Below are positions 1 through 64,000 of a stretch of 64,000 nucleotides of DNA, piece after piece (positions within the stretch are counted from its first letter, which is position 1; each line of letters starts with the position of its first letter). The notes under the pieces were generated by a model, which was given only the letters and a program-made list of their open reading frames with translations, searched no databases and had not been told where the DNA came from. This stretch comes from Oscillospiraceae bacterium (GTDB lineage: Bacteria; Bacillota; Clostridia; Oscillospirales; Acutalibacteraceae): assembly GCA_015066105.1 (NCBI GenBank), contig SVOY01000002.1:1-64000 (forward strand), read 5' to 3'. The position numbers were made by a program, and so were the translations under genes.

Positions 1-290
1 CCAACGTAATAACTCTGAATTGGATGGAAATACCCTAATTTAGGATGTGTGGTATAGGTTTCAGCAGAACATAATTTTTCTTTTATTGTAGCAGTATAGC
101 CGGTTTCTTCAATACATTCTCTTTTTAAGCAATCCTCGTGGCTTTCGTTTCTATCTAAACCTCCACCAAGAAGAAAGTATCCTTTATCAGTTTTTATTAC
201 ACCTATTTTTTTGTTATGAACAGGGATTAAATATGCACCTTCTCTATCTGCATATTCAGCTTTTTCTTTAATACCAAATACTTTATGCAT
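1..290 (-). CDS. Nudix hydrolase, partial (C-terminus outside window)
   Basis: The minus strand reads from an ATG at 290 to the window edge, giving about 96 residues of a Nudix (MutT-type) hydrolase. The Nudix box is visible at about residues 43-65: GGG, then E, then RECIEETGY, matching Gx5Ex7REUxEExGU except that the first hydrophobic position is Cys. Nudix enzymes cleave nucleoside diphosphates linked to another moiety and need a divalent metal; the substrate cannot be read here. A GGGGGTG ribosome site lies about 6 bases upstream of the ATG. The C-terminal half lies outside the window, so completeness is unknown. The gene is AT-rich like the following sigma operon. Confidence 0.85.
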   Translation of the reverse strand, partial: MHKVFGIKEKAEYADREGAYLIPVHNKKIGVIKTDKGYFLLGGGLDRNESHEDCLKRECIEETGYTATIKEKLCSAETYTTHPKLGYFHPIQSYYV

Positions 291-337
291 ATTTGCACCC
301 CCGTAATTCTAATAAACACATTATATCACATCAACAC

Positions 338-443
338 CACAAAATTCAATCCGTTTACATACACCTGTTATCTCAAAAAGTAGCAGGTGTTTTTTATACC
401 CAAAAACCTAAATTCCGGTATATGAATACTGCGTTAGTTTTTT
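338..443. repeat. Direct repeat copy A (~106 bp)
   Basis: This block starts cacaaaattcaatcc and ends near actgcgttag plus a T run. It recurs with about ten differences at 2004-2109. It contains a plus-strand terminator-like hairpin at 361-396: a 10-bp stem (361-370 with 381-390), a 10-base loop and a T6 tract. No plus-strand gene ends just before this copy, so the hairpin has no obvious client. The two copies bracket the ECF sigma/membrane protein pair. Confidence 0.8.
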
Positions 444-504
444 CCGTTTATATATTAACTGCCCCCACCAAATGTTTTTAGGTATATTAGATAGAGGCAA
501 AACG

Positions 505-538
505 GCAAAGAAAAACTGCTCTCACGGGGAGAGCAGTT
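505..538 (-). terminator. Rho-independent terminator-like hairpin, minus strand
   Basis: Positions 514-523 (aactgctctc) pair perfectly with 529-538 around a 5-base loop. On the minus strand the stem is followed by TTTTTCTTT. It would stop leftward transcription ahead of the Nudix gene. The rest of 291-733 is AT-rich with no other gene seen. Confidence 0.6.
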
Positions 539-628
539 GAGGTATATCACTACTTTTAGAGCAACAAATGTATATGCGTGAATTGAATTTTATAAAACAT
601 ATAACGGAAAGTAAATTGAGAAAAAATT

Positions 629-656
629 TTGATTAATTTTAAAATTTTATTATAAT
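629..656 (+). promoter_or_regulatory. Candidate sigma-A promoter for the ECF operon
   Basis: TTGATT at 629-634 and TATAAT at 651-656 are separated by 16 bases. The site is about 80 bases upstream of the sigma gene start in very AT-rich DNA, so chance matches are possible. Confidence 0.45.
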
Positions 657-733
657 ATAAGTGAGACTTTTTTCATTTTCATACGACTAATAAATGAAAG
701 GGTAAAACTCTTCAAGAAAGGAGAAAAAAATCG

Positions 734-1291
734 ATGGATAACGGTGCAAGTAGCTACCGCCGTTTTCTTGATGGTGATGATAACGGATTAAAAGAAATCG
801 TTGAAAATTATAAGGATGGTCTAATTCTTTATTTGAACGGTTATGTTAACAATATTTTCATCGCCGAGGAATTGACGGAAGATACCTTTTTTCGACTTAT
901 TACTAAAAAGCCAAAATATTCAGGTAAAAGCACTTTCAAATCATGGTTATATGCTATCGGACGGAATGTGGCAGTTGACTACATAAGGCACAATTCTAAA
1001 ATAATTAATGTTTCGATTGAAGATATAGAAAACTATTCAATAGAGCAACAAAGCCTTGAACAGTCATATATCAAAGAGGAAACCAAAATTATTGTTCATA
1101 AAGCGTTGTGTGAACTTATAACTGAATACAGGAATGTTCTTTGGCTTGTATATTTTGAAAATTTTACAAGCAAAGAAACAGCAATTATCTTAAAAAAGAC
1201 AGAACGACAAATAAAGAATCTTTTATATCGAGCAAGAAAAGCTTTAAAATTAAAACTCGAAAAGGAGGGCTTTACCTATGAAGAGTTCTGA
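734..1291 (+). CDS. ECF-type RNA polymerase sigma factor
   Basis: This 185-aa protein has the ECF sigma layout. Region 2 lies at about residues 10-85 and includes AEELTEDTFFRL and FKSWLYAIGRNVAVDYIR; the region 4 helix-turn-helix lies at about 125-175 (ETAIILKKTERQIKNLLYRA). ECF factors direct core polymerase to a small regulon and are usually restrained by a membrane anti-sigma factor; the next gene overlaps by 14 bases and fits that role by position. AAGGAG lies 10 bases upstream of the ATG. The AT-richness and flanking direct repeats set this pair apart from neighbouring genes. The inducing signal is unknown. Confidence 0.9.
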   Translation: MDNGASSYRRFLDGDDNGLKEIVENYKDGLILYLNGYVNNIFIAEELTEDTFFRLITKKPKYSGKSTFKSWLYAIGRNVAVDYIRHNSKIINVSIEDIENYSIEQQSLEQSYIKEETKIIVHKALCELITEYRNVLWLVYFENFTSKETAIILKKTERQIKNLLYRARKALKLKLEKEGFTYEEF

Positions 1292-1979
1292 TGAAATGAT
1301 AAATAGTTTGCTTGAACGCAGGAAACAATACATTGACGAACAAAGCAGAAAAAAGGCTTTAATAAATAAACATCTAAAATTTTGTATCGTTATTACTTGT
1401 ATAATAACAATCGTATCTTTTCTGCATTTTGGTATTGATTCAAATTTGTATTCCAATAATTCTAATATTAAAATCAATAAAGTTTCCAGAGTCGCTAATT
1501 CTAATTTAGATGTTATTATAATAAATTATGAACCATTATCTGATTCAGAAAAAGAAGAAATGATTAGCACTTTCGAAGGATTAACAGGAATTGATTATGA
1601 AGAATTTCTTTCAAAAATTCCCGATGTTTATACTCAAAGATTTTTTTATTATATGAAGGCTCCTGAAAAACCGGTTGATTTCAATAATAAAAACTATATA
1701 ATTCACGACTATGTGTTTTCTTTCAGGGTTGCAAAAGAACAGCCCACAGATATTACTATAAGTATATGCCCATTTGAAAAGCCTTTAAGAGATGTGGAAT
1801 TTTTGTCAAGTACAGACATAAAGTCAGAAATAAACGGTGTTGAATTTACAGTATATAGTATAGGAACAAGCACCGAAAGTTATATCATTGAGTTCTTTTA
1901 TAAAAACTTGTATTATGAGATACAGACATACGATGTGAGTATAGAAGAAATCGAAAAATTGTTATTTGATATATTATAA
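1278..1979 (+). CDS. Membrane protein, putative anti-sigma partner
   Basis: This 233-aa protein starts inside the sigma gene. AAGGAGGG lies 9-10 bases before its ATG, so translation is probably coupled. Residues 1-30 are charged and presumably cytoplasmic, one membrane segment follows at about 33-53 (FCIVITCIITIVSFLHFGI), and the remaining ~180 residues would be extracellular. I recognise no catalytic motif or zinc-binding anti-sigma motif in the short N-terminus. The assignment rests on topology and coupling to the ECF gene, as in sigma/anti-sigma pairs. It ends just before direct repeat copy B, whose hairpin would terminate the operon. Confidence 0.65.
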   Translation: MKSSDEMINSLLERRKQYIDEQSRKKALINKHLKFCIVITCIITIVSFLHFGIDSNLYSNNSNIKINKVSRVANSNLDVIIINYEPLSDSEKEEMISTFEGLTGIDYEEFLSKIPDVYTQRFFYYMKAPEKPVDFNNKNYIIHDYVFSFRVAKEQPTDITISICPFEKPLRDVEFLSSTDIKSEINGVEFTVYSIGTSTESYIIEFFYKNLYYEIQTYDVSIEEIEKLLFDIL

Positions 1980-2003
1980 TTTTTAGAATTGAGATAGGAA
2001 AAT

Positions 2004-2109
2004 CACAAAATTCAATCCATTTACACACACTTGTTACTTAAAAAGTAGCAGGTGTTTTTTTATACCCAAAAATCTAAATTCCGGAATATGAATACTGCGT
2101 TAGATTTTT
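2004..2109. repeat. Direct repeat copy B (~106 bp), with operon terminator
   Basis: This is the second copy of the block at 338-443 in the same orientation. Its hairpin has stem 2027-2036 with 2046-2055 and is followed by T7, so it serves as the plus-strand terminator of the sigma operon. Changes in the stem relative to copy A keep pairing (C-G becomes T-G). Confidence 0.8.
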
Positions 2110-2110
2110 G

Positions 2111-2330
2111 GTAAAAGGGTCGTTGTGACCCTTTAGCAACTTATAATTTACTTTGTTTTCCCCATGGGAAACAAGTGCCCATTGGAATCTTCGCATTAGG
2201 TAATTCTGGTAGGTTCCCATTTTGGGGACCTACCAACTTTATATATCAAAATATTTTTATGAAAGGAGTGTTTATCTTCAACATTCGCGACAGACCTATT
2301 TTCCACCGCACCCGTAAAGGGTGCTTTTTT
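2111..2330 (+). ncRNA. Structured leader or small RNA ending in a terminator, upstream of the parM relic
   Basis: Four hairpins follow one another. AAAGGGTC/GACCCTTT is at 2114-2134. A TTGTTT/AAACAA stem containing CCC/GGG spans about 2154-2173. An 11-bp stem with one G-T pair joins 2208-2218 and 2225-2235. A terminator joins 2308-2313 and 2319-2324 and is followed by T6. The arrangement suits a terminator-controlled leader or a free small RNA. I do not match it to a known RNA family. A 34-codon frame from an ATG at 2259 crosses the terminator and is probably not a gene. Confidence 0.5.
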
Positions 2331-2382
2331 CATGCCCAAATCTATTATCAAACAAAATTTTAATTCAAAGGAGTAATTCAAA

Positions 2383-2790
2383 ATGAAAAAATTTAATGAT
2401 GTAATCATCATCGGTGTTGACCACGGATACGGCAACATCAAAACTGCAAACCACTGTTTCAGAACAGGCATTACGGCTTATGATTCAGAGCCGCTTTTCA
2501 CAAAGGACATGCTTGTTTACGGTGGTAAGTTCTATCTTATCGGTGAAGGACACAAGGAGTTTCTTCCCGACAAAATCAAAGATGAGGACTATTATGCCCT
2601 CACACTTGTGGCTATTGCAAAGGAGCTAAGTGCTGAAGACCTGACCGAAGCCACAGTTCACATTGCGGCAGGTCTGCCCCTCACTTGAACCGCAGGGCAG
2701 AAAGAGAGCTTCAAAGCATATCTGACAAAGAACGAAGAAGTAACCTTCACCGCAGACACACCGCCCATTTCAGGCTTTTTTCTCAATAAC
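2383..2790 (+). pseudogene. ParM/StbA-type actin-like segregation protein, degraded
   Basis: An ATG with a good ribosome site (AAGGAG) opens a 101-codon frame starting MKKFNDVIIIGVDHGYGNIK, the N-terminal phosphate-binding part of ParM-family actin-like ATPases, and reading to HIAAGLPLT. A TGA stops it where relatives usually have Trp (LPLTW). After the stop the same frame continues with recognisable family sequence (GQKESFKAYLTKNEEVTF) for about 20 codons and then diverges at about 2760. The gene has therefore lost most of its actin fold and should be non-functional. TGA recoding is unlikely because other genes here end in TGA. Confidence 0.8.
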
Positions 2791-3103
2791 TCCTTCAGGT
2801 ATCCTGCTTTCATACGCTTCTGTATATGCTTTTAGTGTTAAAAGCGTCTTTTATTCGTTAATTTTCACAGATAATAGATTTGGTCATTCTGTATTCGATA
2901 GAAAATCAACAGATGATGCAATAGTAAATCAGTCAAATAAAATCAAAAAACGAACATATTTTTTTCTTGTTAAATTACTTTTTTTCTAAAAAAACTAACG
3001 TTTTTGTCGAAAAAACAAAGCGTTTTTGCATAATTGTTGATTTCATCATAGAAAATATTATATCCTACATAAAACAAAAACTTTTTAAAGTGAGGATGTT
3101 GAA
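2791..3103. other. AT-rich intergenic stretch
   Basis: About 310 bases of AT-rich DNA with several runs such as aaaaaacaaagcgtttttg. I see no gene or clear terminator. It probably holds the promoter of the following gene and leftover parM DNA. Confidence 0.5.
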
Positions 3104-3718
3104 ATGAGAGAAACAATATACAAATTTACTGTTGCTCTGAAAGATTATGAAGATATGTTTTGCAGAGAAATATGTGTTCAGAGCAAGCTACCCGTAAAAG
3201 ATTTCTGCTACTTAATTTTAGCTTCTTTTGAGGCTTTAGCAAATGACCGTCTTTTTGTGGATGAAGCCAAGCAACCCACACTTTGTGTTTTCGATGATTT
3301 AAGTTTAAATGATGTGAACAAAGATACCGTTGAATGCTTTGGTGAAAGTAAAGGTCAAAAGTGTTCTTTGATTTTTGAACGAGGCTATAAATATATTTTT
3401 GATGTTAGGCTTGAAGAAGCAAAGAAAGTCTTTTACGACAACGAAGAAGAATACCCGAAAATTACTGACGGAAAAGGAAAAAGTATTCTTCCCGGTATCG
3501 CACCTGAATGTTACGAAAGGCTCGTTGAAATCCTTGACGAACATGAAAAATCAAAAATGATGTTTTTTACAACACTTGAAATGTTTGAGTCTTGGGATTA
3601 CAGAGATTATGACATAGATGCGGACAACAAAAAGTGGTGGACGAATATGAACTATATAAACTCATATTACAACGATTACCACGATGAAATTAAGATTGAA
3701 CACTTAACACAAATATAA
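3104..3718 (+). CDS. Hypothetical protein, weak resemblance to pRiA4b ORF-3-like family
   Basis: A 204-aa acidic soluble protein with no signal or membrane segment. The stretch from about residue 84 (SLIFERGYKYIFDV) to YPKITDGKGKSILPG at about 122 recalls the pRiA4b ORF-3/IS1096 passenger fold, in which a Y-x-Y-D-F-G-D strand precedes a proline/glycine turn. Key signature residues are not all present, so this is tentative. It is one of the few rightward genes near the left end and converges with the conjugation operon on a shared hairpin terminator. A GTGAGGA ribosome site precedes the ATG. It is probably accessory cargo. Confidence 0.6.
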   Translation: MRETIYKFTVALKDYEDMFCREICVQSKLPVKDFCYLILASFEALANDRLFVDEAKQPTLCVFDDLSLNDVNKDTVECFGESKGQKCSLIFERGYKYIFDVRLEEAKKVFYDNEEEYPKITDGKGKSILPGIAPECYERLVEILDEHEKSKMMFFTTLEMFESWDYRDYDIDADNKKWWTNMNYINSYYNDYHDEIKIEHLTQI

Positions 3719-3751
3719 ATTTACTCAACCTATGTAAAATTTTTAGGATAT

Positions 3752-3787
3752 AATTCCTGCCACCGTAAAAGTGACAGGAATTTTTTA
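3752..3787. terminator. Bidirectional terminator between converging genes
   Basis: Positions 3752-3763 pair with 3771-3782 with one C-A mismatch around cgtaaaa. T6 follows on the plus strand and AT-rich sequence on the minus strand. It closes both the 3104-3718 gene and the long leftward operon. Confidence 0.75.
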
Positions 3788-5692
3788 TTCGTAGAAATTA
3801 AGTGCATCCACTCTTACACCATTTTGAATAACCTCAAAATGAAGATGATTACCCGTAGAGTAGCCTGTTGAACCAACCTTTGCGATTACCTGCCCCTGCT
3901 TTACCGTCTGACCAGCCGAAACAAGAAGTGCAGAACAATGACCGTAAATAGTGGAATAAGTATCATCGTGCTTTAACTTTACATAGAAGCCGTAACCGTC
4001 TGCATCATAGCTTGCCACTACTACCGTACCGTCAGCCGCCGCAAGAATAGGTGTACCACCGGGAGCCGCTATATCAGTACCGCCGTGAGTTTTGATTTCG
4101 CCCGATATAGGGTCTACTCTTGTACCGAAGTATGATGTGATGGTAAAGGTTTCGGGCAATGGCCATGTAAAGTACCCTTTGCTTACCCAAGAGCTACCTG
4201 ACATAATAATTTCACCGCTACCCCCTATCAGCTTATTCCAAAGGTCAGTATAATCATCACTCATTAGCTCGTTTAACTGCTTTTTCTGCTCGTTATTAAA
4301 GTTATAAAGCTCAATTATCTGCTCTGCCGACAAGCGGATAATGTTAACCGTCAGCACCTTTTTAGTAACATATTCGGTAGTCTTGACAGAATTGCCCTCT
4401 TCATCAGTGGTCACAACGGTTTGAGCAACTACTTTAGGTGTGACAACACCCGTCAGTTTATTCATATCGTTCATTATACCACGAAGCAAGTCTAACTTTT
4501 CTTCATTTATTGTTACAACCTCAAAAGCGTTATCCTCGGAGGTTGTTGTTTTTACCGCATAAACAGCAAGTACATCCTTCCATTCAATGTTGGAATAACC
4601 TTGTACTTCAACGGTATCGTAAGCAAAACCTTCCTTAAAGGCAGTAAGATTTGCATAATGCTCCGATGTGAGTGTAGAAATAGCCTGCGTCATAGTCATA
4701 TCACTTCCCGTTGTTTTGTCATTGGAAAGGAATATGCCGAAGCAAGTACCGCCTATTGCCGCAAGTAAGCAGAGAACAATAATCACTAATACTGCCGTAG
4801 TACCTCCTGCAGCTATTAAAGCTCCAAGCTCTTTTACTGCCGCTATGGTAGCCTTAACCGCTTTAACCGTTGCTTTCGCCGCCGCTTTTGCCGTTTTAGC
4901 AGTTTTCTTTGCGGCTGTTCTTGCAGTATGCTCGGCTCTTTTAGAAGCCTTTGCGGTCACTTCTGCCGTTTTCTTTGCGGCTTCCGTGCCTTTCTGTGCC
5001 GTTTTAATCTGCCTTGATGTGTTTTCAAGGCTTCTCGCACTCTGCTTTATTCCTGCATCAGCAGATTTAACTGTTTTGTCCCCTGAACGAACATTGCGTA
5101 TCTCACGCTTTGCTTTCTGCTTTGGTGCTGACTGCTTACGGGTACGAGGATTAGACCTTTCTTTGGGTTTATCCTCATTAACAGTTTTTGCTTTAGATTT
5201 TGTCTGTTGCTTTTTATCAGCAACGGACTTTTTGGTTTCAGATTTAGGTGTATCAGCAGTCGGCTTTTCCATATTAGCAGAGCTTTTCTGCTCTAGCCCT
5301 TGAGCCTCCTTTTTAGTTGCTTCTATCTGTGGCTGTTCGGGAACATCTTCTGTTAGTGGATTTTCACCGTCAGCAGATACTTCCTTTTTTGCTCTGCGAC
5401 TGTTCCTTACTTTACGGGCAACCTTTTTGGTAACTGTTACTGTACCGCTTGCAATATTTTCGGCCGCATTTTTACCTGTTTCTGTTACCTTGTCCGTAGC
5501 ATACTGTTCAGGCGAAGGGTTATCGTCATTTGATACATCCTGCTTTTTGGCTTCTTCCTCGGTTTTAGTCTTTGCCCTTGATACGGCAGATTTAGTCAAG
5601 GATGATTTTCTGCTCTGTGAATTTGGCGTTTGTGTAGCCGCTTTTTTGACTTTTTCAACAACCTCACGGGTTTTAATCTTTTTTTCAGCCAT
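3785..5692 (-). CDS. M23 (LytM-type) peptidoglycan hydrolase of the conjugation operon (CD1108-like)
   Basis: 635 aa. Residues 1-285 are a low-complexity Lys/Ala/Glu/Thr-rich, probably disordered region ending in coiled-coil-like Ala/Lys heptads. One membrane segment lies at about 293-318 (TTAVLVIIVLCLLAAIGG). The C-terminal ~130 residues form an M23 metallopeptidase: SYFGTRVDPISGE, THGGTDIAAPGGTPILAA (zinc ligands near residue 534) and GNHLHFEV near residue 616. It should be a membrane-anchored endopeptidase that opens the wall for the mating channel, equivalent to VirB1. It is the last gene of the operon, with AAGGAGG 6 bases before the ATG. Confidence 0.88.
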   Translation of the reverse strand: MAEKKIKTREVVEKVKKAATQTPNSQSRKSSLTKSAVSRAKTKTEEEAKKQDVSNDDNPSPEQYATDKVTETGKNAAENIASGTVTVTKKVARKVRNSRRAKKEVSADGENPLTEDVPEQPQIEATKKEAQGLEQKSSANMEKPTADTPKSETKKSVADKKQQTKSKAKTVNEDKPKERSNPRTRKQSAPKQKAKREIRNVRSGDKTVKSADAGIKQSARSLENTSRQIKTAQKGTEAAKKTAEVTAKASKRAEHTARTAAKKTAKTAKAAAKATVKAVKATIAAVKELGALIAAGGTTAVLVIIVLCLLAAIGGTCFGIFLSNDKTTGSDMTMTQAISTLTSEHYANLTAFKEGFAYDTVEVQGYSNIEWKDVLAVYAVKTTTSEDNAFEVVTINEEKLDLLRGIMNDMNKLTGVVTPKVVAQTVVTTDEEGNSVKTTEYVTKKVLTVNIIRLSAEQIIELYNFNNEQKKQLNELMSDDYTDLWNKLIGGSGEIIMSGSSWVSKGYFTWPLPETFTITSYFGTRVDPISGEIKTHGGTDIAAPGGTPILAAADGTVVVASYDADGYGFYVKLKHDDTYSTIYGHCSALLVSAGQTVKQGQVIAKVGSTGYSTGNHLHFEVIQNGVRVDALNFYE

Positions 5693-5714
5693 AAAAAGCC
5701 TCCTTAAAAGAAAT

Positions 5715-5738
5715 ACCCGTCGGGATTAACCGACGGGT
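5715..5738 (-). terminator. Intra-operon hairpin
   Basis: ACCCGTCGG at 5715-5723 pairs perfectly with 5730-5738 around a 6-base loop. On the minus strand only ATTTCTTTT follows, so it may be a weak terminator or an mRNA-stabilising hairpin between the AIM24 and M23 genes. Confidence 0.5.
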
Positions 5739-5754
5739 TAGTGAGATTTTGTTG

Positions 5755-6537
5755 TCAGATTGTTTCAAAAGGAAGTTTGCTTACGGGGGCAAGAAGAACC
5801 TTACCTGTACCACGGTAAACATTTACAAGACCTTCTCCTGAAGCCGCAGAGCCGATAAGTGTCTTGCCTGAACGCTCAACAGTAAAGTCAAGTGAACTGC
5901 TCCAAGCAATAGCCATATTGCCGTCAACCTTGAGAACATCGTTTTTAAGCTCAATTTCGATAAGCTCATTCTGCGGACATCTTGATTCAAGACAGCAGAT
6001 GCCGTTACCGTTAAGACTGAGATTGAAAAGTCCTTCTCCGCCAAGAGCCGCCGAGGAAATATTGGAACGCATTACTGCCTTCTGCTTGAGAGCTGAATCA
6101 CAAGCAAGGAAAAGACCGTCATCAAGAACAACAGAGCCGTTCCAATTTGCGGTATCAAGGAGAATAATGTGCTTGTAGGTAGGCTCAAGGACAAGTGTGC
6201 CGTCACCTGTATATTCGGGCTTGATTGCACTTTCTCCCGTTACCTTGCCACGCATAGCCTTACCGAAGAAATCACCGACACCTTTGATGCCCGTTGTGGC
6301 ATTGACATTACCTGCTGACCACTGCATAGCACCTGACTGACAAGTAATGCCGTTTGCTTTTGAAAGGTCGCATACTACCTGTCTTTTACGGACATTCATC
6401 TCGTTACAGTAGTAAGCGGCCATTGCAGTTGACGGTGTAACACTCAAATCCCTCTTGTATTCAATAACAGTAAAGGGACCTTTTTCAACAAGAATATTAA
6501 CATCGTCGTTATTTGTGAAATTTTTGATTTCGTACAT
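5755..6537 (-). CDS. AIM24 family protein
   Basis: 260 aa with the repeated beta-strand pattern of the AIM24 (DUF124) family. The Gly-rich turn DFFGKAMRGKVTGES at about residues 88-102 and the FTVERSGKTLIGSAASGEG region near the C-terminus are typical. Family members fold as a TRAP-like beta barrel and are mostly of unknown bacterial function. It lies between virB4 and the M23 hydrolase in the same direction, so it is part of the transfer operon, though it is not a known core transfer component. GAGGT lies about 10 bases before the ATG. Confidence 0.8.
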   Translation of the reverse strand: MYEIKNFTNNDDVNILVEKGPFTVIEYKRDLSVTPSTAMAAYYCNEMNVRKRQVVCDLSKANGITCQSGAMQWSAGNVNATTGIKGVGDFFGKAMRGKVTGESAIKPEYTGDGTLVLEPTYKHIILLDTANWNGSVVLDDGLFLACDSALKQKAVMRSNISSAALGGEGLFNLSLNGNGICCLESRCPQNELIEIELKNDVLKVDGNMAIAWSSSLDFTVERSGKTLIGSAASGEGLVNVYRGTGKVLLAPVSKLPFETI

Positions 6538-6607
6538 AATATAAATACCTCATTTCTTTAAAATATTTCTTTAGATTTAGTATAGCACAAACTTTATGTG
6601 CTTACAA

Positions 6608-8950
6608 CTATTCGCCCATTTTAGTTGTCATCAACTTATAGAGCTGTGTGTTTTTAGGAAATTTACGCTCAAAGGGTACAAGGTCAGAGCCTACCTTAAC
6701 AAGACCGTGACCTGCATCAACATTTGTTATGTGCTTCATCTGGTCATCGCTAATCTGTAAAAGATTAGCAAGGTCGTCTCTGTCCGTACTGCCTTGGTTG
6801 AGCATAATAATAAACTCTGAGTTAGCGAGCATTGTTCTTGCAGTATGGCTCTGCATCATATCATCCACATTCTGTGTGATACCCGTACAAAAAGCGCCGT
6901 ATTTTCTGACTCGCTTCCAAAGAGTAAAAAGAAAATCTGCCGTGTACTGATGACGGAACAGAAGATAGATTTCATCTATGAAGATATATGTTTCTCTGCC
7001 CTCTGCTCTATTCTTTGTAATACGATTGAGAATACTGTCAAGAACAACCAACATACCGATAGGCATAAGATGTGTGCCGAGGTCGTGAATGTCATAGCAA
7101 AGAAGTCTGTTTTCACTGTTGACATTTGTCTGCTTTGCAAAGGTATTATGAGAGCCTGTTGTGAAAAGCTCCATATTAAGTGCAAGCTCCTGAGCTTCAT
7201 CTTCGGGCTGTTCCTTAAGGTTTGCAACCAAGTCAAGAAGTGTGGGCGGTTTGCCCTTGTACTTTTTCTTGATATAGTTGCGATAAACATTTGTAAGGCA
7301 ACGGTCAATAATTGATTTCTGCTTACCGTCAATCTTGTCCGTACCTATAATCTGTTCAAACAGTGACATAATAAACTCTGATTTAAGAGCTATGGGATTG
7401 TCACCGTCTGCATAATCTTGGTTAATGTCAAGACAGTTAATGTGATTTTTACTTGTAGCTGAAAGCTGAACAACCTGACCGCCTAATGCTTCAACCAAGG
7501 CTTTGTATTCTCTTTCCGGGTCGATGATGATAATATCAGCATCAGTAGTAAGGTGAAGTGTGGATACTTCTTCCTTGCCCGTAAAGGATTTACCACTACC
7601 CGAAACGCCAAGAATAATGCAGTTTCCGTTAAGAAGCTCCTTACGGTTGACAACGATAAGGTTTTTGGAAATCACATTGACACCCTGACAAACACCGCCC
7701 TTGTGCTGAATTTCCTGCACCTTAAAGGGCATAAAAACAGCAAGGCTTTCAGTTGTGAGAGTACGCCTTGCGAGGATCTTATTCGTGCCTATGGGAAGCG
7801 TTGCATTAAAACCTTCCAACTGCTGAAATCTTAAAGTACCAATCTGACAGGTATTACCGCCTGCAGCTACAATAGTTTCAGTATCGGTGTTAAGCTGTTC
7901 AAGAGTGTCCGCCGTGTGCATAATGGTCATTACGACCTTAAACATCTTTTGGTCACGTGTCATAATGTCATCCAAAAACTCACGGATTTCCTTTCTCTGC
8001 TGCTCCATATCATAAGGAATGATTGCAGAGAAGTTATTGTTTGCGTTCTGCTTTCTCTGATAGTTTGCTATATTTGTTTCAATACCGAGTGCCTGCTTTT
8101 CAACAAACTTCTGAGCTTCCTGCGTTGACACGGGTACAATGTCAAAGTTAAAAATCATATTTTTACAGGAATCTGTTATTACACGGATGATTTCATCCTT
8201 GACATAAGAGGCATAACCTCTGACAAAAAGCACACGGGCAAATTTATCACCGACTTTGAAATAATCCCCCTTAAACTCGAAGCTGTCGGGAGATATATAG
8301 TCCTTGAAGCTTTCACCCTTTCGCATTGTGTCACGAAGGTCAAACTGATAATCTGCATCGTCATCAGGTCGGCAAAAATCGTGAATGATACGAAGTCTTT
8401 CTGTCAGTTCAAGCTCTCTGCACTTTGAGCCTATTCGTGAGAAGTGTGCAATCAAATCAGTACCGGCACGGTTAAAGTGAGCTCTTGCTTCTTCAACCGT
8501 TTTCTTCTGAATTGTCAGGGTAATGTACTTATCCTGAACAATGGCACTTGTACTGTTAGCAAGACCTGTAAGCATTTCATTGATTTCACGGCGGAACACG
8601 TCTTTACCGTCATTCTGTCTTTCAGTAAGCAGAAGATTGTTAAGCTCATCACTCTTTATTCTTCTGTTGATGATTGTAAGCTGACTTGAAACGCCGTTTT
8701 CAAGAGAATTAAGAATATCACTGTACTTGAAAAAGTCTGTTTCCTTATCCTCTTTACTTGCTACGGCATAGTTAATATCGGTAAACTTAAAGACTTTTGA
8801 ATATCTGTCTTTACCGACAAGAAAAATGCCATCGGGATAAACTGCTCTTATGTCTATTGCATCTTGCACAGACTTAGGAACAGCCATACCGTCACCGAAA
8901 TTTTCGCTTATTCCTACGAGGCTTTTCAGCTTTCCGAGTAAGTCGAACAT
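6608..8950 (-). CDS. virB4: VirB4-like conjugation ATPase (TraE/TrsE type)
   Basis: About 780 aa. The N-terminal half is the CagE/TrbE/VirB4 domain. The ATPase half carries Walker A GVSGSGKSF near residue 450 and Walker B IFIDEIYLLF near residue 657, with the downstream ITQNVDD motif. VirB4 proteins power assembly of the type IV secretion channel at the inner face of the membrane. The open frame extends to a GTG at 8959, but AAGGAG abuts that codon and sits 8 bases before the ATG at 8950, which is therefore preferred. The start lies inside the prgI gene. Confidence 0.92.
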   Translation of the reverse strand: MFDLLGKLKSLVGISENFGDGMAVPKSVQDAIDIRAVYPDGIFLVGKDRYSKVFKFTDINYAVASKEDKETDFFKYSDILNSLENGVSSQLTIINRRIKSDELNNLLLTERQNDGKDVFRREINEMLTGLANSTSAIVQDKYITLTIQKKTVEEARAHFNRAGTDLIAHFSRIGSKCRELELTERLRIIHDFCRPDDDADYQFDLRDTMRKGESFKDYISPDSFEFKGDYFKVGDKFARVLFVRGYASYVKDEIIRVITDSCKNMIFNFDIVPVSTQEAQKFVEKQALGIETNIANYQRKQNANNNFSAIIPYDMEQQRKEIREFLDDIMTRDQKMFKVVMTIMHTADTLEQLNTDTETIVAAGGNTCQIGTLRFQQLEGFNATLPIGTNKILARRTLTTESLAVFMPFKVQEIQHKGGVCQGVNVISKNLIVVNRKELLNGNCIILGVSGSGKSFTGKEEVSTLHLTTDADIIIIDPEREYKALVEALGGQVVQLSATSKNHINCLDINQDYADGDNPIALKSEFIMSLFEQIIGTDKIDGKQKSIIDRCLTNVYRNYIKKKYKGKPPTLLDLVANLKEQPEDEAQELALNMELFTTGSHNTFAKQTNVNSENRLLCYDIHDLGTHLMPIGMLVVLDSILNRITKNRAEGRETYIFIDEIYLLFRHQYTADFLFTLWKRVRKYGAFCTGITQNVDDMMQSHTARTMLANSEFIIMLNQGSTDRDDLANLLQISDDQMKHITNVDAGHGLVKVGSDLVPFERKFPKNTQLYKLMTTKMGE

Positions 8951-9278
8951 CCTTATCACTCCTTTCTATTTCGTCATAAAGGTTTATAGATTTGAATTTA
9001 AGTTCATTCGGCATAAGGATTTCAGAGCGAAGATAAGCAAAGAAAGCCTTTTCTGCTGTCATACCGTGCCAACTGAAAAAGCCTATTGCCGCAAAGGGTG
9101 CCGCACCCAATATGCACACCCAGCTCAAGGTTTCTATACCGAATAAAGGTTTAAGTAAAAAGTACAAGCCTACGGCAACACCGCAGGCAAGAATGGAAAA
9201 GATAAATTGACGAAGTGACAGACCGAAGTAGACACTTTCGGTATAGTCACCGATTTCACGGTTTATCTTTACTTCCAA
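8892..9278 (-). CDS. prgI: PrgI family membrane protein
   Basis: 128 aa starting from a TTG codon (LEVKINREI, read as Met) with AAGGAG 10 bases upstream. Two membrane segments lie at about residues 25-45 and 50-72, followed by a basic tail. The N-terminus EVKINREIGDYTESVYFGLS is the hallmark of PrgI-type proteins, which precede virB4 in Gram-positive conjugation operons and are thought to be VirB3-like channel components. Its 3' end overlaps the virB4 start by about 59 bases, so translation is likely coupled. Confidence 0.88.
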   Translation of the reverse strand: MEVKINREIGDYTESVYFGLSLRQFIFSILACGVAVGLYFLLKPLFGIETLSWVCILGAAPFAAIGFFSWHGMTAEKAFFAYLRSEILMPNELKFKSINLYDEIERSDKDVRLTRKAEKPRRNKRKFR

Positions 9279-9299
9279 ATAGCATCAGCTCCTTTGTCA

Positions 9300-10142
9300 T
9301 TAAAGTCCCATCATTTCCTTAACAACACGGTCAGCCATTTTGACTGTGCCGACAAGGACAATCATGTTAAAGATAAGCTCGCCTACATAACTCCACACCT
9401 GATTAACAGCCGCCGCAGCTTCATCAACTACGGGCGGAGAATCTGCAAACAGAGAGAAGATAATACAGCCGAGTACGATAATTGCACCTTCCAGGCAAAC
9501 GGCAGCATAAGACTTAATAAAGCTCTTACCAACCGATGAGGAAGGCTCACCTGCAAATGATGAAAGCGGAACGGGTGCTATGGCTGTGTACAGATAAATT
9601 TTGAAAAATCTGCCGTACACGGTCATTATCATAACGAAGGACAGTACCGTAATGAAAAGACTGCCGATAAGAGTTACCGCCCACAAGGGAACGCTTTCCC
9701 AAAATCCGCAATCTTCAATGGCCGTTACTATGCTGTCGGGCAAAACCGTCTGACTTACTGCACTCAGTCCTGATGCCGCCATTATTTTTGATACAATACC
9801 TTGTACTATATCAATAAGAGCCATCATCAGCTCAAGTCCGTAGTCAATGGATGCTTTGGCAAGTATAAATCGGATGAACATTTTGACCGCAATTTCAGGT
9901 CTTTTCATTTCCGCAAAACTGCCGCAGGTTTTCATAACACCGACAACAAAAAATAGCACTAAAAGCGAATAACCTATCGCCTGTAATGCTCCGTGTATAT
10001 CTGTTATGACATTCCATATTTCACCGCCCTTAAACTGTTCCGGGGACTGTGTTATTAATAGCCATATTTCGCTTAATTTATCGTTCCAAGTTTCAAGTGC
10101 TTTTTGCAGGTTTTGGACAACCCAATTACTTGATTCTTCCAT
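9300..10142 (-). CDS. VirB6/TrbL-like polytopic channel protein
   Basis: 280 aa with about six hydrophobic segments (LLVLFFVVGVMK near 62, LIGSLFITVLSFVMIMTVYG near 165, AIIVLGCIIFSLFA near 220, LIFNMIVLVGTVKMA near 255). The length, topology and position just before prgI and virB4 match the TrbL/VirB6-like inner-membrane proteins of Tn1549-type elements, which form part of the DNA channel. GGGAGG lies 6 bases before the ATG. No enzymatic motif is expected or seen. Confidence 0.85.
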   Translation of the reverse strand: MEESSNWVVQNLQKALETWNDKLSEIWLLITQSPEQFKGGEIWNVITDIHGALQAIGYSLLVLFFVVGVMKTCGSFAEMKRPEIAVKMFIRFILAKASIDYGLELMMALIDIVQGIVSKIMAASGLSAVSQTVLPDSIVTAIEDCGFWESVPLWAVTLIGSLFITVLSFVMIMTVYGRFFKIYLYTAIAPVPLSSFAGEPSSSVGKSFIKSYAAVCLEGAIIVLGCIIFSLFADSPPVVDEAAAAVNQVWSYVGELIFNMIVLVGTVKMADRVVKEMMGL

Positions 10143-10164
10143 TAAAGACCTCCCTTATCATAAA

Positions 10165-10191
10165 GGGTATGCAGTGGAAATTTGCATACCC
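10165..10191 (-). terminator. Intra-operon hairpin after the 99-aa gene
   Basis: GGGTATGCA at 10165-10173 pairs perfectly with 10183-10191. No long U tract follows on the minus strand (TTTATGA), so it is more likely an attenuator or RNA-processing hairpin than a strong stop. Confidence 0.5.
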
Positions 10192-10200
10192 TCTAAATAG

Positions 10201-10500
10201 TTACTTTTGATTTACAGATTTTAAAGCGAAGAATCCTGTCTTTGTTTTTTTGAAGGTTAGAATTACTTTAGTTCCGTCCGGAAGATATGCTGTTCCAAGA
10301 TAGTCATTGTTCCACCAAGTATTTGCTACAATTTTTCTTCCGTCTTTTAAAGTGAAATAGTTTATCAATTCACCATTCTTTCCCCATCTTTTTAAATCTA
10401 TTGTAGCTTCAAATTCTCCTTCTTCACGCATGAACAAATAATCACTTACGTCAATATCACTGTCAATAAATTCAAGTCTGCCCATTACATATTTCTGCAT
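10201..10500 (-). CDS. Hypothetical 99-aa protein inserted between VirB2- and VirB6-like genes
   Basis: I do not recognise this protein. It is soluble and predicted beta-rich (EGEFEATIDLKRW, DGRKIVANTWW, DGTKVILTFKKTKTGFF) with no signal or membrane segment. AAAGGAG lies 7 bases before the ATG, so it is probably expressed. Its DNA is more AT-rich than the flanking transfer genes, and a perfect hairpin separates it from the next gene. It interrupts a gene pair that is normally adjacent, suggesting a later insertion with an accessory role. Confidence 0.65.
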   Translation of the reverse strand: MQKYVMGRLEFIDSDIDVSDYLFMREEGEFEATIDLKRWGKNGELINYFTLKDGRKIVANTWWNNDYLGTAYLPDGTKVILTFKKTKTGFFALKSVNQK

Positions 10501-10512
10501 GTTCCTGCTCCT

Positions 10513-10863
10513 TTAACCTGTAATAAGGTCAAGAATTTCCTTTGCAAAGGTGATAATAATACCACCCGCAACGGTAAGGAAGCCGTTTGCTCTCTGTGAG
10601 GGGTCGTGTGACTTGAGTGAAAGACCGACCTGAACAACGCCGAAGCCGAGAATAATCATACCTACAGCACGGATAAGACCGAAGATGAAGGTTGAAAGGT
10701 TGTTTACAACGGCTACGGGATCATCAGCTGCAAAGGCAGTAAGACCGAGAGAGCAGAACATTGTGATGCAAAGGATAATGCCTACATAGGCCTTATATCC
10801 CTTTCTCACATTACCCTGTAAGGGTGACTTGGATGATTTTACGATTGAATTACTTTTTTTCAT
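10513..10863 (-). CDS. Maff2 family membrane protein, VirB2-like
   Basis: 116 aa with two membrane segments: about residues 25-47 (VGIILCITMFCSLGLTAFAA, signal-like and ending AFAA) and about 60-82 (IFGLIRAVGMIILGFGVVQ), then GLSLKSHDPSQRANGFLTVAGGI. This matches the Maff2 family, which takes the place of the VirB2/TrbC pilin-type subunit in Tn1549-type elements. The start overlaps the VirD4 stop by 14 bases and AAGGAGG lies 9 bases upstream. Whether it polymerises is unknown. Confidence 0.82.
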   Translation of the reverse strand: MKKSNSIVKSSKSPLQGNVRKGYKAYVGIILCITMFCSLGLTAFAADDPVAVVNNLSTFIFGLIRAVGMIILGFGVVQVGLSLKSHDPSQRANGFLTVAGGIIITFAKEILDLITG

Positions 10864-12679
10864 TAGTTTTTTCCTCCTTATAAATTTCTCTTAAAATTTC
10901 TTCAACTTCAATATTTGATAAAATAACGAAATCCTCTTCTTCCGTTACTTCCTCTTTTGCTTCAGCATCATTTTTAAGGCTGAAGCGTAAACCGCCTGAA
11001 ACATAGTCATTGAAGCCGTGAACGTAAGGCTCTGCATTTCCGTTGGCGGTAAATTCAACATTAGGGTGTTTTAAAATATTGTATTTTAAATCCATAATTG
11101 GTCTTTCTCCTCGGATAAAGAGCAGTGCATATTTATTGTCAAGCATTCTGACCTCATCGGGTGTCAGAAGCTCACGTCCTGTCATCTGGTAATTAGTTGA
11201 ATAACTACCGTTTTTACCTTTGGACTGACCGTAGGTATTAGTATCAATAGTTTCTTTACCGAGGAGCTTTGATACATATTCGTGGGTGCTCTGTTCATTA
11301 CCTCCGAGATAGAGGAACTCATCACAGTTACCCACTATGCTTTCCCACTGTTTCTCAAAAAGAGCTTTGAGTTGTGCCATATTCTGTATGATGATCGATA
11401 CAGAAATTTCACGGGAACGCATTGTTGACAAAAGCTTGTCAAAATCATCAGGTAACGCCACATTGGCAAACTCGTCCATAACGAAATGAACATGAACGGG
11501 AAGTCTGCCACCGTGAACAAAATCAGCCTGATAATATAACTGCTGAAAAAGTTGAGTGTATAACATACCGACAATGAAATTAAAGCTCATATCGTTATCG
11601 GAAATAAGGCAGAAAACTGCTGTTTTCTCTTCACCGATTTTGTCAAGCTCCATTTCATCGTTCTGTGTTATTGAAGCAAGTGAGTTAAGGTCAAACTTCT
11701 CAAGCCTTGCAAGTAATGTAATCTGAATTGATTTAAGAGTTTTACCCGCACCCTTTCTGTACGAACGGTAATATCTTGCAGCGATATGTCCCGGCTTTTC
11801 CTTTTCAAGGTCATCAAATAACTTGTCTAAAGGACTTCTGAATGTTTCATCATCCTCGCTGACATCACCCTGCCGTATCATCTCAAGCACCGTAGGAAAG
11901 TTTTGGTCTTCGGGAGGTGCCTCATAGTGCAGAATAGATATTAAGGCTTTGAGAAGCAGGCTTGCCGCTTGGTCCCAGAAAGGGTCTTGTGCCTGTGAGC
12001 CTTTAGGTGTGGTGTTTTTGAAAATGTTAGTCACAAGACGCTGAATGTCGTTATCATCCCTGATATACACAAATGGATTGTAGCAATCACTTTTTTCCAT
12101 ATTGATTAAATCAAGTATTTTTATCTTATATCCCTTTTCTTCTAAAAGATAACCTGTATCACGGAGAATTTCACCCTTCGGGTCAAGAATAATAAACGAG
12201 GTATTGGCATTGACTATATTGACCTTTGCAAAGTGGAAGGTCTTACCCGAACCGGAGCCGCCCACACATAATATGTTTAAATTTCTTCTGTGTTTTCTGC
12301 CGTCAAGACCTATAGCCGTGTTCTGTGTGAGAATCTTATTCGCACATATATCCTTCTTGTCCATATACTTTTTTGATATTGCTTCGGGCTTTCCCCATTT
12401 TGCGGAGCCGTGTTCTTCTCTGTGGCGGTAGTTTCTTTCACTTGAAATGTAAATACCGATACTCAAAACATATATCACAATAAAAATGAGGACAGTTTCC
12501 AGACTGTCCTCACAGAAGGATATTTTAAAAGGATTTGCAAATGCAATACTTAAATTTTCAATTATTCCTACAAGACCTTCACCCATATACGGTGCCGTTA
12601 AAAGAGCAAACCATATAACGGGTATTAAACCGCAGGCATAAAGTATAAGGTTGTTTTTAGATAACCTATCTTGCTTCAT
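10850..12679 (-). CDS. virD4: VirD4-type coupling protein (TraG/TraD family ATPase)
   Basis: 609 aa from the ATG at 12679; the frame also opens at 12718, but GAGGAG lies 8 bases before 12679. Two N-terminal membrane segments lie at about 12-32 and 53-75. The ATPase has Walker A GGSGSGKTF near residue 143 and a Walker B-like VHFVMDEFAN later, then the SREISVSIIIQNMAQLKALF region typical of TraG. The protein docks the relaxase-DNA complex onto the secretion channel. The start lies within the end of the 63-aa gene and the stop overlaps the Maff2 start. Confidence 0.92.
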   Translation of the reverse strand: MKQDRLSKNNLILYACGLIPVIWFALLTAPYMGEGLVGIIENLSIAFANPFKISFCEDSLETVLIFIVIYVLSIGIYISSERNYRHREEHGSAKWGKPEAISKKYMDKKDICANKILTQNTAIGLDGRKHRRNLNILCVGGSGSGKTFHFAKVNIVNANTSFIILDPKGEILRDTGYLLEEKGYKIKILDLINMEKSDCYNPFVYIRDDNDIQRLVTNIFKNTTPKGSQAQDPFWDQAASLLLKALISILHYEAPPEDQNFPTVLEMIRQGDVSEDDETFRSPLDKLFDDLEKEKPGHIAARYYRSYRKGAGKTLKSIQITLLARLEKFDLNSLASITQNDEMELDKIGEEKTAVFCLISDNDMSFNFIVGMLYTQLFQQLYYQADFVHGGRLPVHVHFVMDEFANVALPDDFDKLLSTMRSREISVSIIIQNMAQLKALFEKQWESIVGNCDEFLYLGGNEQSTHEYVSKLLGKETIDTNTYGQSKGKNGSYSTNYQMTGRELLTPDEVRMLDNKYALLFIRGERPIMDLKYNILKHPNVEFTANGNAEPYVHGFNDYVSGGLRFSLKNDAEAKEEVTEEEDFVILSNIEVEEILREIYKEEKTNEKK

Positions 12680-12857
12680 AGCCGCTTCTCCTCTTATCTT
12701 TTTCAAGAGGCGCATCAATAATTTTCAGCAGTAATTCATCGACATCTTCTGTCGGTTTTTCTTCTTCAAGAAGCATATTGCGAAATTCGTTAAAGCCGTT
12801 AATCAAAAGGTTGTGTTCAAAGTCGTCCAGAGCTATTACACGCTTTCGTGACCTCAT
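12666..12857 (-). CDS. Small conserved protein preceding VirD4
   Basis: 63 aa, charged, starting MRSRKRVIALDDFEHNLL and containing KPTEDVDELLLKIIDAP. From memory, very similar short proteins precede the coupling-protein gene in Tn1549-type elements, but I know of no function. It is soluble and probably helical. AGGGAG lies about 8 bases before the ATG, and its last codons overlap the virD4 start (GGCTATGAAGC), so the pair is translationally coupled. Confidence 0.75.
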   Translation of the reverse strand: MRSRKRVIALDDFEHNLLINGFNEFRNMLLEEEKPTEDVDELLLKIIDAPLEKDKRRSGYEAR

Positions 12858-12869
12858 ACAAACACTCCC

Positions 12870-13712
12870 TTATCTCGCATCTCTGTTTCTCGCTCTTGCC
12901 TCTATTGTTTTTTCCATCGATGTAATAATTGAGTTGGCTTCGCTGCGGATTTTTGAAAGCTCTTTTCTGATTTCCTTGGGACTTCTGTCCTCAAAAAGCA
13001 TCTCGTTCTTTTCAAAGCCTTCAGGCTCAAAGCCCATTCTTCTGCAAGTGATGTAGGAAACGGCTCTTGCCGTGAATTCATTTGCTTCACGGTTATATTC
13101 GCCCTTGTCCATACCTGCGTGAGCTATTTCCTTTGAAAGTGCTCTGAAAATTTCTTCAGCGGTCATACCCTGCATAATATGGATTTCATTTTTCTCTGAA
13201 TCATAGATTGCGGGAATGCCTTCGGGTAAATCATTTCTTATCTCAACGGGAACGGGAGAAGTCTTAACAAGAATCTTAATGAGTATATTTTCGTTGGGGA
13301 GCTTTCTGTTTCTGCGAGAGTCATCAGCATCTGTCTGTGTTATGTCAAAGACCTTCTTCGCATTGTAGCTAACTCCCGTTGTGCCGTCCTCTCTTGTAAA
13401 TTCTTTTCCCGGCTCAAGGATTGTAATTGCCTTTTCACCCTTGTTGATATATACGCCCTGCTCCTGCCAATACTTTGAGTCGCCGAGCTTTGTCGCTTCG
13501 GGCATCTGATGTGTTACCAGGATTGCGTTGCTTACAGAGTATCTGTCAAAGCGGCTCTGAACATCAAGATAAGATTTGAACTTATCCGTGTCAGTTAAAC
13601 TCTTTGTACCTTCTTCAAGCATTTCATAAGCCCTTGCTCTGCTTTCCTGCCTCTGCTTTTTCCAATCGTCTTTGTTAAAAGTTTCATTTGAATTTGCTTT
13701 AACCTCTGACAT
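12870..13712 (-). CDS. ArdC-like antirestriction/ssDNA-binding protein
   Basis: 280 aa from the ATG at 13712 (MSEVKANSNE); the frame opens further upstream, but that part lies inside pcfB and AAGGA sits about 10 bases before 13712. Residues ~30-150 resemble the ArdC N-terminal domain (FKSYLDVQSRFDRYSVSNA, WQEQGVYINKGEKAI). Residues ~180-235 resemble the attached metallopeptidase domain (IFRALSKEIAHAGMD, then a downstream E in REANEFTARAVSY). The HExxH zinc motif is altered (SKEIAHA), so catalysis is doubtful. ArdC proteins protect incoming single strands. It overlaps the pcfB stop by 14 bases. Confidence 0.8.
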   Translation of the reverse strand: MSEVKANSNETFNKDDWKKQRQESRARAYEMLEEGTKSLTDTDKFKSYLDVQSRFDRYSVSNAILVTHQMPEATKLGDSKYWQEQGVYINKGEKAITILEPGKEFTREDGTTGVSYNAKKVFDITQTDADDSRRNRKLPNENILIKILVKTSPVPVEIRNDLPEGIPAIYDSEKNEIHIMQGMTAEEIFRALSKEIAHAGMDKGEYNREANEFTARAVSYITCRRMGFEPEGFEKNEMLFEDRSPKEIRKELSKIRSEANSIITSMEKTIEARARNRDAR

Positions 13713-14493
13713 GTTCTTTATTTCCTTTCTTCTTTTTATTTTTATTGTTTTGATGTGTAGGTGCTTTGCTTTGTGTATTTTTCTTCGGTGCGGACTTTTC
13801 GTTTGCTTTTTCTCTCTCAATTTCCTCTCGGTAAAGTTTAAGCTTTCTTTTGATGGAAGGTCGCAAAGCCGCATCACTTTCGTCCCTTGAGTAACCCTGA
13901 GCTCCTCTGCTCACGGAAGTAGGCTCGGACAGACGGGATTTTTCCGTCCTCGCCTGAGAAGGGTTGGTAGAATAACTCTTCTCTTTTTGCTGTTGCTGTT
14001 TACTGAAAAGCCGTTCAATAAATTCATTAGTCGGCATCTGACCGGGTGTGCTTCTGTTGGGCACATCCTGTCTGCCTTCCATAGATTTCTTGACCGCTTT
14101 TCGTATTGTCATCTGATTCGGTGTACCGAGCTGGAAGCGTTCAAAAATTCGGTTGACCTTTTCGGCATCTTCTTCTCTTACCATAATGTCACACTTACCG
14201 TCTTTAGCTTTGTTATCCTTGAGCACATGGTACATAACACCGTAACGCTTTGCTTCCTCACAAAACTTTCTGAGGTGTTCGTCTTTGATTTCAAAAACCT
14301 TAATCGGCTTGTTTGTTTTAAGCATCTTTGTGAGAGAAGCTTTACCTACTGAAGTATTTGAATTATCCTTCATTGCAATAATAAGCAAGTTGGCAAGACG
14401 CTCAACATTGTCACCCGTAATCTTTGCAGCCACCTGAACTCCTTCCAAAGTCATTCGCACAATTTGTTCGGCAGCATCACCTGATGCGTTCAT
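13699..14493 (-). CDS. pcfB: PcfB family relaxosome accessory protein (DUF3801)
   Basis: 264 aa. The N-terminal ~130 residues match PcfB/DUF3801 (MNASGDAAEQIVRMTLEGV, LLIIAMKDNSNTSVGKASL, FCEEAKRYGVMYHVLKD). The C-terminal half is basic and low complexity, ending in KNKKKKGNKEHVRG. PcfB-type proteins link the relaxase to the coupling protein. The start overlaps the relaxase stop by 17 bases and the stop overlaps the ArdC-like start. GGAAGGAG precedes the ATG by 10 bases. Confidence 0.85.
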   Translation of the reverse strand: MNASGDAAEQIVRMTLEGVQVAAKITGDNVERLANLLIIAMKDNSNTSVGKASLTKMLKTNKPIKVFEIKDEHLRKFCEEAKRYGVMYHVLKDNKAKDGKCDIMVREEDAEKVNRIFERFQLGTPNQMTIRKAVKKSMEGRQDVPNRSTPGQMPTNEFIERLFSKQQQQKEKSYSTNPSQARTEKSRLSEPTSVSRGAQGYSRDESDAALRPSIKRKLKLYREEIEREKANEKSAPKKNTQSKAPTHQNNKNKKKKGNKEHVRG

Positions 14494-15808
14494 AATTCAT
14501 CAACTCCTTCCTGCTGTTAGATTCTTTAGCCTGCTCTATTCGCTCGTCGATGACAGGCTTTTGTTTTTCAATTCTGTCGCATATAACAATATCTCTCCGC
14601 AGCTTTTTAATCATTACGGAGAGATTGGAGATGTGTTCTCTGATTTCGTTTTCTTCTTTTTCATCACCGCTTCTTGTTGCGACTTTAAGTTTGTTACGAA
14701 GAATATCTCTTGCCTTTGTAAGCTCCGCCAATTCATCCTTACGAGAAGAACTGAACTGTTCTAACTGCTCGTAGCTTTCAATATCGTTGTCACACAAAAG
14801 ATTTTGCTGTTCAATCAGACGGTCAAGCTTTCTGACCTCCTGAAAAAATCGCTTTTGTAATTCTCTGTTTCTTTCAGGTCTTTCCTTTACAATCTTTACA
14901 ACCGTAATAAAACGAACATAGACCTGCTGATAATTTTCATTGTCCAAATCCTCAAGGTAATCTTCAACAGTGTTATCCTGTTCGGGAAGTTCAACTTTTT
15001 TTCTTCGTATGTTTTCTTCGATACGCTCGGCAAGTCTGTCGGGTTCGTAATCTTGTCCGAGGTTTCTCAATCGTCTTGCTTTCGGAAACAACGGATGCGT
15101 CAGCGTGACATACTTGTGACTGAAATCGAAAGTATATCCTCGCTTCTTCATCTCTCTGAAAAAATCATTTTCATTTTCTGAGAGAAGAATACACTCATCA
15201 ATATCTTTTCTGAAGATTACATTCTTTGTAACCTTACCGGCCTTTTCCTCCATATACTCATAACGGCTTATGTGCTTTGAAGGTCCGGGATTTTCAATCA
15301 CAGACAGACCGTACTCACGGCAAAGATTGTCAGACAGTTCTCTCATTCGTCTGTTGTTTGCTTTACAAGAGTTATATTTTTTTCCATCAACAAATGAAAC
15401 GGAATTAAGGACGAAATGATTATGACAGCAATCGGTATCAAGGTGTGTAGCTACAACTACTTCAAAGCGGTCACCCCACATTTGCTCTGCAAACTTCATT
15501 CCGATTTCGTGTGCTACTTCGGGCGTAACTTCACCCGGTGCAAAAGATTGATAACCGTGAAAAGCCAATATACCGTTTTTCTTACCGTATTCTTTTTTTG
15601 TTTCCTGCATCTGTTCGTAAGCAGAGGCGGGATTGCAGTTAAGAGCATTAACAAAAAGTTTCTTCTCTGTCTTCGATGACTTAGTCGCATAATCAAGTAC
15701 ATCTTTTAAATCTTCCTTGTCTTTAAGAGAAGTCTTTTCAATGTTTGCTGCATAGTCAATCACATGGTCGAGCCTGCAATCAACTTTCCAAAGACTAACC
15801 GTTGCCAA
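14477..15808 (-). CDS. Relaxase/mobilization nuclease (MOBP type)
   Basis: About 443 aa. The relaxase domain covers residues ~1-250 and has the histidine triad motif HLDTDCCHNHFVLNSVSF near residue 124 and Tyr-containing N-terminal motifs (DYAANIEKT). It nicks oriT and stays bound to the 5' end for transfer. The frame begins with an ATG at 15853, but relatives start M-A-T-x-x-L-W-K-V. A TTG at 15808 gives exactly that (LATVSLWKVDCR) with AAGAGG 7 bases upstream, so TTG is preferred. It overlaps the mobC stop by 14 bases. The C-terminal part is coiled coil. Confidence 0.9.
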   Translation of the reverse strand: MATVSLWKVDCRLDHVIDYAANIEKTSLKDKEDLKDVLDYATKSSKTEKKLFVNALNCNPASAYEQMQETKKEYGKKNGILAFHGYQSFAPGEVTPEVAHEIGMKFAEQMWGDRFEVVVATHLDTDCCHNHFVLNSVSFVDGKKYNSCKANNRRMRELSDNLCREYGLSVIENPGPSKHISRYEYMEEKAGKVTKNVIFRKDIDECILLSENENDFFREMKKRGYTFDFSHKYVTLTHPLFPKARRLRNLGQDYEPDRLAERIEENIRRKKVELPEQDNTVEDYLEDLDNENYQQVYVRFITVVKIVKERPERNRELQKRFFQEVRKLDRLIEQQNLLCDNDIESYEQLEQFSSSRKDELAELTKARDILRNKLKVATRSGDEKEENEIREHISNLSVMIKKLRRDIVICDRIEKQKPVIDERIEQAKESNSRKELMNYERIR

Positions 15809-16133
15809 CGCAATACCTCTTTGCTTCGTAATGTTCACGGATGAACTTTTCAACTTCTCTTAATTTTACCAGCTCTGTATTTAAGTCAGGTACATTTAAA
15901 ATTCCGTTTGCATTGATATAAAACAAAATCTGATTGATGTTGTTACCGACAGCTCTGACTTCACGAATGAGTTTTTTATAATCAACAGGCGGAGCCTGCG
16001 GCGGTACATAGCCTTCAAGTAAAAGACGGATGAGCCTTCCTTTATTCAATTTTGTTTCCTTACAAAGTCTGCAAAGGTTTTCGTATTCTTTTTCATTGAA
16101 ACAAACTTCAAATCTTATAGGTCTACTTCGCAC
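15795..16133 (-). CDS. mobC: MobC-type relaxosome protein
   Basis: 112 aa. It has an N-terminal ribbon-helix-helix-like segment (IRFEVCFNEKEYENLCRLC) and the MobC core VRAVGNNINQILFYINANG, followed by a helical tail. MobC proteins bind oriT and help the relaxase open the nic site. Its start overlaps the end of a small membrane-protein frame, its stop overlaps the relaxase start, and the candidate oriT lies just upstream. Confidence 0.88.
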   Translation of the reverse strand: MRSRPIRFEVCFNEKEYENLCRLCKETKLNKGRLIRLLLEGYVPPQAPPVDYKKLIREVRAVGNNINQILFYINANGILNVPDLNTELVKLREVEKFIREHYEAKRYCVGNG

Positions 16134-16234
16134 GGTATCAATCCTTTCCTTTTAAAAATTGCAACAGCAACTGCTCCTGCAACATTTAAAGTGATAGCGA
16201 GCAGAAAAAGACATACGGATGCTGCTGTGCTCAT
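16115..16234 (-). CDS. Small single-pass membrane protein (39 aa)
   Basis: The minus strand encodes MSTAASVCLFLLAITLNVAG, then AVAVAIFKRKGLIPCEVDL: one membrane segment plus a short basic tail. AGGAGG lies 8 bases before this ATG; another ATG two codons earlier is too close to the ribosome site. It overlaps mobC by about 19 bases. From memory, comparable tiny membrane proteins occur beside mobC in Tn1549-like elements, but their function is unknown to me. Confidence 0.7.
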   Translation of the reverse strand: MSTAASVCLFLLAITLNVAGAVAVAIFKRKGLIPCEVDL

Positions 16235-16261
16235 TGGCATTTCCTCCTTTCATTGGGGTCT

Positions 16262-16316
16262 TTTAGGGGTTACCCCCTAAACAAGCGGATTTGTCCGGAC
16301 AAATCCATTGCTTGTT
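16262..16316. other. Candidate origin of transfer (oriT)
   Basis: Directly upstream of the mobC-relaxase genes lie a stem TTAGGGGT/ACCCCCTAA at about 16263-16280 and a perfect 20-bp palindrome at 16287-16306 (ggatttgtcc with ggacaaatcc). The palindrome is extended by ACAAGC/GCTTGT to span 16281-16315. Inverted repeats next to mobC are the usual setting of oriT in MOBP systems. The nic site itself cannot be assigned by eye. Confidence 0.55.
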
Positions 16317-16343
16317 AATACTAATGCCATCAATTTTACTGTT

Positions 16344-16601
16344 TTAATAGAGCTCGTCTATGAGGCATTCCTCGTAATCGTCCATAGGACAATTTTCACA
16401 ATCCGCATCACACGTAACCGTGTTGTGTTCACCTTCGGTGAAGGCTTTGATGAGCGTAGCTTCATCGCTCATGCACTTTGTAAGCAGGTCAGTGTTCTCG
16501 ACGATGTCCTTGACCTTTCTTTCCGCTTCCTTGTCAGAGCGAGCCATAACCTTCATATCAATATTTCTGACCTGCATAACAATAACTTTGTACTCTTTCA
16601 T
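16344..16601 (-). CDS. DpnD/PcfM-like small protein with Cys cluster
   Basis: 85 aa. The N-terminus MKEYKVIVMQVRNIDMKVMA followed by RSDKEAERKVKDIVEN resembles the DpnD/PcfM fold also seen in the next gene upstream. The C-terminus has a compact cysteine cluster (CDADCENCPMDDYEEC) that could bind a metal. A near-ideal GAGGAGGTGAT lies 5 bases before the ATG. It is probably a conserved accessory protein of the element; function unknown. Confidence 0.7.
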   Translation of the reverse strand: MKEYKVIVMQVRNIDMKVMARSDKEAERKVKDIVENTDLLTKCMSDEATLIKAFTEGEHNTVTCDADCENCPMDDYEECLIDELY

Positions 16602-16615
16602 TTTTCATCACCTCC

Positions 16616-17176
16616 TCATCTGCTTAAATCTTTTTCGGGATTGAAACGGACAGCGTTGATTTCATCACCGACGGAATAAAATCTTTCGGGAAGTTTAAAT
16701 TCTTTTTTTGTTTCTGCAGCTTCTTCTTCGGTGAGGCTTATAAACTCATCACCGTTCGTGCCGCAGACAAAACAAGTGCCGGCAATAATGTCAACAACTC
16801 TTCCGTCCTCGTCACGCATAGCACGGCAATAATCCAAGCCGTCGTTCTTGCCGTCACGGTTATGAACAACAACTCTGCTGTCAAGCTGATACATATCAAT
16901 TCCTCCGCCGACAATTTCTTTCATAGCTTCGTAGGTGGAATCAATCTCTGTAACCTTTGCAATCTTTCCCGGCTGCAAAAGAACAACTTTTATTTTTTCC
17001 TGCGGCTCAACTTCTTCCGCATCAAAATTGATTTCAGAAAAATCATCGGCATCAAGAATGTAATCACCTTTATACCAATTTTCTGTTGCGATGTGCTGTG
17101 CCTCTTCCAAGCTGTTTGCTTCGACATACACATCTCTTTTCAACTTCTCGGTAATCGTTACCTTGTACTCACTCAT
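16616..17176 (-). CDS. DpnD/PcfM plus DUF3846 protein
   Basis: 186 aa with two recognisable parts. Residues 1-47 are a DpnD/PcfM-type segment (MSEYKVTITEKLKRDVYVEA, ENWYKGDYILDADDF). Residues ~60-165 are DUF3846 (IKVVLLQPGKIAKVTEIDST, GGGIDMYQLDSRVVVHNRDG, IIAGTCFVCGTNGDEF). Both are common in clostridial conjugative elements and are of unknown function. It overlaps the primase-like stop by 4 bases and has GAAAGGA about 10 bases upstream. Confidence 0.8.
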   Translation of the reverse strand: MSEYKVTITEKLKRDVYVEANSLEEAQHIATENWYKGDYILDADDFSEINFDAEEVEPQEKIKVVLLQPGKIAKVTEIDSTYEAMKEIVGGGIDMYQLDSRVVVHNRDGKNDGLDYCRAMRDEDGRVVDIIAGTCFVCGTNGDEFISLTEEEAAETKKEFKLPERFYSVGDEINAVRFNPEKDLSR

Positions 17177-18120
17177 AAAGCATCAGTCCTTTCATAAGAA
17201 TTTTTATTTTCATTTTTCAAGTGACACAGATAATCGTTCACATCTTTTCCGTAAGGTACAATGTGATTTATAACTTCATATCTCTCTGATAAAATTTTTG
17301 AAAGATGTTCTGCAACCTTTTGTCCCGGCTCATCTTTATCAAGGTGAAGGTGAATGGTTTTAATTCCTTCACTCTTTTCAACAAGTGATGTAAGAGCAAG
17401 AGGTACAACAGAATGTTTTTGAGTAATGTTAATACCCGAAAGAGAAACAAGGCACTGACCTTTTAAATCAGCGCCTTGCATTTTTTCTATTGTCATATAT
17501 GAAATTAAATCTATTGCACTTTCAAAAATGTGAATGGTATCTGCGTCCTTCTGTGTCAGACGAAATGAAAATCTTTTATCACTTCCGCTGACATCACAGA
17601 AAAATCTTTTAGCGTTTGTTGAACGCATTGTAGCGTACCTTGCAGTTCCTTTTTCATCGTAGCCGACAAAGACAACATTGTTACGGTAAGAACTTTGATA
17701 TATCATACCTTTATCAATGAAAAAGTCTATTACTTCTCTGAAAATTCCTCGACTCAAAAGATATGAAACTGCTTTGTCATTGTTCTCTGCTTTCTTCGGC
17801 AGAGAAAACTTTTTAGGAGGCGGCTTCGCCTTATGATAAATCTCCTTTGGTATAACCATCTGTGTGCCGAGAATTAAACCTACCGCATCAAGGAATTGCA
17901 TTCCTTTGACTTTAATAAGATAGTCGAGAGCACTCTTTCCGCCGATACCTCTTGACCACCACATCCACCGTCCGTTAGAAATTTTCAAACTGTCGTGAGT
18001 GCGAGTGGAATAAACTCTTCTTGAAATTCTTTTAAGCTCGTAAGCCTCATAGTATTTCAGATAAGTCAGCAGGTCCATTTCTCTTGCACGGTTTATATCA
18101 CTTTCAGAAAACTGTGTCAT
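17173..18120 (-). CDS. DUF3991/Toprim primase-like protein
   Basis: 315 aa. The N-terminal ~110 residues match DUF3991 (EMDLLTYLKYYEAYELKRIS, WWSRGIGGKSALDYLIKVKG). The central and C-terminal parts form a Toprim domain, with IHIFESAIDLISYM at about 198 and HLHLDKDEPGQKVAEHL at about 258 carrying the conserved Glu and DxD-type residues. Such proteins are thought to prime replication of the transferred strand, though activity is unproven. It starts 1 base after the DUF3848 stop, so translation is coupled. Confidence 0.82.
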   Translation of the reverse strand: MTQFSESDINRAREMDLLTYLKYYEAYELKRISRRVYSTRTHDSLKISNGRWMWWSRGIGGKSALDYLIKVKGMQFLDAVGLILGTQMVIPKEIYHKAKPPPKKFSLPKKAENNDKAVSYLLSRGIFREVIDFFIDKGMIYQSSYRNNVVFVGYDEKGTARYATMRSTNAKRFFCDVSGSDKRFSFRLTQKDADTIHIFESAIDLISYMTIEKMQGADLKGQCLVSLSGINITQKHSVVPLALTSLVEKSEGIKTIHLHLDKDEPGQKVAEHLSKILSERYEVINHIVPYGKDVNDYLCHLKNENKNSYERTDAL

Positions 18121-18121
18121 A

Positions 18122-18460
18122 CTATCGACTGTCCCTGCCTTCTCTTTTTTTCAAAAGTGTTACAAGCTCATCAGCAGTGTTTTCAATGCAATCAAGGATT
18201 TCTTTCATATGATCGCCTTCGTGCTTTTCCCAAGCTCCGAACAATTTACTGAGGGGTTCTTTCTCCTTCAAAAGAGCCTTGCACTGTTTAGGTTCCAACT
18301 CATTTTCTTCGAGAGATAAAAGTATGTCTTCTCGTATAACAAGTTCATAGGCACACTCAATAACTGTTTCGGGTGTTGAGTTTTTAAGTTTTTCTATGAA
18401 CTCTCGGTGCTCATTTTGCATCTTTTCATAAAGTAAAATGTTTAATTCTTCTGCTGTCAT
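18122..18460 (-). CDS. DUF3848 domain protein
   Basis: 112 aa, acidic and helical. The pattern MTAEELNILLYEKMQNEHRE, TPETVIECAYELVIREDIL and LLSLEENELEPKQCKALLK is typical of DUF3848 proteins from clostridial conjugative elements. The family has no known function. AAGGAG is 9 bases before the ATG; the start overlaps the preceding gene's stop (AAATGA). Confidence 0.78.
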   Translation of the reverse strand: MTAEELNILLYEKMQNEHREFIEKLKNSTPETVIECAYELVIREDILLSLEENELEPKQCKALLKEKEPLSKLFGAWEKHEGDHMKEILDCIENTADELVTLLKKREGRDSR

Positions 18461-18711
18461 TTAACACAACTCCTTAAATTAAAATTAGGGCAAATGATAA
18501 GCTCTGCCCTGAAACTTTGTTTGCATTTGTTGTTGCACTTTTTACATTGTTCGTTGTATTCTATTATACATTTTTGATTTTGAAAGAACTTCCATTCTTT
18601 CTTTTTGCGTTCATTCAAGTTCTTAACTAAAGAAACGATTGAAGATAAAAGATGCGAGGAAAAGCTTCTTATTTTATCTTGCATAGCTTCGTTCTTTTCT
18701 TTCAGGTTCAT
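18457..18711 (-). CDS. Small Lys- and Cys-rich hypothetical protein
   Basis: 84 aa, basic, helical at the N-terminus. It has a cysteine cluster QCKKCNNKCKQ at about 55-65 and two more Cys near the C-terminus, so it may bind zinc. A GAGG motif lies about 9 bases before the ATG. The start overlaps the last ~12 codons of the giant helicase gene, and the stop overlaps the DUF3848 start. I do not recognise the family. Confidence 0.6.
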   Translation of the reverse strand: MNLKEKNEAMQDKIRSFSSHLLSSIVSLVKNLNERKKKEWKFFQNQKCIIEYNEQCKKCNNKCKQSFRAELIICPNFNLRSCVK

Positions 18712-21700
18712 CAGAACTTACCTCACCTTCATCAATCTCATTGTCCTTGTGGTCCATATCAAGCATAGCATTAAGCTCAGCCAAGCGTTCACTTTTCTCT
18801 TTGAGCTCTTGCTCTTTCGGGAAAGGTCTTGCTATTTCAGCCTTTGCATTTTCAATCTGTTTTTCTGTTTCCGCAAGTTTTTCCCTGCAGGCTTCAAGCC
18901 TGTCAGGCAGACGAGAGATAAGGTTATCAAGTCGAGTGATGTTACCCTGAATGTCAGCACCGACAGATATACTGTGCTGCAATGCACCCTCAAGAGTTAC
19001 ATTGTATTCCTTTTCAAAGCTGTTAAAGGATAAGTACATATTAAAGCCACGGTAAGTACCGATGTATTTCTTTTCAGGTGAAGTCATTGCGTGACACAGT
19101 TCAAGAATGGCAGAGCCTGCCGCTTTCTTATCATTATGTGCTACACCTTCAATCACCATTGTAGATATACCGTCCTCAACCGGAAATGTGTTATCCTTTG
19201 CAAGCTGAATGTCATTCTCGTAACCGTCTATAAGTATTTCGTATGTCTTTATGTCTGTCGGGAATTTCTTTATCAGCTTGTCCTCAAGAGCATACCTCTG
19301 ACTTAAATGGCTCTGATAAAGAAGCTTAAGCTTTGATACCTCAATATCCAAGTCCATTTTCTCCTTGATATACGGATTGCCCGTTGCAAGAGCTTTAATC
19401 TCTGCATAAGATAACGCCTGCTCGTCAACATCTTCTGCTGAACGCACAGGCGATTTGGAAGTCATAATCTGACCGATAAATTTCTGCTTGTTCTCTACAA
19501 GCTGATAGAGATAAGCATCAAAGGTTTCCTCGGTAACATAAGAGTAAATCTCAACTTCGGGATTTTCGTTACCCTGACGGATAATACGGCCCTCTCTCTG
19601 CTGAAGGTCAGCAGGTCGCCACGGACAGTCTGTGTGATGAATTGCAATTAGCTTCTTCTGCACATTGGTACCTGCGCCCATCTTCGCTGTACTACCTATA
19701 AGAACTCTAACCTTGCCTTCACGGACCTTGGAAAAGAGTTCTTTCTTTTTTGCTTCCGTGTCAGCGTTATGGATAAATGCAATTTCATTTTCGGGTACAC
19801 CTTTTGCAATGAGTTTCTTCTTAATGTCATCATAAACATTAAACTTACCGTCATTATGTGGAGTAGATAAATCACAGAAAATAAGCTGTGTAGATTTCTG
19901 CTCTGCTGTCTTTTCCCAAATCTTAAAGACATTATCTGCACAAACAGACACCTTACTGTCAGGCTCATCGGGAAGCATTTCATTGGTAAGGCGTTGGTCA
20001 AGTGCCAACTTTCTGCCGTCATTGGTTATGAGCAGCATATTGTCTTGGCTTGAATCAACCATTTTGTTTCTTACCTTTTCAGCTCTCTCACCGAGTGAAG
20101 CAACAATCTCTTTCTGAATGTCCGTAGGCTTAACCGCAATGTTGTGGTAGTTTGCTTTGGGAACGGGAAGATTAAGCATATCAGCCGTCTGAATATCCGC
20201 AACCTGCTTGAACATCATCATAAGCTCAGGTAGGTTATAGAACTTGGCAAAGCGTGTCTTGGCTCTGTATCCCGTACCTTCGGGAGCAAGCTCAATAGCA
20301 GTAACAGTTTCACCAAAGGTGGAAGCCCAAGAATCAAAGTGCTGAAGCCTTTTATCCGAGAGTGCGTCGTACTGCAAATATCTCTGCATTGTATAAAGCT
20401 CTACCATTGAGTTTGAAACAGGCGTTCCTGTAGCAAACACAACACCCTTGTTCCCGGTGACTTCATCAAGGTAGCGGCACTTCATATAAAGGTCGGATGA
20501 CTTCTGTGCTTCCGTCTGTGCTATACCGCCTACATTACGCATCTTTGTATAGAGAAAAAGATTTTTGAAACTGTGTGCTTCGTCAACAAAGAGTCTGTCA
20601 ATGCCCAATTCTTCAAAGTTGATTACATCATCCTTACGGCTTTGGTCGTTGAGCTTATCAAGTTTTACTTCAAGAGATTTCCTTGTTTTCTCAAGCTGCT
20701 TAATGGTAAACTTTTCGCCTCTGTCATACTTTGCCTGCTCGATGCCGAGAGTGATTTCATCAATCTGCTGCTCAAGCATATACCTCTGTCTTTCAATGCT
20801 TATGGGGATTTTCTCGAACTGTGAGTGACCTATAATAACAGCATCGTAATCACCCGTAGCAATTCTCGCACAGAACTTCTTTCTGTTCTTTGTTTCAAAA
20901 TCTTTCTTTGTAGCTACAAGAATGTTTGCAGACGGATAAAGCTGTAAATACTCCGTTGCCCATTGCTCTGTAAGGTGATTAGGTACAACGATAAGCGATT
21001 TGTTACAAAGACCGAGCCTCTTGCTTTCCTGTGCCGCCGCAACCATTGTAAAGGTTTTACCTGCACCGACCACATGAGCAAGAAGAGAGTTACCACCGTA
21101 CATAATTCTTGCAACAGCGTTCACCTGATGCTCTCTCAACTTGATTTCAGGATTCATTCCGCTGAAGGTTATATGACTTCCGTCATATTCTCTCGCTCTC
21201 ATTGAGTTGAATGTATCGTTATACATTCGGCAGAGTCTTTCTCTTCGCTCCGGGTCTTTCCATATCCAATCCTGGAAAGCCTGCTTAATCATTTCCTGCT
21301 TACCCTGTGCGATGGCAGTTTCTTTTTTGTTGAGAACGGGTTTACGGTTTCCGTATTCATCCTCAACATAGTCGAAGATACGGACATCCTTAAGATTAAG
21401 AGTATCTTCAATAATTTTGTAGGCGTTAATTCTCGGCGTGCCGTAAGTATTTTCTGCCATAACATTCATTCGGTCATAGCTCTTGCCCTTGATTGCCCAT
21501 TCACCTGTAAGCGGAGAGAAATTTACCTTCATATTGTACTGACAATATCGGGGAGTTCTTAATGTTTCAAAGATAAAATCCTGAACATCATCAGTAGGAA
21601 GCCAAGTGGCTCCGAGACGAACAGAGATTTCACTTGCATCCAAATCCTTCGGCTGTACCTTTTCAAGATATTCAACATTGATGTTGTAATCTTCGGGATA

Positions 21701-24700
21701 AAGCTCTGCACTTCTTTTGGCAAGTGCCAGCTTTTCACGGACATTGCCCGAAAGGTATTCATCTGCTGTGAGATATTTGTCCTGACCGTCATGCTCGTGG
21801 GTGTGTAAGGGATTAAGGAAGATTGTTCCTTTCAGCTCTTCAAAAAGCACCTGTTCTGTCTTACATGAAAGAGAACACATATACGGCATATCAACTCTTG
21901 CTTTATCTCCTATTGAAACGGCCAGTGCTTCACTTGCTGTTTCTACGGAGGTAACCTTAATATGCGGCTTGATTGTTCTCTTGGTAAACATATCTGCTTT
22001 TCTTTTAAGCTCACCGTTTTCACCTATAACCTCAAGAGAACAAAGAAGATAATATGAGCTGTCATCAGAGAAAACTAAACGGTTAGCTCTTGAATTTATA
22101 AGGCCGTATTTCTTCGTAAATCGGTCATAAACCTCGTTGAGCTTATCCTGAGCTGATTGTATAGCCGAGTCGGGATGATCCTCTGTCTGAAGCTGTATAA
22201 GCTCTCTGACACTATCTCTTATTTCAACCATACCCTTGATACGGTTTTCTGCAGTTGCAGAAACCTCAACAGCATTCATACGGCTGTTTTCTCTGTAATA
22301 CACCTGACCGTCAACAACAGTAAAACTGAAATTCCTTACATCGGGGTCTGCAGGTATTGAATTATCAACCGCTTCTCCCGCTTCCTGAATTTCAACCTCC
22401 GTTATCTCTGCGTGAATGTTCTGTACCGCTTCACTTAAAAGGTCAGAAAGCTCTCTGTCCTCATAAGGCTTACAGGTAAGGGACTGACCGAACTGTGAGG
22501 ATTCCATAACCATTTCGCCAAGCACCATTTCGGGATGGTCAACAAAATATTTGTTATATTCATTACCGTTCTCATCACGGTCAAGATGCACCCAATCAGG
22601 CTCCTCGGTCACAAGGGTATCTCTCTTTTGCAAGAAGATAATATCCGATGTTACCTCCGTTCCTGCATTAGCCTTGAATGTGTTGTTAGGCAAACGGATA
22701 GCACCGAGAAAATCAGCTCTCTGTGCTATATACTTTCTGACATTGGAGTTTCTTTTGTCAAGTGTACCCGATGAGGTAATGAAAGCAACAACACCTCCGG
22801 GGCGTACCTTGTCAAGTGTCTTACCGAAAAAGTAATCGTGAATAAGCCAATTATGCTTGTTGTACTTTCTGTCGGACACACCGAACTGACCAAAAGGCAC
22901 ATTACCGATAGCTATATCAAAGAAACTGTCGGGTAGGTCTGTTTTTTCATAACCCTGTACCGCTATGTTGGCTTTCTGATAAAGCTGCTGTGCAATTCTG
23001 CCCGTAATACTGTCAAGCTCGACACCGTAGAATTTACTGTCCTTCATACTTTCGGGAAGCAAACCCATAAAGTTACCGACACCGCAGGAAGGCTCAAGGA
23101 TGTTGCCCGTCTTAAAGCCCATATTTGTAAGTGCTTCATACATTGAACGGATAACAACGGGAGGAGTATAGAAAGCGGTAAGTGTGCTTTCTCTTGCGGC
23201 ATCGTACTCTTCGGGAGAAAGAGTAACGATAAGCTCCTTAAACTCATCTGCCCAATTTTCCTTGCTTTCATCAAAGGCATCGGCAAGACCGCCGAAGCCT
23301 ACATACTTTGAAAGAACTTCCTGTTCTTCGGGTGTAGCAAGTCTGTTTTCAAATTCAAGATTATGCAATAGGTTTATTGCATCCATATTAGCTCTGAATT
23401 TTGCTTTAAGACCGCCTACACCGAGGTTATCATCGGTTATGACAAAGTTATGCTTTTGACTTTCGGGAACGTCAGGCTTAAGAAGTTTAGGTTTATGCTC
23501 CTCTTTCTTTTCCCATGCCGGAGTAAGGTCTGCTTCTTCAGTCTTAATTGTCTGAATAACAACATCATAGGGCAGACCGCTTTTTTCTCCTGAAATTTCT
23601 TCAACCTTTTCAGTTGTGTAGCTTTGTTTCGGCTCTGCAAGGTGTTCACGGACAAAATTTATCTTCTCAACACGGTTAATCGGATAAAAAGATGAGGTGT
23701 CCCTCATTGACACGTCGCCAAAGACGGGGTCAATCTTTTCAATGATGTATTTATCACCGTCAATTATTACCTCTTTACCGATAAGGTCTGCATCACTGAT
23801 TGGAGTAATTCTTGCCTTTTCGTCCTGCAATGCTTTGATTAACACATTGGCAAGGTCAATATCCTTTTCATCCGTACCGTATTCAGATTTGATTTCTTCC
23901 AAGCCTTTAATGGCTTTGTCAATATCTTCGGGAGTCTGCAAATCAGATGCAAACTTTTCTGCAAGGTCTTCCTTACTTTCTCCAGCTTCAAGAGAATCGC
24001 GGAAATCAAAGAAATCAATGTCCTCATAAAAATCTGCAAGCTTTTCAAAAAGATCCTTACTGAGATACGGACTTGGTACTGTTGCAAAACGCTGTGGTGG
24101 GTCAAGCTCATTTAAAAACTCAAGTGGAATTGTTTTTCCGTCCTTGTCCATATACACGGCAATAAACATTGTTTCACCGTCTTTTGCATCAGCTTTAATA
24201 TCCTTTTCAAAGCTGTCCGCATTGGTGTATTCAATGGTATCGCTTCTTTTACCGTCAGCATCAAAGTAATCTATTCTGCCGACGGGAGTTGTTTCCTTCG
24301 GTTCGTCCTTATGAATTGATACCATTGTAGCCGTATCTCTTTCACCGCTTTCAAGTGAGGATACAGTTACATCAAATCCCCTGTCATTAAGAAGGTTGAT
24401 GTATGTTTCAAGTGCGTGCTTAGGTAGCCCGACAAGCGGAGCTCGTTCATCATTTCCAATAGATCTTGATGTGAGCATAAGGTCAAGAGCTTCCGCAACT
24501 TTTTTTGCATCACTATTGTATGCTTCAAAGAAATCTCCGACCTGATAGAGAACAATGGTATCGGGATGTTCCTCTTTAATCTTAAGGTAGCTTCTGTATA
24601 ACGGAGTTAAGTTGTTACCCTTTAAGGAAATGTTGTGTATATTAGCATATTCATTAAATCCTGCAAGCAGCTTTTCATCCAAGCCGAGAACACCGCCGTC

Positions 24701-27700
24701 CTTATCATAGACAAAGACTTCATCCGTAAGGAAACGGTAGAAATCTCTGCCTTTCCAAGTGTTATCTTCATCCTTTGCAACAAGTGTTCCGTCCTCATAG
24801 GAAAGCTCTATATCCTCAATTCTCAGTGCAGAAAGAATATTATACAAAACCTTTGTTTCTCCCGTTTCAGGCTGTACAAAGGTAAGAACAGGCTTATCCA
24901 TTTCCTGTGCCGCAGAAAGAATTGAAGTCATTGTTTCATCTGTTAAGTCCGTCAAATCGGGCTTACCGTGAAATTGCTCTAAGGCTTTTCTGAAATCTTC
25001 GGTGTCGTTATCTGCAAGCTCTTGTCTTGCGACTGTTCCGAGATAATCAAAAAAACCATCCGCTTCTTTATGAGCATCGACGGCTTCAAATACATCTGCA
25101 AGATAGAAGTGATTTATAACGAACTGTCCTTTCCCGTCATTACCGTCGGGATTGTAATAGAGCCAATCAAAGCTACCGTTTTCCTTATTGATAAAGAAAG
25201 CATCAGTATAGTTGGCATCCAATTCATCAGGAATAGATAAAATATCTTCTGACAGTGCAGGATACCTGTCAATAACACCTTTATCTAAAGTCATTACTGT
25301 AAGAGAAACATCATTTTCATTAAGCTTTTTTGAGCAATAGCTGAGATTAAAATCAAGCACCTGAAGATAAGGAACAAAGACATTTCCGTAGAAATTCTTT
25401 CTGCTTACAACATATCCCGTGTGCTTTCCGAGAATTTCAGCATCCTTACCGAAAGCAAAATAAAAGGGCCCTATATGCGTAAGAAGCACACCGTCAGGGT
25501 TTTCCTTTTTGATCTGCTCATACTGAACAATAAAATCCGGCTTATTGCTTTCATCAATTTCTGCTTCAGGTTGCTCTGAAAAAGCAGGTCTTTCTACCTC
25601 AATTTCTGTTCTCAAATGATTGTTTGCGGGATTTTCCTTAACCTTTTTCTCAAAATCTGATTTTGAGAATTCTTTTGTAAACAGCGGAAACTTACTGTCA
25701 CTTAAAACAACCGTGTCTTCAAAAGAAAGGATGCTGTATTCATCTGCACCGATATATACGGTGTCACCGAGCTTGTATTCATATCTGTATTCTTTAGGCT
25801 GTTCAGCTTCTTCGGGAGCTTCATTAATAAAGGTGCGAATATCATTTTCTCTTTTCCATTCAGCTTCTTTCAGCATTTTATCGGCAAGCCATTGAGGATA
25901 ACTTGCCTTTTCTTTAGGATTTAAATATCTGTCAAGCCTTATAAGCTCGGATATGCGTTTTTCAATATAGTTCCATTTAAAAAGAACACGCCTTTGCGGC
26001 ACACTGTAATGGTCAGAAATCTCAATGCCCTTTGCATCGTGATTTTCCCAATATCCGCTGCCGGGGATAGCATCAGTATGACCGCCTGTACCGTATTCAT
26101 CTTTGAGAAACTTAATGTTTTCTTCCTTTGACAAACTTTCAGAAAAGTGTCGGTAAATACGCATCTTACCTTCACTGAAACCGCTTCCTACACCAAGAAT
26201 ATAGTCGATAGCTGCCTGCGGTAATGGAAGAACGGCATCCTTTACCTTATCACCGATAAACTCTATCTGATTGTTGGCACTCGGCAAAAGAAGTGCCTGC
26301 GGGTCTGTCCATTCTTCAAGAAGCATCATGCCGAAAATATCTCTTTCAACACCGTGCCATCGTCCCCATACTTCGCTTTCAGGATTGTTTCTGTCGCCCC
26401 TGAAAAAGTGTATAGCGTCGGAATATGCTTCTATACCTGCCTTTACTCCGTTTGAAAGTGTTATTTCATAAGGCTCAGAGGTAAAGAAGGACTTAATAAA
26501 ATCGCCACGTTCCTCTCTGTCAGAATGACTTTCATAGAAGGTGGCGATTTCATCAATATGTGAGCGAAGATAAGTTCTTAAAAGCTCATTTTTTTCTTTG
26601 TCTTGGTGATAATAGTCAATGCCGCTTCCACGGCCATTGAAGTCGTGTCCGCTTAACTGTAAATCAGCTCCTTGAGAACTATCTCCTCGGCCGAGTGGCG
26701 GATGTTGTTCATCATCTGCACCCAAAGCATCTGATTGTTCTCCTTGAGCTCTTCCGTCACGCCCTGTGCTTTCATCATCTGTTCTGTCAGGCGTTCCAGC
26801 ATCTCGTTCGCTTCGTCCTCGGTCTTCTTGAGCGTTCTCATCAATGTGCCCTTGGTTATCAGAAGCATATACATTCCCGACTTGTTCTGCTGCAGGAATT
26901 TCATCCTCATCATACCGTACCTGCCAAGAGTAACGTTCTCCTCCTGCGGAAGTTTGATGTTCGGGATTTTGTAATCTCCCACCTGTCTGTACTGAATCTG
27001 TGACATTTTCATTGCTCCTTTCGGTAATTTCTTTTTCTTTTGCACCTTCATCATAGTCAATTTCCTTTTCTTTGACAAATGTGCGATTCCTTTTTCTCTC
27101 ATTTTTCTGAAGATTTTTTACCGTGCTTTCAATTTCTCTTATACCCATTTCGGAAATATCACTCAAAGCATTACCGAGCTGTACAACAACCTCGTGAGTG
27201 TTGAAATTGAAAATAGCCTTGAAATCTTCAAAGTCATAGAACGAGTCTGCATCAAGACCGCACCTTTTCATCATCATATATCCGACACTGCTTGAAAGTG
27301 CATCCTTAAAGATTACAGAGATATTGTCGCTGTCGAGCTCTTCAAGAAAGCTACCATTCTTTACCTCTTCAAGTACAGAGATATAGTCGAGGGCATTATC
27401 CTCAACCAAGTTTCTTGCAGTATCATCAATAACGGACTCAAGACCGCCCTCTGCTACCTCACCGAAAGCATTACTTAAGGCTTCGCTTATCTCGCTGTGG
27501 TATCTTTCCTTAACCTCCCAACGGGGTACCTCATAGCCGTAAAATGAGTTTGTGTCCGATACATCAAAAACATATCTTAACCTTTGTTTGCCTGATGCGT
27601 AGTCAAACAAGGCAATACCCGATGCACCTCGGTTAACCCAACGCTGCATCTTTTCGTTCCAAAAGCCTATCTCAGCACAAGCTGTTGCTTCGGGCTTTTG

Positions 27701-27847
27701 GGCATATATGAGTAACTGTTCACCAAAGTTGTATTTATAGTTATTGGAAGCCGTTTTAAGAAAGGCTTTCCAATCCTCAAAGCTGGCTGTTACTTTTTGG
27801 ATTTTGTCGTTGTAGATTCCTGTGATATATTCGTATTTTCCGGACAT
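18674..27847 (-). CDS. Giant multidomain protein: N6-adenine methyltransferase, MutS-I-like domain and SNF2/DEAH helicase
   Basis: 3057 aa, far longer than ordinary helicases. In order: an LtrC-like N-terminus (FEDWKAFLKTASNNYKYNFG); a disordered Gly/Asp/Gln-rich linker at ~281-398 that also encodes tnpV in another frame; several polyvalent-protein-type segments; a MutS-I-like domain near 1100 (LYQVGDFFEAYN); a methyltransferase with SAM motif ILEPSCGVGNF near 1582 and GNVPFG (NPPY-like) near 1649; a helicase with GAGKTFT near 2262, FVDEAHSFKN near 2420 and QQREGRIIRQGNE near 2749; and a coiled-coil end. Similar fusions are standard in Tn1549-like elements, where roles in antirestriction and DNA processing are presumed. 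GAGGTG precedes the ATG. Confidence 0.9.
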   Translation of the reverse strand: MSGKYEYITGIYNDKIQKVTASFEDWKAFLKTASNNYKYNFGEQLLIYAQKPEATACAEIGFWNEKMQRWVNRGASGIALFDYASGKQRLRYVFDVSDTNSFYGYEVPRWEVKERYHSEISEALSNAFGEVAEGGLESVIDDTARNLVEDNALDYISVLEEVKNGSFLEELDSDNISVIFKDALSSSVGYMMMKRCGLDADSFYDFEDFKAIFNFNTHEVVVQLGNALSDISEMGIREIESTVKNLQKNERKRNRTFVKEKEIDYDEGAKEKEITERSNENVTDSVQTGGRLQNPEHQTSAGGERYSWQVRYDEDEIPAAEQVGNVYASDNQGHIDENAQEDRGRSERDAGTPDRTDDESTGRDGRAQGEQSDALGADDEQHPPLGRGDSSQGADLQLSGHDFNGRGSGIDYYHQDKEKNELLRTYLRSHIDEIATFYESHSDREERGDFIKSFFTSEPYEITLSNGVKAGIEAYSDAIHFFRGDRNNPESEVWGRWHGVERDIFGMMLLEEWTDPQALLLPSANNQIEFIGDKVKDAVLPLPQAAIDYILGVGSGFSEGKMRIYRHFSESLSKEENIKFLKDEYGTGGHTDAIPGSGYWENHDAKGIEISDHYSVPQRRVLFKWNYIEKRISELIRLDRYLNPKEKASYPQWLADKMLKEAEWKRENDIRTFINEAPEEAEQPKEYRYEYKLGDTVYIGADEYSILSFEDTVVLSDSKFPLFTKEFSKSDFEKKVKENPANNHLRTEIEVERPAFSEQPEAEIDESNKPDFIVQYEQIKKENPDGVLLTHIGPFYFAFGKDAEILGKHTGYVVSRKNFYGNVFVPYLQVLDFNLSYCSKKLNENDVSLTVMTLDKGVIDRYPALSEDILSIPDELDANYTDAFFINKENGSFDWLYYNPDGNDGKGQFVINHFYLADVFEAVDAHKEADGFFDYLGTVARQELADNDTEDFRKALEQFHGKPDLTDLTDETMTSILSAAQEMDKPVLTFVQPETGETKVLYNILSALRIEDIELSYEDGTLVAKDEDNTWKGRDFYRFLTDEVFVYDKDGGVLGLDEKLLAGFNEYANIHNISLKGNNLTPLYRSYLKIKEEHPDTIVLYQVGDFFEAYNSDAKKVAEALDLMLTSRSIGNDERAPLVGLPKHALETYINLLNDRGFDVTVSSLESGERDTATMVSIHKDEPKETTPVGRIDYFDADGKRSDTIEYTNADSFEKDIKADAKDGETMFIAVYMDKDGKTIPLEFLNELDPPQRFATVPSPYLSKDLFEKLADFYEDIDFFDFRDSLEAGESKEDLAEKFASDLQTPEDIDKAIKGLEEIKSEYGTDEKDIDLANVLIKALQDEKARITPISDADLIGKEVIIDGDKYIIEKIDPVFGDVSMRDTSSFYPINRVEKINFVREHLAEPKQSYTTEKVEEISGEKSGLPYDVVIQTIKTEEADLTPAWEKKEEHKPKLLKPDVPESQKHNFVITDDNLGVGGLKAKFRANMDAINLLHNLEFENRLATPEEQEVLSKYVGFGGLADAFDESKENWADEFKELIVTLSPEEYDAARESTLTAFYTPPVVIRSMYEALTNMGFKTGNILEPSCGVGNFMGLLPESMKDSKFYGVELDSITGRIAQQLYQKANIAVQGYEKTDLPDSFFDIAIGNVPFGQFGVSDRKYNKHNWLIHDYFFGKTLDKVRPGGVVAFITSSGTLDKRNSNVRKYIAQRADFLGAIRLPNNTFKANAGTEVTSDIIFLQKRDTLVTEEPDWVHLDRDENGNEYNKYFVDHPEMVLGEMVMESSQFGQSLTCKPYEDRELSDLLSEAVQNIHAEITEVEIQEAGEAVDNSIPADPDVRNFSFTVVDGQVYYRENSRMNAVEVSATAENRIKGMVEIRDSVRELIQLQTEDHPDSAIQSAQDKLNEVYDRFTKKYGLINSRANRLVFSDDSSYYLLCSLEVIGENGELKRKADMFTKRTIKPHIKVTSVETASEALAVSIGDKARVDMPYMCSLSCKTEQVLFEELKGTIFLNPLHTHEHDGQDKYLTADEYLSGNVREKLALAKRSAELYPEDYNINVEYLEKVQPKDLDASEISVRLGATWLPTDDVQDFIFETLRTPRYCQYNMKVNFSPLTGEWAIKGKSYDRMNVMAENTYGTPRINAYKIIEDTLNLKDVRIFDYVEDEYGNRKPVLNKKETAIAQGKQEMIKQAFQDWIWKDPERRERLCRMYNDTFNSMRAREYDGSHITFSGMNPEIKLREHQVNAVARIMYGGNSLLAHVVGAGKTFTMVAAAQESKRLGLCNKSLIVVPNHLTEQWATEYLQLYPSANILVATKKDFETKNRKKFCARIATGDYDAVIIGHSQFEKIPISIERQRYMLEQQIDEITLGIEQAKYDRGEKFTIKQLEKTRKSLEVKLDKLNDQSRKDDVINFEELGIDRLFVDEAHSFKNLFLYTKMRNVGGIAQTEAQKSSDLYMKCRYLDEVTGNKGVVFATGTPVSNSMVELYTMQRYLQYDALSDKRLQHFDSWASTFGETVTAIELAPEGTGYRAKTRFAKFYNLPELMMMFKQVADIQTADMLNLPVPKANYHNIAVKPTDIQKEIVASLGERAEKVRNKMVDSSQDNMLLITNDGRKLALDQRLTNEMLPDEPDSKVSVCADNVFKIWEKTAEQKSTQLIFCDLSTPHNDGKFNVYDDIKKKLIAKGVPENEIAFIHNADTEAKKKELFSKVREGKVRVLIGSTAKMGAGTNVQKKLIAIHHTDCPWRPADLQQREGRIIRQGNENPEVEIYSYVTEETFDAYLYQLVENKQKFIGQIMTSKSPVRSAEDVDEQALSYAEIKALATGNPYIKEKMDLDIEVSKLKLLYQSHLSQRYALEDKLIKKFPTDIKTYEILIDGYENDIQLAKDNTFPVEDGISTMVIEGVAHNDKKAAGSAILELCHAMTSPEKKYIGTYRGFNMYLSFNSFEKEYNVTLEGALQHSISVGADIQGNITRLDNLISRLPDRLEACREKLAETEKQIENAKAEIARPFPKEQELKEKSERLAELNAMLDMDHKDNEIDEGEVSSDEPERKERSYAR
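26653..27006 (-). CDS. tnpV: TnpV transposon-associated protein, nested out of frame in the giant gene
   Basis: 117 aa read in the +1 frame relative to the giant gene, same strand, entirely inside it. The sequence matches the TnpV family end to end: YRQVGDYKIPNIKLPQEE, LGRYGMMRMKFLQQNKSG, MMKAQGVTEELKENNQMLW and the C-terminus NNIRHSAEEIVLKELIYS. AAAGGAG lies 8 bases before the ATG at 27006 (MSQIQ). TnpV is associated with clostridial transposons such as Tn4451-like elements; its biochemical role is unknown. The intact frame, complete family length and own ribosome site argue that it is translated. Confidence 0.82.
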   Translation of the reverse strand: MSQIQYRQVGDYKIPNIKLPQEENVTLGRYGMMRMKFLQQNKSGMYMLLITKGTLMRTLKKTEDEANEMLERLTEQMMKAQGVTEELKENNQMLWVQMMNNIRHSAEEIVLKELIYS

Positions 27848-28092
27848 TCAGGCTTCACCTCACCGTCATTCATTACTTTCTCATACTTTACAAGGAAAGA
27901 GAAAAGCTTGTTCTGCTTAACGCTTTCCATAATCTGATAAATCATAACAACATCAGCAAAGGATATATCCTTTGCATCCATAAGGTCCTTGGGTGTGAGC
28001 TTTTTAATTTCATCCTCGGAGCTGATACCGAGAGAAACGAGCTTTTCAAGTGCTTTAAACTTTTTAGCTACTTCGTTTGGTACTTTCGCCAT
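27790..28092 (-). CDS. Conserved hypothetical protein upstream of the giant helicase
   Basis: 100 aa, soluble and helical. The core KKFKALEKLVSLGISSEDEI, KKLTPKDLMDAKDISFADVV resembles short proteins that sit immediately before the giant helicase gene in related elements. The tail is Ser/Thr/Lys-rich. AAGGTG precedes the ATG and the stop lies 58 bases inside the giant gene, implying coupled translation. Function unknown. Confidence 0.75.
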   Translation of the reverse strand: MAKVPNEVAKKFKALEKLVSLGISSEDEIKKLTPKDLMDAKDISFADVVMIYQIMESVKQNKLFSFLVKYEKVMNDGEVKPECPENTNISQESTTTKSKK

Positions 28093-28210
28093 CTTTTTTC
28101 ACCTTGCTTTCTTCAAATTCTGATATGATTTTTTTATAACAAACACCACAAACATCTCCGTTGTGATAGCAGCATGAGGCACATCCGAGTGCCTTTTCAT
28201 CAACAAGCAT
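28064..28210 (-). CDS. Small cysteine-rich protein (48 aa)
   Basis: Frame from the ATG at 28210: MLVDEKALGCASCCYHNGDV, then CGVCYKKIISEFEESK. Five cysteines and a histidine (C-x2-CC-x-H and C-x2-C) form a likely zinc-binding knuckle. The frame starts after an in-frame TGA just downstream of the upstream gene's stop and overlaps the next gene by 29 bases. No strong ribosome site precedes it, so coupling to the upstream gene would be needed. The pattern looks real but expression is uncertain. Confidence 0.5.
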   Translation of the reverse strand: MLVDEKALGCASCCYHNGDVCGVCYKKIISEFEESKVKKDGESTKRSS

Positions 28211-28225
28211 AACTGACGATGCGCT

Positions 28226-29179
28226 TCATCGTGCTTCACCTCTCTGTCTGTCCCTCGGCTCTTTATATACGCCGTTTTCATTGTAGTTCTGAGGATCGGC
28301 AAGAGGTGTTTTCCAACCGTTAATTATGCCGCCAATCATAGCTTCTGCCTGCTGTTTTGTAATGCCCATTTCACGGTTATGTCCGTCAGCAAGCTCTCTG
28401 TTCTTTTCCGGGCTGTCATAGGCATTACTTACATCGGTAACTTCATATTCACCTTTGGTGATGATTATAAGTCTGCCGCTTTCCGGGTGAACAGCATAGC
28501 TCCTTTCGGGAAGCGAGGAACGAAGCGGAATAACCTTGTTTTTGTTATTCTCCATAAGCTCTGCAAACTCACAGATATGATAGAGATTACCGCCGATTTC
28601 CGTGTGGTAATCATCAATATACCTGCAGGTTTTATCAAGCTTTTGTCCGTCAGGGTACTTTATTCTGATTTTGTCACCGTCGGGAATGGTGAATGTTCTT
28701 CGGTATGAGGAAGTAATAAACCTGATGCCCTTACTTGCACAGACAAGATGATTTTCAAGGAAATGCTTTACATAGCAGTAACAGTAAAGGTTGTATTCGC
28801 CCTTATTGGGGTTAAGCCTTAACAGATAAGTATGGTTATCCGTATCCACTCTGACACCGTAATACTGATTATCTGCACCGCTGTACTGCTTTGCATTACT
28901 GCGACAATACTGACTGAGCTTTGTTCTGTCAGAGAGCATATTGCCGTATTTTTCATCAAAGCGAAGGGTATTGATTACCTCGTCAAACTCTCTTGAAAAT
29001 TCATCGCTCTTGTAGTATGAGGAAATCTCATTCCAAGTGGAATAAAATTCTTTACCGCTTGAGCCGAGGTCTGCACGAAGATAACCTATGCAGGCTGTCT
29101 GCTGATAAAGCTGACTGCTCTGTCTGAAGGTGTATTTTTCAAGATTTTCGGTAAGTGGTGTTACACAAAGCTCTGTCAT
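28226..29179 (-). CDS. Conserved conjugative-element protein of unknown function
   Basis: 317 aa from the ATG at 29179 (MTELCVTPLTENLEKYTFRQ). The frame opens earlier, but GGAAAGGG lies 7 bases before 29179 and the ATG overlaps the upstream stop as ATGA. A globular N-terminal domain has many Tyr and Cys. The C-terminal ~70 residues (VHPESGRLIIITKGEYEVTD, EMGITKQQAEAMIGGIINGW) recall tails common in clostridial element proteins, often labelled DUF4316-like; that label is tentative. No catalytic motif or membrane segment. Confidence 0.7.
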   Translation of the reverse strand: MTELCVTPLTENLEKYTFRQSSQLYQQTACIGYLRADLGSSGKEFYSTWNEISSYYKSDEFSREFDEVINTLRFDEKYGNMLSDRTKLSQYCRSNAKQYSGADNQYYGVRVDTDNHTYLLRLNPNKGEYNLYCYCYVKHFLENHLVCASKGIRFITSSYRRTFTIPDGDKIRIKYPDGQKLDKTCRYIDDYHTEIGGNLYHICEFAELMENNKNKVIPLRSSLPERSYAVHPESGRLIIITKGEYEVTDVSNAYDSPEKNRELADGHNREMGITKQQAEAMIGGIINGWKTPLADPQNYNENGVYKEPRDRQRGEAR

Positions 29180-29775
29180 CTTGCATCCCTTTCCTTTCTT
29201 CTGTGGGCAATATTCTTCTGAACCTCGTCCAATCTTTCCTTTGCCCAATCGGGAAGGTCATCCTTTTCGATGATACCGAGAACATCCGAGCGTTCAAACC
29301 TTGCCTCTTTACCGCTGTAAATATTTGTACAGAAGCAGGCAGATCCTCTTGAATTAGGCTCTGCTCCAAAGCCGCCTGTACAAAGCTGCAACTGCTTTGT
29401 TGCAATCTGATATTCGGGCTTGAACACATCAGCACGGATAACAACTACCTTGTTTTTAATACTGTCATCGGCTTCAAGTACCTGACACCCTTCTTTCGTA
29501 ATGGGGGTCATATCCACACTGATTTTTGATTTTTCATCAATAACCTTCTCTGCTTCATTTTTAACTCTTTCGGCAAATATTTTTACGATTTCCGCATAGT
29601 CACCGCCTACAAGAGCATCGACATATCTTTCAAAAATGCCGTTGTTTTCATAGTTGGCTACAACAAATCTTTCATCGGGAGCAGTGGTTTTGTCCTCACC
29701 GATTATGATTTCTTTTGTACCGATTTCAAATGCTGTGGTAACCTCATAATTACCTGCCATTCTTTTTTCTGCCAT
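29176..29775 (-). CDS. Conserved conjugative-element protein of unknown function
   Basis: 199 aa, soluble. Sections such as RFVVANYENNGIFERYVDAL, LCTGGFGAEPNSRGSACFCT and a C-terminal PDWAKERLDEVQKNI match in style a family I recall from Tn1549-like elements. Its Gly/Cys-rich turn resembles large polyvalent protein-associated domains. No function can be assigned. AAGGAGG lies about 8 bases before the ATG, and the stop overlaps the next start (ATGA). Confidence 0.7.
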   Translation of the reverse strand: MAEKRMAGNYEVTTAFEIGTKEIIIGEDKTTAPDERFVVANYENNGIFERYVDALVGGDYAEIVKIFAERVKNEAEKVIDEKSKISVDMTPITKEGCQVLEADDSIKNKVVVIRADVFKPEYQIATKQLQLCTGGFGAEPNSRGSACFCTNIYSGKEARFERSDVLGIIEKDDLPDWAKERLDEVQKNIAHRRKERDAR

Positions 29776-29790
29776 AATATATACCTCCTT

Positions 29791-30108
29791 TTATTCGTTT
29801 TTAGTTGTGAGCATTACAGAAAGACCGAGAGGGGTAAAAGAATAGCTTTTTGTACGGTCAAATCTGCTTTTGTTGTGTTCCGTTCTCAAAATATATCCTT
29901 TGTGGCGAAGTCTTTTAAGAGCGCCGTAAACGGCACCCTTACCCATAAAGGGAAATACTGCCGTAAAATTGTTTACAGAGCATCTGTACCACAATTTACC
30001 CCAAAGAATGAAGCCTTTTTCTTTCTGTTGCTCGTATAAATATCCTGCGATTAAAGCAGAATTTATACCGCAATTTTCCGCTATGATATTACTGTATTTA
30101 CAAGTCAT
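29791..30108 (-). CDS. Winged-helix DNA-binding protein, putative
   Basis: 105 aa. The pattern GAVYGALKRLRHKGYILRTEH followed by a short beta wing (KSYSFTPLGLSVM) resembles a winged helix-turn-helix of the kind in replication initiators or PadR-like regulators. The N-terminus NIIAENCGINSALIAGYLYE is helical. It starts the accessory block after the repeat-protein terminator and could regulate or initiate transcription or replication of the element. GAAAGGA precedes the ATG. Confidence 0.6.
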   Translation of the reverse strand: MTCKYSNIIAENCGINSALIAGYLYEQQKEKGFILWGKLWYRCSVNNFTAVFPFMGKGAVYGALKRLRHKGYILRTEHNKSRFDRTKSYSFTPLGLSVMLTTKNE

Positions 30109-30124
30109 AATTTTAATCCTTTCT

Positions 30125-30168
30125 CAAAGAAAAAGGACTGCTCCTTTTCTTTGAGAAGGAAACAGTCC
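30125..30168 (-). terminator. Terminator after the repeat surface-protein gene
   Basis: GGACTG at 30135-30140 pairs with CAGTCC at 30163-30168, with further TCC/GGA pairing inside. TTTTTCTTT follows on the minus strand. It separates the surface-protein/pilus block from the accessory block. Confidence 0.7.
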
Positions 30169-30188
30169 AAAAGTATTTGTTATTTTAT

Positions 30189-33100
30189 TTATCTTCCGAT
30201 GTACCAATCGTCATACGCTGAATCCGTCAGGCGTACTGCATCAGCCTTGGAAGCTCTTTTAATCATACCCGATGGTGTCCAGAAATCTCTCTGTTCAATA
30301 CATACCGTATAATCTCCGTCGGGATACCATAAGGGTGTGAAATGAACATAACCGTAAGTGCCGTTTTCTCTGAAACGCCACTTATCGTTGTTAAGCTCAA
30401 GTGTTCTGAAATTGCCCTCTGTACTTTCATAACCGAATTCGGGGAATAAAGCCATAGCATACTGTGAGGTTGTGTAGCTGTCCGTATTGGGAATGTTGTA
30501 GCCTACAACGGAGCTTACGGAGTTTGTAAAGGAAAGAGCAAGGCCGTAGCCTGACTTCATATTCCACATTCCACTTACCTTTTTAGCCGTTTCACCCGTT
30601 GCAGGAGTTATATACGGCGTTGTATTGGCTATGCCTATGGCATATTCGTACTTTTTGAATGTGCCGTCTTCATATTTCCATAACCACCAAGAAGCCGCAC
30701 CGCTTGTGGTTGCAGGCAAGGTCGGTGTACTGAAACCGCTCGGCTTCTTCTTTTCAAACTGTGTGTCGGGTGTTTCCGAGATTATATACGGTACAGTAGA
30801 GTTATACATATTCTTTAAGTTGTATGATTTACCGTCATCAATAATCTCGCCCGTAATCTTTACCTGTCCGCCATTAATACCCGTAGGCACCTTCCACTTA
30901 AAGTAAAGAAGGTTTTTATCACTGCCCGGCACAACAACATTTTCTATTGTTTCAGCATGAAGAAGTGTGCTGTTTCTGTAAACCTTGAATCGAACATCTA
31001 CCTCATCAGAGGGAGTATAATTATCCGTATAGCCGTTTTTAAGCCAGAACGAAGAAACAACCTCTGTCTGTTCACGGTATGCGGCATTAGGTGTAATGGG
31101 TACAAGAGTAAGCGGATGATTAACCTTACAAGTAAGGGTTAATTCATTGTTTGTTCCGTCTGTTTCGTACTCTGTATTACCTATACCCATACCTTCCTGA
31201 TATACACCGCCCCAAATAGTGAATGTTCTCTTATTCGGCACGGTAAACTCTTTTCCCCATAAACCTGCATAACTCTTTGCAGGAATTGAATATACTGCAT
31301 TTCCAATTTTTTCACGGTCATCGTTATAGTTTTCAACAAAAACCTTTGCATTGGTATTGTTGTAGTAAATATATCTGACCTTTACCTGCTGTCCTGCTTC
31401 GAGCTTTAAGGGGTCAAGTTCCTTGTTTGTGTTCTTATCATAAAGTTTGATTTCATTGAGCTGTAAATCACAAGGTGCAACAGGAAGCTCCATCCAAGAT
31501 GATTCCTCTGTATGTTCCTTATCATTCATCCACCAAGTAATGAGGTTAAATCTCAACTTGTTCTGTGATGTCAAAGGAACGGTATATGTGTTAAGAGAGC
31601 TGTTAAGGGTCTGAACACCAGATTTTGAAAGTATAATCTTATTCTTTGCTACATCATAACCGTCATTTGCTGTGTATGCACTTATCCATTTTGATCCGTT
31701 ATAGTAGTACAATGAGCCTCTTACATACTCAAGAGGATTCCATGTATTACCACCCTTGAACTTATATGCCAACTTTACATGCTGACCGGAATAAAGAGTA
31801 CCGCTTGAGCCATCCATACCGTTGTAGGCTGTGATAACACCTTCGTAGCCTCTTGCTTCAACCTTGTATCTGTAAACAACAGGTTTTACGGGAATATAGA
31901 AGGTCTTGACTGCACCGCTTTTAAGAACATTACCCGAAGCGTCAATCCAATCGGTTTTAGCTTCAATTTCATAATATCCTATGCTTTCGGGAACAGTCTT
32001 GTAATCTCCCGTAAACTGTACCGGGAAATATTGCGATGCGGAGCTTGAACTGCTGAGTGTAACATCTCTTGTAGTCCAAGAGCCTCCTTTATACCTTACA
32101 TACTGTCTTGCTTTGTAGCTCTCTATTTCAGCCGGGAAATGTATGTTAAACCAAATGGTATCACCCATAACGGGATAGTTTGTTTTGTAAACATAATCAT
32201 CAAATACATTGCCCCTTGTGTAGCCGAAAAGAGTTGTTTTATCGCTCTTTGTACCTTCATATACACTGCACTGTTCAACGAGAAGAACGGGGTCATACTG
32301 CCACTGTGCATAAAGAGTAACTGTTGCACCGTCGGTAGTTGTCAGATTTTTAACTGACTGCTTATCCTTATAGGTTGTACCGCTTCCGTCAGCCTTTGTG
32401 TTCCAATTTTTGAACTTATATGATGTTCTCGTAAAGCCGTTTCCAGTAAGATTTTTGGCAACATCATAGGTCATACTCATTGAAGCAGTCGAGCCGCCAG
32501 TTGAACTGTTACCGTGGAACTTGATTGTGTAAGTTATCGGTGTCCACTGAGCATAAAGGCTTATTGTACCGCCGTCTGTTGAGGTCAGATTTTTAACTGA
32601 CTGCTTATTGGTATATGCCGTTCCGCTTCCGTCTGACTTTGTGTTCCATCCGGTAAACTTATATCCTGTCTTTACGAAACCGTTGGCAGTTAAATTCTGT
32701 GCTTTATCATAGGTCATTGTCATAGATGCGGTTGAGCCGCTTGTACTGCCGTTTCCATAGAAGTTAATAGTGTAGGTTATAGGCGACCAACGGGCATAGA
32801 GATAAACAGTTGCACCGTTTGTGGTAGTCAGGTTTTTAACTGACTGCTTATTGGAATATGAGGTGCCGCTGTTATCAGACTTTGTGTTCCAATGGGAAAA
32901 CTTGTATCCCGTCCTTACATAGCCGTTGGCATTAAGGTTTTTCGCCACATCAAACTTCATGTTCATACTCGAAGTGGTACCGCTTGTATATCCGTTACCG
33001 TCAAAGGCTATGATATATGAATTGGTGTCCCACTGAGCATAAAGAGTAACAGTACCGCCGTTTGTGGTAGTCAGATTTTTAACTGACTGCTTGTTATAAT

Positions 33101-34664
33101 AGCTTGTACCGCTTCCGTCAGCCTTTGTGTTCCACCCTGTAAAGTGATAACCTGATTTAACAAAACCGTTTGCAGTAAGGGTTTTGGCTACATCGTAGGT
33201 CATTGACATTGATGCCGTTGAGCCGCTTGTACTGCCGTTGCCGTTAAACTTGATTGTATAGGTATTCGGTTTCCATTGTGCATATAGCGTCATGCTCACA
33301 TTGCCCGTCTTGATACCTGAGTTGAGGTCTGTGGGCTTAATGGTATTATCACTTTGGCTGAAGGTTGTACCGCCCGATGAGGTTGTACCCCAAGTGGAGA
33401 ATGTATATCCTGTTTTATACAGACCGAAGGTGCCGGCATTTGTAAGTCCGTTATCTTTGGTTTTATTGTAAGTCCAAGTCTGAATATACTTTGTGCTGTC
33501 AGCTTCTTTATACACTACCTTGGATGAAAGATAGTATGTGTCGGAGCTGATTGCACCGCCGTTGGCATTAAAGCTGACCTTCAACTTGTACGGAGACCAC
33601 TGTGCATAAAGATTTACAGTTGCACCGTTTGTCTTTGTGAGGTTTTTGACCGACTGCTTATTACTGTATGATGTACCGCTTCCGTCAGCCTTTGTGTTCC
33701 ATCCGCTGAAGGAGTGTCCTGTTTTAGTGAAAGCATTTGCTGTAAGATTTTTAGCCGTGCCGTAGGACATTTTCATTGAGGACATTGTACCGCTTGTGCT
33801 TCCGTTACCGTTGAACTTAATGGTATAGGTAATATTCTGTGTTTCGTTATATGCAATACCTACGCCATAGCCTTTAGTAAGGATTGTGTTGAAGGTAGCT
33901 CTTGATGAGCTTCCTATCTTTGATGCAGCAGTCCATAACCCCTGACCGTCGGGAGTATATAACTTGTTAGGCCATATACGGTTAGTGTACGGAGCAATAA
34001 ATCCCCAAGTTGAGGATGTTCCGTTACTTGAGCCGCCGTCAGAGCTTCCGCCTAAAACACTTCGTCCGCAATAAGCCATTTCGGTTACGGTCAATGCCTG
34101 ATATTCACCCGCAAGGCAAACATCAAAAAGAGGCTCGATAATAACCTTATCACCGTAAACCATATTGGAAACGCTGCCCACACCGAGCTTTGAAAGCACC
34201 TGATTGATGTTTGCTTCATAGCTCTGCCATGTTTCAACACCACTCGGATTGGGAAGGTCTTTTACAAAGCTTATATTCGCTTCCTTGTAGCAGTTAGTGG
34301 TGTTATAGGTAGTTGAAAGTTTTGCGTTTCTGTTAGAAATGACGCCCAGCTTATTATACTTCTTTGAAAACTTCGCAGAGGTTGAATAAGCGTGGTCGCC
34401 ATTTGAGGTATCTCTGTAAACATCAATTACCTTTGTTACCTTCATATTACCGTCCGCATCAACGGCAGAAAAACGGTAGCCGACAACACAGTTTGAGTCT
34501 TCGGTGTCACGGATAACATAACCCGTGTTACTGCCATTTACGGCATCAATACTGCCGCCTGCACTGTCACCGTCCCAAGAAAGGGCAAAGGCTGAAATGG
34601 GAATTGATGAAAAGAGAGTGAGAATTACAAGAAAAACAGATAATATTCTTTTAATAACTATCAT
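30189..34664 (-). CDS. Large secreted surface protein with InlB-type B-repeats
   Basis: About 1491 aa from MIVIKRILSVFLVILTL at 34664; an upstream in-frame ATG at 34694 falls inside a terminator hairpin and is rejected. Signal peptide at about 1-28 ending ISAFA. A non-repeat domain of ~250 residues precedes six ~80-residue Listeria-Bacteroides (InlB B/Flg_new) repeats at ~277-790, e.g. FTGWNTKADGSGTSY, KQSVKNLTTTNG, LYAQW. About 700 residues of beta-sandwich-like sequence follow. No LPXTG motif or C-terminal anchor is seen, so it may be retained through the pilus or by wall binding. It lies downstream of the Tad genes in the same direction, fitting an adhesin role (inference). Confidence 0.85.
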   Translation of the reverse strand: MIVIKRILSVFLVILTLFSSIPISAFALSWDGDSAGGSIDAVNGSNTGYVIRDTEDSNCVVGYRFSAVDADGNMKVTKVIDVYRDTSNGDHAYSTSAKFSKKYNKLGVISNRNAKLSTTYNTTNCYKEANISFVKDLPNPSGVETWQSYEANINQVLSKLGVGSVSNMVYGDKVIIEPLFDVCLAGEYQALTVTEMAYCGRSVLGGSSDGGSSNGTSSTWGFIAPYTNRIWPNKLYTPDGQGLWTAASKIGSSSRATFNTILTKGYGVGIAYNETQNITYTIKFNGNGSTSGTMSSMKMSYGTAKNLTANAFTKTGHSFSGWNTKADGSGTSYSNKQSVKNLTKTNGATVNLYAQWSPYKLKVSFNANGGAISSDTYYLSSKVVYKEADSTKYIQTWTYNKTKDNGLTNAGTFGLYKTGYTFSTWGTTSSGGTTFSQSDNTIKPTDLNSGIKTGNVSMTLYAQWKPNTYTIKFNGNGSTSGSTASMSMTYDVAKTLTANGFVKSGYHFTGWNTKADGSGTSYYNKQSVKNLTTTNGGTVTLYAQWDTNSYIIAFDGNGYTSGTTSSMNMKFDVAKNLNANGYVRTGYKFSHWNTKSDNSGTSYSNKQSVKNLTTTNGATVYLYARWSPITYTINFYGNGSTSGSTASMTMTYDKAQNLTANGFVKTGYKFTGWNTKSDGSGTAYTNKQSVKNLTSTDGGTISLYAQWTPITYTIKFHGNSSTGGSTASMSMTYDVAKNLTGNGFTRTSYKFKNWNTKADGSGTTYKDKQSVKNLTTTDGATVTLYAQWQYDPVLLVEQCSVYEGTKSDKTTLFGYTRGNVFDDYVYKTNYPVMGDTIWFNIHFPAEIESYKARQYVRYKGGSWTTRDVTLSSSSSASQYFPVQFTGDYKTVPESIGYYEIEAKTDWIDASGNVLKSGAVKTFYIPVKPVVYRYKVEARGYEGVITAYNGMDGSSGTLYSGQHVKLAYKFKGGNTWNPLEYVRGSLYYYNGSKWISAYTANDGYDVAKNKIILSKSGVQTLNSSLNTYTVPLTSQNKLRFNLITWWMNDKEHTEESSWMELPVAPCDLQLNEIKLYDKNTNKELDPLKLEAGQQVKVRYIYYNNTNAKVFVENYNDDREKIGNAVYSIPAKSYAGLWGKEFTVPNKRTFTIWGGVYQEGMGIGNTEYETDGTNNELTLTCKVNHPLTLVPITPNAAYREQTEVVSSFWLKNGYTDNYTPSDEVDVRFKVYRNSTLLHAETIENVVVPGSDKNLLYFKWKVPTGINGGQVKITGEIIDDGKSYNLKNMYNSTVPYIISETPDTQFEKKKPSGFSTPTLPATTSGAASWWLWKYEDGTFKKYEYAIGIANTTPYITPATGETAKKVSGMWNMKSGYGLALSFTNSVSSVVGYNIPNTDSYTTSQYAMALFPEFGYESTEGNFRTLELNNDKWRFRENGTYGYVHFTPLWYPDGDYTVCIEQRDFWTPSGMIKRASKADAVRLTDSAYDDWYIGR
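32295..33834 (-). repeat. Six tandem InlB-type B-repeat units within the surface-protein gene
   Basis: Five units are close copies of ~80 codons, each with SG-x-NTK-x-D-x-SGT and KQSVKNLT and ending LYA(Q/R)W. The second unit is longer and divergent. DNA identity between the regular units is high, so recombination could change copy number. Confidence 0.85.
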
Positions 34665-34677
34665 CCTTTCCGATAAA

Positions 34678-34707
34678 AAGTAAAAGCCCGACATTAAGCC
34701 GAGCTTT
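34678..34707 (-). terminator. Terminator between the Cys-rich membrane protein and the surface protein
   Basis: Minus-strand stem 34707-34698 with 34692-34683 (10 bp including G-T pairs, TTAAT loop), followed by a TTACTTTTT-type tract. It implies separate or attenuated transcription of the repeat surface-protein gene. Confidence 0.7.
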
Positions 34708-34723
34708 CATAGAGAATTTAATT

Positions 34724-35470
34724 TTAATGTGTGTGGCAGGTTCTTGCTTTAACTGTCTTACCGCAATCGGGACATTTAGTATCAACGGTAAATCTTACGC
34801 AAGTACCCTTTGAGCCGTCACCGATTTTCTTGGTACAATCGTCACAATATTTATTCGGGTCTTTCTTTTCTGAATACTTGGTACACTTTGAAATATCATA
34901 GCAAGCATTACCCCATTCATCAATAGCATAGAAGCTCTTACAGGAATGAGAGCCGCAAAGTGAGCACCCTTTCTTTTCAAGACTTACAATAAATGAATGT
35001 GTTTCTTTGCTTTCACAGTGATGACCTGACTTGCCGCAAGAGTATTCCTTAACGCTGTCATTATCTGAAGCAGGCGAGCCTTCCTCCGTTGTAGGAGCTT
35101 TCTGTGTTGTTACAGGCTTGGGATTTTTCTGCTTCTCTGTTGTCTGCGGCTTTGTGGTTGAGGGTGCCTTGGTTGTTGTAGCGGGTTCTGTTACTGCTTC
35201 GTCAATGGAGAGAATGTTTTTATCATCGTTTTCAATTTCCGGCACATTCTCCTCGGTTGTGGCTTCGTCTGTAATATCCTCAAGAATGAGGTTTACATCC
35301 GTTGTTTCCTCACTTACCGTTGTTTCCGGGAATGTTGTTTCATCAGCCTTTCTGTCGCTGACACCCTTGACAACAATACCTACGATTATGAGACAAACAA
35401 TGATTATTGCCGTTACAAGACCTGCAACAATCTTTTTGTAATTATCTTCCTTAACTGCTAAAACTGTCAT
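34724..35470 (-). CDS. Membrane-anchored Thr/Glu-rich protein with Cys-rich zinc-ribbon-like ectodomain
   Basis: 248 aa. One membrane segment lies at about 14-36 (VAGLVTAIIIVCLIIVGIVV), then a ~100-residue Thr/Glu/Pro linker, then a C-terminal domain (~145-248) with at least 14 Cys and several His in CxxC pairs (CSLCGSHSC, YCDDCTKK, KCPDCGKTVKARTC). The Cys pairs suggest outside zinc knuckles or disulfides. It lies between the pseudopilin genes and the surface protein, so a pilus- or adhesin-associated role is plausible but unproven. AGGAGG lies 8 bases before the ATG. I do not recognise the family. Confidence 0.7.
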   Translation of the reverse strand: MTVLAVKEDNYKKIVAGLVTAIIIVCLIIVGIVVKGVSDRKADETTFPETTVSEETTDVNLILEDITDEATTEENVPEIENDDKNILSIDEAVTEPATTTKAPSTTKPQTTEKQKNPKPVTTQKAPTTEEGSPASDNDSVKEYSCGKSGHHCESKETHSFIVSLEKKGCSLCGSHSCKSFYAIDEWGNACYDISKCTKYSEKKDPNKYCDDCTKKIGDGSKGTCVRFTVDTKCPDCGKTVKARTCHTH

Positions 35471-35489
35471 TTTGAATTACCTCCTGAAT

Positions 35490-35969
35490 TTAAAATTTTT
35501 CACTTAATACTGATACAATTTCTATGGGTACATTTGCAGTATCAATTTTCTGACCTGCGAAATATATCGGTACGGAAATTGTGTAGTGAATTACAATCTC
35601 AAGCTCATTTTCCTGTCTGAAACTCATCTTAGGATATGTCATTGAGTATTTGAGATTTCCTTCACTGTCATAACTATACAGCCGTGAAGCTGTTTCGTCT
35701 AATGTGCAAAAGTCACACAGAGCATCTGTGAACTCCTGCGGATTAACACTTTCGGTGTAGTCGTTACCTTGCTTGATACTGTCATATATCCTTGTGGCAT
35801 TCTGTGTTACAAAGCTGTCAAGTACAACTTTACTGTTTTCTCTTGAAGTATCAATAAGGGAGACAGCAGAAGCATAGACAAATATACCCGAAAATATCAT
35901 TACGATTACAAGAATAAGGACACACACGGGTACATAACTTTCACCCTTTTTACTTTTGAGTATCTGCAT
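35490..35969 (-). CDS. TadE-like pseudopilin
   Basis: 159 aa. A short basic leader (MQILKSKKG) is followed by GESYVP at residues 9-14 and one N-terminal membrane segment (~14-34), then an ectodomain of ~120 residues rich in beta strands. This layout is that of TadE/TadF or DUF4320-type minor pilins. The G/A-E-x-Y-V motif before the hydrophobic segment also occurs in the neighbouring pseudopilin and in all four pilin-like genes, suggesting cleavage by the same prepilin peptidase. AGGTG precedes the ATG. Confidence 0.7.
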   Translation of the reverse strand: MQILKSKKGESYVPVCVLILVIVMIFSGIFVYASAVSLIDTSRENSKVVLDSFVTQNATRIYDSIKQGNDYTESVNPQEFTDALCDFCTLDETASRLYSYDSEGNLKYSMTYPKMSFRQENELEIVIHYTISVPIYFAGQKIDTANVPIEIVSVLSEKF

Positions 35970-35978
35970 TTATTTCAC

Positions 35979-36389
35979 CTACTTCCAATACTTTTCAGAA
36001 ATACCCGACCTTGTTGTTCTTACAGTTACGGGTATCTTAAAAGCACCGACACCTCTTACATAGGTATGCACAGACACAGTGACTGTCATTTTGTCACCAA
36101 GCTGTACTCTCTCATAGGTCGAGTTGTAGTATTCTTCAGCGGATGCAACTACATCAAAGTCAAAAAAAGAGCTTCTGAGTTCTTCGCATCTTTCGTCAAA
36201 CTCTTCACCGAAGGAGCCTTCCGAGGTGGCAGTTTCAATAAGAAATCCGCTAACTGTATCCAAATCCTGACGTAGCATAAAAAAGGTGTAAATATTTAAT
36301 GTTACAACAAGCACCATCATAAGTGCAATTATGCCAACAGCAATATCAATGTAGCCTTCAGCCTTACGGTTTGAAAGAATCTTTTTCAT
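35979..36389 (-). CDS. TadE-like/DUF4320 pseudopilin
   Basis: 136 aa from the ATG at 36389; AAGGAGG lies 8 bases before it, whereas the open frame extends back to 36458 inside tadC. The leader MKKILSNRK precedes AEGYID at 10-15 and a membrane segment at about 15-37 (AVGIIALMMVLVVTLNIYTF). The ectodomain ends in beta-rich sequence (KMTVTVSVHTYVRGVGAFK). DUF4320-type proteins accompany Tad-like genes in clostridial elements (from memory). A minor pilin or assembly initiator role is inferred. Confidence 0.72.
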   Translation of the reverse strand: MKKILSNRKAEGYIDIAVGIIALMMVLVVTLNIYTFFMLRQDLDTVSGFLIETATSEGSFGEEFDERCEELRSSFFDFDVVASAEEYYNSTYERVQLGDKMTVTVSVHTYVRGVGAFKIPVTVRTTRSGISEKYWK

Positions 36390-36402
36390 ATTCATTACCT
36401 CC

Positions 36403-37272
36403 TTAACCGAAAAGAACACCGACAGAGCCCATAATCTGTGCGATAATAACCACAACATAAATGAGCATAAAGCAGAAAAGAAGGCTCATAGAAAGCTTCT
36501 TTACTTTCCTTGGTATCTTCTGTGCTTCAAGTCTTAATCTCTGTCTGTGGATGTCTGAAAACTTCATAGCAAGGTTTGACCAATAAATAGGAGCACTGTC
36601 ACCTCGTATCATACCAATAAAGCCACGGCAAACATCACTCATCATACTTGAGCCGACTCTTGCTTCAAGTCTTGTGATTGCCGCTTCCTGATTACCCGAA
36701 TTCATATCGGCTATTGTAATATCAAGCTCGTGCTTGAGTTCAGGCCCGGCATTGCGGGAATATTCCGTAAGAATAGATAAAAGGCTTCTTTCGTGCTTCA
36801 AAGTCTTTTCAACATTGGCTACAAGCCTCGGTAATTCGTATTCAATCTTCGCTCTTTTCTCCTTTATCTTTCCTCCTACGCTTTTCATATTTATTCTGTA
36901 AAGAACAAAAGCAAGGAATATGACAACAGGACAAAGTATCGGGAAGATGAAATACAAGGGCACTGCAAACACACCGATAATAAGTGCCTTTACAATGGCA
37001 TTTGCCTTAAACATTTCGGGTGTAATATTCATCTGAGCAGTACGAAGGTCTGTTTCAAGCTCTATCCTTTTAAACTCATTCATAGGGATATGCTTTGCTA
37101 TTGCACCCGCAAAGCCGCCGAGCCATACATCAATACTGCTTGTCTTTTCCTGATGCTGTTTGGCAAGGTTTGTGATAGCCTTCGATGTTCTCATATACGG
37201 TACTTTAAAAGCATCTGCGAGGATAAAATAAAAGGCGATACCGAAAAGTACACCAACAATAATCTTAATCAT
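36403..37272 (-). CDS. tadC: TadC-like pilus assembly membrane protein (T2SF domain)
   Basis: 289 aa. Membrane segments lie at ~4-24, ~88-125 and ~265-287, with a cytoplasmic four-helix T2SF region between (ELPRLVANVEKTLKHERSLL, GFIGMIRGDSAPIYWSNLAM). The size and position after tadB fit the TadC half of the TadB/TadC inner-membrane platform that couples the TadA motor to pilin extrusion. AAGGAGG lies 9 bases before the ATG. Confidence 0.85.
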   Translation of the reverse strand: MIKIIVGVLFGIAFYFILADAFKVPYMRTSKAITNLAKQHQEKTSSIDVWLGGFAGAIAKHIPMNEFKRIELETDLRTAQMNITPEMFKANAIVKALIIGVFAVPLYFIFPILCPVVIFLAFVLYRINMKSVGGKIKEKRAKIEYELPRLVANVEKTLKHERSLLSILTEYSRNAGPELKHELDITIADMNSGNQEAAITRLEARVGSSMMSDVCRGFIGMIRGDSAPIYWSNLAMKFSDIHRQRLRLEAQKIPRKVKKLSMSLLFCFMLIYVVVIIAQIMGSVGVLFG

Positions 37273-37286
37273 TTCTTTTATCCTCC

Positions 37287-38210
37287 TTATGCCTTGTATT
37301 CAACGGGTTTTGTGAATTTGAGAAGGAACATATATGTCACGATAATCACCGCACCGCATACTCCTAATACAATCTTACCCGGTGTTTCGTATATGAGTGT
37401 GTGAAACCAGTCCTTGTTAAGCACATACAAAAGAGGTATATTACCCACAACAAGACCTACCATTGTGTAATACTCTGTTCTTACCGCAGCCATCATAGTT
37501 GAAAGCTCACTGTTTACCACTCTTACATCTGTAAGTTTTGCAACAATGGGATGAAGTGTATCTACAAGTGCTCTGTCGTCCTGACAGCGGATAAGAGCGT
37601 CGCACCACTCACGGAAAATATCGTCATCAACCTTTTCCTTAAGATTACGAAGGGCCTGCTTTACACTTGATGAAATTGCAACAGCATCACCGATGAAAGC
37701 ATTAAAACTAGCTCTTAAGGGCGGTTTGATGTAATCAAGGTTTTCCCTTACTGCAAGAATAATATCCTCATTTCTGATATATGAAGTAGTAATTGTTGAA
37801 AGTGTTGTTTCCAAATCAGTTTTAATGTGTTTTTCATACTGTGAAAGACTGTTTCTGACATAGATGAAAGGTATAAGGGCAAAGGCTACCGATAAGGCAG
37901 GAAGAAGGAATATGTTGTCAATGAGAACTGCAACTACCGCACCTGCCGCAAAAAGAACGAGTGAAGCACAGCAGACAAGAGCAAATTTATTCTCCTGTCC
38001 CATAGCTGCCAACGCCGTCTGTGTATATGCAAGTTTAGAGCCGAGGCTCTTTTTCTTTTTACCTGCTCTCATATTTCTTGCTTTTTCTCTTAATGTTACT
38101 TTAGGCGTTGTAAGCCTCATAAGGTCCTCGGTAATCTGCTGCGGAGTCAGATTAAGAAAACAAACTATTGCTACAATGAGCAATAAGGAAGAAATCATAG
38201 GCATAATCAC
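37287..38210 (-). CDS. tadB: TadB-like pilus assembly membrane protein (T2SF domain)
   Basis: 307 aa. Hydrophobic segments at ~3-20, ~78-115, ~255-272 and ~281-302 flank a T2SF-type helical region (LETTLSTITTSYIRNEDIIL, DDIFREWCDALIRCQDDRAL). The start is a GTG at 38210 overlapping the tadA stop as GTGA, with GGGAG about 10 bases upstream; an ATG two codons on is an alternative. It pairs with TadC to form the platform on which TadA acts. Confidence 0.85.
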   Translation of the reverse strand: MIMPMISSLLLIVAIVCFLNLTPQQITEDLMRLTTPKVTLREKARNMRAGKKKKSLGSKLAYTQTALAAMGQENKFALVCCASLVLFAAGAVVAVLIDNIFLLPALSVAFALIPFIYVRNSLSQYEKHIKTDLETTLSTITTSYIRNEDIILAVRENLDYIKPPLRASFNAFIGDAVAISSSVKQALRNLKEKVDDDIFREWCDALIRCQDDRALVDTLHPIVAKLTDVRVVNSELSTMMAAVRTEYYTMVGLVVGNIPLLYVLNKDWFHTLIYETPGKIVLGVCGAVIIVTYMFLLKFTKPVEYKA

Positions 38211-39523
38211 GAGTAATCAGCTCCCTTCTCCAGAAATTTTGAAAGAACATCCTGCGGAACACCGAACTGCATCAGCTTCTTTTTAAGGCTGTCGGACATT
38301 ATCTCCGGCTGTTCAAAGTGTCCCTCTGTAATGTTTTTGCCCTTTTCGATAACATTCTTTGTAATGTTGAAACGGAAAAGTGTGTGGTATGCTCTTTCAC
38401 CGTTTGGAAGTATCTCACACTCGGTAATATCCATTATCTTTCTTTCGTTGTTCTCAAGCTTATGGGTATATACGACAATGGGAAAGGCCTGACCTGCCTG
38501 CATAAGAGAGGTCTTGAAATCAATGGGAAATCTCTTCTGACAAAGAAGCGCTATTCTCATATGTGCCGCATCTGCCGCTGAAGCATGTACCGTTGAAACA
38601 ACGGTGTGTCCCGTAAGACTTGCTTCTACTGCCGAATAACACTCAACATCTCGCATCTCACCGACACAAACAATATCAGGGTTAAAACGAAGGGAAGCTA
38701 CAACAAGATCTTCCTGAGTAATATCATAGGATTCATTATCCGAAGGTCTTGAAAGCGTGTGAACTACATTGTTCACTACCTTGCCTTTCTTATCCTTTCT
38801 CACAAGAGCCAACTCACGGGAGCCGCTTTCAATGGTGAAAACTCTTTTTCCGTCGGGAATGGTAGTAAGAAGTGCATTGAGAAGTGTGGTTTTACCCGAA
38901 GATGTGGCACCTGCCACTACTACAGAAACACCGTATCTCATACAGGTACAAAGAAAATCAATCATCTTTTCTGTTGCATTGCCTGACTTTATAATCTGTG
39001 TTCTGTTTACTCTTGACGGGTGAAGAAGTCGGATAGAAACACTCACACCGATTTCATCATCAACAACGGGAGCTTTAAGTGCCGTAATTCTTGTATTATT
39101 CGGCAAATGCCCCTGCGACATGGGTGAAGCATTGTCAATAATCATACCCGAATGATGAAGCAGTCTTTTGACAATATCCGTAGCATGTGTAGGAGAATAA
39201 AAATGCTCCTTTACCTTTTCAATCTTGCCGTTTGTGTAGGTTATGGCAACATCGTTCCAAGCATTTATATTTATCTCTTCAACATTATCTCTGCCAAGAA
39301 AAGGTGTTAGTATGGAATACTCTGCCATTTCGGAATAAATCTTGTCACAGAGCTTTTCATCCGTCATACCTTCAACGGAATACGCCGTGTCACGGAGATA
39401 CTTTTCAATGTATGATTTAAGCTGTGAGAGCTTTGTTGTATCGGTAAGTGTTGCAGCATATTTTGATGAGATATGCTCCTGAACCATAGATAAAAGAGTA
39501 ACAAAATCAATTTGACGATTCAT
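38207..39523 (-). CDS. tadA: TadA/CpaF-type secretion ATPase
   Basis: 438 aa. An N-terminal domain of ~190 residues is followed by a type II/IV secretion RecA-like ATPase with Walker A GATSSGKTT at 205-213, an Asp-box-type stretch, and Walker B NPDIVCVGEMRD near 281-292, then the His box (TGHTVVSTVHA). The length and motifs fit CpaF/TadA, the motor of Tad (Flp) pili, rather than a VirB11 protein, because TadB, TadC, CpaB and CpaE homologues are adjacent. AAAGGAG lies about 10 bases upstream. Confidence 0.92.
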   Translation of the reverse strand: MNRQIDFVTLLSMVQEHISSKYAATLTDTTKLSQLKSYIEKYLRDTAYSVEGMTDEKLCDKIYSEMAEYSILTPFLGRDNVEEININAWNDVAITYTNGKIEKVKEHFYSPTHATDIVKRLLHHSGMIIDNASPMSQGHLPNNTRITALKAPVVDDEIGVSVSIRLLHPSRVNRTQIIKSGNATEKMIDFLCTCMRYGVSVVVAGATSSGKTTLLNALLTTIPDGKRVFTIESGSRELALVRKDKKGKVVNNVVHTLSRPSDNESYDITQEDLVVASLRFNPDIVCVGEMRDVECYSAVEASLTGHTVVSTVHASAADAAHMRIALLCQKRFPIDFKTSLMQAGQAFPIVVYTHKLENNERKIMDITECEILPNGERAYHTLFRFNITKNVIEKGKNITEGHFEQPEIMSDSLKKKLMQFGVPQDVLSKFLEKGADYS

Positions 39524-39536
39524 TTATATCACTCCT

Positions 39537-40265
39537 TTAAATAACTCTGTTCACAAGAGCCGAAAGCCTTTTCTTATACTCTTTTGCATTGAGCCTTTCA
39601 TAAAGACTTCCGTCAAGAAGCTGCTGTTTCACCTGTCGGCAATAAGGAAGAACACAAGCGACATTTTTAAGATGCGTACAGACATCCTCCAAAGGTATAT
39701 ACAGCTCATTCTCTGTTATATTTATGACCTTTAAGCTCTGCTCTGTTCCCGATGTGATAATCTTATCTCCGTAAGAATTGAGCCAAGTCATACTTTTAAG
39801 GTCAGGTGTAATAACCTGAATAATATGGTCTGCTCTGGCAAGTGCCTGTTTTGAGATAAGGTCTGTATCCTCGTTTGTACAGTCAACAAACACATAACCG
39901 TCAGTTGCCGCAAGAACATCAAGAAGATTTTTTACCTTCTCTTTTGTCGGTGTCGGGAAACTATATTTACTGTCACCGGACATAAAACCGAGACAACCGA
40001 AGTTTTTCATATTCTTAACCGTTACAAGGTTTTCAAGGAGCAGGTCACTTGAAATATCTGTTGAATCAAGCACCGCACTCAATGAATAAAGCGAATCGGG
40101 TTTGTAATTCGGAAAAAGCATACCGATTGTAGGAACAGTAGTATCGGGTGAAATAAAGGTAACGGAGCAATCAGAAGTTGAAAGGTAAACCTCCTGTGCG
40201 AGTTTAAAAGCAACAGTTGTTTTACCGCTTCCCGGTGCTCCGCATACAGCAATTATTTTAGCCAT
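39537..40265 (-). CDS. CpaE/TadZ-like ATPase
   Basis: 242 aa from the ATG at 40265, which overlaps the cpaB stop by 8 bases; the frame extends upstream inside cpaB. P-loop CGAPGSGKTTVAFKLA at the N-terminus, then SDCSVTFISPDTTVPT, and an Asp-containing strand YVFVDCTNEDTDL near 135. This matches MinD/ParA-like proteins without the usual lysine-rich deviant Walker signature. CpaE/TadZ proteins place the Tad pilus at a cell site. A partner role for the ParB upstream is possible but less likely because it lies within the Tad gene order. Confidence 0.75.
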   Translation of the reverse strand: MAKIIAVCGAPGSGKTTVAFKLAQEVYLSTSDCSVTFISPDTTVPTIGMLFPNYKPDSLYSLSAVLDSTDISSDLLLENLVTVKNMKNFGCLGFMSGDSKYSFPTPTKEKVKNLLDVLAATDGYVFVDCTNEDTDLISKQALARADHIIQVITPDLKSMTWLNSYGDKIITSGTEQSLKVINITENELYIPLEDVCTHLKNVACVLPYCRQVKQQLLDGSLYERLNAKEYKKRLSALVNRVI

Positions 40266-41001
40266 TGTTGTCAGCACCTTCCTTGTCAGTTTTCGTTTCA
40301 AGGAACTTATCCTGCTTATCAAGGAATTTCTGTGCCTTTTCTGTATCACCTCTGAACACAAGAGCTACGTGCATTGAAGCGTTTTCCTCATAGTTTGCAA
40401 GAACTGTAGCCTGCTTTGAGGAAACGAGAAGTGTAATTGTTGAGGGAAGCTCAAAGCTGCCGTCCTCATTTTCCACAACCTCTGTTTCATCAACACCGCC
40501 TGATGTGGTAGTGGTGATTACCTTAACATATTTAAGCTCTGACGGAACCTTCGTTTCACCTTCCTTATCGGTTACATAAACACTTACAATGTCACCGTTT
40601 TCGAGCTTACCCGAAAGACCGCCCGCAAAGGTATTGATAGTTACACTCATAGCAACCTTATCTCCGTTAAGAGAGCTGAAAACATTTGCTACGGAGTTTT
40701 CATCATCTGTAATCTTTATTTCTGTTGCAAGGTCGCCTTTAAACAAATCAGCCTTTGCATATTTACCTACTACGGCATCCTTTGTTTTGAGTGCCTTTTC
40801 GGGAACGCTGTTTTTTGAGAGCTTCACAATTTCAATATCAGTTTCAGCAATCTTACTGCCGTGTGAAATATCCTTTGTGAAGCGGATTACATCGGTTTTC
40901 TGTTCGGATATTCTGTTGATAAGAGGTGAAACAAGAAATGTCACCGCAACAGCTAAAACGATACAGACAATACCGATTAAGGTTCTGTTTTTCATTTTCA
41001 T
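40258..41001 (-). CDS. cpaB: CpaB/RcpC-like pilus assembly protein (SAF domain)
   Basis: 247 aa. N-terminal membrane anchor (~6-27, LIGIVCIVLAVAVTFLVSPL), then an SAF domain (RFTKDISHGSKIAETDIEIV, VGKYAKADLFKGDLATEIKI) and a CpaB C-terminal domain (KVAMSVTINTFAGGLSGKLE, DIVSVYVTDKEGE). CpaB/RcpC proteins work with the outer-membrane secretin in Gram-negatives. In monoderms they persist without a secretin, as here, and may act at the wall. AAGGAGG lies 9 bases before the ATG. Confidence 0.85.
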   Translation of the reverse strand: MKMKNRTLIGIVCIVLAVAVTFLVSPLINRISEQKTDVIRFTKDISHGSKIAETDIEIVKLSKNSVPEKALKTKDAVVGKYAKADLFKGDLATEIKITDDENSVANVFSSLNGDKVAMSVTINTFAGGLSGKLENGDIVSVYVTDKEGETKVPSELKYVKVITTTTSGGVDETEVVENEDGSFELPSTITLLVSSKQATVLANYEENASMHVALVFRGDTEKAQKFLDKQDKFLETKTDKEGADNNG

Positions 41002-41003
41002 TT

Positions 41004-41690
41004 TTAAAAACCTCCTTGTAAGAAAAATCCTGCCATATATCCTATTGAAAGATAGGGAACAAAAGGAAATGCAAGGTCATCGTTTTTATCTTTACCTCTG
41101 TACTTAATGAGGGTATGAGCAATAGCAAGACACAGACCAACTATGAGTCCGAAGGTTGCGCTCCATAAGCCTAAAACTAATGCACACGCACCCGTTAATT
41201 TTATATCAGCACCGCCTAAACCGCCGTTTGTTGCTACGGCGAATATGAGTAATACACCAAAGAGAACAAGGGCAGATAAGACCATTTTGGGAATGTCTGA
41301 TACATCTGCACCGATAAATGAAGTGATTACTACCATAACCGAAGCTGCATCATTCAATGTTCTTGTGTGGTTGTCTGAAAGTGATGAGTAAAGAAGAATA
41401 AGGTAGAACACAGTTCCTTTTATAAGCATATCCGACAAACCGAACATAAGGAGCATTGCAAGAGATACGCCTGCCGTAATGATATGGCAGACAATCATTT
41501 CCTTCTTGTTTTCCTTTTTGTATTCGGGTGCTTTCATAACAGCTAATCTCATCACCAGATGGATAAGTGTCAGATATGCAAGAGAAGCAATAAAGTTAAA
41601 CAAAGTTTCTTTATCCGAGTAAGCTACACCCGGTAAATTCCCTAAAGGGAGAATAGGATACATTGGGTTAATTATGCTTGTTTTTATCAT
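41004..41690 (-). CDS. Prepilin peptidase, CpaA/TadV type (A24 family)
   Basis: 228 aa with about six membrane segments. The two catalytic aspartates of the A24 family are visible: D106 in SLSDNHTRTLND, equivalent to the D-x-x-x-R-x-I-P-N motif, and D162 in GGADIKL, equivalent to GxGDxK with the second Gly replaced by Ala. It lacks the N-terminal methylase domain, as is usual for TadV/CpaA. It should process the four pilin-like proteins and two pseudopilins encoded in the same block. AAAGGA lies about 8 bases upstream. Confidence 0.85.
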   Translation of the reverse strand: MIKTSIINPMYPILPLGNLPGVAYSDKETLFNFIASLAYLTLIHLVMRLAVMKAPEYKKENKKEMIVCHIITAGVSLAMLLMFGLSDMLIKGTVFYLILLYSSLSDNHTRTLNDAASVMVVITSFIGADVSDIPKMVLSALVLFGVLLIFAVATNGGLGGADIKLTGACALVLGLWSATFGLIVGLCLAIAHTLIKYRGKDKNDDLAFPFVPYLSIGYMAGFFLQGGF

Positions 41691-41707
41691 TGTTTTTCAT
41701 TCCTTTG

Positions 41708-41747
41708 AAAAAAAGTGGCGGAGCAGCCACCTTTAAACTACTCCGCC
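41708..41747 (-). terminator. Terminator/attenuator after the pilin cluster
   Basis: Minus-strand stem 41747-41738 with 41726-41717 (10 bp, one G-T), followed by about seven T. It lies between the fourth pilin gene and the peptidase gene, so pilin mRNA should be more abundant than assembly-gene mRNA, a common pilin strategy. Confidence 0.75.
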
Positions 41748-41765
41748 TGAAAATTTTAAGTACCG

Positions 41766-42032
41766 TTAGCCTGCGTAGTTAAACAGTTCCTGAATCTTCT
41801 GTGTAACTGTGGGCATAATCGTTGTGTTAAAGAGAGCGTAAAGACCGCCGAGAAGAAGAGCACCGACAACAACTGCGATAAGGATTTTTACACCTGTATC
41901 GACGTAAGCCTCGGCACGGATACCGACGAGGAGCTTGATGACCTTTGCCTTGATGACAGCCTCTGTACTCTTTGCGGCTGACTTTGCCTTTGATGAAACA
42001 CCTTTGAGAAATGACTTGATTTTCTTAAACAT
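41766..42032 (-). CDS. Pilin-like protein, copy 4 (DUF6133 type)
   Basis: 88 aa. Amphipathic basic leader MFKKIKSFLKGVSSKAKSAA to ~39, motif AEAYVDTG at 40-47, one membrane segment ~48-69 (VKILIAVVVGALLLGGLYAL), short tail ending LFNYAG. The layout (leader, acidic residue and Tyr at the start of the hydrophobic helix) parallels Flp pilins. It is nearly identical to copy 3 from residue 20 to 85. AGGAGG lies before the ATG. Confidence 0.8.
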   Translation of the reverse strand: MFKKIKSFLKGVSSKAKSAAKSTEAVIKAKVIKLLVGIRAEAYVDTGVKILIAVVVGALLLGGLYALFNTTIMPTVTQKIQELFNYAG

Positions 42033-42060
42033 ATTAAATTACCTCCTGAAAAATATTTTT

Positions 42061-42327
42061 TTAAGCTGTGTAGTTAAAGAGTTCCTGAATCTTCTGCGTT
42101 ACCGTGGGCATAATCGTTGTGTTGAACAGAGCGTAGAGACCGCCGAGAAGAAGAGCACCGACAACAACTGCGATAAGGATTTTCACACCTGTATCGACAT
42201 AAGCCTCGGCACGAATGCCGACGAGGAGCTTGATAACCTTCGCCTTAATGACAGCCTCTGTGCTTTTAGCGGCTGCCTTTGTCTTTGAACAAAGACCTTT
42301 GAAAAATGACTTGATTTTCTTAAACAT
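42061..42327 (-). CDS. Pilin-like protein, copy 3 (DUF6133 type)
   Basis: 88 aa. Same plan as its neighbours: leader MFKKIKSFFKGLCSKTKAAA, AEAYVDTG at 40-47, then VKILIAVVVGALLLGGLYAL. It ends LFNYTA rather than LFNYAG and has a Cys at residue 13. The near-identity with copy 4 across the core shows a recent duplication. Its own AGGAGG ribosome site precedes the ATG. Confidence 0.8.
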   Translation of the reverse strand: MFKKIKSFFKGLCSKTKAAAKSTEAVIKAKVIKLLVGIRAEAYVDTGVKILIAVVVGALLLGGLYALFNTTIMPTVTQKIQELFNYTA

Positions 42328-42352
42328 ATTGAATTACCTCCTAAAAATTTAT

Positions 42353-42619
42353 TTAACCTGCGTAGTTGAACAGCTCACCGATTCTTGTTTCGACGGCGGG
42401 CATAATGGTTGCATTAAACAGACCGTAGAGAAGGGTGAGAAGAAGAGCACCGACAACAACTGCGATAAGGATTTTCACGCCTGTATCGACATAAGCCTCG
42501 GCACGGATACCGATGAGAAGCTTGATAACCTTTGCCTTGATCTTGGCTTCGGTATTTTCATAGGCTGACTTTGCTTTTGAGCAAACGCCCTTTACGAATG
42601 ACTTGATTTTCTTAAACAT
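42353..42619 (-). CDS. Pilin-like protein, copy 2 (DUF6133 type)
   Basis: 88 aa. Leader MFKKIKSFVKGVCSKAKSAY, AEAYVDTG at 40-47, hydrophobic helix ending LLLTLLYGLF and tail IMPAVETRIGELFNYAG. It groups with copy 1 in the tail (VETR) and in SAYENTEA, while copies 3 and 4 group together, so the cluster looks like two pairs. AGGAGG precedes the ATG. Confidence 0.8.
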   Translation of the reverse strand: MFKKIKSFVKGVCSKAKSAYENTEAKIKAKVIKLLIGIRAEAYVDTGVKILIAVVVGALLLTLLYGLFNATIMPAVETRIGELFNYAG

Positions 42620-42642
42620 ATCGAATTACCTCCTTGAATTTT

Positions 42643-42909
42643 TTAACCGGCGTAGTTGAACAGACCTTCAACCCTTGTTTCAACCGTGGGCATGATGACT
42701 GTGTTGAACAGACCGTAGATAAGTGTGAGAACGAGAGCACCGACAACAACTGCGATAAGAATTTTCACACCTGTATCGACATAGGCTTCTGCACGGGTAC
42801 CGGCAACAAGTCTGATGACCTTTGCCTTGATGACGGCTTCTGTGTTTTCATAGGCTGACTTTGCCTTTGATGAAACACCTTTGAAAAATGACTTGATTTT
42901 CTTAAACAT
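42643..42909 (-). CDS. Pilin-like protein, copy 1 (DUF6133 type)
   Basis: 88 aa, first of the four in transcription order. Leader MFKKIKSFFKGVSSKAKSAY, with VAGTRAEAYVDTG instead of VGIRAEAYVDTG before the hydrophobic helix, then LVLTLIYGLF. It is the most divergent around residues 33-38. It lies 20 bases after spoVG and has an AGGAGG ribosome site. Confidence 0.8.
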   Translation of the reverse strand: MFKKIKSFFKGVSSKAKSAYENTEAVIKAKVIRLVAGTRAEAYVDTGVKILIAVVVGALVLTLIYGLFNTVIMPTVETRVEGLFNYAG

Positions 42910-42929
42910 AAATAAATACCTCCTGAGAT

Positions 42930-43211
42930 TTAATTGAATTTTTCATCTGTTGCGATTTCGTAAGCGGCAAGTACCGCATCGGAAATCTGTTTGCGGGTTT
43001 CTGTTGTGATGGGATGAGCAATGTCACTGCGGCGAAGTTCACCTTCGCTGGACTTCCATTTCTTGTAGGGCATGGAAACGAGCTTGTTGCCGTCCTTTTC
43101 GATAACTGCGACACCGTGAATGACCATACTGCCGTCAATCACAACGTCGGCAAAAGCCTTTACAGGTCTTTCGCCTTTAATGATTTTCTTGATTTCTACT
43201 TTGATGTTCAT
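42930..43211 (-). CDS. spoVG: SpoVG family protein
   Basis: 93 aa from the ATG at 43211 (MNIKVEIKKIIKGERPVKAF); the longer frame to 43253 lacks a ribosome site. The core ADVVIDGSMVIHGVAVIEKD, KWKSSEGELRRSDIAHPITT and TRKQISDAVLAAYE is the SpoVG signature, and the length fits the family. SpoVG proteins are small nucleic-acid-binding regulators. Here it is element-borne, between parB and the pilin genes, and may regulate the operon post-transcriptionally (inference). AAAGGA lies about 10 bases upstream. Confidence 0.9.
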   Translation of the reverse strand: MNIKVEIKKIIKGERPVKAFADVVIDGSMVIHGVAVIEKDGNKLVSMPYKKWKSSEGELRRSDIAHPITTETRKQISDAVLAAYEIATDEKFN

Positions 43212-43257
43212 AAAAAAATTATCCTTTCTTTTTTGAAATAAAAATAAGAGCAAAAGA

Positions 43258-44133
43258 TTACCTTGAACGGTTTTCTTTTACTCTTTCTAAATATCGGTTA
43301 TAGAATTCGATAGCCTTGATAACAAAATCACAGTATTTCTCTTTGGGGACGCCTTTTGGGATAGCGCCTTCAATGCGCTTATCTCTGAAAGGTGATTTTT
43401 CTCTCTGATTTGGTTTCGGCTCTTCCATAATATTTTCTACAACCTCTGTTGTGAGATTACCTTCCTGATATGCCTTTCGCATACGGATGGTTTGGTCGTG
43501 AGACGGGGTTGCTTCGTTGTACTCCATAGCTTCCAAAAGGTCATATTGTATTTCTTCGGGTAGGTATGATATTTCAACCGCAGGTCGCATTGCTACTTTA
43601 CCTTCGTCAACAAGGTCAAGCATTTCGGGTACAAGATAATTTAAGCGGATATATCTTTTAATCTGTGTTTCACTTTCTTTTACCTCAGCAGCCAATTCAG
43701 TATTCGAGCGTGTGCCTGTTAAATTCGGTCCCGTCGGGTCCGAATTATTCTTTGTTGGTCTTCCTGCTTGTCGCCTTAAAGCATCAAGCCTCATTTTATA
43801 CGCCCTTGCTTTTTCCGAGGGTAAAACCGTTTCTCTTTGAAGATTACTGTCCACCATTGATAATATCGCCTCATCTCTTGACATTTCTTTTACTCTTGCG
43901 GGTATTTTATCATACCCTGCAATTTCAAAAGCTCTTTTTCGTCTGTGCCCTGACACCATTTCATACATTCCGTCTTCAACAGGTCTTATGATAACCGGCT
44001 GTATCAAGCCTCTTTCCTTGATGCTTTCAACAAGCTCATCCATACTTTCATCGTCTTTAACGAGATAGGGATGATGAAGAAAATCACGGATTTGTGTTAA
44101 TGGCACATCAGTAAGCATTTCATTCTCTGCCAT
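43258..44133 (-). CDS. parB: ParB/RepB/Spo0J family partition protein
   Basis: 291 aa. The ParB N-terminal nuclease-like domain spans ~8-100 and includes SMDELVESIKERGLIQPVII and the GHRRKRAFE box; a central helix-turn-helix at ~140-200 includes ELAAEVKESETQIKRYIRLN; a charged C-terminal region follows. It binds a parS-like site and may act in element partition or as a regulator. No ParA lies beside it; the only deviant P-loop protein here is the CpaE-like gene. GGAGG lies 8 bases before the ATG, inside the 29-codon frame upstream. Confidence 0.9.
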   Translation of the reverse strand: MAENEMLTDVPLTQIRDFLHHPYLVKDDESMDELVESIKERGLIQPVIIRPVEDGMYEMVSGHRRKRAFEIAGYDKIPARVKEMSRDEAILSMVDSNLQRETVLPSEKARAYKMRLDALRRQAGRPTKNNSDPTGPNLTGTRSNTELAAEVKESETQIKRYIRLNYLVPEMLDLVDEGKVAMRPAVEISYLPEEIQYDLLEAMEYNEATPSHDQTIRMRKAYQEGNLTTEVVENIMEEPKPNQREKSPFRDKRIEGAIPKGVPKEKYCDFVIKAIEFYNRYLERVKENRSR

Positions 44134-44136
44134 ACA

Positions 44137-44226
44137 TTAGCCTCCAATGAAGCTTGCAATCGCCGCAATGATATGGAGAAATACCGCTGTGTAAAGACCG
44201 GGCAAGACAAGTAAACCGTGAATCAT
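44137..44226 (-). CDS. 29-aa hydrophobic peptide upstream of parB
   Basis: Frame MIHGLLVLPGLYTAVFLHII, AAIASFIGG, almost wholly one membrane helix. A consensus AAGGAGG lies 8 bases before the ATG, and its stop is four bases before the parB start, with the parB ribosome site inside its last codons. This spacing indicates real translation, either as a small membrane peptide or as a translational coupler. I recognise no family. Confidence 0.6.
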   Translation of the reverse strand: MIHGLLVLPGLYTAVFLHIIAAIASFIGG

Positions 44227-44273
44227 TTGTTTTTCCTCCTTGTATTATTTTTTTGAGGGTGACTTCACTTTAC

Positions 44274-44300
44274 CTAAAGTCCTGTGATTTTTTTGAACAT
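44274..44300 (-). CDS. Eight-codon leader peptide (MFKKITGL)
   Basis: A consensus AAGGAGG sits 8 bases before an ATG that reads MFKKITGL and then TAG. The first five residues equal the pilin-like proteins' start (MFKKI). It may be a leader peptide of the operon or the remnant of a fifth pilin gene cut by deletion. Confidence 0.45.
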   Translation of the reverse strand: MFKKITGL

Positions 44301-44332
44301 TGTTTTTACCTCCTTGTTCGCAAATTTTTGTT

Positions 44333-44366
44333 AAAAAAAAATGCCGCTACTTTTTACAGTAACGGC
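44333..44366 (-). terminator. Terminator/attenuator in the operon leader
   Basis: On the minus strand 44366-44358 pairs with 44351-44343 (9 bp, one G-T), followed by nine T. It lies between the presumed promoter and the leader peptide, so it must be read through for the operon to be expressed. Confidence 0.75.
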
Positions 44367-44392
44367 TATGTATCTCTATTAAATTTTAGCAA

Positions 44393-44442
44393 TAAAAAAA
44401 GACCGATATTTTCAGTCTTTAATCTTGAAAAAATCGGTCTTA
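44393..44442 (-). terminator. Second terminator in the operon leader
   Basis: On the minus strand AAGACCGAT near 44441-44433 pairs with ATCGGTCTT near 44406-44398, with TTTTCA/TGAAAA pairing inside, followed by a T7 run. With the hairpin at 44333-44366 it forms a tandem terminator leader. Confidence 0.75.
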
Positions 44443-44466
44443 AAATTATGTTTATATTAAATTATT

Positions 44467-44488
44467 GGATATGTACGAGTTCATATCC
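44467..44488. promoter_or_regulatory. Inverted repeat, operator-like
   Basis: GGATATG at 44467-44473 and CATATCC at 44482-44488 form a perfect 7-bp inverted repeat with an 8-base spacer, just upstream of the tandem terminators. Its size and place suit a dimeric repressor or ParB-type binding site. AT-rich TATAAA-like sequence follows on the minus strand; no clear -35 is seen. I see no gene between 44301 and 44615. Confidence 0.5.
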
Positions 44489-44547
44489 CCACAGGCCTCA
44501 AAAACAGCTATTTTGTTGTCATAAAACGAAACACTATTTTTGAGTCA

Positions 44548-44584
44548 TAAAAACACCGAAACCCCTTGTAAAATCAAGGGGTTT
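44548..44584 (-). terminator. Terminator of the tRNA-Gln transcript
   Basis: A perfect 10-bp stem joins 44559-44568 and 44575-44584, followed on the minus strand by CGGTGTTTTT. It lies 32 bases past the tRNA 3' end. Confidence 0.7.
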
Positions 44585-44615
44585 CAAGGTTTGTTGCCTT
44601 TTTAGGCGTTAATTA

Positions 44616-44689
44616 TGGCTGCGGAACTAGGATTCGAACCCAGACAAACAGAGTCAGAGTCTGCTGTGCTACCCTTACACAATTCCGCA
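44616..44689 (-). tRNA. tRNA-Gln (anticodon CTG)
   Basis: 74 bases with CCA encoded. Acceptor stem TGCGGAA/TTCCGCA, D arm GTGTAAGGGTAGCAC, anticodon stem GCAGA/TCTGT around loop CTCTGAC giving anticodon CTG, T arm CTGGG-TTCGAAT-CCTAG, discriminator G. It reads CAG codons. The U1-A72 pair is typical of tRNA-Gln. Its 3' end faces the conjugative element, a common att location, but no duplicate of the 3' end was found at the other side of the element. Confidence 0.95.
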
Positions 44690-44702
44690 ACGAACAAGGC
44701 AT

Positions 44703-44731
44703 ATTATACACATATAAAAGGCTCTTGTCAA
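44703..44731 (-). promoter_or_regulatory. Consensus sigma-A promoter of tRNA-Gln
   Basis: Minus strand TTGACA (44731-44726), 17-base spacer, TATAAT (44708-44703): a perfect housekeeping promoter about 14 bases before the tRNA 5' end. Confidence 0.9.
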
Positions 44732-44764
44732 GGCTTTTTTGAAAGTTTTTTTGCTTTTTTTCGC

Positions 44765-44803
44765 AAAAAATTCCCGACCTGACCTTCAGTGTCAAATCGG
44801 GAA
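44765..44803 (-). terminator. Terminator after ruvX
   Basis: Minus-strand stem TTCCCGA (44803-44797) with TCGGGAA (44777-44771), with extra TTGAC/GTCAG pairing inside, followed by six T. It separates the ruvX operon from the tRNA promoter. Confidence 0.8.
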
Positions 44804-44812
44804 AAATACAAC

Positions 44813-45223
44813 TTATCTGTAAGCCGCAAGGTAGTCCTCAAGTATCATCACCGCGGAAACGGCATCAACTATCCCCTTCCTTTTTTTGCCCGTAACGTTG
44901 GTTACGTTAAGTGCCCTGTGTGCCGAAACCGTGGTAAGGCGTTCGTCCCACATAACGGCCTCTACGCCCGTCTCCTGCTGAAGCTTTTTGGCAAAGGCCT
45001 TGCACTTGTGTGCCCTTTCGCCCTCGGTGCCGTCCATATTTTTGGGAAGTCCCACAACAATTTTTTCGGCACGGTGCTTTTTAACAAGCTCATTTATTTC
45101 AGCAATGAGCTTCGGCTCATAGCTCTGATTTATCACCGTGACGGGCGAGGCAAGCATACCCATTCTGTCACAGACGGCTATGCCCGTCCTTGCGTCACCG
45201 TAGTCAACTGAAAGTATTACCAT
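44813..45223 (-). CDS. ruvX: RuvX/YqgF Holliday junction resolvase-like RNase H fold protein
   Basis: 136 aa, the usual RuvX length. Motifs: ILSVDYGDARTGIAVCD (first catalytic Asp), KIVVGLPKNMDGTEGERAHK, WDERLTTVSAHRAL and DAVSAVMILEDYL (last Asp). Family members are RNase H-fold nucleases implicated in pre-16S rRNA 5' processing and Holliday junction resolution. It follows the PBP1A gene by 5 bases on the same strand. AGGGA lies about 8 bases before the ATG. Confidence 0.92.
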   Translation of the reverse strand: MVILSVDYGDARTGIAVCDRMGMLASPVTVINQSYEPKLIAEINELVKKHRAEKIVVGLPKNMDGTEGERAHKCKAFAKKLQQETGVEAVMWDERLTTVSAHRALNVTNVTGKKRKGIVDAVSAVMILEDYLAAYR

Positions 45224-45228
45224 ATTTT

Positions 45229-47334
45229 TTATCCCTGCTGTGAATTAAGCTGTTCAATGTAAAGGTCCGTTTCTTCCTTTACCTCATAGAAATACTTGCT
45301 TTCAAGATTCTCATGGATTGCATCAAACACCGTTGAGAAGATTGTTTTACCTCTTGCAAAGCTTGTATCTGCATTGTAGTCAAAGCCGAACCAGATTGCG
45401 GTTACGTAGTGCGGTGTGCCTGCACAGAACCACTTGTCAAAGTTATCTGAGGTTGTACCGGATTTTGAAAAGGTTTCAAAGCCGGGCACATAAGCACCGT
45501 AGCCCGTACCGTAGGAGGCGGTTGTAACGTTCTTGAGCACGTCAAGCATTCCTGATGCCGCCTTTTCTGAAATTGCCTGCTCGGGAACTATGCCTGAATT
45601 ATCAAGAATAACGTTGCCGTTTCTGTCTGTTACCTTGTAATAGCTGTAGGGCTCAAAATAGCGTCCGCCGTTACCGAAAACTGCGTATGCCGCCGCCATT
45701 TCAAGGGTTGTAACACCCGTATGCGTACCGCCGCAGGCCATACCGCTGAGGGTCATGTCCGCAGGAGTAAGATTAAGGTGGAATTTATTGTTGACGTATG
45801 AATAACAGGTGTCAAGCTGAAGCATTTCCTGTATCATTCTTGCAGGCACGGTGTTGAGCGATTTACCCACAGCCTCATAAACGGTTACGTAATCCTCTGA
45901 GCCGTGGTCACCCTCATAGTTCTGCGGCCAGGGCTGACCGTCAACGGTAATTGCCTTATCAAGCACAACGCTTTTGCCGCTGCTGATAATGCCCAGGTCA
46001 AAGGCAGGGCCGTAAACGGAAAGGGGCTTGATTGATGAACCGGGCTGTCTTTTTGCCATCTGGTCGGTGGCTCTGTTAAAGGCTCGGTTGGTTGTTTTTT
46101 CATCGCAGCCGCCCACTATAGCGGCAATTCTGCCCTGATAGTCCATAATTGTAATTGCAGACTGTGCCTCGTCGCCGTTCCGGTCGTAGCCTACGTGCGG
46201 GAAATCAACACGGTTTTCGTAAATATATTCAACGGTTTCCTGAACCTCAATATCCACTGCGGCATAAATCTTAAGTCCGCCGTAGTAAACCTTACGCCAG
46301 GCCTCGTTATACTCGTAGCCGTACTGCTTCTGAAGGTCCTCGATAACCTCATCAATTACATATTCCTCATACCAGCTGATGATTTCAACCTCTTCCTCGG
46401 TTGTATCCTCCTCTTCCTCAGCGGTATAATCCTTCACCTTTATTTTTTCCTTAAGAGCCTTTTTGTACTGCTTTTCGGTAATTTTACCCTGGTCGTACAT
46501 TTCAAAAAGACAGTAGTCGCGTCTTTCCATACAGGCATCGTAATCCGCATAAGGGTTGAGCGAATAGGGTGCCTTTGTAATGCTCGCAATAGTAGCACAC
46601 TCTGAAATGGTGAGCTCATCAAGGGTTTTACCGAAGTAGGTCTCTGCCGCAGTTTTTACACCGTAGCAGCCTGCACCGAGTGAAGCGGTGTTAAGGTAAG
46701 CCTCCAGAATATCCTTTTTGGAAAAATTCTTTTCAAAGTTAAGCGCTCTTAAAATCTCATAGAATTTTCTGTAATAAGTATTCTCGTTATGATCGGTGAG
46801 GTTTTTGATAAGCTGCTGGGTAATCGTCGAAGCACCCTGTCCCTCATATGAAGGCTTAATAAAAACGCCTATCGTTCTTATCCAGTCAACACCGGGATGC
46901 TCATAAAAGCGCTTATCCTCAAGGCAGATGAACGCCCACTTGAGTCTGTCGGGAACTTCATCATAGTCAATCCAAATGCGGTTTTCCTCACCGTGAAGTC
47001 GACGAAGCTCCTTCACCTTGCCGTTACTGTCGTAGCCGTAGATGATGGATGTCTGACTCTGTGAGCTTTTGTAGTTGTCAAGGTCAACAAGGGTTTCGCC
47101 GTTGACCGTAGCGTCAAACTCCTTGAGAAGTGAGCCGCCCACGATAATCACCGTCAGCATACCTGCCACAAAGCAGCAATAGAAGAAGAGGAAAAATGTA
47201 TAAAGCACGGGATGCTTTTTTCTCATTTTGGACTTCTTTTCTTTTTTATCCTTCCTGCCCTTTTTTGCCTTGGTGTCAGCGGCCTTTTCAGGCTGAGGCG
47301 ATGAAGCTGCGGGCTTTCTGGGTTCTTGAGCCAT
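45229..47334 (-). CDS. Class A penicillin-binding protein (PBP1A-like)
   Basis: 701 aa from the ATG at 47334, with AAGGAG 8 bases upstream; the frame opens with a GTG at 47343 that abuts the ribosome site. Basic cytoplasmic tail, one membrane segment at ~45-70, then glycosyltransferase 51 (EDKRFYEHPG near 140, GASTITQQLIKNL) and transpeptidase with PGSSIKPLS near 433 (S-x-x-K), SLNTVP (S-x-N) and KSGTTSDN near 623. It polymerises and cross-links peptidoglycan outside the membrane. It is followed directly by ruvX. Confidence 0.93.
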   Translation of the reverse strand: MAQEPRKPAASSPQPEKAADTKAKKGRKDKKEKKSKMRKKHPVLYTFFLFFYCCFVAGMLTVIIVGGSLLKEFDATVNGETLVDLDNYKSSQSQTSIIYGYDSNGKVKELRRLHGEENRIWIDYDEVPDRLKWAFICLEDKRFYEHPGVDWIRTIGVFIKPSYEGQGASTITQQLIKNLTDHNENTYYRKFYEILRALNFEKNFSKKDILEAYLNTASLGAGCYGVKTAAETYFGKTLDELTISECATIASITKAPYSLNPYADYDACMERRDYCLFEMYDQGKITEKQYKKALKEKIKVKDYTAEEEEDTTEEEVEIISWYEEYVIDEVIEDLQKQYGYEYNEAWRKVYYGGLKIYAAVDIEVQETVEYIYENRVDFPHVGYDRNGDEAQSAITIMDYQGRIAAIVGGCDEKTTNRAFNRATDQMAKRQPGSSIKPLSVYGPAFDLGIISSGKSVVLDKAITVDGQPWPQNYEGDHGSEDYVTVYEAVGKSLNTVPARMIQEMLQLDTCYSYVNNKFHLNLTPADMTLSGMACGGTHTGVTTLEMAAAYAVFGNGGRYFEPYSYYKVTDRNGNVILDNSGIVPEQAISEKAASGMLDVLKNVTTASYGTGYGAYVPGFETFSKSGTTSDNFDKWFCAGTPHYVTAIWFGFDYNADTSFARGKTIFSTVFDAIHENLESKYFYEVKEETDLYIEQLNSQQG

Positions 47335-47392
47335 AATCAGCACTCCTTTATATATTCGCTTTTAAGAGCGTATAAAAATCCATAGTATGTTT

Positions 47393-47421
47393 ATTATAAT
47401 AAACTTTAAAGATTAAATCAA
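47393..47421 (-). promoter_or_regulatory. Sigma-A promoter of the PBP1A gene
   Basis: Minus strand TTGATT (47421-47416), 17-base spacer, TATAAT (47398-47393), about 60 bases before the start codon. Confidence 0.7.
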
Positions 47422-47464
47422 CATAAAAGACAAGATTTTAATAAATTATTTTGTAAATAAGCAA

Positions 47465-47514
47465 GCAAAATAAAAGCTTCAGCGGCACAAGCCCGATGCC
47501 GTACCGCTGAAGCT
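47465..47514 (-). terminator. Terminator after the epimerase gene
   Basis: A 14-bp stem (47475-47488 with 47501-47514, one mismatch) is followed on the minus strand by TTTTATTTT. Confidence 0.85.
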
Positions 47515-47581
47515 GCATAGATTTTTTATTTTTAACAAATTACCTAATTTATTTTGTGCACTCCTGTGCTGCTTCAGAAAG

Positions 47582-49081
47582 TCAACCCCTTGCAAAGCCG
47601 TAATAAATGCTGTCATCATATATATTGTTCTCATCGGGGCTGTGGTGGGAATACCACACCTGAGCAAAAAAGGGATTAACCCTTGCAATTTCATCATAGC
47701 GCCAGGGCATCGGCAAACACTCGGGGCACCAGTGGCCGCCCTTTAAAACAAGGTTGGGGCTCATTTCAAACTCGTGGCCGTGAGCACATCTCCATTTAAT
47801 GGGTGTGTACATATCCTCACCGAGCTTTTTTGCAAGGCACTCACCGCCGCGGAATTTTGCCGCCTTTTTCATATCGCTGATTTTAAGGCTGTGAAAATCC
47901 TTGCTTTCATCATAGCCGTGGTCAAGGTAGCTCATCTCATTTTTATCGGGTATGACCACCTTGAATTCATCCCAGGAGCCTATTGTGTCATACTTTTCAT
48001 AGGAGCCGTAGTATGCGGTGATTCTGTCCTTGATGCCGTTTTCAATCCACGCCCTTGTGCCGTGCAGCGGAGTTTTTGCAATATCGCTCATCAGCGTCTT
48101 TTTAAGGATTGCATAGGGTGCAACCGCAGAAAACTTATAGGCCACGGGGGCACTTTTTGAAAGCCGCTTAAAGTATTCCTTAACGGGAACATTGTATCTG
48201 TAATGAAGATAATTTTCAAGCTCGTCGGCATCGGTATACCACTGACCGTGAAAATTCTGCAGAATGAACCAGTTGGGCTCAAAAAGCTTTTTGGGTATAT
48301 CCTCGCCGGGCATACCGAGGCTTGACAGCAGATACTGCTCAAACTCATAGTTTGTCAGTCTGTATTCAGGGCCGGAGCTGATGTTGTAAAATCTGCGCCA
48401 GAATTCCTCGGGCACGCGGTCATTACACACCTTTGCACAAAGCCTGCCGCTGTCCTCAAGGGTTGCCCACTCAAGCACGCCGTTAATTGGCACGTGATAC
48501 ATAATCGGGTCCATATTCTTAAGTATATCGGGATAAAGAATACCCGTCTGTCTGAGGGATACCCAGTAGCGAAGACCCGAATCGGCAAGCAGCTGCTCTG
48601 CAACGGTTTTGCTTATGGCATAGTGGTCGTATACGCTTATCTGTATGGGGTCGCCCGTTCTGCCCCAGTGGGTGGGATAATTTCTGTCACCGGTCTGTGC
48701 AACCGTGCCGATGTATACCACCTTTATTTTGTCCGGGTCAGGCTGTGCCTTTACGGCTTTTACTATATTTTCCATTGCGGTGATGTTTGTGAACAGAGTT
48801 TTTTGCGGATAATAGTCAGCCGCAGGCGAAACGAGGCCGCCTACATGAAGCACAAAATCTGCACCCGTAACGCAGGTGAGCACATCCTCATAATTTGTAA
48901 GGTCACCCCATACGCATTTGACCGCCGGGTCAAACATATAGGGCGCAAACTTTTTCCTCGCATCCTGAGAGTCAAGGTTGAGAAGAACTATATTATACAT
49001 ATCCTTACGCTTGTAAAGCTCCTTGAAGCCCGCAAAGCCCATATTTCCCGAACCGCCGGTGAGAAAAACTGTTTTTTTCAT
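47582..49081 (-). CDS. Extended SDR (NAD-dependent epimerase/dehydratase family) with C-terminal zinc ribbon
   Basis: 499 aa from the ATG at 49081; AGGAGG lies 7 bases upstream. The N-terminal ~290 residues are an extended SDR: GGSGNMGFAG nucleotide-binding turn near residue 9, VVYIGTVAQTG with the catalytic Thr, and YDHYAISKT (Y-x-x-x-K) near 155. The C-terminal ~150 residues are atypical and include a zinc ribbon WRCAHGHEFEMSPN...WCPECLP at about 440-465. The substrate is unknown, and the tail could bind nucleic acid or a partner. It is monocistronic between two terminators. Confidence 0.85.
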   Translation of the reverse strand: MKKTVFLTGGSGNMGFAGFKELYKRKDMYNIVLLNLDSQDARKKFAPYMFDPAVKCVWGDLTNYEDVLTCVTGADFVLHVGGLVSPAADYYPQKTLFTNITAMENIVKAVKAQPDPDKIKVVYIGTVAQTGDRNYPTHWGRTGDPIQISVYDHYAISKTVAEQLLADSGLRYWVSLRQTGILYPDILKNMDPIMYHVPINGVLEWATLEDSGRLCAKVCNDRVPEEFWRRFYNISSGPEYRLTNYEFEQYLLSSLGMPGEDIPKKLFEPNWFILQNFHGQWYTDADELENYLHYRYNVPVKEYFKRLSKSAPVAYKFSAVAPYAILKKTLMSDIAKTPLHGTRAWIENGIKDRITAYYGSYEKYDTIGSWDEFKVVIPDKNEMSYLDHGYDESKDFHSLKISDMKKAAKFRGGECLAKKLGEDMYTPIKWRCAHGHEFEMSPNLVLKGGHWCPECLPMPWRYDEIARVNPFFAQVWYSHHSPDENNIYDDSIYYGFARG

Positions 49082-49197
49082 ATAAGCACCTCCTTGAATA
49101 ACACACATTAAGCTTACTATTTTAATTTTATAACATATTTTCGTAACATTTGTTAATATTGAGTTAATTATTACAACACATTTGCATTAAAGTCTGT

Positions 49198-49246
49198 ATA
49201 AAAAACAACACACCGCAAATTTTTGTCATAAAAAATGCGATGTGTT
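49198..49246 (-). terminator. Terminator after the WYL regulator gene
   Basis: An 11-bp stem joins 49207-49217 and 49236-49246 with one C-A mismatch; the minus strand continues GTTTTTTAT. Confidence 0.8.
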
Positions 49247-49256
49247 AAGAATATTT

Positions 49257-50261
49257 TTATTTTCCGTAAACGCCGAGAATTGCCTCGGCCTTTTCTCTCA
49301 GGCTGGATTTAAGGCTCTCGGGCGAAAGCACCTCAACCTTGTTGCCGAACTGCATAAGCCAGGAAATAAGGCCCTCACTGCACACACAGCTTGTATCAAG
49401 TATAAAGGTTTTGCTCATATCATTGGAGGCCTTGGTAATATCACAGTCGTCACCGAAGCGGTCAATCATCTCTTCAAGTATACTGTCACAGCAGCGAAGC
49501 CTGAGCCGCTGGGTATCGCCGCTGAACATATTGAAAAGCTTTCCCGAATAATCGGCTGAGTCAAAAAAGCTTCTGTAGGGTGAAACCTCGGCAAAGCTGC
49601 GGGCGGGCTCGTCAATTATCTTCACCTTTTTCATACGGTCAATTCTTGTGTGCATCAGATTATCGTACTTTGAATTGTTGGAAACAAGATAGTAATGGTC
49701 ATTGCTCCATATAAGGGCGTAGGGGCTGACGGTAAGGTGCTTATCCTCGCGGACAATCTCCTTTTTGCTTTCATCAAGCTTACGCTTGGAATAGGTAAAG
49801 GATATCTTCTTTTTCTGCAGAATTGCCTTATTGACAAGGTCGATATTATAATAAATTTCCTCGTTGGTGCATTTGTTGCGGTTTTCTATGTAAACCTGCT
49901 TTTCAAGAATTCCCGCCTGATTTTTACTGCAGAGGGTGCCTATTTTGCTGATAAGCTCCTTGCTTTTTTTTGCACTGATAAAATCGGCCGCCTGCACCGC
50001 ATCAATTAAAAGGCGAAGCTCGGGCAGCTCAAAGTCACGGGCAAGCACGCGGTAGCCCCTTTTTTCCGTGGATATATCAACGCCGTAGCTTTTAAGAGCA
50101 CTTATATCGGCATAAATTGACTTTCTCTCACAGCTTATGCCCTTATCAGAAAGCATTTCAATAAGCTCCTCAGCCTTTACAAGGTTATCCTCATCGCTGT
50201 ATTTTTCAAGGTACTGCTTGATGTAAAGCAGCTTTAATTTTGTGTAGCCCTTCTCTGCCAT
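49257..50261 (-). CDS. WYL-domain transcriptional regulator (YafY type)
   Basis: 334 aa. An N-terminal helix-turn-helix (~20-65, VKAEELIEMLSDKGISCERK, SIYADISALKSYG) is followed by a WYL domain at ~140-230 (KKISFTYSKRK, VSPYALIWSNDHYYLVSNN, MHTRIDRM) and a WCX-type C-terminal domain ending in FGNKVEVLSPESL. WYL domains sense ligands, in some cases nucleic-acid fragments, and often control defence or stress genes. No obvious target is adjacent. GAGGTGATAAT precedes the ATG. Confidence 0.88.
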   Translation of the reverse strand: MAEKGYTKLKLLYIKQYLEKYSDEDNLVKAEELIEMLSDKGISCERKSIYADISALKSYGVDISTEKRGYRVLARDFELPELRLLIDAVQAADFISAKKSKELISKIGTLCSKNQAGILEKQVYIENRNKCTNEEIYYNIDLVNKAILQKKKISFTYSKRKLDESKKEIVREDKHLTVSPYALIWSNDHYYLVSNNSKYDNLMHTRIDRMKKVKIIDEPARSFAEVSPYRSFFDSADYSGKLFNMFSGDTQRLRLRCCDSILEEMIDRFGDDCDITKASNDMSKTFILDTSCVCSEGLISWLMQFGNKVEVLSPESLKSSLREKAEAILGVYGK

Positions 50262-50382
50262 ATTATCACCTCACAGACAGTATTGTATTTGCATTATAGC
50301 ATATTAAAAAGGCTTTTTCAATAAATAATGTGTTTTTCAGTACGTAAATTGGGACAAAAGAAGAGCTGTAAAAACTTTTTTT

Positions 50383-50558
50383 AGTGGCGTGAAAAAATGC
50401 GCAGAATTTTTATAGTTTTAAAGGGCTTCTTTGGTTGTTCAAAACCTAAAGAAACCCTTTGCTTATCTTGTTTTATGCGCTCTGCACTTTTTTTACAGCC
50501 ACTATATTTATTTTTGACCTCGCCGGTCAGGCATTACTTTTCTTGAAAGAAAAGTAAT
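50383..50558. repeat. Palindrome-rich intergenic element (MITE-like) and second hairpin
   Basis: The 316-base gap between the WYL and GH2 genes holds nested inverted repeats. AGTGGC at 50383-50388 faces GCCACT at 50498-50503, GCGCAGA faces TCTGC inside them, and a central AAAGGG-x-TTCTTT stem faces AAAGAAACCCTTT near 50445-50460. A separate 10-bp hairpin ATTACTTTTC/GAAAAGTAAT lies at 50533-50558. Terminal inverted repeats around ~120 bases suggest a non-coding mobile element; no protein is encoded. Confidence 0.45.
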
Positions 50559-50577
50559 CAAAAGAACTTCTGATTGT

Positions 50578-52347
50578 TTAATAGGTCATCTTCTTGTTGA
50601 TTTCCTTAACAACATCCTCATGAAGCTTTACAAGCTCGCGGTCATAAGTAAGCATACCGTTAACCTCAAACTCAACGTCTGAAACCTGAGTGTAAACCGT
50701 TGCCGAAAGTCCGTTTTTGATGTTGGGGATAATCTGCTTTTCGTGGAGCTTTCTGTAAGCCTCGGTAAGCTTGTCCTTATCGGCATACATCTGATAGCCG
50801 AAGCTCTTATCCCAGTTCCATACATGACCCTTAATTTTACTGCTGTAGCCGCCGTATTCACTCAGAACAATCGGTCTGTTATCGTACTTCGGCAGTATTA
50901 CGGGCATAATATACTTGTGCACACTTCTGAAATCGGGGCCCTTCTGGTCATACCAGCCGCTTGCGTGGTCGCAGAAGCGTGTGGGGTCCTTCTTCTTTGT
51001 CCACTCGCCTATTCTCTTTGCGTCAAACTGACCCCAGGCCTCATTAAAGGGTACCCAGCAGCAAATTGATGTGCAGTTGTAAAGGCTGTCAATCATTTCC
51101 TCATACTCTGCCTCAAACTGCTGTCTCCATTCAAGCCTCTCTCTCTGCTGAAGCTTATAGGAATTATCCTTTTTTGAAAGGTAAACAATGGGATTGAGGA
51201 AGGAGTGAATATTGGGAATTACGCCTACATAAACGGTGTTGAGTGACTTGCCGCCGCTTATCATATCCTGCCATACAAGCATACCGTATTTATCACAGTA
51301 GTAATACCATCTTGCAGGCTCAACCTTGATGTGCTTACGCAGCATATTGAAGCCGAGCTCCTTCATTTTGACGATATCGTAAATCATTGCTTCGTCGGTG
51401 GGCGGTGTAAGCTGACCGTCACTCCAATAGCCCTGGTCAAGAAGACCGCGCTGGAAATAAGGCTCGTTGTTAAGGAAAAGTCTCTTGTAGCCGCCGTATT
51501 CACCTATTGAATACTTGCGCATACCGAAATAGCCCTTTACGCTGTCGCTCACCTTGCCGTCCTTTGAAAGCTCAAGCACAAAATCGTAAAGGAAGGGATT
51601 TTCGGGTGACCAGAGCTTTGCATCGGCTATTTCAACCTTGTCCTTTGCTGAAATTTCCTTCTGAGCAACAACCTCATCACCGTCAAGCACCTTGATTTTA
51701 AGTGTGCCCTCACCCTCTACGGTTGTTTCGATGTTAAGCACACCCTCATCAATATCGGGAGTAAGCTTATAATTTTTGATATAGCTTTCGTTTACGGCTT
51801 CAAGCCATACCGTCTGCCAGATACCCGAGGTTGAGGTGTACCAGAAGCCGTGGGAATAGCTTGCCTGCTTACCTCTGTTCTGCCAGGCCTCATCGGTGGG
51901 GTCATATACCCATACAACAAGCTCGTTTTCGCCCTCTATGAGAGCATCGGTAATATCAAGGGTAAAGGGGCAGTAGCCGCCGATGTGTGAGCCGACCTGA
52001 GCCTTGTTGACATAAACCTTACACTCCCAGTCAACTGCTCCGAAGTGAAGGAGAGTTCTCTTACCCTTAAAGCTTTCGGGGAGGGTGAAGCTCCTTCTGT
52101 ACCAAAGGCGGTCTTTTGCGCTGACTCTTCTGCAGATGCCGGAAAGACAGCTTTCAACAGCAAAGGGAACGCGGATTTTTTCCTCATAGGCCTCACACCA
52201 TTCTGCCTTTTCGTCCGTCACGGCAAAATCAAACATACCGTTAAGATTAACCCAGTTATCCTCACGCACCATCTGAGGACGGGGATATTCGGGGAGAGGC
52301 AGGTCGCACATTGCCTCTTCTGACCAGCGAGTTTTCAATGTCATCAT
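50578..52347 (-). CDS. Glycoside hydrolase family 2 enzyme
   Basis: 589 aa. An N-terminal jelly-roll sugar-binding domain (LWYRRSFTLPESFKGKRTLL, GGYCPFTLDITDAL) and an immunoglobulin-like domain precede a TIM barrel with the acid/base motif PFNEAWG near residue 437 and nucleophile segment IVLSEYGGY near 498. GH2 members are beta-galactosidases, beta-glucuronidases or beta-mannosidases; this short form lacks the extra LacZ domains, so specificity is open. No signal peptide, hence cytoplasmic. AAGGAG lies 8 bases upstream. Confidence 0.9.
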   Translation of the reverse strand: MMTLKTRWSEEAMCDLPLPEYPRPQMVREDNWVNLNGMFDFAVTDEKAEWCEAYEEKIRVPFAVESCLSGICRRVSAKDRLWYRRSFTLPESFKGKRTLLHFGAVDWECKVYVNKAQVGSHIGGYCPFTLDITDALIEGENELVVWVYDPTDEAWQNRGKQASYSHGFWYTSTSGIWQTVWLEAVNESYIKNYKLTPDIDEGVLNIETTVEGEGTLKIKVLDGDEVVAQKEISAKDKVEIADAKLWSPENPFLYDFVLELSKDGKVSDSVKGYFGMRKYSIGEYGGYKRLFLNNEPYFQRGLLDQGYWSDGQLTPPTDEAMIYDIVKMKELGFNMLRKHIKVEPARWYYYCDKYGMLVWQDMISGGKSLNTVYVGVIPNIHSFLNPIVYLSKKDNSYKLQQRERLEWRQQFEAEYEEMIDSLYNCTSICCWVPFNEAWGQFDAKRIGEWTKKKDPTRFCDHASGWYDQKGPDFRSVHKYIMPVILPKYDNRPIVLSEYGGYSSKIKGHVWNWDKSFGYQMYADKDKLTEAYRKLHEKQIIPNIKNGLSATVYTQVSDVEFEVNGMLTYDRELVKLHEDVVKEINKKMTY

Positions 52348-52372
52348 AATATTGTCTCCTTAAAATTATACT

Positions 52373-54067
52373 TTATATAAGATATTCCTCAAGCACCCAA
52401 CCCGAGGGACTGCCGTAGGGATAACGCTCATCCTCAACGGTTACGTAAACCCAACCGGGATTTTCAACGCTTACGGCTGTAACTCTTACATAGTAGCCGC
52501 CGGGAATAACAAAATCTGCACCGTAATCGTAGCCCGGGCCCGACCTGAAATTAAGGCCCTCGGCAGAGTTGATCATTGCAAGGTAGGATACGGTCTGCTC
52601 CTCTTCGGGTGCATCCGTTACCTCCTGCTCGGGCTCTGTTGCCTGTGTGGTATTCTCCTGCTCCTCGTACTGCTCAATGTCCTTTGCACTTACCCAACCG
52701 ATAATTTCGTGGTATGCACTGTGAACATAGTAGTAGTCGCCCTGCTTGGCATAAGCAAATACGGGATAGCCGTAGGGGTGGCTTGCCATATCTGCGGCCG
52801 ATGAGGAAGGAGCTGTCTTAATGCTGATGTCACCGTCCTTGGGGAAGAAGGCTACATAATCAAGGTTGTATTCTGAAGGCTCAACAACTGTGCCGTCACC
52901 GCTTTCGGTGGCTTCCTGCGTTGTCTTCTCAGTTGTTGTTTCCTTGGTTGTGGATTCCTTGGTTGTGGATTCCTTTGTTGTAGATTCCTTTGTTGTGGTT
53001 TCGGTAGTAGCTTTTGTGGTGGTTTCCTTTTTATCGGTGGTTTTTTCGGTTGTTGTGTTTTCCGTTGTGCCGTCAACCTTTTCGCCGGCCTCTGTTGTGG
53101 TGGTTTCGGTAGGATTGCTTATTCCCGGAAGCACGTTTTTGAAAACGTAGGTGCCGCCCAGGGCAACGCAGGCAAGAATGACGATAATTGCAACAATTGC
53201 ACCGAAGCCGTTCCTTGACTTCTTCTCCTTCTTTTCGGGAACGGGAGTTATATCCTCAATTTTTTCTGCCTCCTCGCTTTCAAAAAGTGCGGCAAACAGA
53301 CCTGCATCCTCTGCGGGCTCTTCTTCGGCAATGGGAGCATTTTCAGCCTCATCATAAACGGGATATGCCTCAACAACCTCTTCTTCAGCCTCTGCAATTT
53401 CATAAGCCTCGGGCTCGGCAGCTTCAATAAGCTCACCCTCATATTCGGGCGGTGCAAATTCCTCTTCGGGTACCTCAGCTGTTTCCTCTACAGCTTCTGC
53501 AGCTTCTTCAGGTGCTGCTTCTTCATATTCTGCTTCAGCTTCAACGGCTTCTTCATTCTCCTGCTGAAGCTGCTCTTCGACTTCTTCTTCTATTGCCTCT
53601 TCTGCCGCAACCTGCATAAGGAACTCGTCAGATACAGCCGCATTGGGGTCATATTCGGGAACGGTAAATTCTTCTTCCGTTGCTTCTTCGGCCGCTTCTT
53701 CCGCTTCGTTTTCCTGCTCGGGCTCCGAGGCTTCCTCTGCAGGCTCCCCGGTTGCTTCAACCGTCTCCTCAGCAACAGCAGTCTCCTCTTTTTCGGACTC
53801 CTCCTGCTGTGTATATTCGGGAATAATTTCCACTACCTCGGCAGTTTCCTCCTTGGTGCTTGCCTCAAGCTCCATCGCGGGCTCATCGGGCTCTTGTTCA
53901 AAATCCATCGCTCTGAATACGTTGGGTGTGTACTCGGGAATTTCAAGCTCCTCGGCTTTTACCTCGTCGGGCTCATTCGTAATACCGCCGAGACTTAAAA
54001 TCATACCGCATTCGGGGCAGAATTCCGCACCCTCGGTAAGCTCCTTACCGCAAAAACCGCATTTCAT
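52373..54067 (-). CDS. Zinc-ribbon, acidic-linker, membrane and SH3-type domain protein
   Basis: 564 aa. N-terminal zinc ribbon CGFCGKELTEGAEFCPECG, a Glu/Ala/Pro-rich acidic region at ~40-270, one membrane segment at ~285-308 (GAIVAIIVILACVALGGTYV), a Thr-rich linker containing tandem five-residue STTKE units (DNA ~52944-53010), and two bacterial SH3-like domains (YVAFFPKDGDISIKTAPSSS and MINSAEGLNFRSGPGYDYGA). The layout suggests a cytoplasmic sensor/scaffold linked to an outside wall-binding module; function unknown. It lies 25 bases upstream of the GH2 gene. Confidence 0.78.
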   Translation of the reverse strand: MKCGFCGKELTEGAEFCPECGMILSLGGITNEPDEVKAEELEIPEYTPNVFRAMDFEQEPDEPAMELEASTKEETAEVVEIIPEYTQQEESEKEETAVAEETVEATGEPAEEASEPEQENEAEEAAEEATEEEFTVPEYDPNAAVSDEFLMQVAAEEAIEEEVEEQLQQENEEAVEAEAEYEEAAPEEAAEAVEETAEVPEEEFAPPEYEGELIEAAEPEAYEIAEAEEEVVEAYPVYDEAENAPIAEEEPAEDAGLFAALFESEEAEKIEDITPVPEKKEKKSRNGFGAIVAIIVILACVALGGTYVFKNVLPGISNPTETTTTEAGEKVDGTTENTTTEKTTDKKETTTKATTETTTKESTTKESTTKESTTKETTTEKTTQEATESGDGTVVEPSEYNLDYVAFFPKDGDISIKTAPSSSAADMASHPYGYPVFAYAKQGDYYYVHSAYHEIIGWVSAKDIEQYEEQENTTQATEPEQEVTDAPEEEQTVSYLAMINSAEGLNFRSGPGYDYGADFVIPGGYYVRVTAVSVENPGWVYVTVEDERYPYGSPSGWVLEEYLI

Positions 54068-54176
54068 ATTATCACTCCTGTTAATTTGATTTTATACACT
54101 GTAAACTATATATTACACCACTTATAATATTAACACACAACTGCTTGGATTTCAAGGGATTTTCTTTTGTAAATTA

Positions 54177-54219
54177 TAAAAAAAACGGGGATGTAAAAAA
54201 CTTGTTTTTACATCCCCGT
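54177..54219 (-). terminator. Strong terminator after the first LCAT-like gene
   Basis: A 15-bp stem joins 54185-54199 and 54205-54219 (ACGGGGATGTAAAAA and its complement), followed by eight T on the minus strand. Confidence 0.92.
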
Positions 54220-54235
54220 AAGTGTTGTTTAATAG

Positions 54236-55936
54236 TTATTTAATTGTAAGACTGAATTCGCCCTTCATAAGCTGAGTAAGGAATGCGAAAACCGAAGCTA
54301 AGAAGCGGAAAAGAGCGGCAAGCCTTGTGGGAATTGAAGGCTCAGTTTCAACGCCCTCAATCCAGGGACCGTCAGCCATATTTTCCTCGGTCATATTGCT
54401 GTATCCGTGGTCTTCAAGGTCAATCATAAGGAAACGGCCGATGTTTTTGTTGTTTGAATCAGCGGTAACATTTGTATACTGGGTAAAGTATTCGCTGATT
54501 TGAATTACGCCGCCCATTGTGTCGTGATGCTTGTTTTTAAGGAACCAGGTTGTTTCGGGGAAGATGCAGGTTGAAGCATCAATCTTCTTGTCCGGTGAAA
54601 TGTATTTGCCGTAGCCGTCAGCAACCCTTTCTGCAATATATTCATCTGAAAGGGTTTCAAAAAGGCCTGCAACCGTTGCGCCGAATGAGGAATTTGCGGT
54701 ATCTACGGTAATATCACCGTTGTCACCGCTGTTTACGCCAAGGGGAGGAATGGGAAGTCCGTAGCCTGCGATAACTGCAAACTGAACACCGTAGTTCTTT
54801 TCAAATTGTTTGTAAAGGTTTTCTTCACCCTTCTTTTCACGGGGAATTACAATATTGTCTCTGAGGTAAACAAGCTTTTCAACAAGGCCTGCAAATTCTG
54901 CACGCTCCTCACTGCCCTCTTCACCGAAGATGAGGTTAAGTGCCGTGTCAAAATCCTTACTGCAAAGGCTTGTCCAATAGCTTGCCCAGGTGCCGATGCC
55001 GGTAGCCTTGAGCATAGCGGGAATGAATGCCTTGTAAAGTCTTGCGTAAAGCTCTTCAACACTGCCGAAGGCGGAATCCATTGCCCCTACCTGAGCCATA
55101 AGGTCATAGGTTCTTTCGGCAAGCTCGAGCACAAGCTCGTTTACACCTGAAAGGTCAAGACCCTCACCCTGCTTGCCGTAATGCTCTGAAGCAAGAAGAT
55201 AAGCCTGGATATTTTTGTCGTTAAGCTCAATCTGTCCGCTGAAAATATCGTTGATTGCGCTTGAGCCGTTTGACATAACCTCATCGTATACAACCTTTTT
55301 AACAAGGCCCTCTTCACCGTAAACATCAAGATAAGCAGTAATAACATTACCGCCGAGGCAACGGCCCACAAGAGCAACCTGGTCGCATTTTGTGATTTTT
55401 ATAACAGCCTTGATATACTCGTGGAGTCTGTCAACGTGATCATAGGGAGAAAGACGCCAATCATAACGGAAATCATATTCTCTCAATCCGAATTTGCCGT
55501 CACTGCCTCTGTTCTCGCTATTAGTGATTTTATCCCATTTTGCAATTTCCTTTGCAGAAACGCCGGTTCCATACTTTGCGTTACCGTCGCCGCCGAGCTG
55601 AGTGTCGTCCCAGATGGGAGCAAGCTCATCATAAAGAGCGTCGCCGTAGTTATCCCACTTGTCTGCAGGAAGACCTTCCATAATAAACGGAAGAAGGATG
55701 TTCATTGCGCTTTCGATGATAGCTTCTCTTGTAATGCCGTCACCCTCATCGTCATCGGTAAGTACATCAAAGTCGGTTGAAATAACATTACCGTCAGCAT
55801 CGCAGATGTCAACGCTACTGCCTGCGATAAAAATAATAGGTGTCTTTTCATGCTTTTCAGCTGCAGCTGAGGCAGGCATTGCCATAACGCTGCAAAGCAT
55901 AAGAAGCGAAAGAAAGATTGCGATTATTTTTTTCAT
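54236..55936 (-). CDS. Secreted LCAT-like alpha/beta hydrolase with Cys at the nucleophile position (paralogue 1)
   Basis: 566 aa from the ATG at 55936 (AGGAGG 7 bases upstream). Signal peptide 1-25 ending PASAAA. The alpha/beta fold is recognised from LREYDFRYDWRLSPYDHVDR (LCAT-type YDWR motif near 158) and the nucleophile elbow VALVGRCLGGNVITAYL, where Cys193 replaces the Ser of GxSxG. A conserved C-terminal stretch DASTCIFPETTWFLKNKHHD could supply the catalytic His. GxCxG elbows occur in PHA synthases; here acyl transfer or hydrolysis is inferred only. A paralogue lies at 62141-63805. Confidence 0.75.
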   Translation of the reverse strand: MKKIIAIFLSLLMLCSVMAMPASAAAEKHEKTPIIFIAGSSVDICDADGNVISTDFDVLTDDDEGDGITREAIIESAMNILLPFIMEGLPADKWDNYGDALYDELAPIWDDTQLGGDGNAKYGTGVSAKEIAKWDKITNSENRGSDGKFGLREYDFRYDWRLSPYDHVDRLHEYIKAVIKITKCDQVALVGRCLGGNVITAYLDVYGEEGLVKKVVYDEVMSNGSSAINDIFSGQIELNDKNIQAYLLASEHYGKQGEGLDLSGVNELVLELAERTYDLMAQVGAMDSAFGSVEELYARLYKAFIPAMLKATGIGTWASYWTSLCSKDFDTALNLIFGEEGSEERAEFAGLVEKLVYLRDNIVIPREKKGEENLYKQFEKNYGVQFAVIAGYGLPIPPLGVNSGDNGDITVDTANSSFGATVAGLFETLSDEYIAERVADGYGKYISPDKKIDASTCIFPETTWFLKNKHHDTMGGVIQISEYFTQYTNVTADSNNKNIGRFLMIDLEDHGYSNMTEENMADGPWIEGVETEPSIPTRLAALFRFLASVFAFLTQLMKGEFSLTIK

Positions 55937-56029
55937 AATTAAGCCTCCTCTTGTATTAACATACTGTTCATATAATACCATACAACAAGCTAAAATACAA
56001 TAGTAAAAAGACAAAAGAGACAGTAGCAC

Positions 56030-56908
56030 CTATACTGTCTCTTTTGTCCTTTCAGGCAATTCACACACAAGTGCCGAGCCCAAAACAAGCACAGCACCTA
56101 TTACGCCGAAAAGACTCATTTGCTCTTTGAGTATTACCGCAGAAAGGATAAGGGCAAAAACCGGGTCTATGTAGCTTAAAATTGCAATGGATTGCGCCTT
56201 CATGCTCTTCATTGCGCCGAAGTACAGCGTATAGGCAAAACCCGTGTGGAAAACACCCACAAGCAACAAAAGTGCAATGTGCTTCATATCCGTGCTGAGG
56301 GTTGAAGCATCAACGGTAAACAGGTTATAAACACCTACAACCGCCGCCGCAAAAACAAGCTGGAGATAGGTTTTGTCCATTGCGGGAATATCCGTCATTT
56401 TTTTGTTTACAAGCATTACGGAAGCATAAAACGCCGCCGCAACAAGGCCGTATATTATTCCCTTGAGCTGAATTTCACCCTTTTCCGCTTCAAAAACTCC
56501 GCTGACAAGCACCATACCGAAAAGGGCCGTGGCAACGCAGACGGATTTTTTCAGCGTAAGCCTTTCGCCGAGCACAAGGGGTGAGGCCATAATGACAAAC
56601 ATAGGTGCCATATAATAGCAGAGTGTTGCCGTTGCAACGGTTGTATAACGGTAGCTTTCAAAAAGTGCCACCCAGTTTATGCCGATAAAAATGCCCGACA
56701 CGGCAAGAAGCAGAAAGTTTTCCTTAATTGCCTTACGGTCGCTTTTCTGCCTTTTGACAAGCATAAACAGAAGTATTACGGCAAAGCCCACAGTGCCGCG
56801 CACAAAGGCAACAAAGCTTGAGGGATAAGGCAATGCCCTTATGAAAATGCCGATTGATGAAAAAATCAGCATTGCGGTTATAAAATTTATTTTTCCTTTT
56901 TCTCTCAT
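56030..56908 (-). CDS. EamA-type drug/metabolite transporter
   Basis: 292 aa from the ATG at 56908 (a GTG at 56917 is also possible). Ten membrane segments in two EamA repeats, e.g. AMLIFSSIGIFIRALPYPSS at the start, WVALFESYRYTTVATATLCY near 85 and SYIDPVFALILSAVILKEQM near 250. The DMT family exports or imports small metabolites; the substrate is unknown. It starts within 10 bases of the GH51 stop, so the two form an operon, although the ribosome site is weak. Confidence 0.9.
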   Translation of the reverse strand: MREKGKINFITAMLIFSSIGIFIRALPYPSSFVAFVRGTVGFAVILLFMLVKRQKSDRKAIKENFLLLAVSGIFIGINWVALFESYRYTTVATATLCYYMAPMFVIMASPLVLGERLTLKKSVCVATALFGMVLVSGVFEAEKGEIQLKGIIYGLVAAAFYASVMLVNKKMTDIPAMDKTYLQLVFAAAVVGVYNLFTVDASTLSTDMKHIALLLLVGVFHTGFAYTLYFGAMKSMKAQSIAILSYIDPVFALILSAVILKEQMSLFGVIGAVLVLGSALVCELPERTKETV

Positions 56909-56917
56909 ATACGTCAC

Positions 56918-58447
<1,530 letters not shown>

Positions 58448-58482
58448 TTAACATATGAGCAAAAAAATGTAAAGTTCTTTTG

Positions 58483-58555
58483 TTTCTTTTCTTCCAAGAA
58501 AAGAAAGCCCCGCGGCGAGCGATGAAAATATAAGAGGGCGGCAGATTGCCGCCCC
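58483..58555. repeat. REP-like intergenic palindromes
   Basis: An imperfect hairpin TTTCTTTTCTT/AAGAAAAAGAAA lies at 58483-58507, and GGGCGGC (58537-58543) pairs with GCCGCCC (58549-58555), followed by CCTACAAAT. A similar G/C-rich hairpin followed by CCTACATAT lies at 62100-62130. The pattern suggests a dispersed genomic repeat. Confidence 0.45.
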
Positions 58556-58563
58556 TACAAATA

Positions 58564-61143
58564 TTATCGCTTCGCAACTCCAACGCCAAGCACATTGGGT
58601 ATCCTGACGGGATAGGTTTCCTCTATTACACCGTCAAATATAACCTTCACCGTGTCCCCCGCTTCACAGCCGTCTCCGTCACTTGAAAGATAAGCCTGAG
58701 TGCCTACTGACAGACTGCTTGTACCCTCTGCAGTTACCTCTACAAGAATGCTTTTATCAAGCACCTTTATAACAAGGGCTTCAAAGCTGTATTCCGCAGT
58801 ATTCTCAGTTGACTGTGTCAGCGGTGAAGCGGTTGTTGTCATTGCCGAAGATACGGAAGAATCATAGTCATCCTCGGGCTGTGTTGCAGGTGCCGCAGTT
58901 GTTGCAACCACGCCGCCGGGCATAACGTCAGGTGTTGTTACCTCGCCGTAGCTTTTTTCCTCGGGCATATCCAGTTCAACATCAAGGATTTCACATTCTC
59001 TTAAAAGAGAAGCGGTGGCAATATCAAACTCGCAGACATTGTAGTTGTCAACGGTGTAAAGCTTGTTGCCGATATATGTTCCGCGGAAAAGCTCACCCGT
59101 CATTCTTTCGGTTTTGTGGGTGTAGCCGAGATGGCTTTCAATAACTCTGTTTTCAATTTTAAGAAGCTTGTAGCTTAAAACAGTGCCATTGGCATAATGC
59201 TCAACGGGGAAGCCGATAAGATTTTCTTCGGGATAATAAATAAATGCCTTGTGGTTGTAAAGCGCCGAGGAAGTTACATCCTTGAGCACAAAGGTGTCAA
59301 CCTCTTTGGGATTTTTCATATCGCTGACATCAAAAAGCGAAACCTTAACGGTGTTAAAGTCTGCGTTCTCCTCGTCGCCGTCATAGCCGAGGCCGACAAC
59401 AAGGCCGTCGCCCACGGGGTGAAGATAGCTTGAAAAGCCGGGGAGCTTGACCTCGCCGACAGCCTTGGGTGCTGTCGGGTCTGAAAGGTCAAGGGTAAAC
59501 AGGGGGTCTGTGTTACGGAAGGTTACAACAAAGCCCGTATCACCCATAAAGCGCACGGATTTCACCTGCTCGTCATAGGCAATATCCTCAAGAGCACCGA
59601 TAAGCTCAAGATTTTTGTTGAGCACATAAATGCTGCTTACGTCAACATCGTGCTTATAGCTGTAATAGGTTGTGGCAACGCGGAGGTTGCCCTCATACTC
59701 GTCAAAGGAAAACTGATTGAGGAAATTACCCTTTACCGTGCCTGAAGCCTTATAGGCAATTTCAGTGCCGTTGAGGCTGAAGGCATAAATTTCGGAGTAG
59801 TCTCCCTCGGTGCCGTCATAGTTATGACGGGCAACATAAAGGGCATCCCTTGAGCAGTAAACCTCCTCACCGCCGCCTAAAACGGAAAGAGACTTAACCT
59901 CACCACCGTTTATTTTTGTATCGTAGGCAGTAAGCACCGTGTAGCTTTCGCTGTCGTAATCGTAAACATAGATACAGTCGCAGGTAACAAATTCGCCGTT
60001 CACCTCAGGAACGGCATTCTGCTTTACTTCCTCCTCGCTGTTGCCTCTTACGGTATAGGAGCTTAAGGTGTAAAGCACACCGTCAATCATTCGTGAACTG
60101 ATATATCTTGAGCCGTTCTGCTCTACCTTGCGGATAAAAATCGGGTTTCTTCTGTCAGATACATCGTAAAGGAAGGACACAACCTTACCCTGACTGCCGT
60201 AATAGGGGTAAGCCACGTCATAGGCAACCTTGCTGTCCTCATCCTCAGCCTCGGGCTCCTGCTTTTCGTACTCGTTGGCAACGAGCACAAGTCTGTCGCC
60301 GTGAACGTACATTTCCTGAATGTTGTAGTAATATTTTTCTTCGTCAACCTCAATTTTTGAGGCAACCTTCATATTCCCTGCATCAACAACTGTCACAGCT
60401 CTTTTGCCGTAGTTATAAACACCGCCGGAAAGTATATAGAGATACTTGCCGTCATTTTTGATTATGTCGGCCTCGTCAACATTTTCAACCTGCGTATTGG
60501 TCTCTGCGTAGTTTACTACTCTGTCGTCACTTCCCGTACCGCTCTTGTTGTCGCTGTTCTGTGCTGCTGCGGCTGTTGTCAGCACCTGACTTGCCTGAGT
60601 TGCACCGGGCATTGCACTTTCGGGTGCAGCGTCATCCAACCCTGCATATATAAAATTTTCATCAGAGTAATTTTCAAATACATCCTCTGCAGCGTCAAAA
60701 AAGCCATCAAGAACGTCATCAATTTTATTTTCGCGGTAAAGCTTTACAAAGTGCTTCTGCAGCTCCTCGTTGCTTTCTGCCTGCTTAAGGCCTGCCGGCT
60801 TAAGACCGTTATCTATGGCTTCATGCTTTTTCACAGGCTCCGTGGTTGTAACAGCCTCGTTCTCAAGCTTAAGCTCCTCGGTTGTGGTTGTAACATCAAC
60901 AAGAGGCTTATCGGGTATTATTACAGGCACAACAACGGCAGAGGCAATAATAATTATCAGTGCCGCCGCACTTGCGAGTATTTTCGGGAAGATGTGCTTT
61001 TTCTTTTTAATCGGCTTATTTTTCTCATTTTCAAGCATCATAATCACATTCTCCTTTTTAAGGCTTTCGGGAAGCTCGGGTGCTTCCTCATCAAAGCTTT
61101 TTTTCAGCATAAATTCAAAATTCATTTCATTATTCACCGTCAT
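58564..61143 (-). CDS. Beta-propeller domain membrane protein, partner of the ECF sigma factor
   Basis: 859 aa. A cytoplasmic N-terminus of ~50 residues, a membrane segment at ~51-72 (ILASAAALIIIIASAVVVPV), a Thr/Glu linker, then a large extracellular domain with the secreted beta-propeller hallmark NTQVENVDEADIIKNDGKYL near 210. A Ser/Thr-rich insert is followed by a C-terminal OB-like segment. The ATG overlaps the ECF sigma stop by 14 bases, so the cytoplasmic part is probably the anti-sigma element and the propeller the sensor (inference). AGAAGG lies 7 bases upstream. Confidence 0.82.
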   Translation of the reverse strand: MTVNNEMNFEFMLKKSFDEEAPELPESLKKENVIMMLENEKNKPIKKKKHIFPKILASAAALIIIIASAVVVPVIIPDKPLVDVTTTTEELKLENEAVTTTEPVKKHEAIDNGLKPAGLKQAESNEELQKHFVKLYRENKIDDVLDGFFDAAEDVFENYSDENFIYAGLDDAAPESAMPGATQASQVLTTAAAAQNSDNKSGTGSDDRVVNYAETNTQVENVDEADIIKNDGKYLYILSGGVYNYGKRAVTVVDAGNMKVASKIEVDEEKYYYNIQEMYVHGDRLVLVANEYEKQEPEAEDEDSKVAYDVAYPYYGSQGKVVSFLYDVSDRRNPIFIRKVEQNGSRYISSRMIDGVLYTLSSYTVRGNSEEEVKQNAVPEVNGEFVTCDCIYVYDYDSESYTVLTAYDTKINGGEVKSLSVLGGGEEVYCSRDALYVARHNYDGTEGDYSEIYAFSLNGTEIAYKASGTVKGNFLNQFSFDEYEGNLRVATTYYSYKHDVDVSSIYVLNKNLELIGALEDIAYDEQVKSVRFMGDTGFVVTFRNTDPLFTLDLSDPTAPKAVGEVKLPGFSSYLHPVGDGLVVGLGYDGDEENADFNTVKVSLFDVSDMKNPKEVDTFVLKDVTSSALYNHKAFIYYPEENLIGFPVEHYANGTVLSYKLLKIENRVIESHLGYTHKTERMTGELFRGTYIGNKLYTVDNYNVCEFDIATASLLRECEILDVELDMPEEKSYGEVTTPDVMPGGVVATTAAPATQPEDDYDSSVSSAMTTTASPLTQSTENTAEYSFEALVIKVLDKSILVEVTAEGTSSLSVGTQAYLSSDGDGCEAGDTVKVIFDGVIEETYPVRIPNVLGVGVAKR

Positions 61144-61651
61144 TCACCAACCTTCTTCTGAGCTTTTCCGTACCACGCGAAATTTTGGAGCGCACCGTGT
61201 TTTCATTCATCGCAAGCATTCGGCTTATCTCCTTTGAGGTGTAGCCTATGCAATAGTGAAGTATAATCAGCTCTCTTTCCTCCTCGGGCAAAGCCATAAG
61301 CGCATTTTGAAGGCTGATTTTTTCATTCTGCTCGTTTTCAAAGCTATGTACGCCCGCAAGGGTCTCCTCAGTAATATATTCCTTTGAAGCCCTTCTGAAA
61401 TGAGCGGCGCAGGAATTTCTTAGTATTCTGAAAAGCCAGGACTTAAAGGCAGAGATGTTTTTAAGCTCACCGATTTTACGAAAAGCAATGAGCACCGCCT
61501 CGCTTACACAGTCCTCCGCCACGGTACTGCTGCCCGTATAGTAAAGGGCAAAGCGGTACATATCTCTGCTGTAAAGTTCATAGAGGTCACCGAAGGCGGC
61601 GGTGTCCCCAGTTTTTGATTTGATGACCAGATTTTCAACATTTGAGCTCAT
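61130..61651 (-). CDS. ECF-type RNA polymerase sigma factor
   Basis: 173 aa from the ATG at 61651; GGATGTGAT, close to the ideal ribosome site, lies 6-7 bases upstream, while the ATG at 61672 has none. Region 2 (YELYSRDMYRFALYYTGSST, AFKSWLFRILRNSCAAHFRR) and region 4 (LIILHYCIGYTSKEISRMLA, MNENTVRSKISRGTEKLRRR) are clear. It should control a small regulon together with its co-translated membrane beta-propeller partner. Confidence 0.9.
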   Translation of the reverse strand: MSSNVENLVIKSKTGDTAAFGDLYELYSRDMYRFALYYTGSSTVAEDCVSEAVLIAFRKIGELKNISAFKSWLFRILRNSCAAHFRRASKEYITEETLAGVHSFENEQNEKISLQNALMALPEEERELIILHYCIGYTSKEISRMLAMNENTVRSKISRGTEKLRRRLVNDGE

Positions 61652-61740
61652 AGTTTTATCACATCCGTTCATTTATAAGATGCTTAAGGAAAATGTTTTG
61701 TTGCAGGAAAAAATAAAAATTTTTAAATTCCGGACAGGCT

Positions 61741-61757
61741 GATAACTCTGCGTTATC
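61741..61757. promoter_or_regulatory. Inverted repeat upstream of the ECF operon
   Basis: GATAAC, five bases, GTTATC: a perfect 6-bp inverted repeat about 90 bases before the sigma start and facing the divergent small gene at 61910. It is a possible operator. Confidence 0.35.
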
Positions 61758-61762
61758 ATTTA

Positions 61763-61834
61763 CCCGCCCTTCGGCCCTTTGCTCCCGGCCCTTGGCCCTT
61801 TACTCTCGCCCCTTGGCCCTTGGCCCTCGGCCCT
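61763..61834. repeat. Degenerate heptamer repeat (GGCCCTT type)
   Basis: About nine imperfect units of ggccctt/ggccctc/gcccctt run from 61763 to 61834 on the plus strand, giving a G-rich minus strand. The tract is intergenic between the ECF operon and a small plus-strand gene and could vary in length. Confidence 0.8.
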
Positions 61835-61909
61835 ATTATAATTTATTTTGCAATTTTTTACAACAATAATAAAAACACCGCGGCAAATAATATTACCGAG
61901 GTGATAAAT

Positions 61910-62092
61910 ATGGAAAGAAAAAAAAGCAAGCGAAACAGCCACAGAGATAATAAGGCAACAAGCAAAAACATCGTTTCTCCCAAATATAACCGCAAAAACG
62001 AGGATATCCCCACCGATGTGCTCGGCTCATATTCGGGTGTACCTCTCAATCCATTTGACAGCACACCCGTTCAGGATGCAGACGATTTATAA
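61910..62092 (+). CDS. Small disordered conserved-type protein (60 aa)
   Basis: From the ATG at 61910 with GAGGTG about 7 bases upstream. A basic N-terminus (MERKKSKRNSHRDNK) leads to TDVLGSYSGVPLNPFDSTPV and the acidic end QDADDL. The C-terminal pattern is one I recall from small clostridial proteins without known function. No fold or membrane segment is expected. It is the only rightward gene in this half of the window, divergent from the ECF operon. Confidence 0.65.
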   Translation: MERKKSKRNSHRDNKATSKNIVSPKYNRKNEDIPTDVLGSYSGVPLNPFDSTPVQDADDL

Positions 62093-62099
62093 TTAAGGC

Positions 62100-62143
62100 G
62101 GGCTGCCGCATCAGACAGATGCAACAGCCCTACATATTTTTTA
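62100..62143 (+). terminator. Terminator after the 60-aa gene
   Basis: GGGCTG (62100-62105) pairs with CAGCCC (62125-62130) and GCATC with GATGC inside; tacatatttttta follows. It resembles the hairpin at 58537-58555. Confidence 0.65.
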
Positions 62144-63805
62144 TTCGGTAATGCCACCGTTTAAGGAAAACTTTTCGGAAAGAATTGCAACAAGCTCCTT
62201 CATCCAGTTAAGAAGGGATTTTATAAAGGTGAAAAGTCTGCTGTAGGGCGTATCGGGAAGCTTTTCTGTCTCTTCCTTACCCCAGGCCTCAGTGTTGCAG
62301 TTATCCTCAGTCATTTTATAAGCAGTGTCCGTTGCGTTATCGTAAACGATAAACTGTCCCCATTCAAAATCGTTTACCGTAAGCTGTCTGTCAGCCGTGG
62401 CAACATCATAGAGTATTTTTATTTCATAGGATGTCCAGTTTGAATGGGTTGCACCCTTATAGAACCAGGTGTTGTCGGGGAACATACAGGTTGAAGCATC
62501 TATCTGACCGTCGGGCGAAATATATTTTCCGAGACCCGCCGCCTGTTTGGCAGAAATATACTCCTTAGTGAGAGTATTGTTAACGGTTGAGGTTGTTGCG
62601 CCGTAGGAGGCTCTGTAAACCGATGCAATCTGGTCAGAAACCATATCTGAGGATTCGCAGACGGGAATCATCTGACTGCCGTATTTTGCCATAATTCCGA
62701 GGTTTACGCCGTCGTCAACAATGCTTTGCATAATTTCGGGAATGTGCTGACGGACAACCTCATCATAATTTTCAAGCTTTTCAATAAGGCCTGCATATTC
62801 CTTACGCTTTTCACTGCCCTCTTCACCGAAAACATAATTCATTGCATCGTCGAAGTCCTCTGCAGTAACTGCACCCCAGTAGTTGGGCCAGGTGAAAAAT
62901 GTTGAAAGTGCAAGTGCCGAGGTAACACCCTCAAGAATTTTATAATAAAGATATTCCTTGGTAACACCTACAACAGCATCAAGCATACCGCTTGCCGTAA
63001 GAAGGTCCACAGTGGAAATCAGAAAGCTGCCCACATCGAAAAAGCCGTAGTTTGCACAGTCAATTAGCACTCTTTCAATCGCCTGTCCGTTAACCTTGAA
63101 TTTGCCGCTTATGGCTTCGCTGAGCACCTCAGAGCCGTAAGCCACGCCGCCGTCAAAGGTAACACCGTTAAGGTCAGCCGTGCCGTATTTGGCAATATAG
63201 GCACTTACAACATTTGTGCCCAGGCAGGAGGAAATAATACCTACCTTTTCAGCACCGGTTACGGATTTTATGCACTTGATATATTCGTTGAAATCATCGG
63301 CAGTTTCAAGAGGATCAAGTCGCCAGTCATATTTGAACCAATAGTCATTATAGGCATAATAACCCTTTGAGCCCTTTTTATCCGTAACCTTGTTGTGTTC
63401 CATTTCATCAACAACATTCTGAGGAAGTCCCGTGCCTTCAATCGGCTCGCCGTTTTTGTCAAGCAATGCCTCACCGAAAAGCTCAGCGATTTCTTTTTCA
63501 AGGTTTTCGTAATAGGGCTCCCAGTTGTCAAAGGCTACACCCTGGAAAAGGAAGGGCATAAGCACATTTGCAATTGATTCATATATTGCACTGCCGTCCT
63601 CTTCTTCATCGTCATTTTGCTCAAGCAAGCCCCTGAAATGCATAATGCGCTCGCCTTCAGCATTATAAAGTGCCTCACCGTCACCGGAAATTCGTATAAC
63701 GGGAATCTGACTTTTTGTGCCGTTGCGGTCAATACCTGCAAAGGCAGGCACGGCAGCTGAAAACACAAGCAGCACTGTCAAAACAACAGAAATCAGTTTT
63801 TTCAT
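62141..63805 (-). CDS. Secreted LCAT-like alpha/beta hydrolase with Cys at the nucleophile position (paralogue 2)
   Basis: 554 aa from the ATG at 63805 (AAGGAG 9 bases upstream). Signal peptide 1-23 ending AFAG. It aligns throughout with the protein at 54236-55936: DNWEPYYENL, FKYDWRLDPLETADDFNEYI, VGIISSCLGTNVVSAYI with Cys194 in the elbow, FGEEGSEKRKEYAGLIEKLE and DASTCMFPDNTWFYKGATHS near the C-terminus. The elbow is S-S-C-L-G, so the first Gly of GxSxG is also lost. The substrate is unknown; secretion and an LCAT-like fold suggest lipid or glycolipid acyl chemistry at the surface (inference). Confidence 0.75.
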   Translation of the reverse strand: MKKLISVVLTVLLVFSAAVPAFAGIDRNGTKSQIPVIRISGDGEALYNAEGERIMHFRGLLEQNDDEEEDGSAIYESIANVLMPFLFQGVAFDNWEPYYENLEKEIAELFGEALLDKNGEPIEGTGLPQNVVDEMEHNKVTDKKGSKGYYAYNDYWFKYDWRLDPLETADDFNEYIKCIKSVTGAEKVGIISSCLGTNVVSAYIAKYGTADLNGVTFDGGVAYGSEVLSEAISGKFKVNGQAIERVLIDCANYGFFDVGSFLISTVDLLTASGMLDAVVGVTKEYLYYKILEGVTSALALSTFFTWPNYWGAVTAEDFDDAMNYVFGEEGSEKRKEYAGLIEKLENYDEVVRQHIPEIMQSIVDDGVNLGIMAKYGSQMIPVCESSDMVSDQIASVYRASYGATTSTVNNTLTKEYISAKQAAGLGKYISPDGQIDASTCMFPDNTWFYKGATHSNWTSYEIKILYDVATADRQLTVNDFEWGQFIVYDNATDTAYKMTEDNCNTEAWGKEETEKLPDTPYSRLFTFIKSLLNWMKELVAILSEKFSLNGGITE

Positions 63806-63895
63806 ACATCTGTTCTCCTTTATCTTATATTGATTTAATAATAACAAAGGACTCTCTTATTTTTTTATGACATTTGTTAATTTTCTGTTAACAAT

Positions 63896-64000
63896 TCAAC
63901 CGTAAATGGGTCCGTACTTTTCACAAGCCTTGTAGTCTGCACTCTGGCTGTCCTGTGTGCCGAAGGCGGCCCAGCAATGGGGTCTGAAAATCTTTTCCTC
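63896..64000 (-). CDS. C-terminal fragment of an unidentified protein
   Basis: The last 34 codons of a minus-strand frame run in from the right edge (EEKIFRPHCWAAFGTQDSQS, then ADYKACEKYGPIYG and a stop). Too little is visible to assign a family. It lies about 90 bases upstream of the second LCAT-like gene. Confidence 0.5.
   Translation of the reverse strand, partial: EEKIFRPHCWAAFGTQDSQSADYKACEKYGPIYG

Follow-up and report, generated by a model that had tools for sequence, protein, structure and literature searches.

A type IVb thin pilus is encoded by the IncI plasmid TP114, so that there, as in the system described here, a pilus of the type IV pilus superfamily is borne by a conjugative element; R64 is another IncI plasmid with such a pilus. 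For TP114, loss of the pilus is reported to lower transfer in broth and to matter less on filters. TP114 has Gram-negative hosts, IVb pilins, and a shufflon adhesin, whereas the present system is found in Clostridia and has a Tad-type motor and tandem short pilins. The integrated element PAPI-1 of Pseudomonas aeruginosa likewise carries a pilus cluster, described there as being used for transfer (PMC5297154). According to that account, the PAPI-1 pilus has a diderm host, is of the IVb type, is encoded by a ten-gene cluster, and uses the LPS of the recipient as its receptor, unlike the present one (PMC5297154). The likeness of R64, TP114, and PAPI-1 to the present system is one of working and not of membership, the motor here being CpaF-type.

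Gram-positive plasmids that likewise combine Tad and conjugation-related genes have been described in Cutibacterium acnes; according to their authors, it is unclear how the two are functionally linked (PMC5696575). Those are linear plasmids of Actinobacteria with components of two transfer types, and we liken them to the present system by that description (PMC5696575). The Tad (Tfpc) pili of Bifidobacterium breve and Micrococcus luteus have a secretin-free core like that of the locus studied here, in which the platform proteins and TadZ are putative (PMC6916266). For the monoderm core, that review lists a pilin, minor pilins, a peptidase, a pair of platform proteins, a single ATPase, and, for B. 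breve, TadZ; RcpC is counted there as missing in monoderms, whereas the present system has CpaB (PMC6916266). Compared with canonical monoderm Tad loci, the present one has its own peptidase, DUF6133 and DUF4320 pilins with a different leader, and a site within a conjugative element. A 2025 review states that Gram-positive systems encode no conjugative pili, and one of its legends grants Patescibacteria the potential for them. The Tad genes described below travel with transfer genes in many elements and plasmids of Clostridia, and these elements may therefore make a mating pilus. If they do, the no-pilus rule for Gram-positive bacteria fails also in Clostridia, which are widespread in the gut, and the way in which donor and recipient come into contact would be simply explained there.

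Gene content of the Tad-like locus

The window analyzed is a stretch of 64,000 nucleotides, positions 1 to 64,000 of contig SVOY01000002.1 (GCA_015066105.1, Oscillospiraceae bacterium). All coordinates are those of the window, and all features given here lie on the minus strand. The Tad-like set occupies positions 34724 to 42909, inside a mobile element and on the same strand as the conjugation genes, and its reading frames in the window are open. The coordinates, strand, and gene order given in a first-pass annotation were correct. Its description of the locus as the whole monoderm Tad set was nearly right: the set is nearly complete, but TadB and TadZ are weakly identified and the pilin leader is unusual. 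All 80 of the related loci preserve the order of those genes that were detected.

Four tandem pilin-like genes of 88 amino acids each are found at 42643 to 42909, 42353 to 42619, 42061 to 42327, and 41766 to 42032. The first and fourth match DUF6133 (Pfam E values of 1e-20 and 3e-26, respectively), and the first three were recognized by alignment, in which copies 2 to 4 are 77 to 92% identical to the first. The leaders of the DUF6133 pilins differ from the classical Flp leader, G|XXXXEY, and for this reason the system is filed as Tad-like. The looser pattern of G....E followed by Y, F, L, I, V, or A occurs anywhere in only 3 of 130 distinct DUF6133 stretches; E-x-Y occurs in 108 of the 130, preceded by A or G in 101 of those 108. 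Two pseudopilin-like genes had been called TadE-like, a name that did not hold up, the matches being to DUF4320 or to nothing convincing. One (35979 to 36458) matches DUF4320 with an E value of 4e-24 in Pfam. The other (35490 to 35969), recognized in an alignment of 16 relatives, encodes an N-terminal G-E-x-Y followed by a hydrophobic stretch. The translated product of the gene at 34724 to 35470 is rich in Cys and begins with a hydrophobic segment at its N terminus, and relatives stand at the same place in related loci. A 1,501-amino-acid repeat surface protein (30189 to 34694) with four Flg_new stretches (E value, 1e-36) is a candidate adhesin, and a match to it lies 3' of TadA in 39 of the 44 related loci with room.

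The prepilin peptidase, in the CpaA/TadV role, is of the A24 family (41004 to 41690; Pfam E value, 3e-9) and is supplied by the element itself. Its residues D106, D114, and D162 do not vary among the 21 proteins aligned, as befits a peptidase of this type. CpaB/RcpC (40258 to 41001), a further part of the Tad machinery, was recognized by Pfam RcpC (E value, 7e-12) and by TIGR03177 at 74.4 bits, over a cutoff of 71. The motor ATPase (38207 to 39523; T2SSE E value, 2e-30) is of the TadA/CpaF type: its closest match among solved structures is CpaF (E value, 8e-30), and the best VirB11-like chain gives 3e-16. Against NCBIfam, the VirB11 model scored 138 bits and the TadA-family model 133 bits, both under their cutoffs. 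Besides this TadA, no further PF00437 match over cutoff was found in the host genome (85% complete).

The gene at 39537 to 40361 may encode a P-loop ATPase of the TadZ/CpaE kind, as named earlier; its matches are weak ones of the FlhF/BcsQ/MinD type alone. The open reading frame was called from a TTG; the translation suggests that the true start is probably a later ATG near 40265. Of the 73 related loci with room, 46 have this gene. The two proposed platform proteins show no Pfam match above noise in the window. The TadC-like protein (36403 to 37272) is nonetheless supported by T2SSF matches, which 4 of the 18 aligned proteins give (best E value, 2e-4), and by a model matched best by PilC, SpoIIIAB, OutF, and EpsF, the tool cautioning on helical bundles. 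The TadB-like protein (37287 to 38210) was tentatively assigned by position, by conservation across the related loci with room (66 of 66), and by a profile match to TadC (E value, 5e-5; probability, 68%).

The mobile element and its transfer genes

The right border of the element is the 3' end of a tRNA-Gln(CTG) gene (44616 to 44689), detected with ARAGORN. Two close copies of the element (97% and 94%) are inserted in other tRNA genes; comparison with both showed that homology to L053 and L054 ends at 44640/44641, where a tRNA-Gln(TTG) lies in L053 and a tRNA-Ser(GGA) in L054. The right end thus falls on the 3' ends of three different tRNA genes, which indicates insertion-site specificity. No match to a recombinase family was found among the window open reading frames scanned by Pfam, and the contig ends at window position 1. 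The integrase and the left end of the element probably lie past the contig end.

A ParB-like gene (43258 to 44133; Pfam ParB_N E value, 5e-20) and a SpoVG-like gene (42930 to 43253; Pfam E value, 2e-21) precede the Tad set; where related loci have room, the former stands 5' of the set in 22 of 43 and the latter is present in 34 of 52. The element also encodes a 3,057-amino-acid SNF2 helicase/methylase protein (18674 to 27847), identified by Pfam.

The transfer genes encode a MobA/VirD2-like relaxase (14477 to 15853; Pfam E value, 9e-43), a VirD4 of the CD1115 family (10850 to 12718; NCBIfam, 539.5 bits; cutoff, 250), PrgI (8892 to 9278; Pfam E value, 3e-27), a VirB4 of the CD1110 family (6608 to 8959; NCBIfam, 955 bits; cutoff, 325), and an M23 cell-wall peptidase (3785 to 5692; Pfam E value, 2e-33). 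Two further proteins gave subthreshold matches: a TrbC/VirB2-like small membrane protein, earlier named Maff2 (10513 to 10863; TrbC E value, 8e-4), and a VirB6/TrbL-like protein (9300 to 10142; TrbL_2 E value, 0.04). VirB4, VirD4, the relaxase, PrgI, and the cell-wall hydrolase make up the type IV secretion system (T4SS) set of the CD1110/CD1115-type conjugation module, which we take to be Tn1549-like. For the transfer genes, then, the label Tn1549-like is fair, VirB4 and VirD4 being over their cutoffs, with the likeness drawn through family models.

Linkage of the TadA clade to transfer genes

The survey covered 70 genomes, 47 with matches to the TadA clade and 23 chosen from canonical matches. 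TadAs that scored at least 190 bits, a cutoff chosen by us, were counted as clade members, and co-location was defined as a CD1110 VirB4 or CD1115 VirD4 match within 60 kb of TadA; relaxases were searched for in 24 genomes. Co-location was observed at 30 of 53 clade loci versus 1 of 47 canonical TadAs among the matches listed (Fisher P value of 5e-10, with some loci closely related and not independent), and Tad and transfer genes share a strand in 30 of those 30 clade loci. The clade count omits two pieces of a broken tadA (G093:C54; 196 and 195 bits), and G252 (182 bits) is in the TadA tree and outside the count. Where the contig extends 35 kb to either side, the figures were 16 of 18 clade TadAs versus 1 of 11 canonical TadAs among the matches listed, flank room being known for 20 of the 47 canonical loci and reaching 35 kb on both sides in 11 of those 20. 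The first-pass annotation had proposed a 50-kb co-occurrence check, which was run here over 60 kb with VirB4 and VirD4, and had considered that the clade might sit mostly at sites without conjugation genes; this was not borne out. Its claim that the Tad set is coinherited with the transfer machine is well supported by these counts, and the linkage is tighter in relatives than in the window.

In G363 and G140, the Tad genes are flanked by VirD4/TrbL and VirB4, the order in the former being relaxase-VirD4-DUF6133-TrbL-A24-CpaB-TadZ-TadA-TadB-TadC-DUF4320-pseudopilin-adhesin-VirB4. As distinguished by annotation and gene content, the Tad set is joined to several backbones: CD1110/CD1115, MobP3/TrbL, and MobP2/pLS20-like. 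In a tree of 50 family rows (LG+G4 without a mixture model, with a program warning about long-branch attraction), the TadA family splits from 21 canonical Clostridia TadAs with support of 96/75; the earlier proposed check for a single clade of element-borne TadAs thus came out positive, with moderate support at its base. The tree omits G033, the second G244 copy, the G082 copy, the six plasmids discussed below, and L184 (G187:C18), which was too short. TadA and VirD4 distances correlate (Mantel r of 0.47; P value of 1e-4; 25 pairs), and one VirD4 clade holds two distant TadA lineages. Comparison of these genomes establishes, as far as sequence can, that the set resides in a mobile element linked to transfer genes and that the association is long-lasting and repeated.

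The linkage has exceptions. No VirB4 or VirD4 was found within 60 kb at 23 of the 53 clade loci, 20 of which lie 20 kb or less from a contig end, and the stretches read for eight such loci held no VirB4, VirD4, or relaxase. A real exception is G426, with an open tadA of 432 amino acids, whose stop at codon 431/433 of the match is a natural end, and 38 to 40 kb read on each side without transfer genes. G082 looks like a reduced element without VirB4 and VirD4, and neither gene was found in the 48 kb read for G103. Broken copies of tadA occur in G187:C18, with a stop at codon 231 of 431, and in G093:C54, where the gene is in pieces. Conversely, among 129 class genomes with a CD1115 VirD4 at an E value of 1e-70 or better, a count from a table covering every genome with a match, clade TadA was found in 26 and was absent from 103, unlike the arrangement here, so this type of T4SS does not need the pilus; a general need for Tad is ruled out.

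Proposed function and alternatives

We consider it probable that the product of the locus is a Tad-like (type IVc-like) pilus, inherited together with the conjugation machine, and as a part of it, in a family of Clostridia ICEs and plasmids. For the pilus itself we infer a role in mating contact. The element's A24 peptidase would cut major pilins (DUF6133) and pseudopilins alike at a common [A/G]|E-x-Y site, and the pilus would be polymerized by TadB and TadC, driven by TadA, and guided through the cell envelope by CpaB. The recipient might be touched by the pilus, by the large repeat protein encoded after the Tad set, or by both, and the single CpaF-type motor may also retract the pilus and so draw the cells together. 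DNA would then be moved by the T4SS (VirD4, VirB4, VirB6, PrgI, the M23 hydrolase, and the relaxase). A broader proposal, on which we are about evenly divided, is that a widespread class of Clostridia conjugative elements builds a Tad-like pilus into its T4SS, and that this hybrid occurs with several transfer backbones. These would be Gram-positive conjugative pili, with the CpaF-type motor possibly also standing in the place of the missing VirB11.

The linkage data bear as well on a less likely reading, in which the pilus aids sticking to gut, feed particles, or biofilm, has no transfer role, and belongs to a fitness set carried by the ICE. Selection for adhesion in the gut could likewise tie such genes to a mobile element, and cargo of this kind would fit the clade loci without transfer genes in the stretch read, the many T4SS genomes that lack clade TadA, the frequency of the large repeat protein after the Tad genes, and the many gut or rumen MAGs, judged by titles, among the 80 named loci. 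Cargo usually lies outside the transfer operon, whereas the Tad set is placed within it in G363 and G140, shares the transfer strand at every co-located locus, accompanies several backbones, and has relatives on plasmids from isolates of soil, horse faeces, and insect larvae. Tad pili are, on the other side, known colonization factors (PMC6916266).

A direct part for the Tad motor, or for a short pseudopilus, in the DNA channel is improbable; in such a scheme, TadA might replace VirB11, the ATPase missing from Gram-positive systems, or the pilus might make a passage through the wall. Such a role would agree with the place of TadA in the CpaF/VirB11 superfamily, its below-cutoff VirB11 score, and the interleaving of Tad and T4SS genes, but the platform proteins, peptidase, CpaB, and tandem pilins form a pilus kit needless for a VirB11 substitute. 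Because of this kit, and because CpaF is closer than VirB11 among solved structures, we reject the view that TadA is simply the VirB11 of the T4SS. That an old, functionless Tad locus was caught in the island by chance or is decaying, as the broken, fragmented, and reduced-looking copies (G187:C18, G093:C54, and G082) might suggest, is scarcely credible because of conservation: open frames in the window, invariant peptidase aspartates, a constant gene order, and three copies at different tRNA genes, the last of which led us to reject capture of a chromosomal Tad by chance. The favored mating-pilus reading can be pursued with the plasmids.

Related sets on plasmids

Six plasmids carry a TadA at 36 to 45% identity; two Thermoanaerobacterium plasmids (TadA at 28% identity) were kept outside the six, and one of them gave no VirD4 or VirB4 match in the 45-kb stretch read. 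VirD4 and/or VirB4 matches were found in 6 of the 6, and for 4 of them VirD4-type or relaxase genes are already annotated in the database record. PLSDB types all six as nonmobilizable, so such systems may be overlooked. In pTPHSE1 (48.9 kb), a plasmid of Terrisporobacter petrolearius HSE, the Tad genes lead into VirD4 on one strand, and since complete plasmids from isolates, such as this one, carry the set, the proposal is directly testable.

The Tad-like gene set and its element

The window covers the opening 64 kb of a contig of 159 kb from a Clostridia genome, to which Clostridia MAGs are the closest relatives with a name. Between 44133 and 3785, its larger genes are on the minus strand. 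Open reading frames, together with Pfam and alignment evidence, bore out the first-pass annotation in its claim of a real Tad-like pilus gene set at 34724-42909. This stretch holds four tandem DUF6133 genes and genes for an A24 peptidase, CpaB, a TadZ-like protein, TadA, TadB-like and TadC-like proteins, a DUF4320 protein, a second pseudopilin-like protein, and a Cys-rich protein; the set is followed by the gene for a repeat protein of 1501 aa. The transfer genes at 3.8 to 16 kb encode an M23 peptidase, VirB4 (family CD1110), PrgI, VirB6-like and TrbC-like proteins, VirD4 (family CD1115), and a relaxase. An AIM24-family gene (5755-6537) is found inside that region, between the VirB4 and M23 hydrolase genes, and to the left of the transfer genes (734-3718) are genes for a sigma-70-like protein (plus strand) and a pRiA4 ORF-3-like protein, as well as an actin-like (ALP_N) piece of 101 aa. 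A 3057-aa protein (18674-27847) combines methylase and SNF2 helicase parts and also matches MutS domain I (E 2e-29); in PADLOC it partly matches DrmD, BrxH, and type II methylases.

Close copies of the element were found on two contigs from other genomes, L053 (97% over 6.8 kb) and L054 (94% over 12 kb). Likeness to the window ends at 44640/44641, with none past that point, and the end point is the 3' part of a tRNA-Gln(CTG) gene in the window, a tRNA-Gln(TTG) gene in L053, and a tRNA-Ser(GGA) gene in L054. The sequence past the tRNA 3' end is similar in all three. Since three close copies end at three tRNA 3' ends, one element has inserted in three different tRNA genes, with the Tad set just inside its right end; the left end lies beyond the window's contig. 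A close TadA (at least 480 bits) was present in 5 of the 33 other genomes of the genus searched. Compared with the window, L054 also switches at 16941-18121 between widely separated portions of the element, from internal deletions or misassembly.

The order A24-CpaB-TadZ-TadA-TadB-TadC-DUF4320-pseudopilin was kept among detected genes in all of the best 80 of 211 related loci. Where these 80 loci had room, we found DUF6133 in 56/58, A24 in 50/59, CpaB in 62/67, TadZ in 46/73, TadB in 66/66, TadC in 58/58, DUF4320 in 40/54, the second pseudopilin in 41/52, the repeat protein in 39/44, SpoVG in 34/52, and ParB in 22/43, the misses partly reflecting the sensitivity of single-sequence tblastn.

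Pilin leaders

An N-terminal [A/G]-E-x-Y followed by a hydrophobic stretch is common to the three pilin-like families. In stop-to-stop stretches, A or G stands ahead of E-x-Y in 101 of 130 distinct DUF6133 proteins, 46 of 59 DUF4320 proteins, and 21 of 43 second pseudopilins. The classical Flp site is described as G/XXXXEY (PMC5696575). A G....E pattern with Y, F, L, I, V, or A as the next residue occurred, at any position in the stretch, in 3/130 DUF6133 proteins versus 26/59 DUF4320 proteins and 18/43 second pseudopilins, so the departure from the Flp leader is clear for the major pilins only. The peptidase is predicted to cut at the [A/G]-E-x-Y site. Because the major-pilin leader departs from the Flp site, we call the system Tad-like, a variant.

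Linkage of the TadA family to transfer genes

A TadA profile search covered 391 genomes of the class, with a family threshold, chosen by us, of 190 bits or more. Against 21 canonical Clostridia TadAs, all 50 family sequences formed one branch (support 96/75, and 94% of 200 bootstrap trees), which reached 100/100 without the outlier G252.

CD1110 VirB4 and CD1115 VirD4 were then searched in 70 genomes. One or both lay within 60 kb of TadA at 30 of 53 family loci, versus 1 of 47 canonical TadAs among the matches listed (Fisher p 5e-10, some loci being closely related and so not independent), and at all 30 the TadA and transfer genes were on the same strand. Short contigs hide neighbors: of the 23 family loci that lack them, 20 have a contig end no more than 20 kb away. 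With 35 kb of contig on both sides, co-location rose to 16/18 for the family versus 1/11 for canonical TadAs, a stronger linkage than the co-inheritance originally proposed. The family thus accompanies transfer genes, and most CD1115-type transfer genes are without Tad: 103 of 129 genomes with a CD1115 VirD4 lack a family TadA.

The two misses among the 18 roomy loci were G426 and G082. In G426 tadA is open, and the surrounding 80 kb that were read contain no transfer genes. The Tad set of G082 is accompanied by ParB-like genes, an M23 gene, and a short version of the helicase/methylase, and this looks like a reduced element. At eight neighborless family loci, VirB4, VirD4, and relaxase were absent from the 20 to 80 kb stretches read. 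At five of the loci (G112:C17, G142, G187:C31, G129, and G309), the contig stops no more than 17 kb from TadA on the downstream side, which carries VirB4 in relatives, and in G180 the element's helicase and toprim genes reach to the contig end. G103 and G426 are real exceptions.

Interleaving and transfer backbones

The G289 genome keeps the window's gene order over about 42 kb, except that its M23 and VirB4 genes are separated by three tandem tyrosine recombinase genes (L133:12886-16181), which resemble a "recombinase in trio" set. In G363 a single strand carries relaxase, VirD4, DUF6133, TrbL (PF19597, E 9e-116), A24, CpaB, TadZ, TadA, TadB, TadC, DUF4320, pseudopilin, an adhesin-like gene, and VirB4 (TraG P-loop, E 6e-13), and G140 has a similar order. 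Immediately after the G363 VirB4 gene is the gene for an ABC exporter with a C39 peptidase, a type associated with bacteriocin export (L138:15875-18091); ABC-transporter matches also occur on the G187, G129, and G426 stretches, but genes of this sort are common.

Among 72,556 plasmid records, six plasmids carried a TadA at 36 to 45% identity and 97 to 98% coverage, and all six had VirD4 and/or VirB4 matches. On pTPHSE1 (Terrisporobacter petrolearius) the Tad genes continue into VirD4 and then on to a MobP2 relaxase, pESS10701c (Clostridioides sp.) has a similar layout, and CP141730 carries TrbL together with a MobP3 relaxase. As distinguished by annotation, the Tad-like set is joined to at least three transfer backbones. 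PLSDB lists the six plasmids (L233, L234, L235, L236, L238, and L239) as non-mobilizable, although they carry genes or matches for relaxase, VirD4, or VirB4. A 111-kb Thermoanaerobacterium plasmid, pMU3262 (L237), has two Tad operons with FtsK-type and "replication-relaxation" genes, and its TadA is distant (28% identity).

TadA and VirD4 distances correlate over 25 pairs (Mantel r 0.47, p 1e-4; 0.45 without G043), yet one VirD4 clade (window, G289, G054, G107, G159, G179, and G397) holds two TadA lineages that are far apart. The pattern suggests that the two have long been inherited together, with some exchange of modules.

Possible function in mating

Having a motor, platform, peptidase, CpaB, and pilins, the set should build a filament. 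A single CpaF motor is reported to both extend and retract the Caulobacter pilus (PMC11300603), and the PAPI-1 pilus to recognize the LPS of the recipient (PMC5297154). The simplest reading, by analogy with known conjugative pili, is that the Tad-like pilus would make donor-recipient contact. The chief rival is that the set is colonization cargo; the placement of the set among VirD4 and VirB4 genes and its association with several transfer backbones favor mating over cargo, without proving it.

The presence of Tad genes on plasmids is not in itself new: Denise et al. report Tad at the highest frequency on plasmids among the systems they compared (PMC6668835), and C. acnes plasmids are described as bearing tad and conjugation genes, a link left open by the authors (PMC5696575). 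One report names pTPHSE1 and states that isolate-specific plasmids of that kind encode only hypothetical proteins (PMC11253131). No paper describing the Clostridia TadA family was among the matches listed, in a search that covered few subscription papers and excluded bioRxiv preprints. As a likely mating pilus, the system would work much as the conjugative type IV pili of TP114 and PAPI-1 do; unlike those, it has Tad-like parts and Gram-positive hosts.

Two contigs of an "Alphaproteobacteria" MAG (QKJH01; L077 and L087), probably mis-binned, carry the Clostridia element with TadA at 72 to 73% identity. Four gut contigs filed as "Bacteriophage sp." in a phage collection (H21-H24) have a window-type TadA at 37 to 48% identity and may be misfiled conjugative elements.
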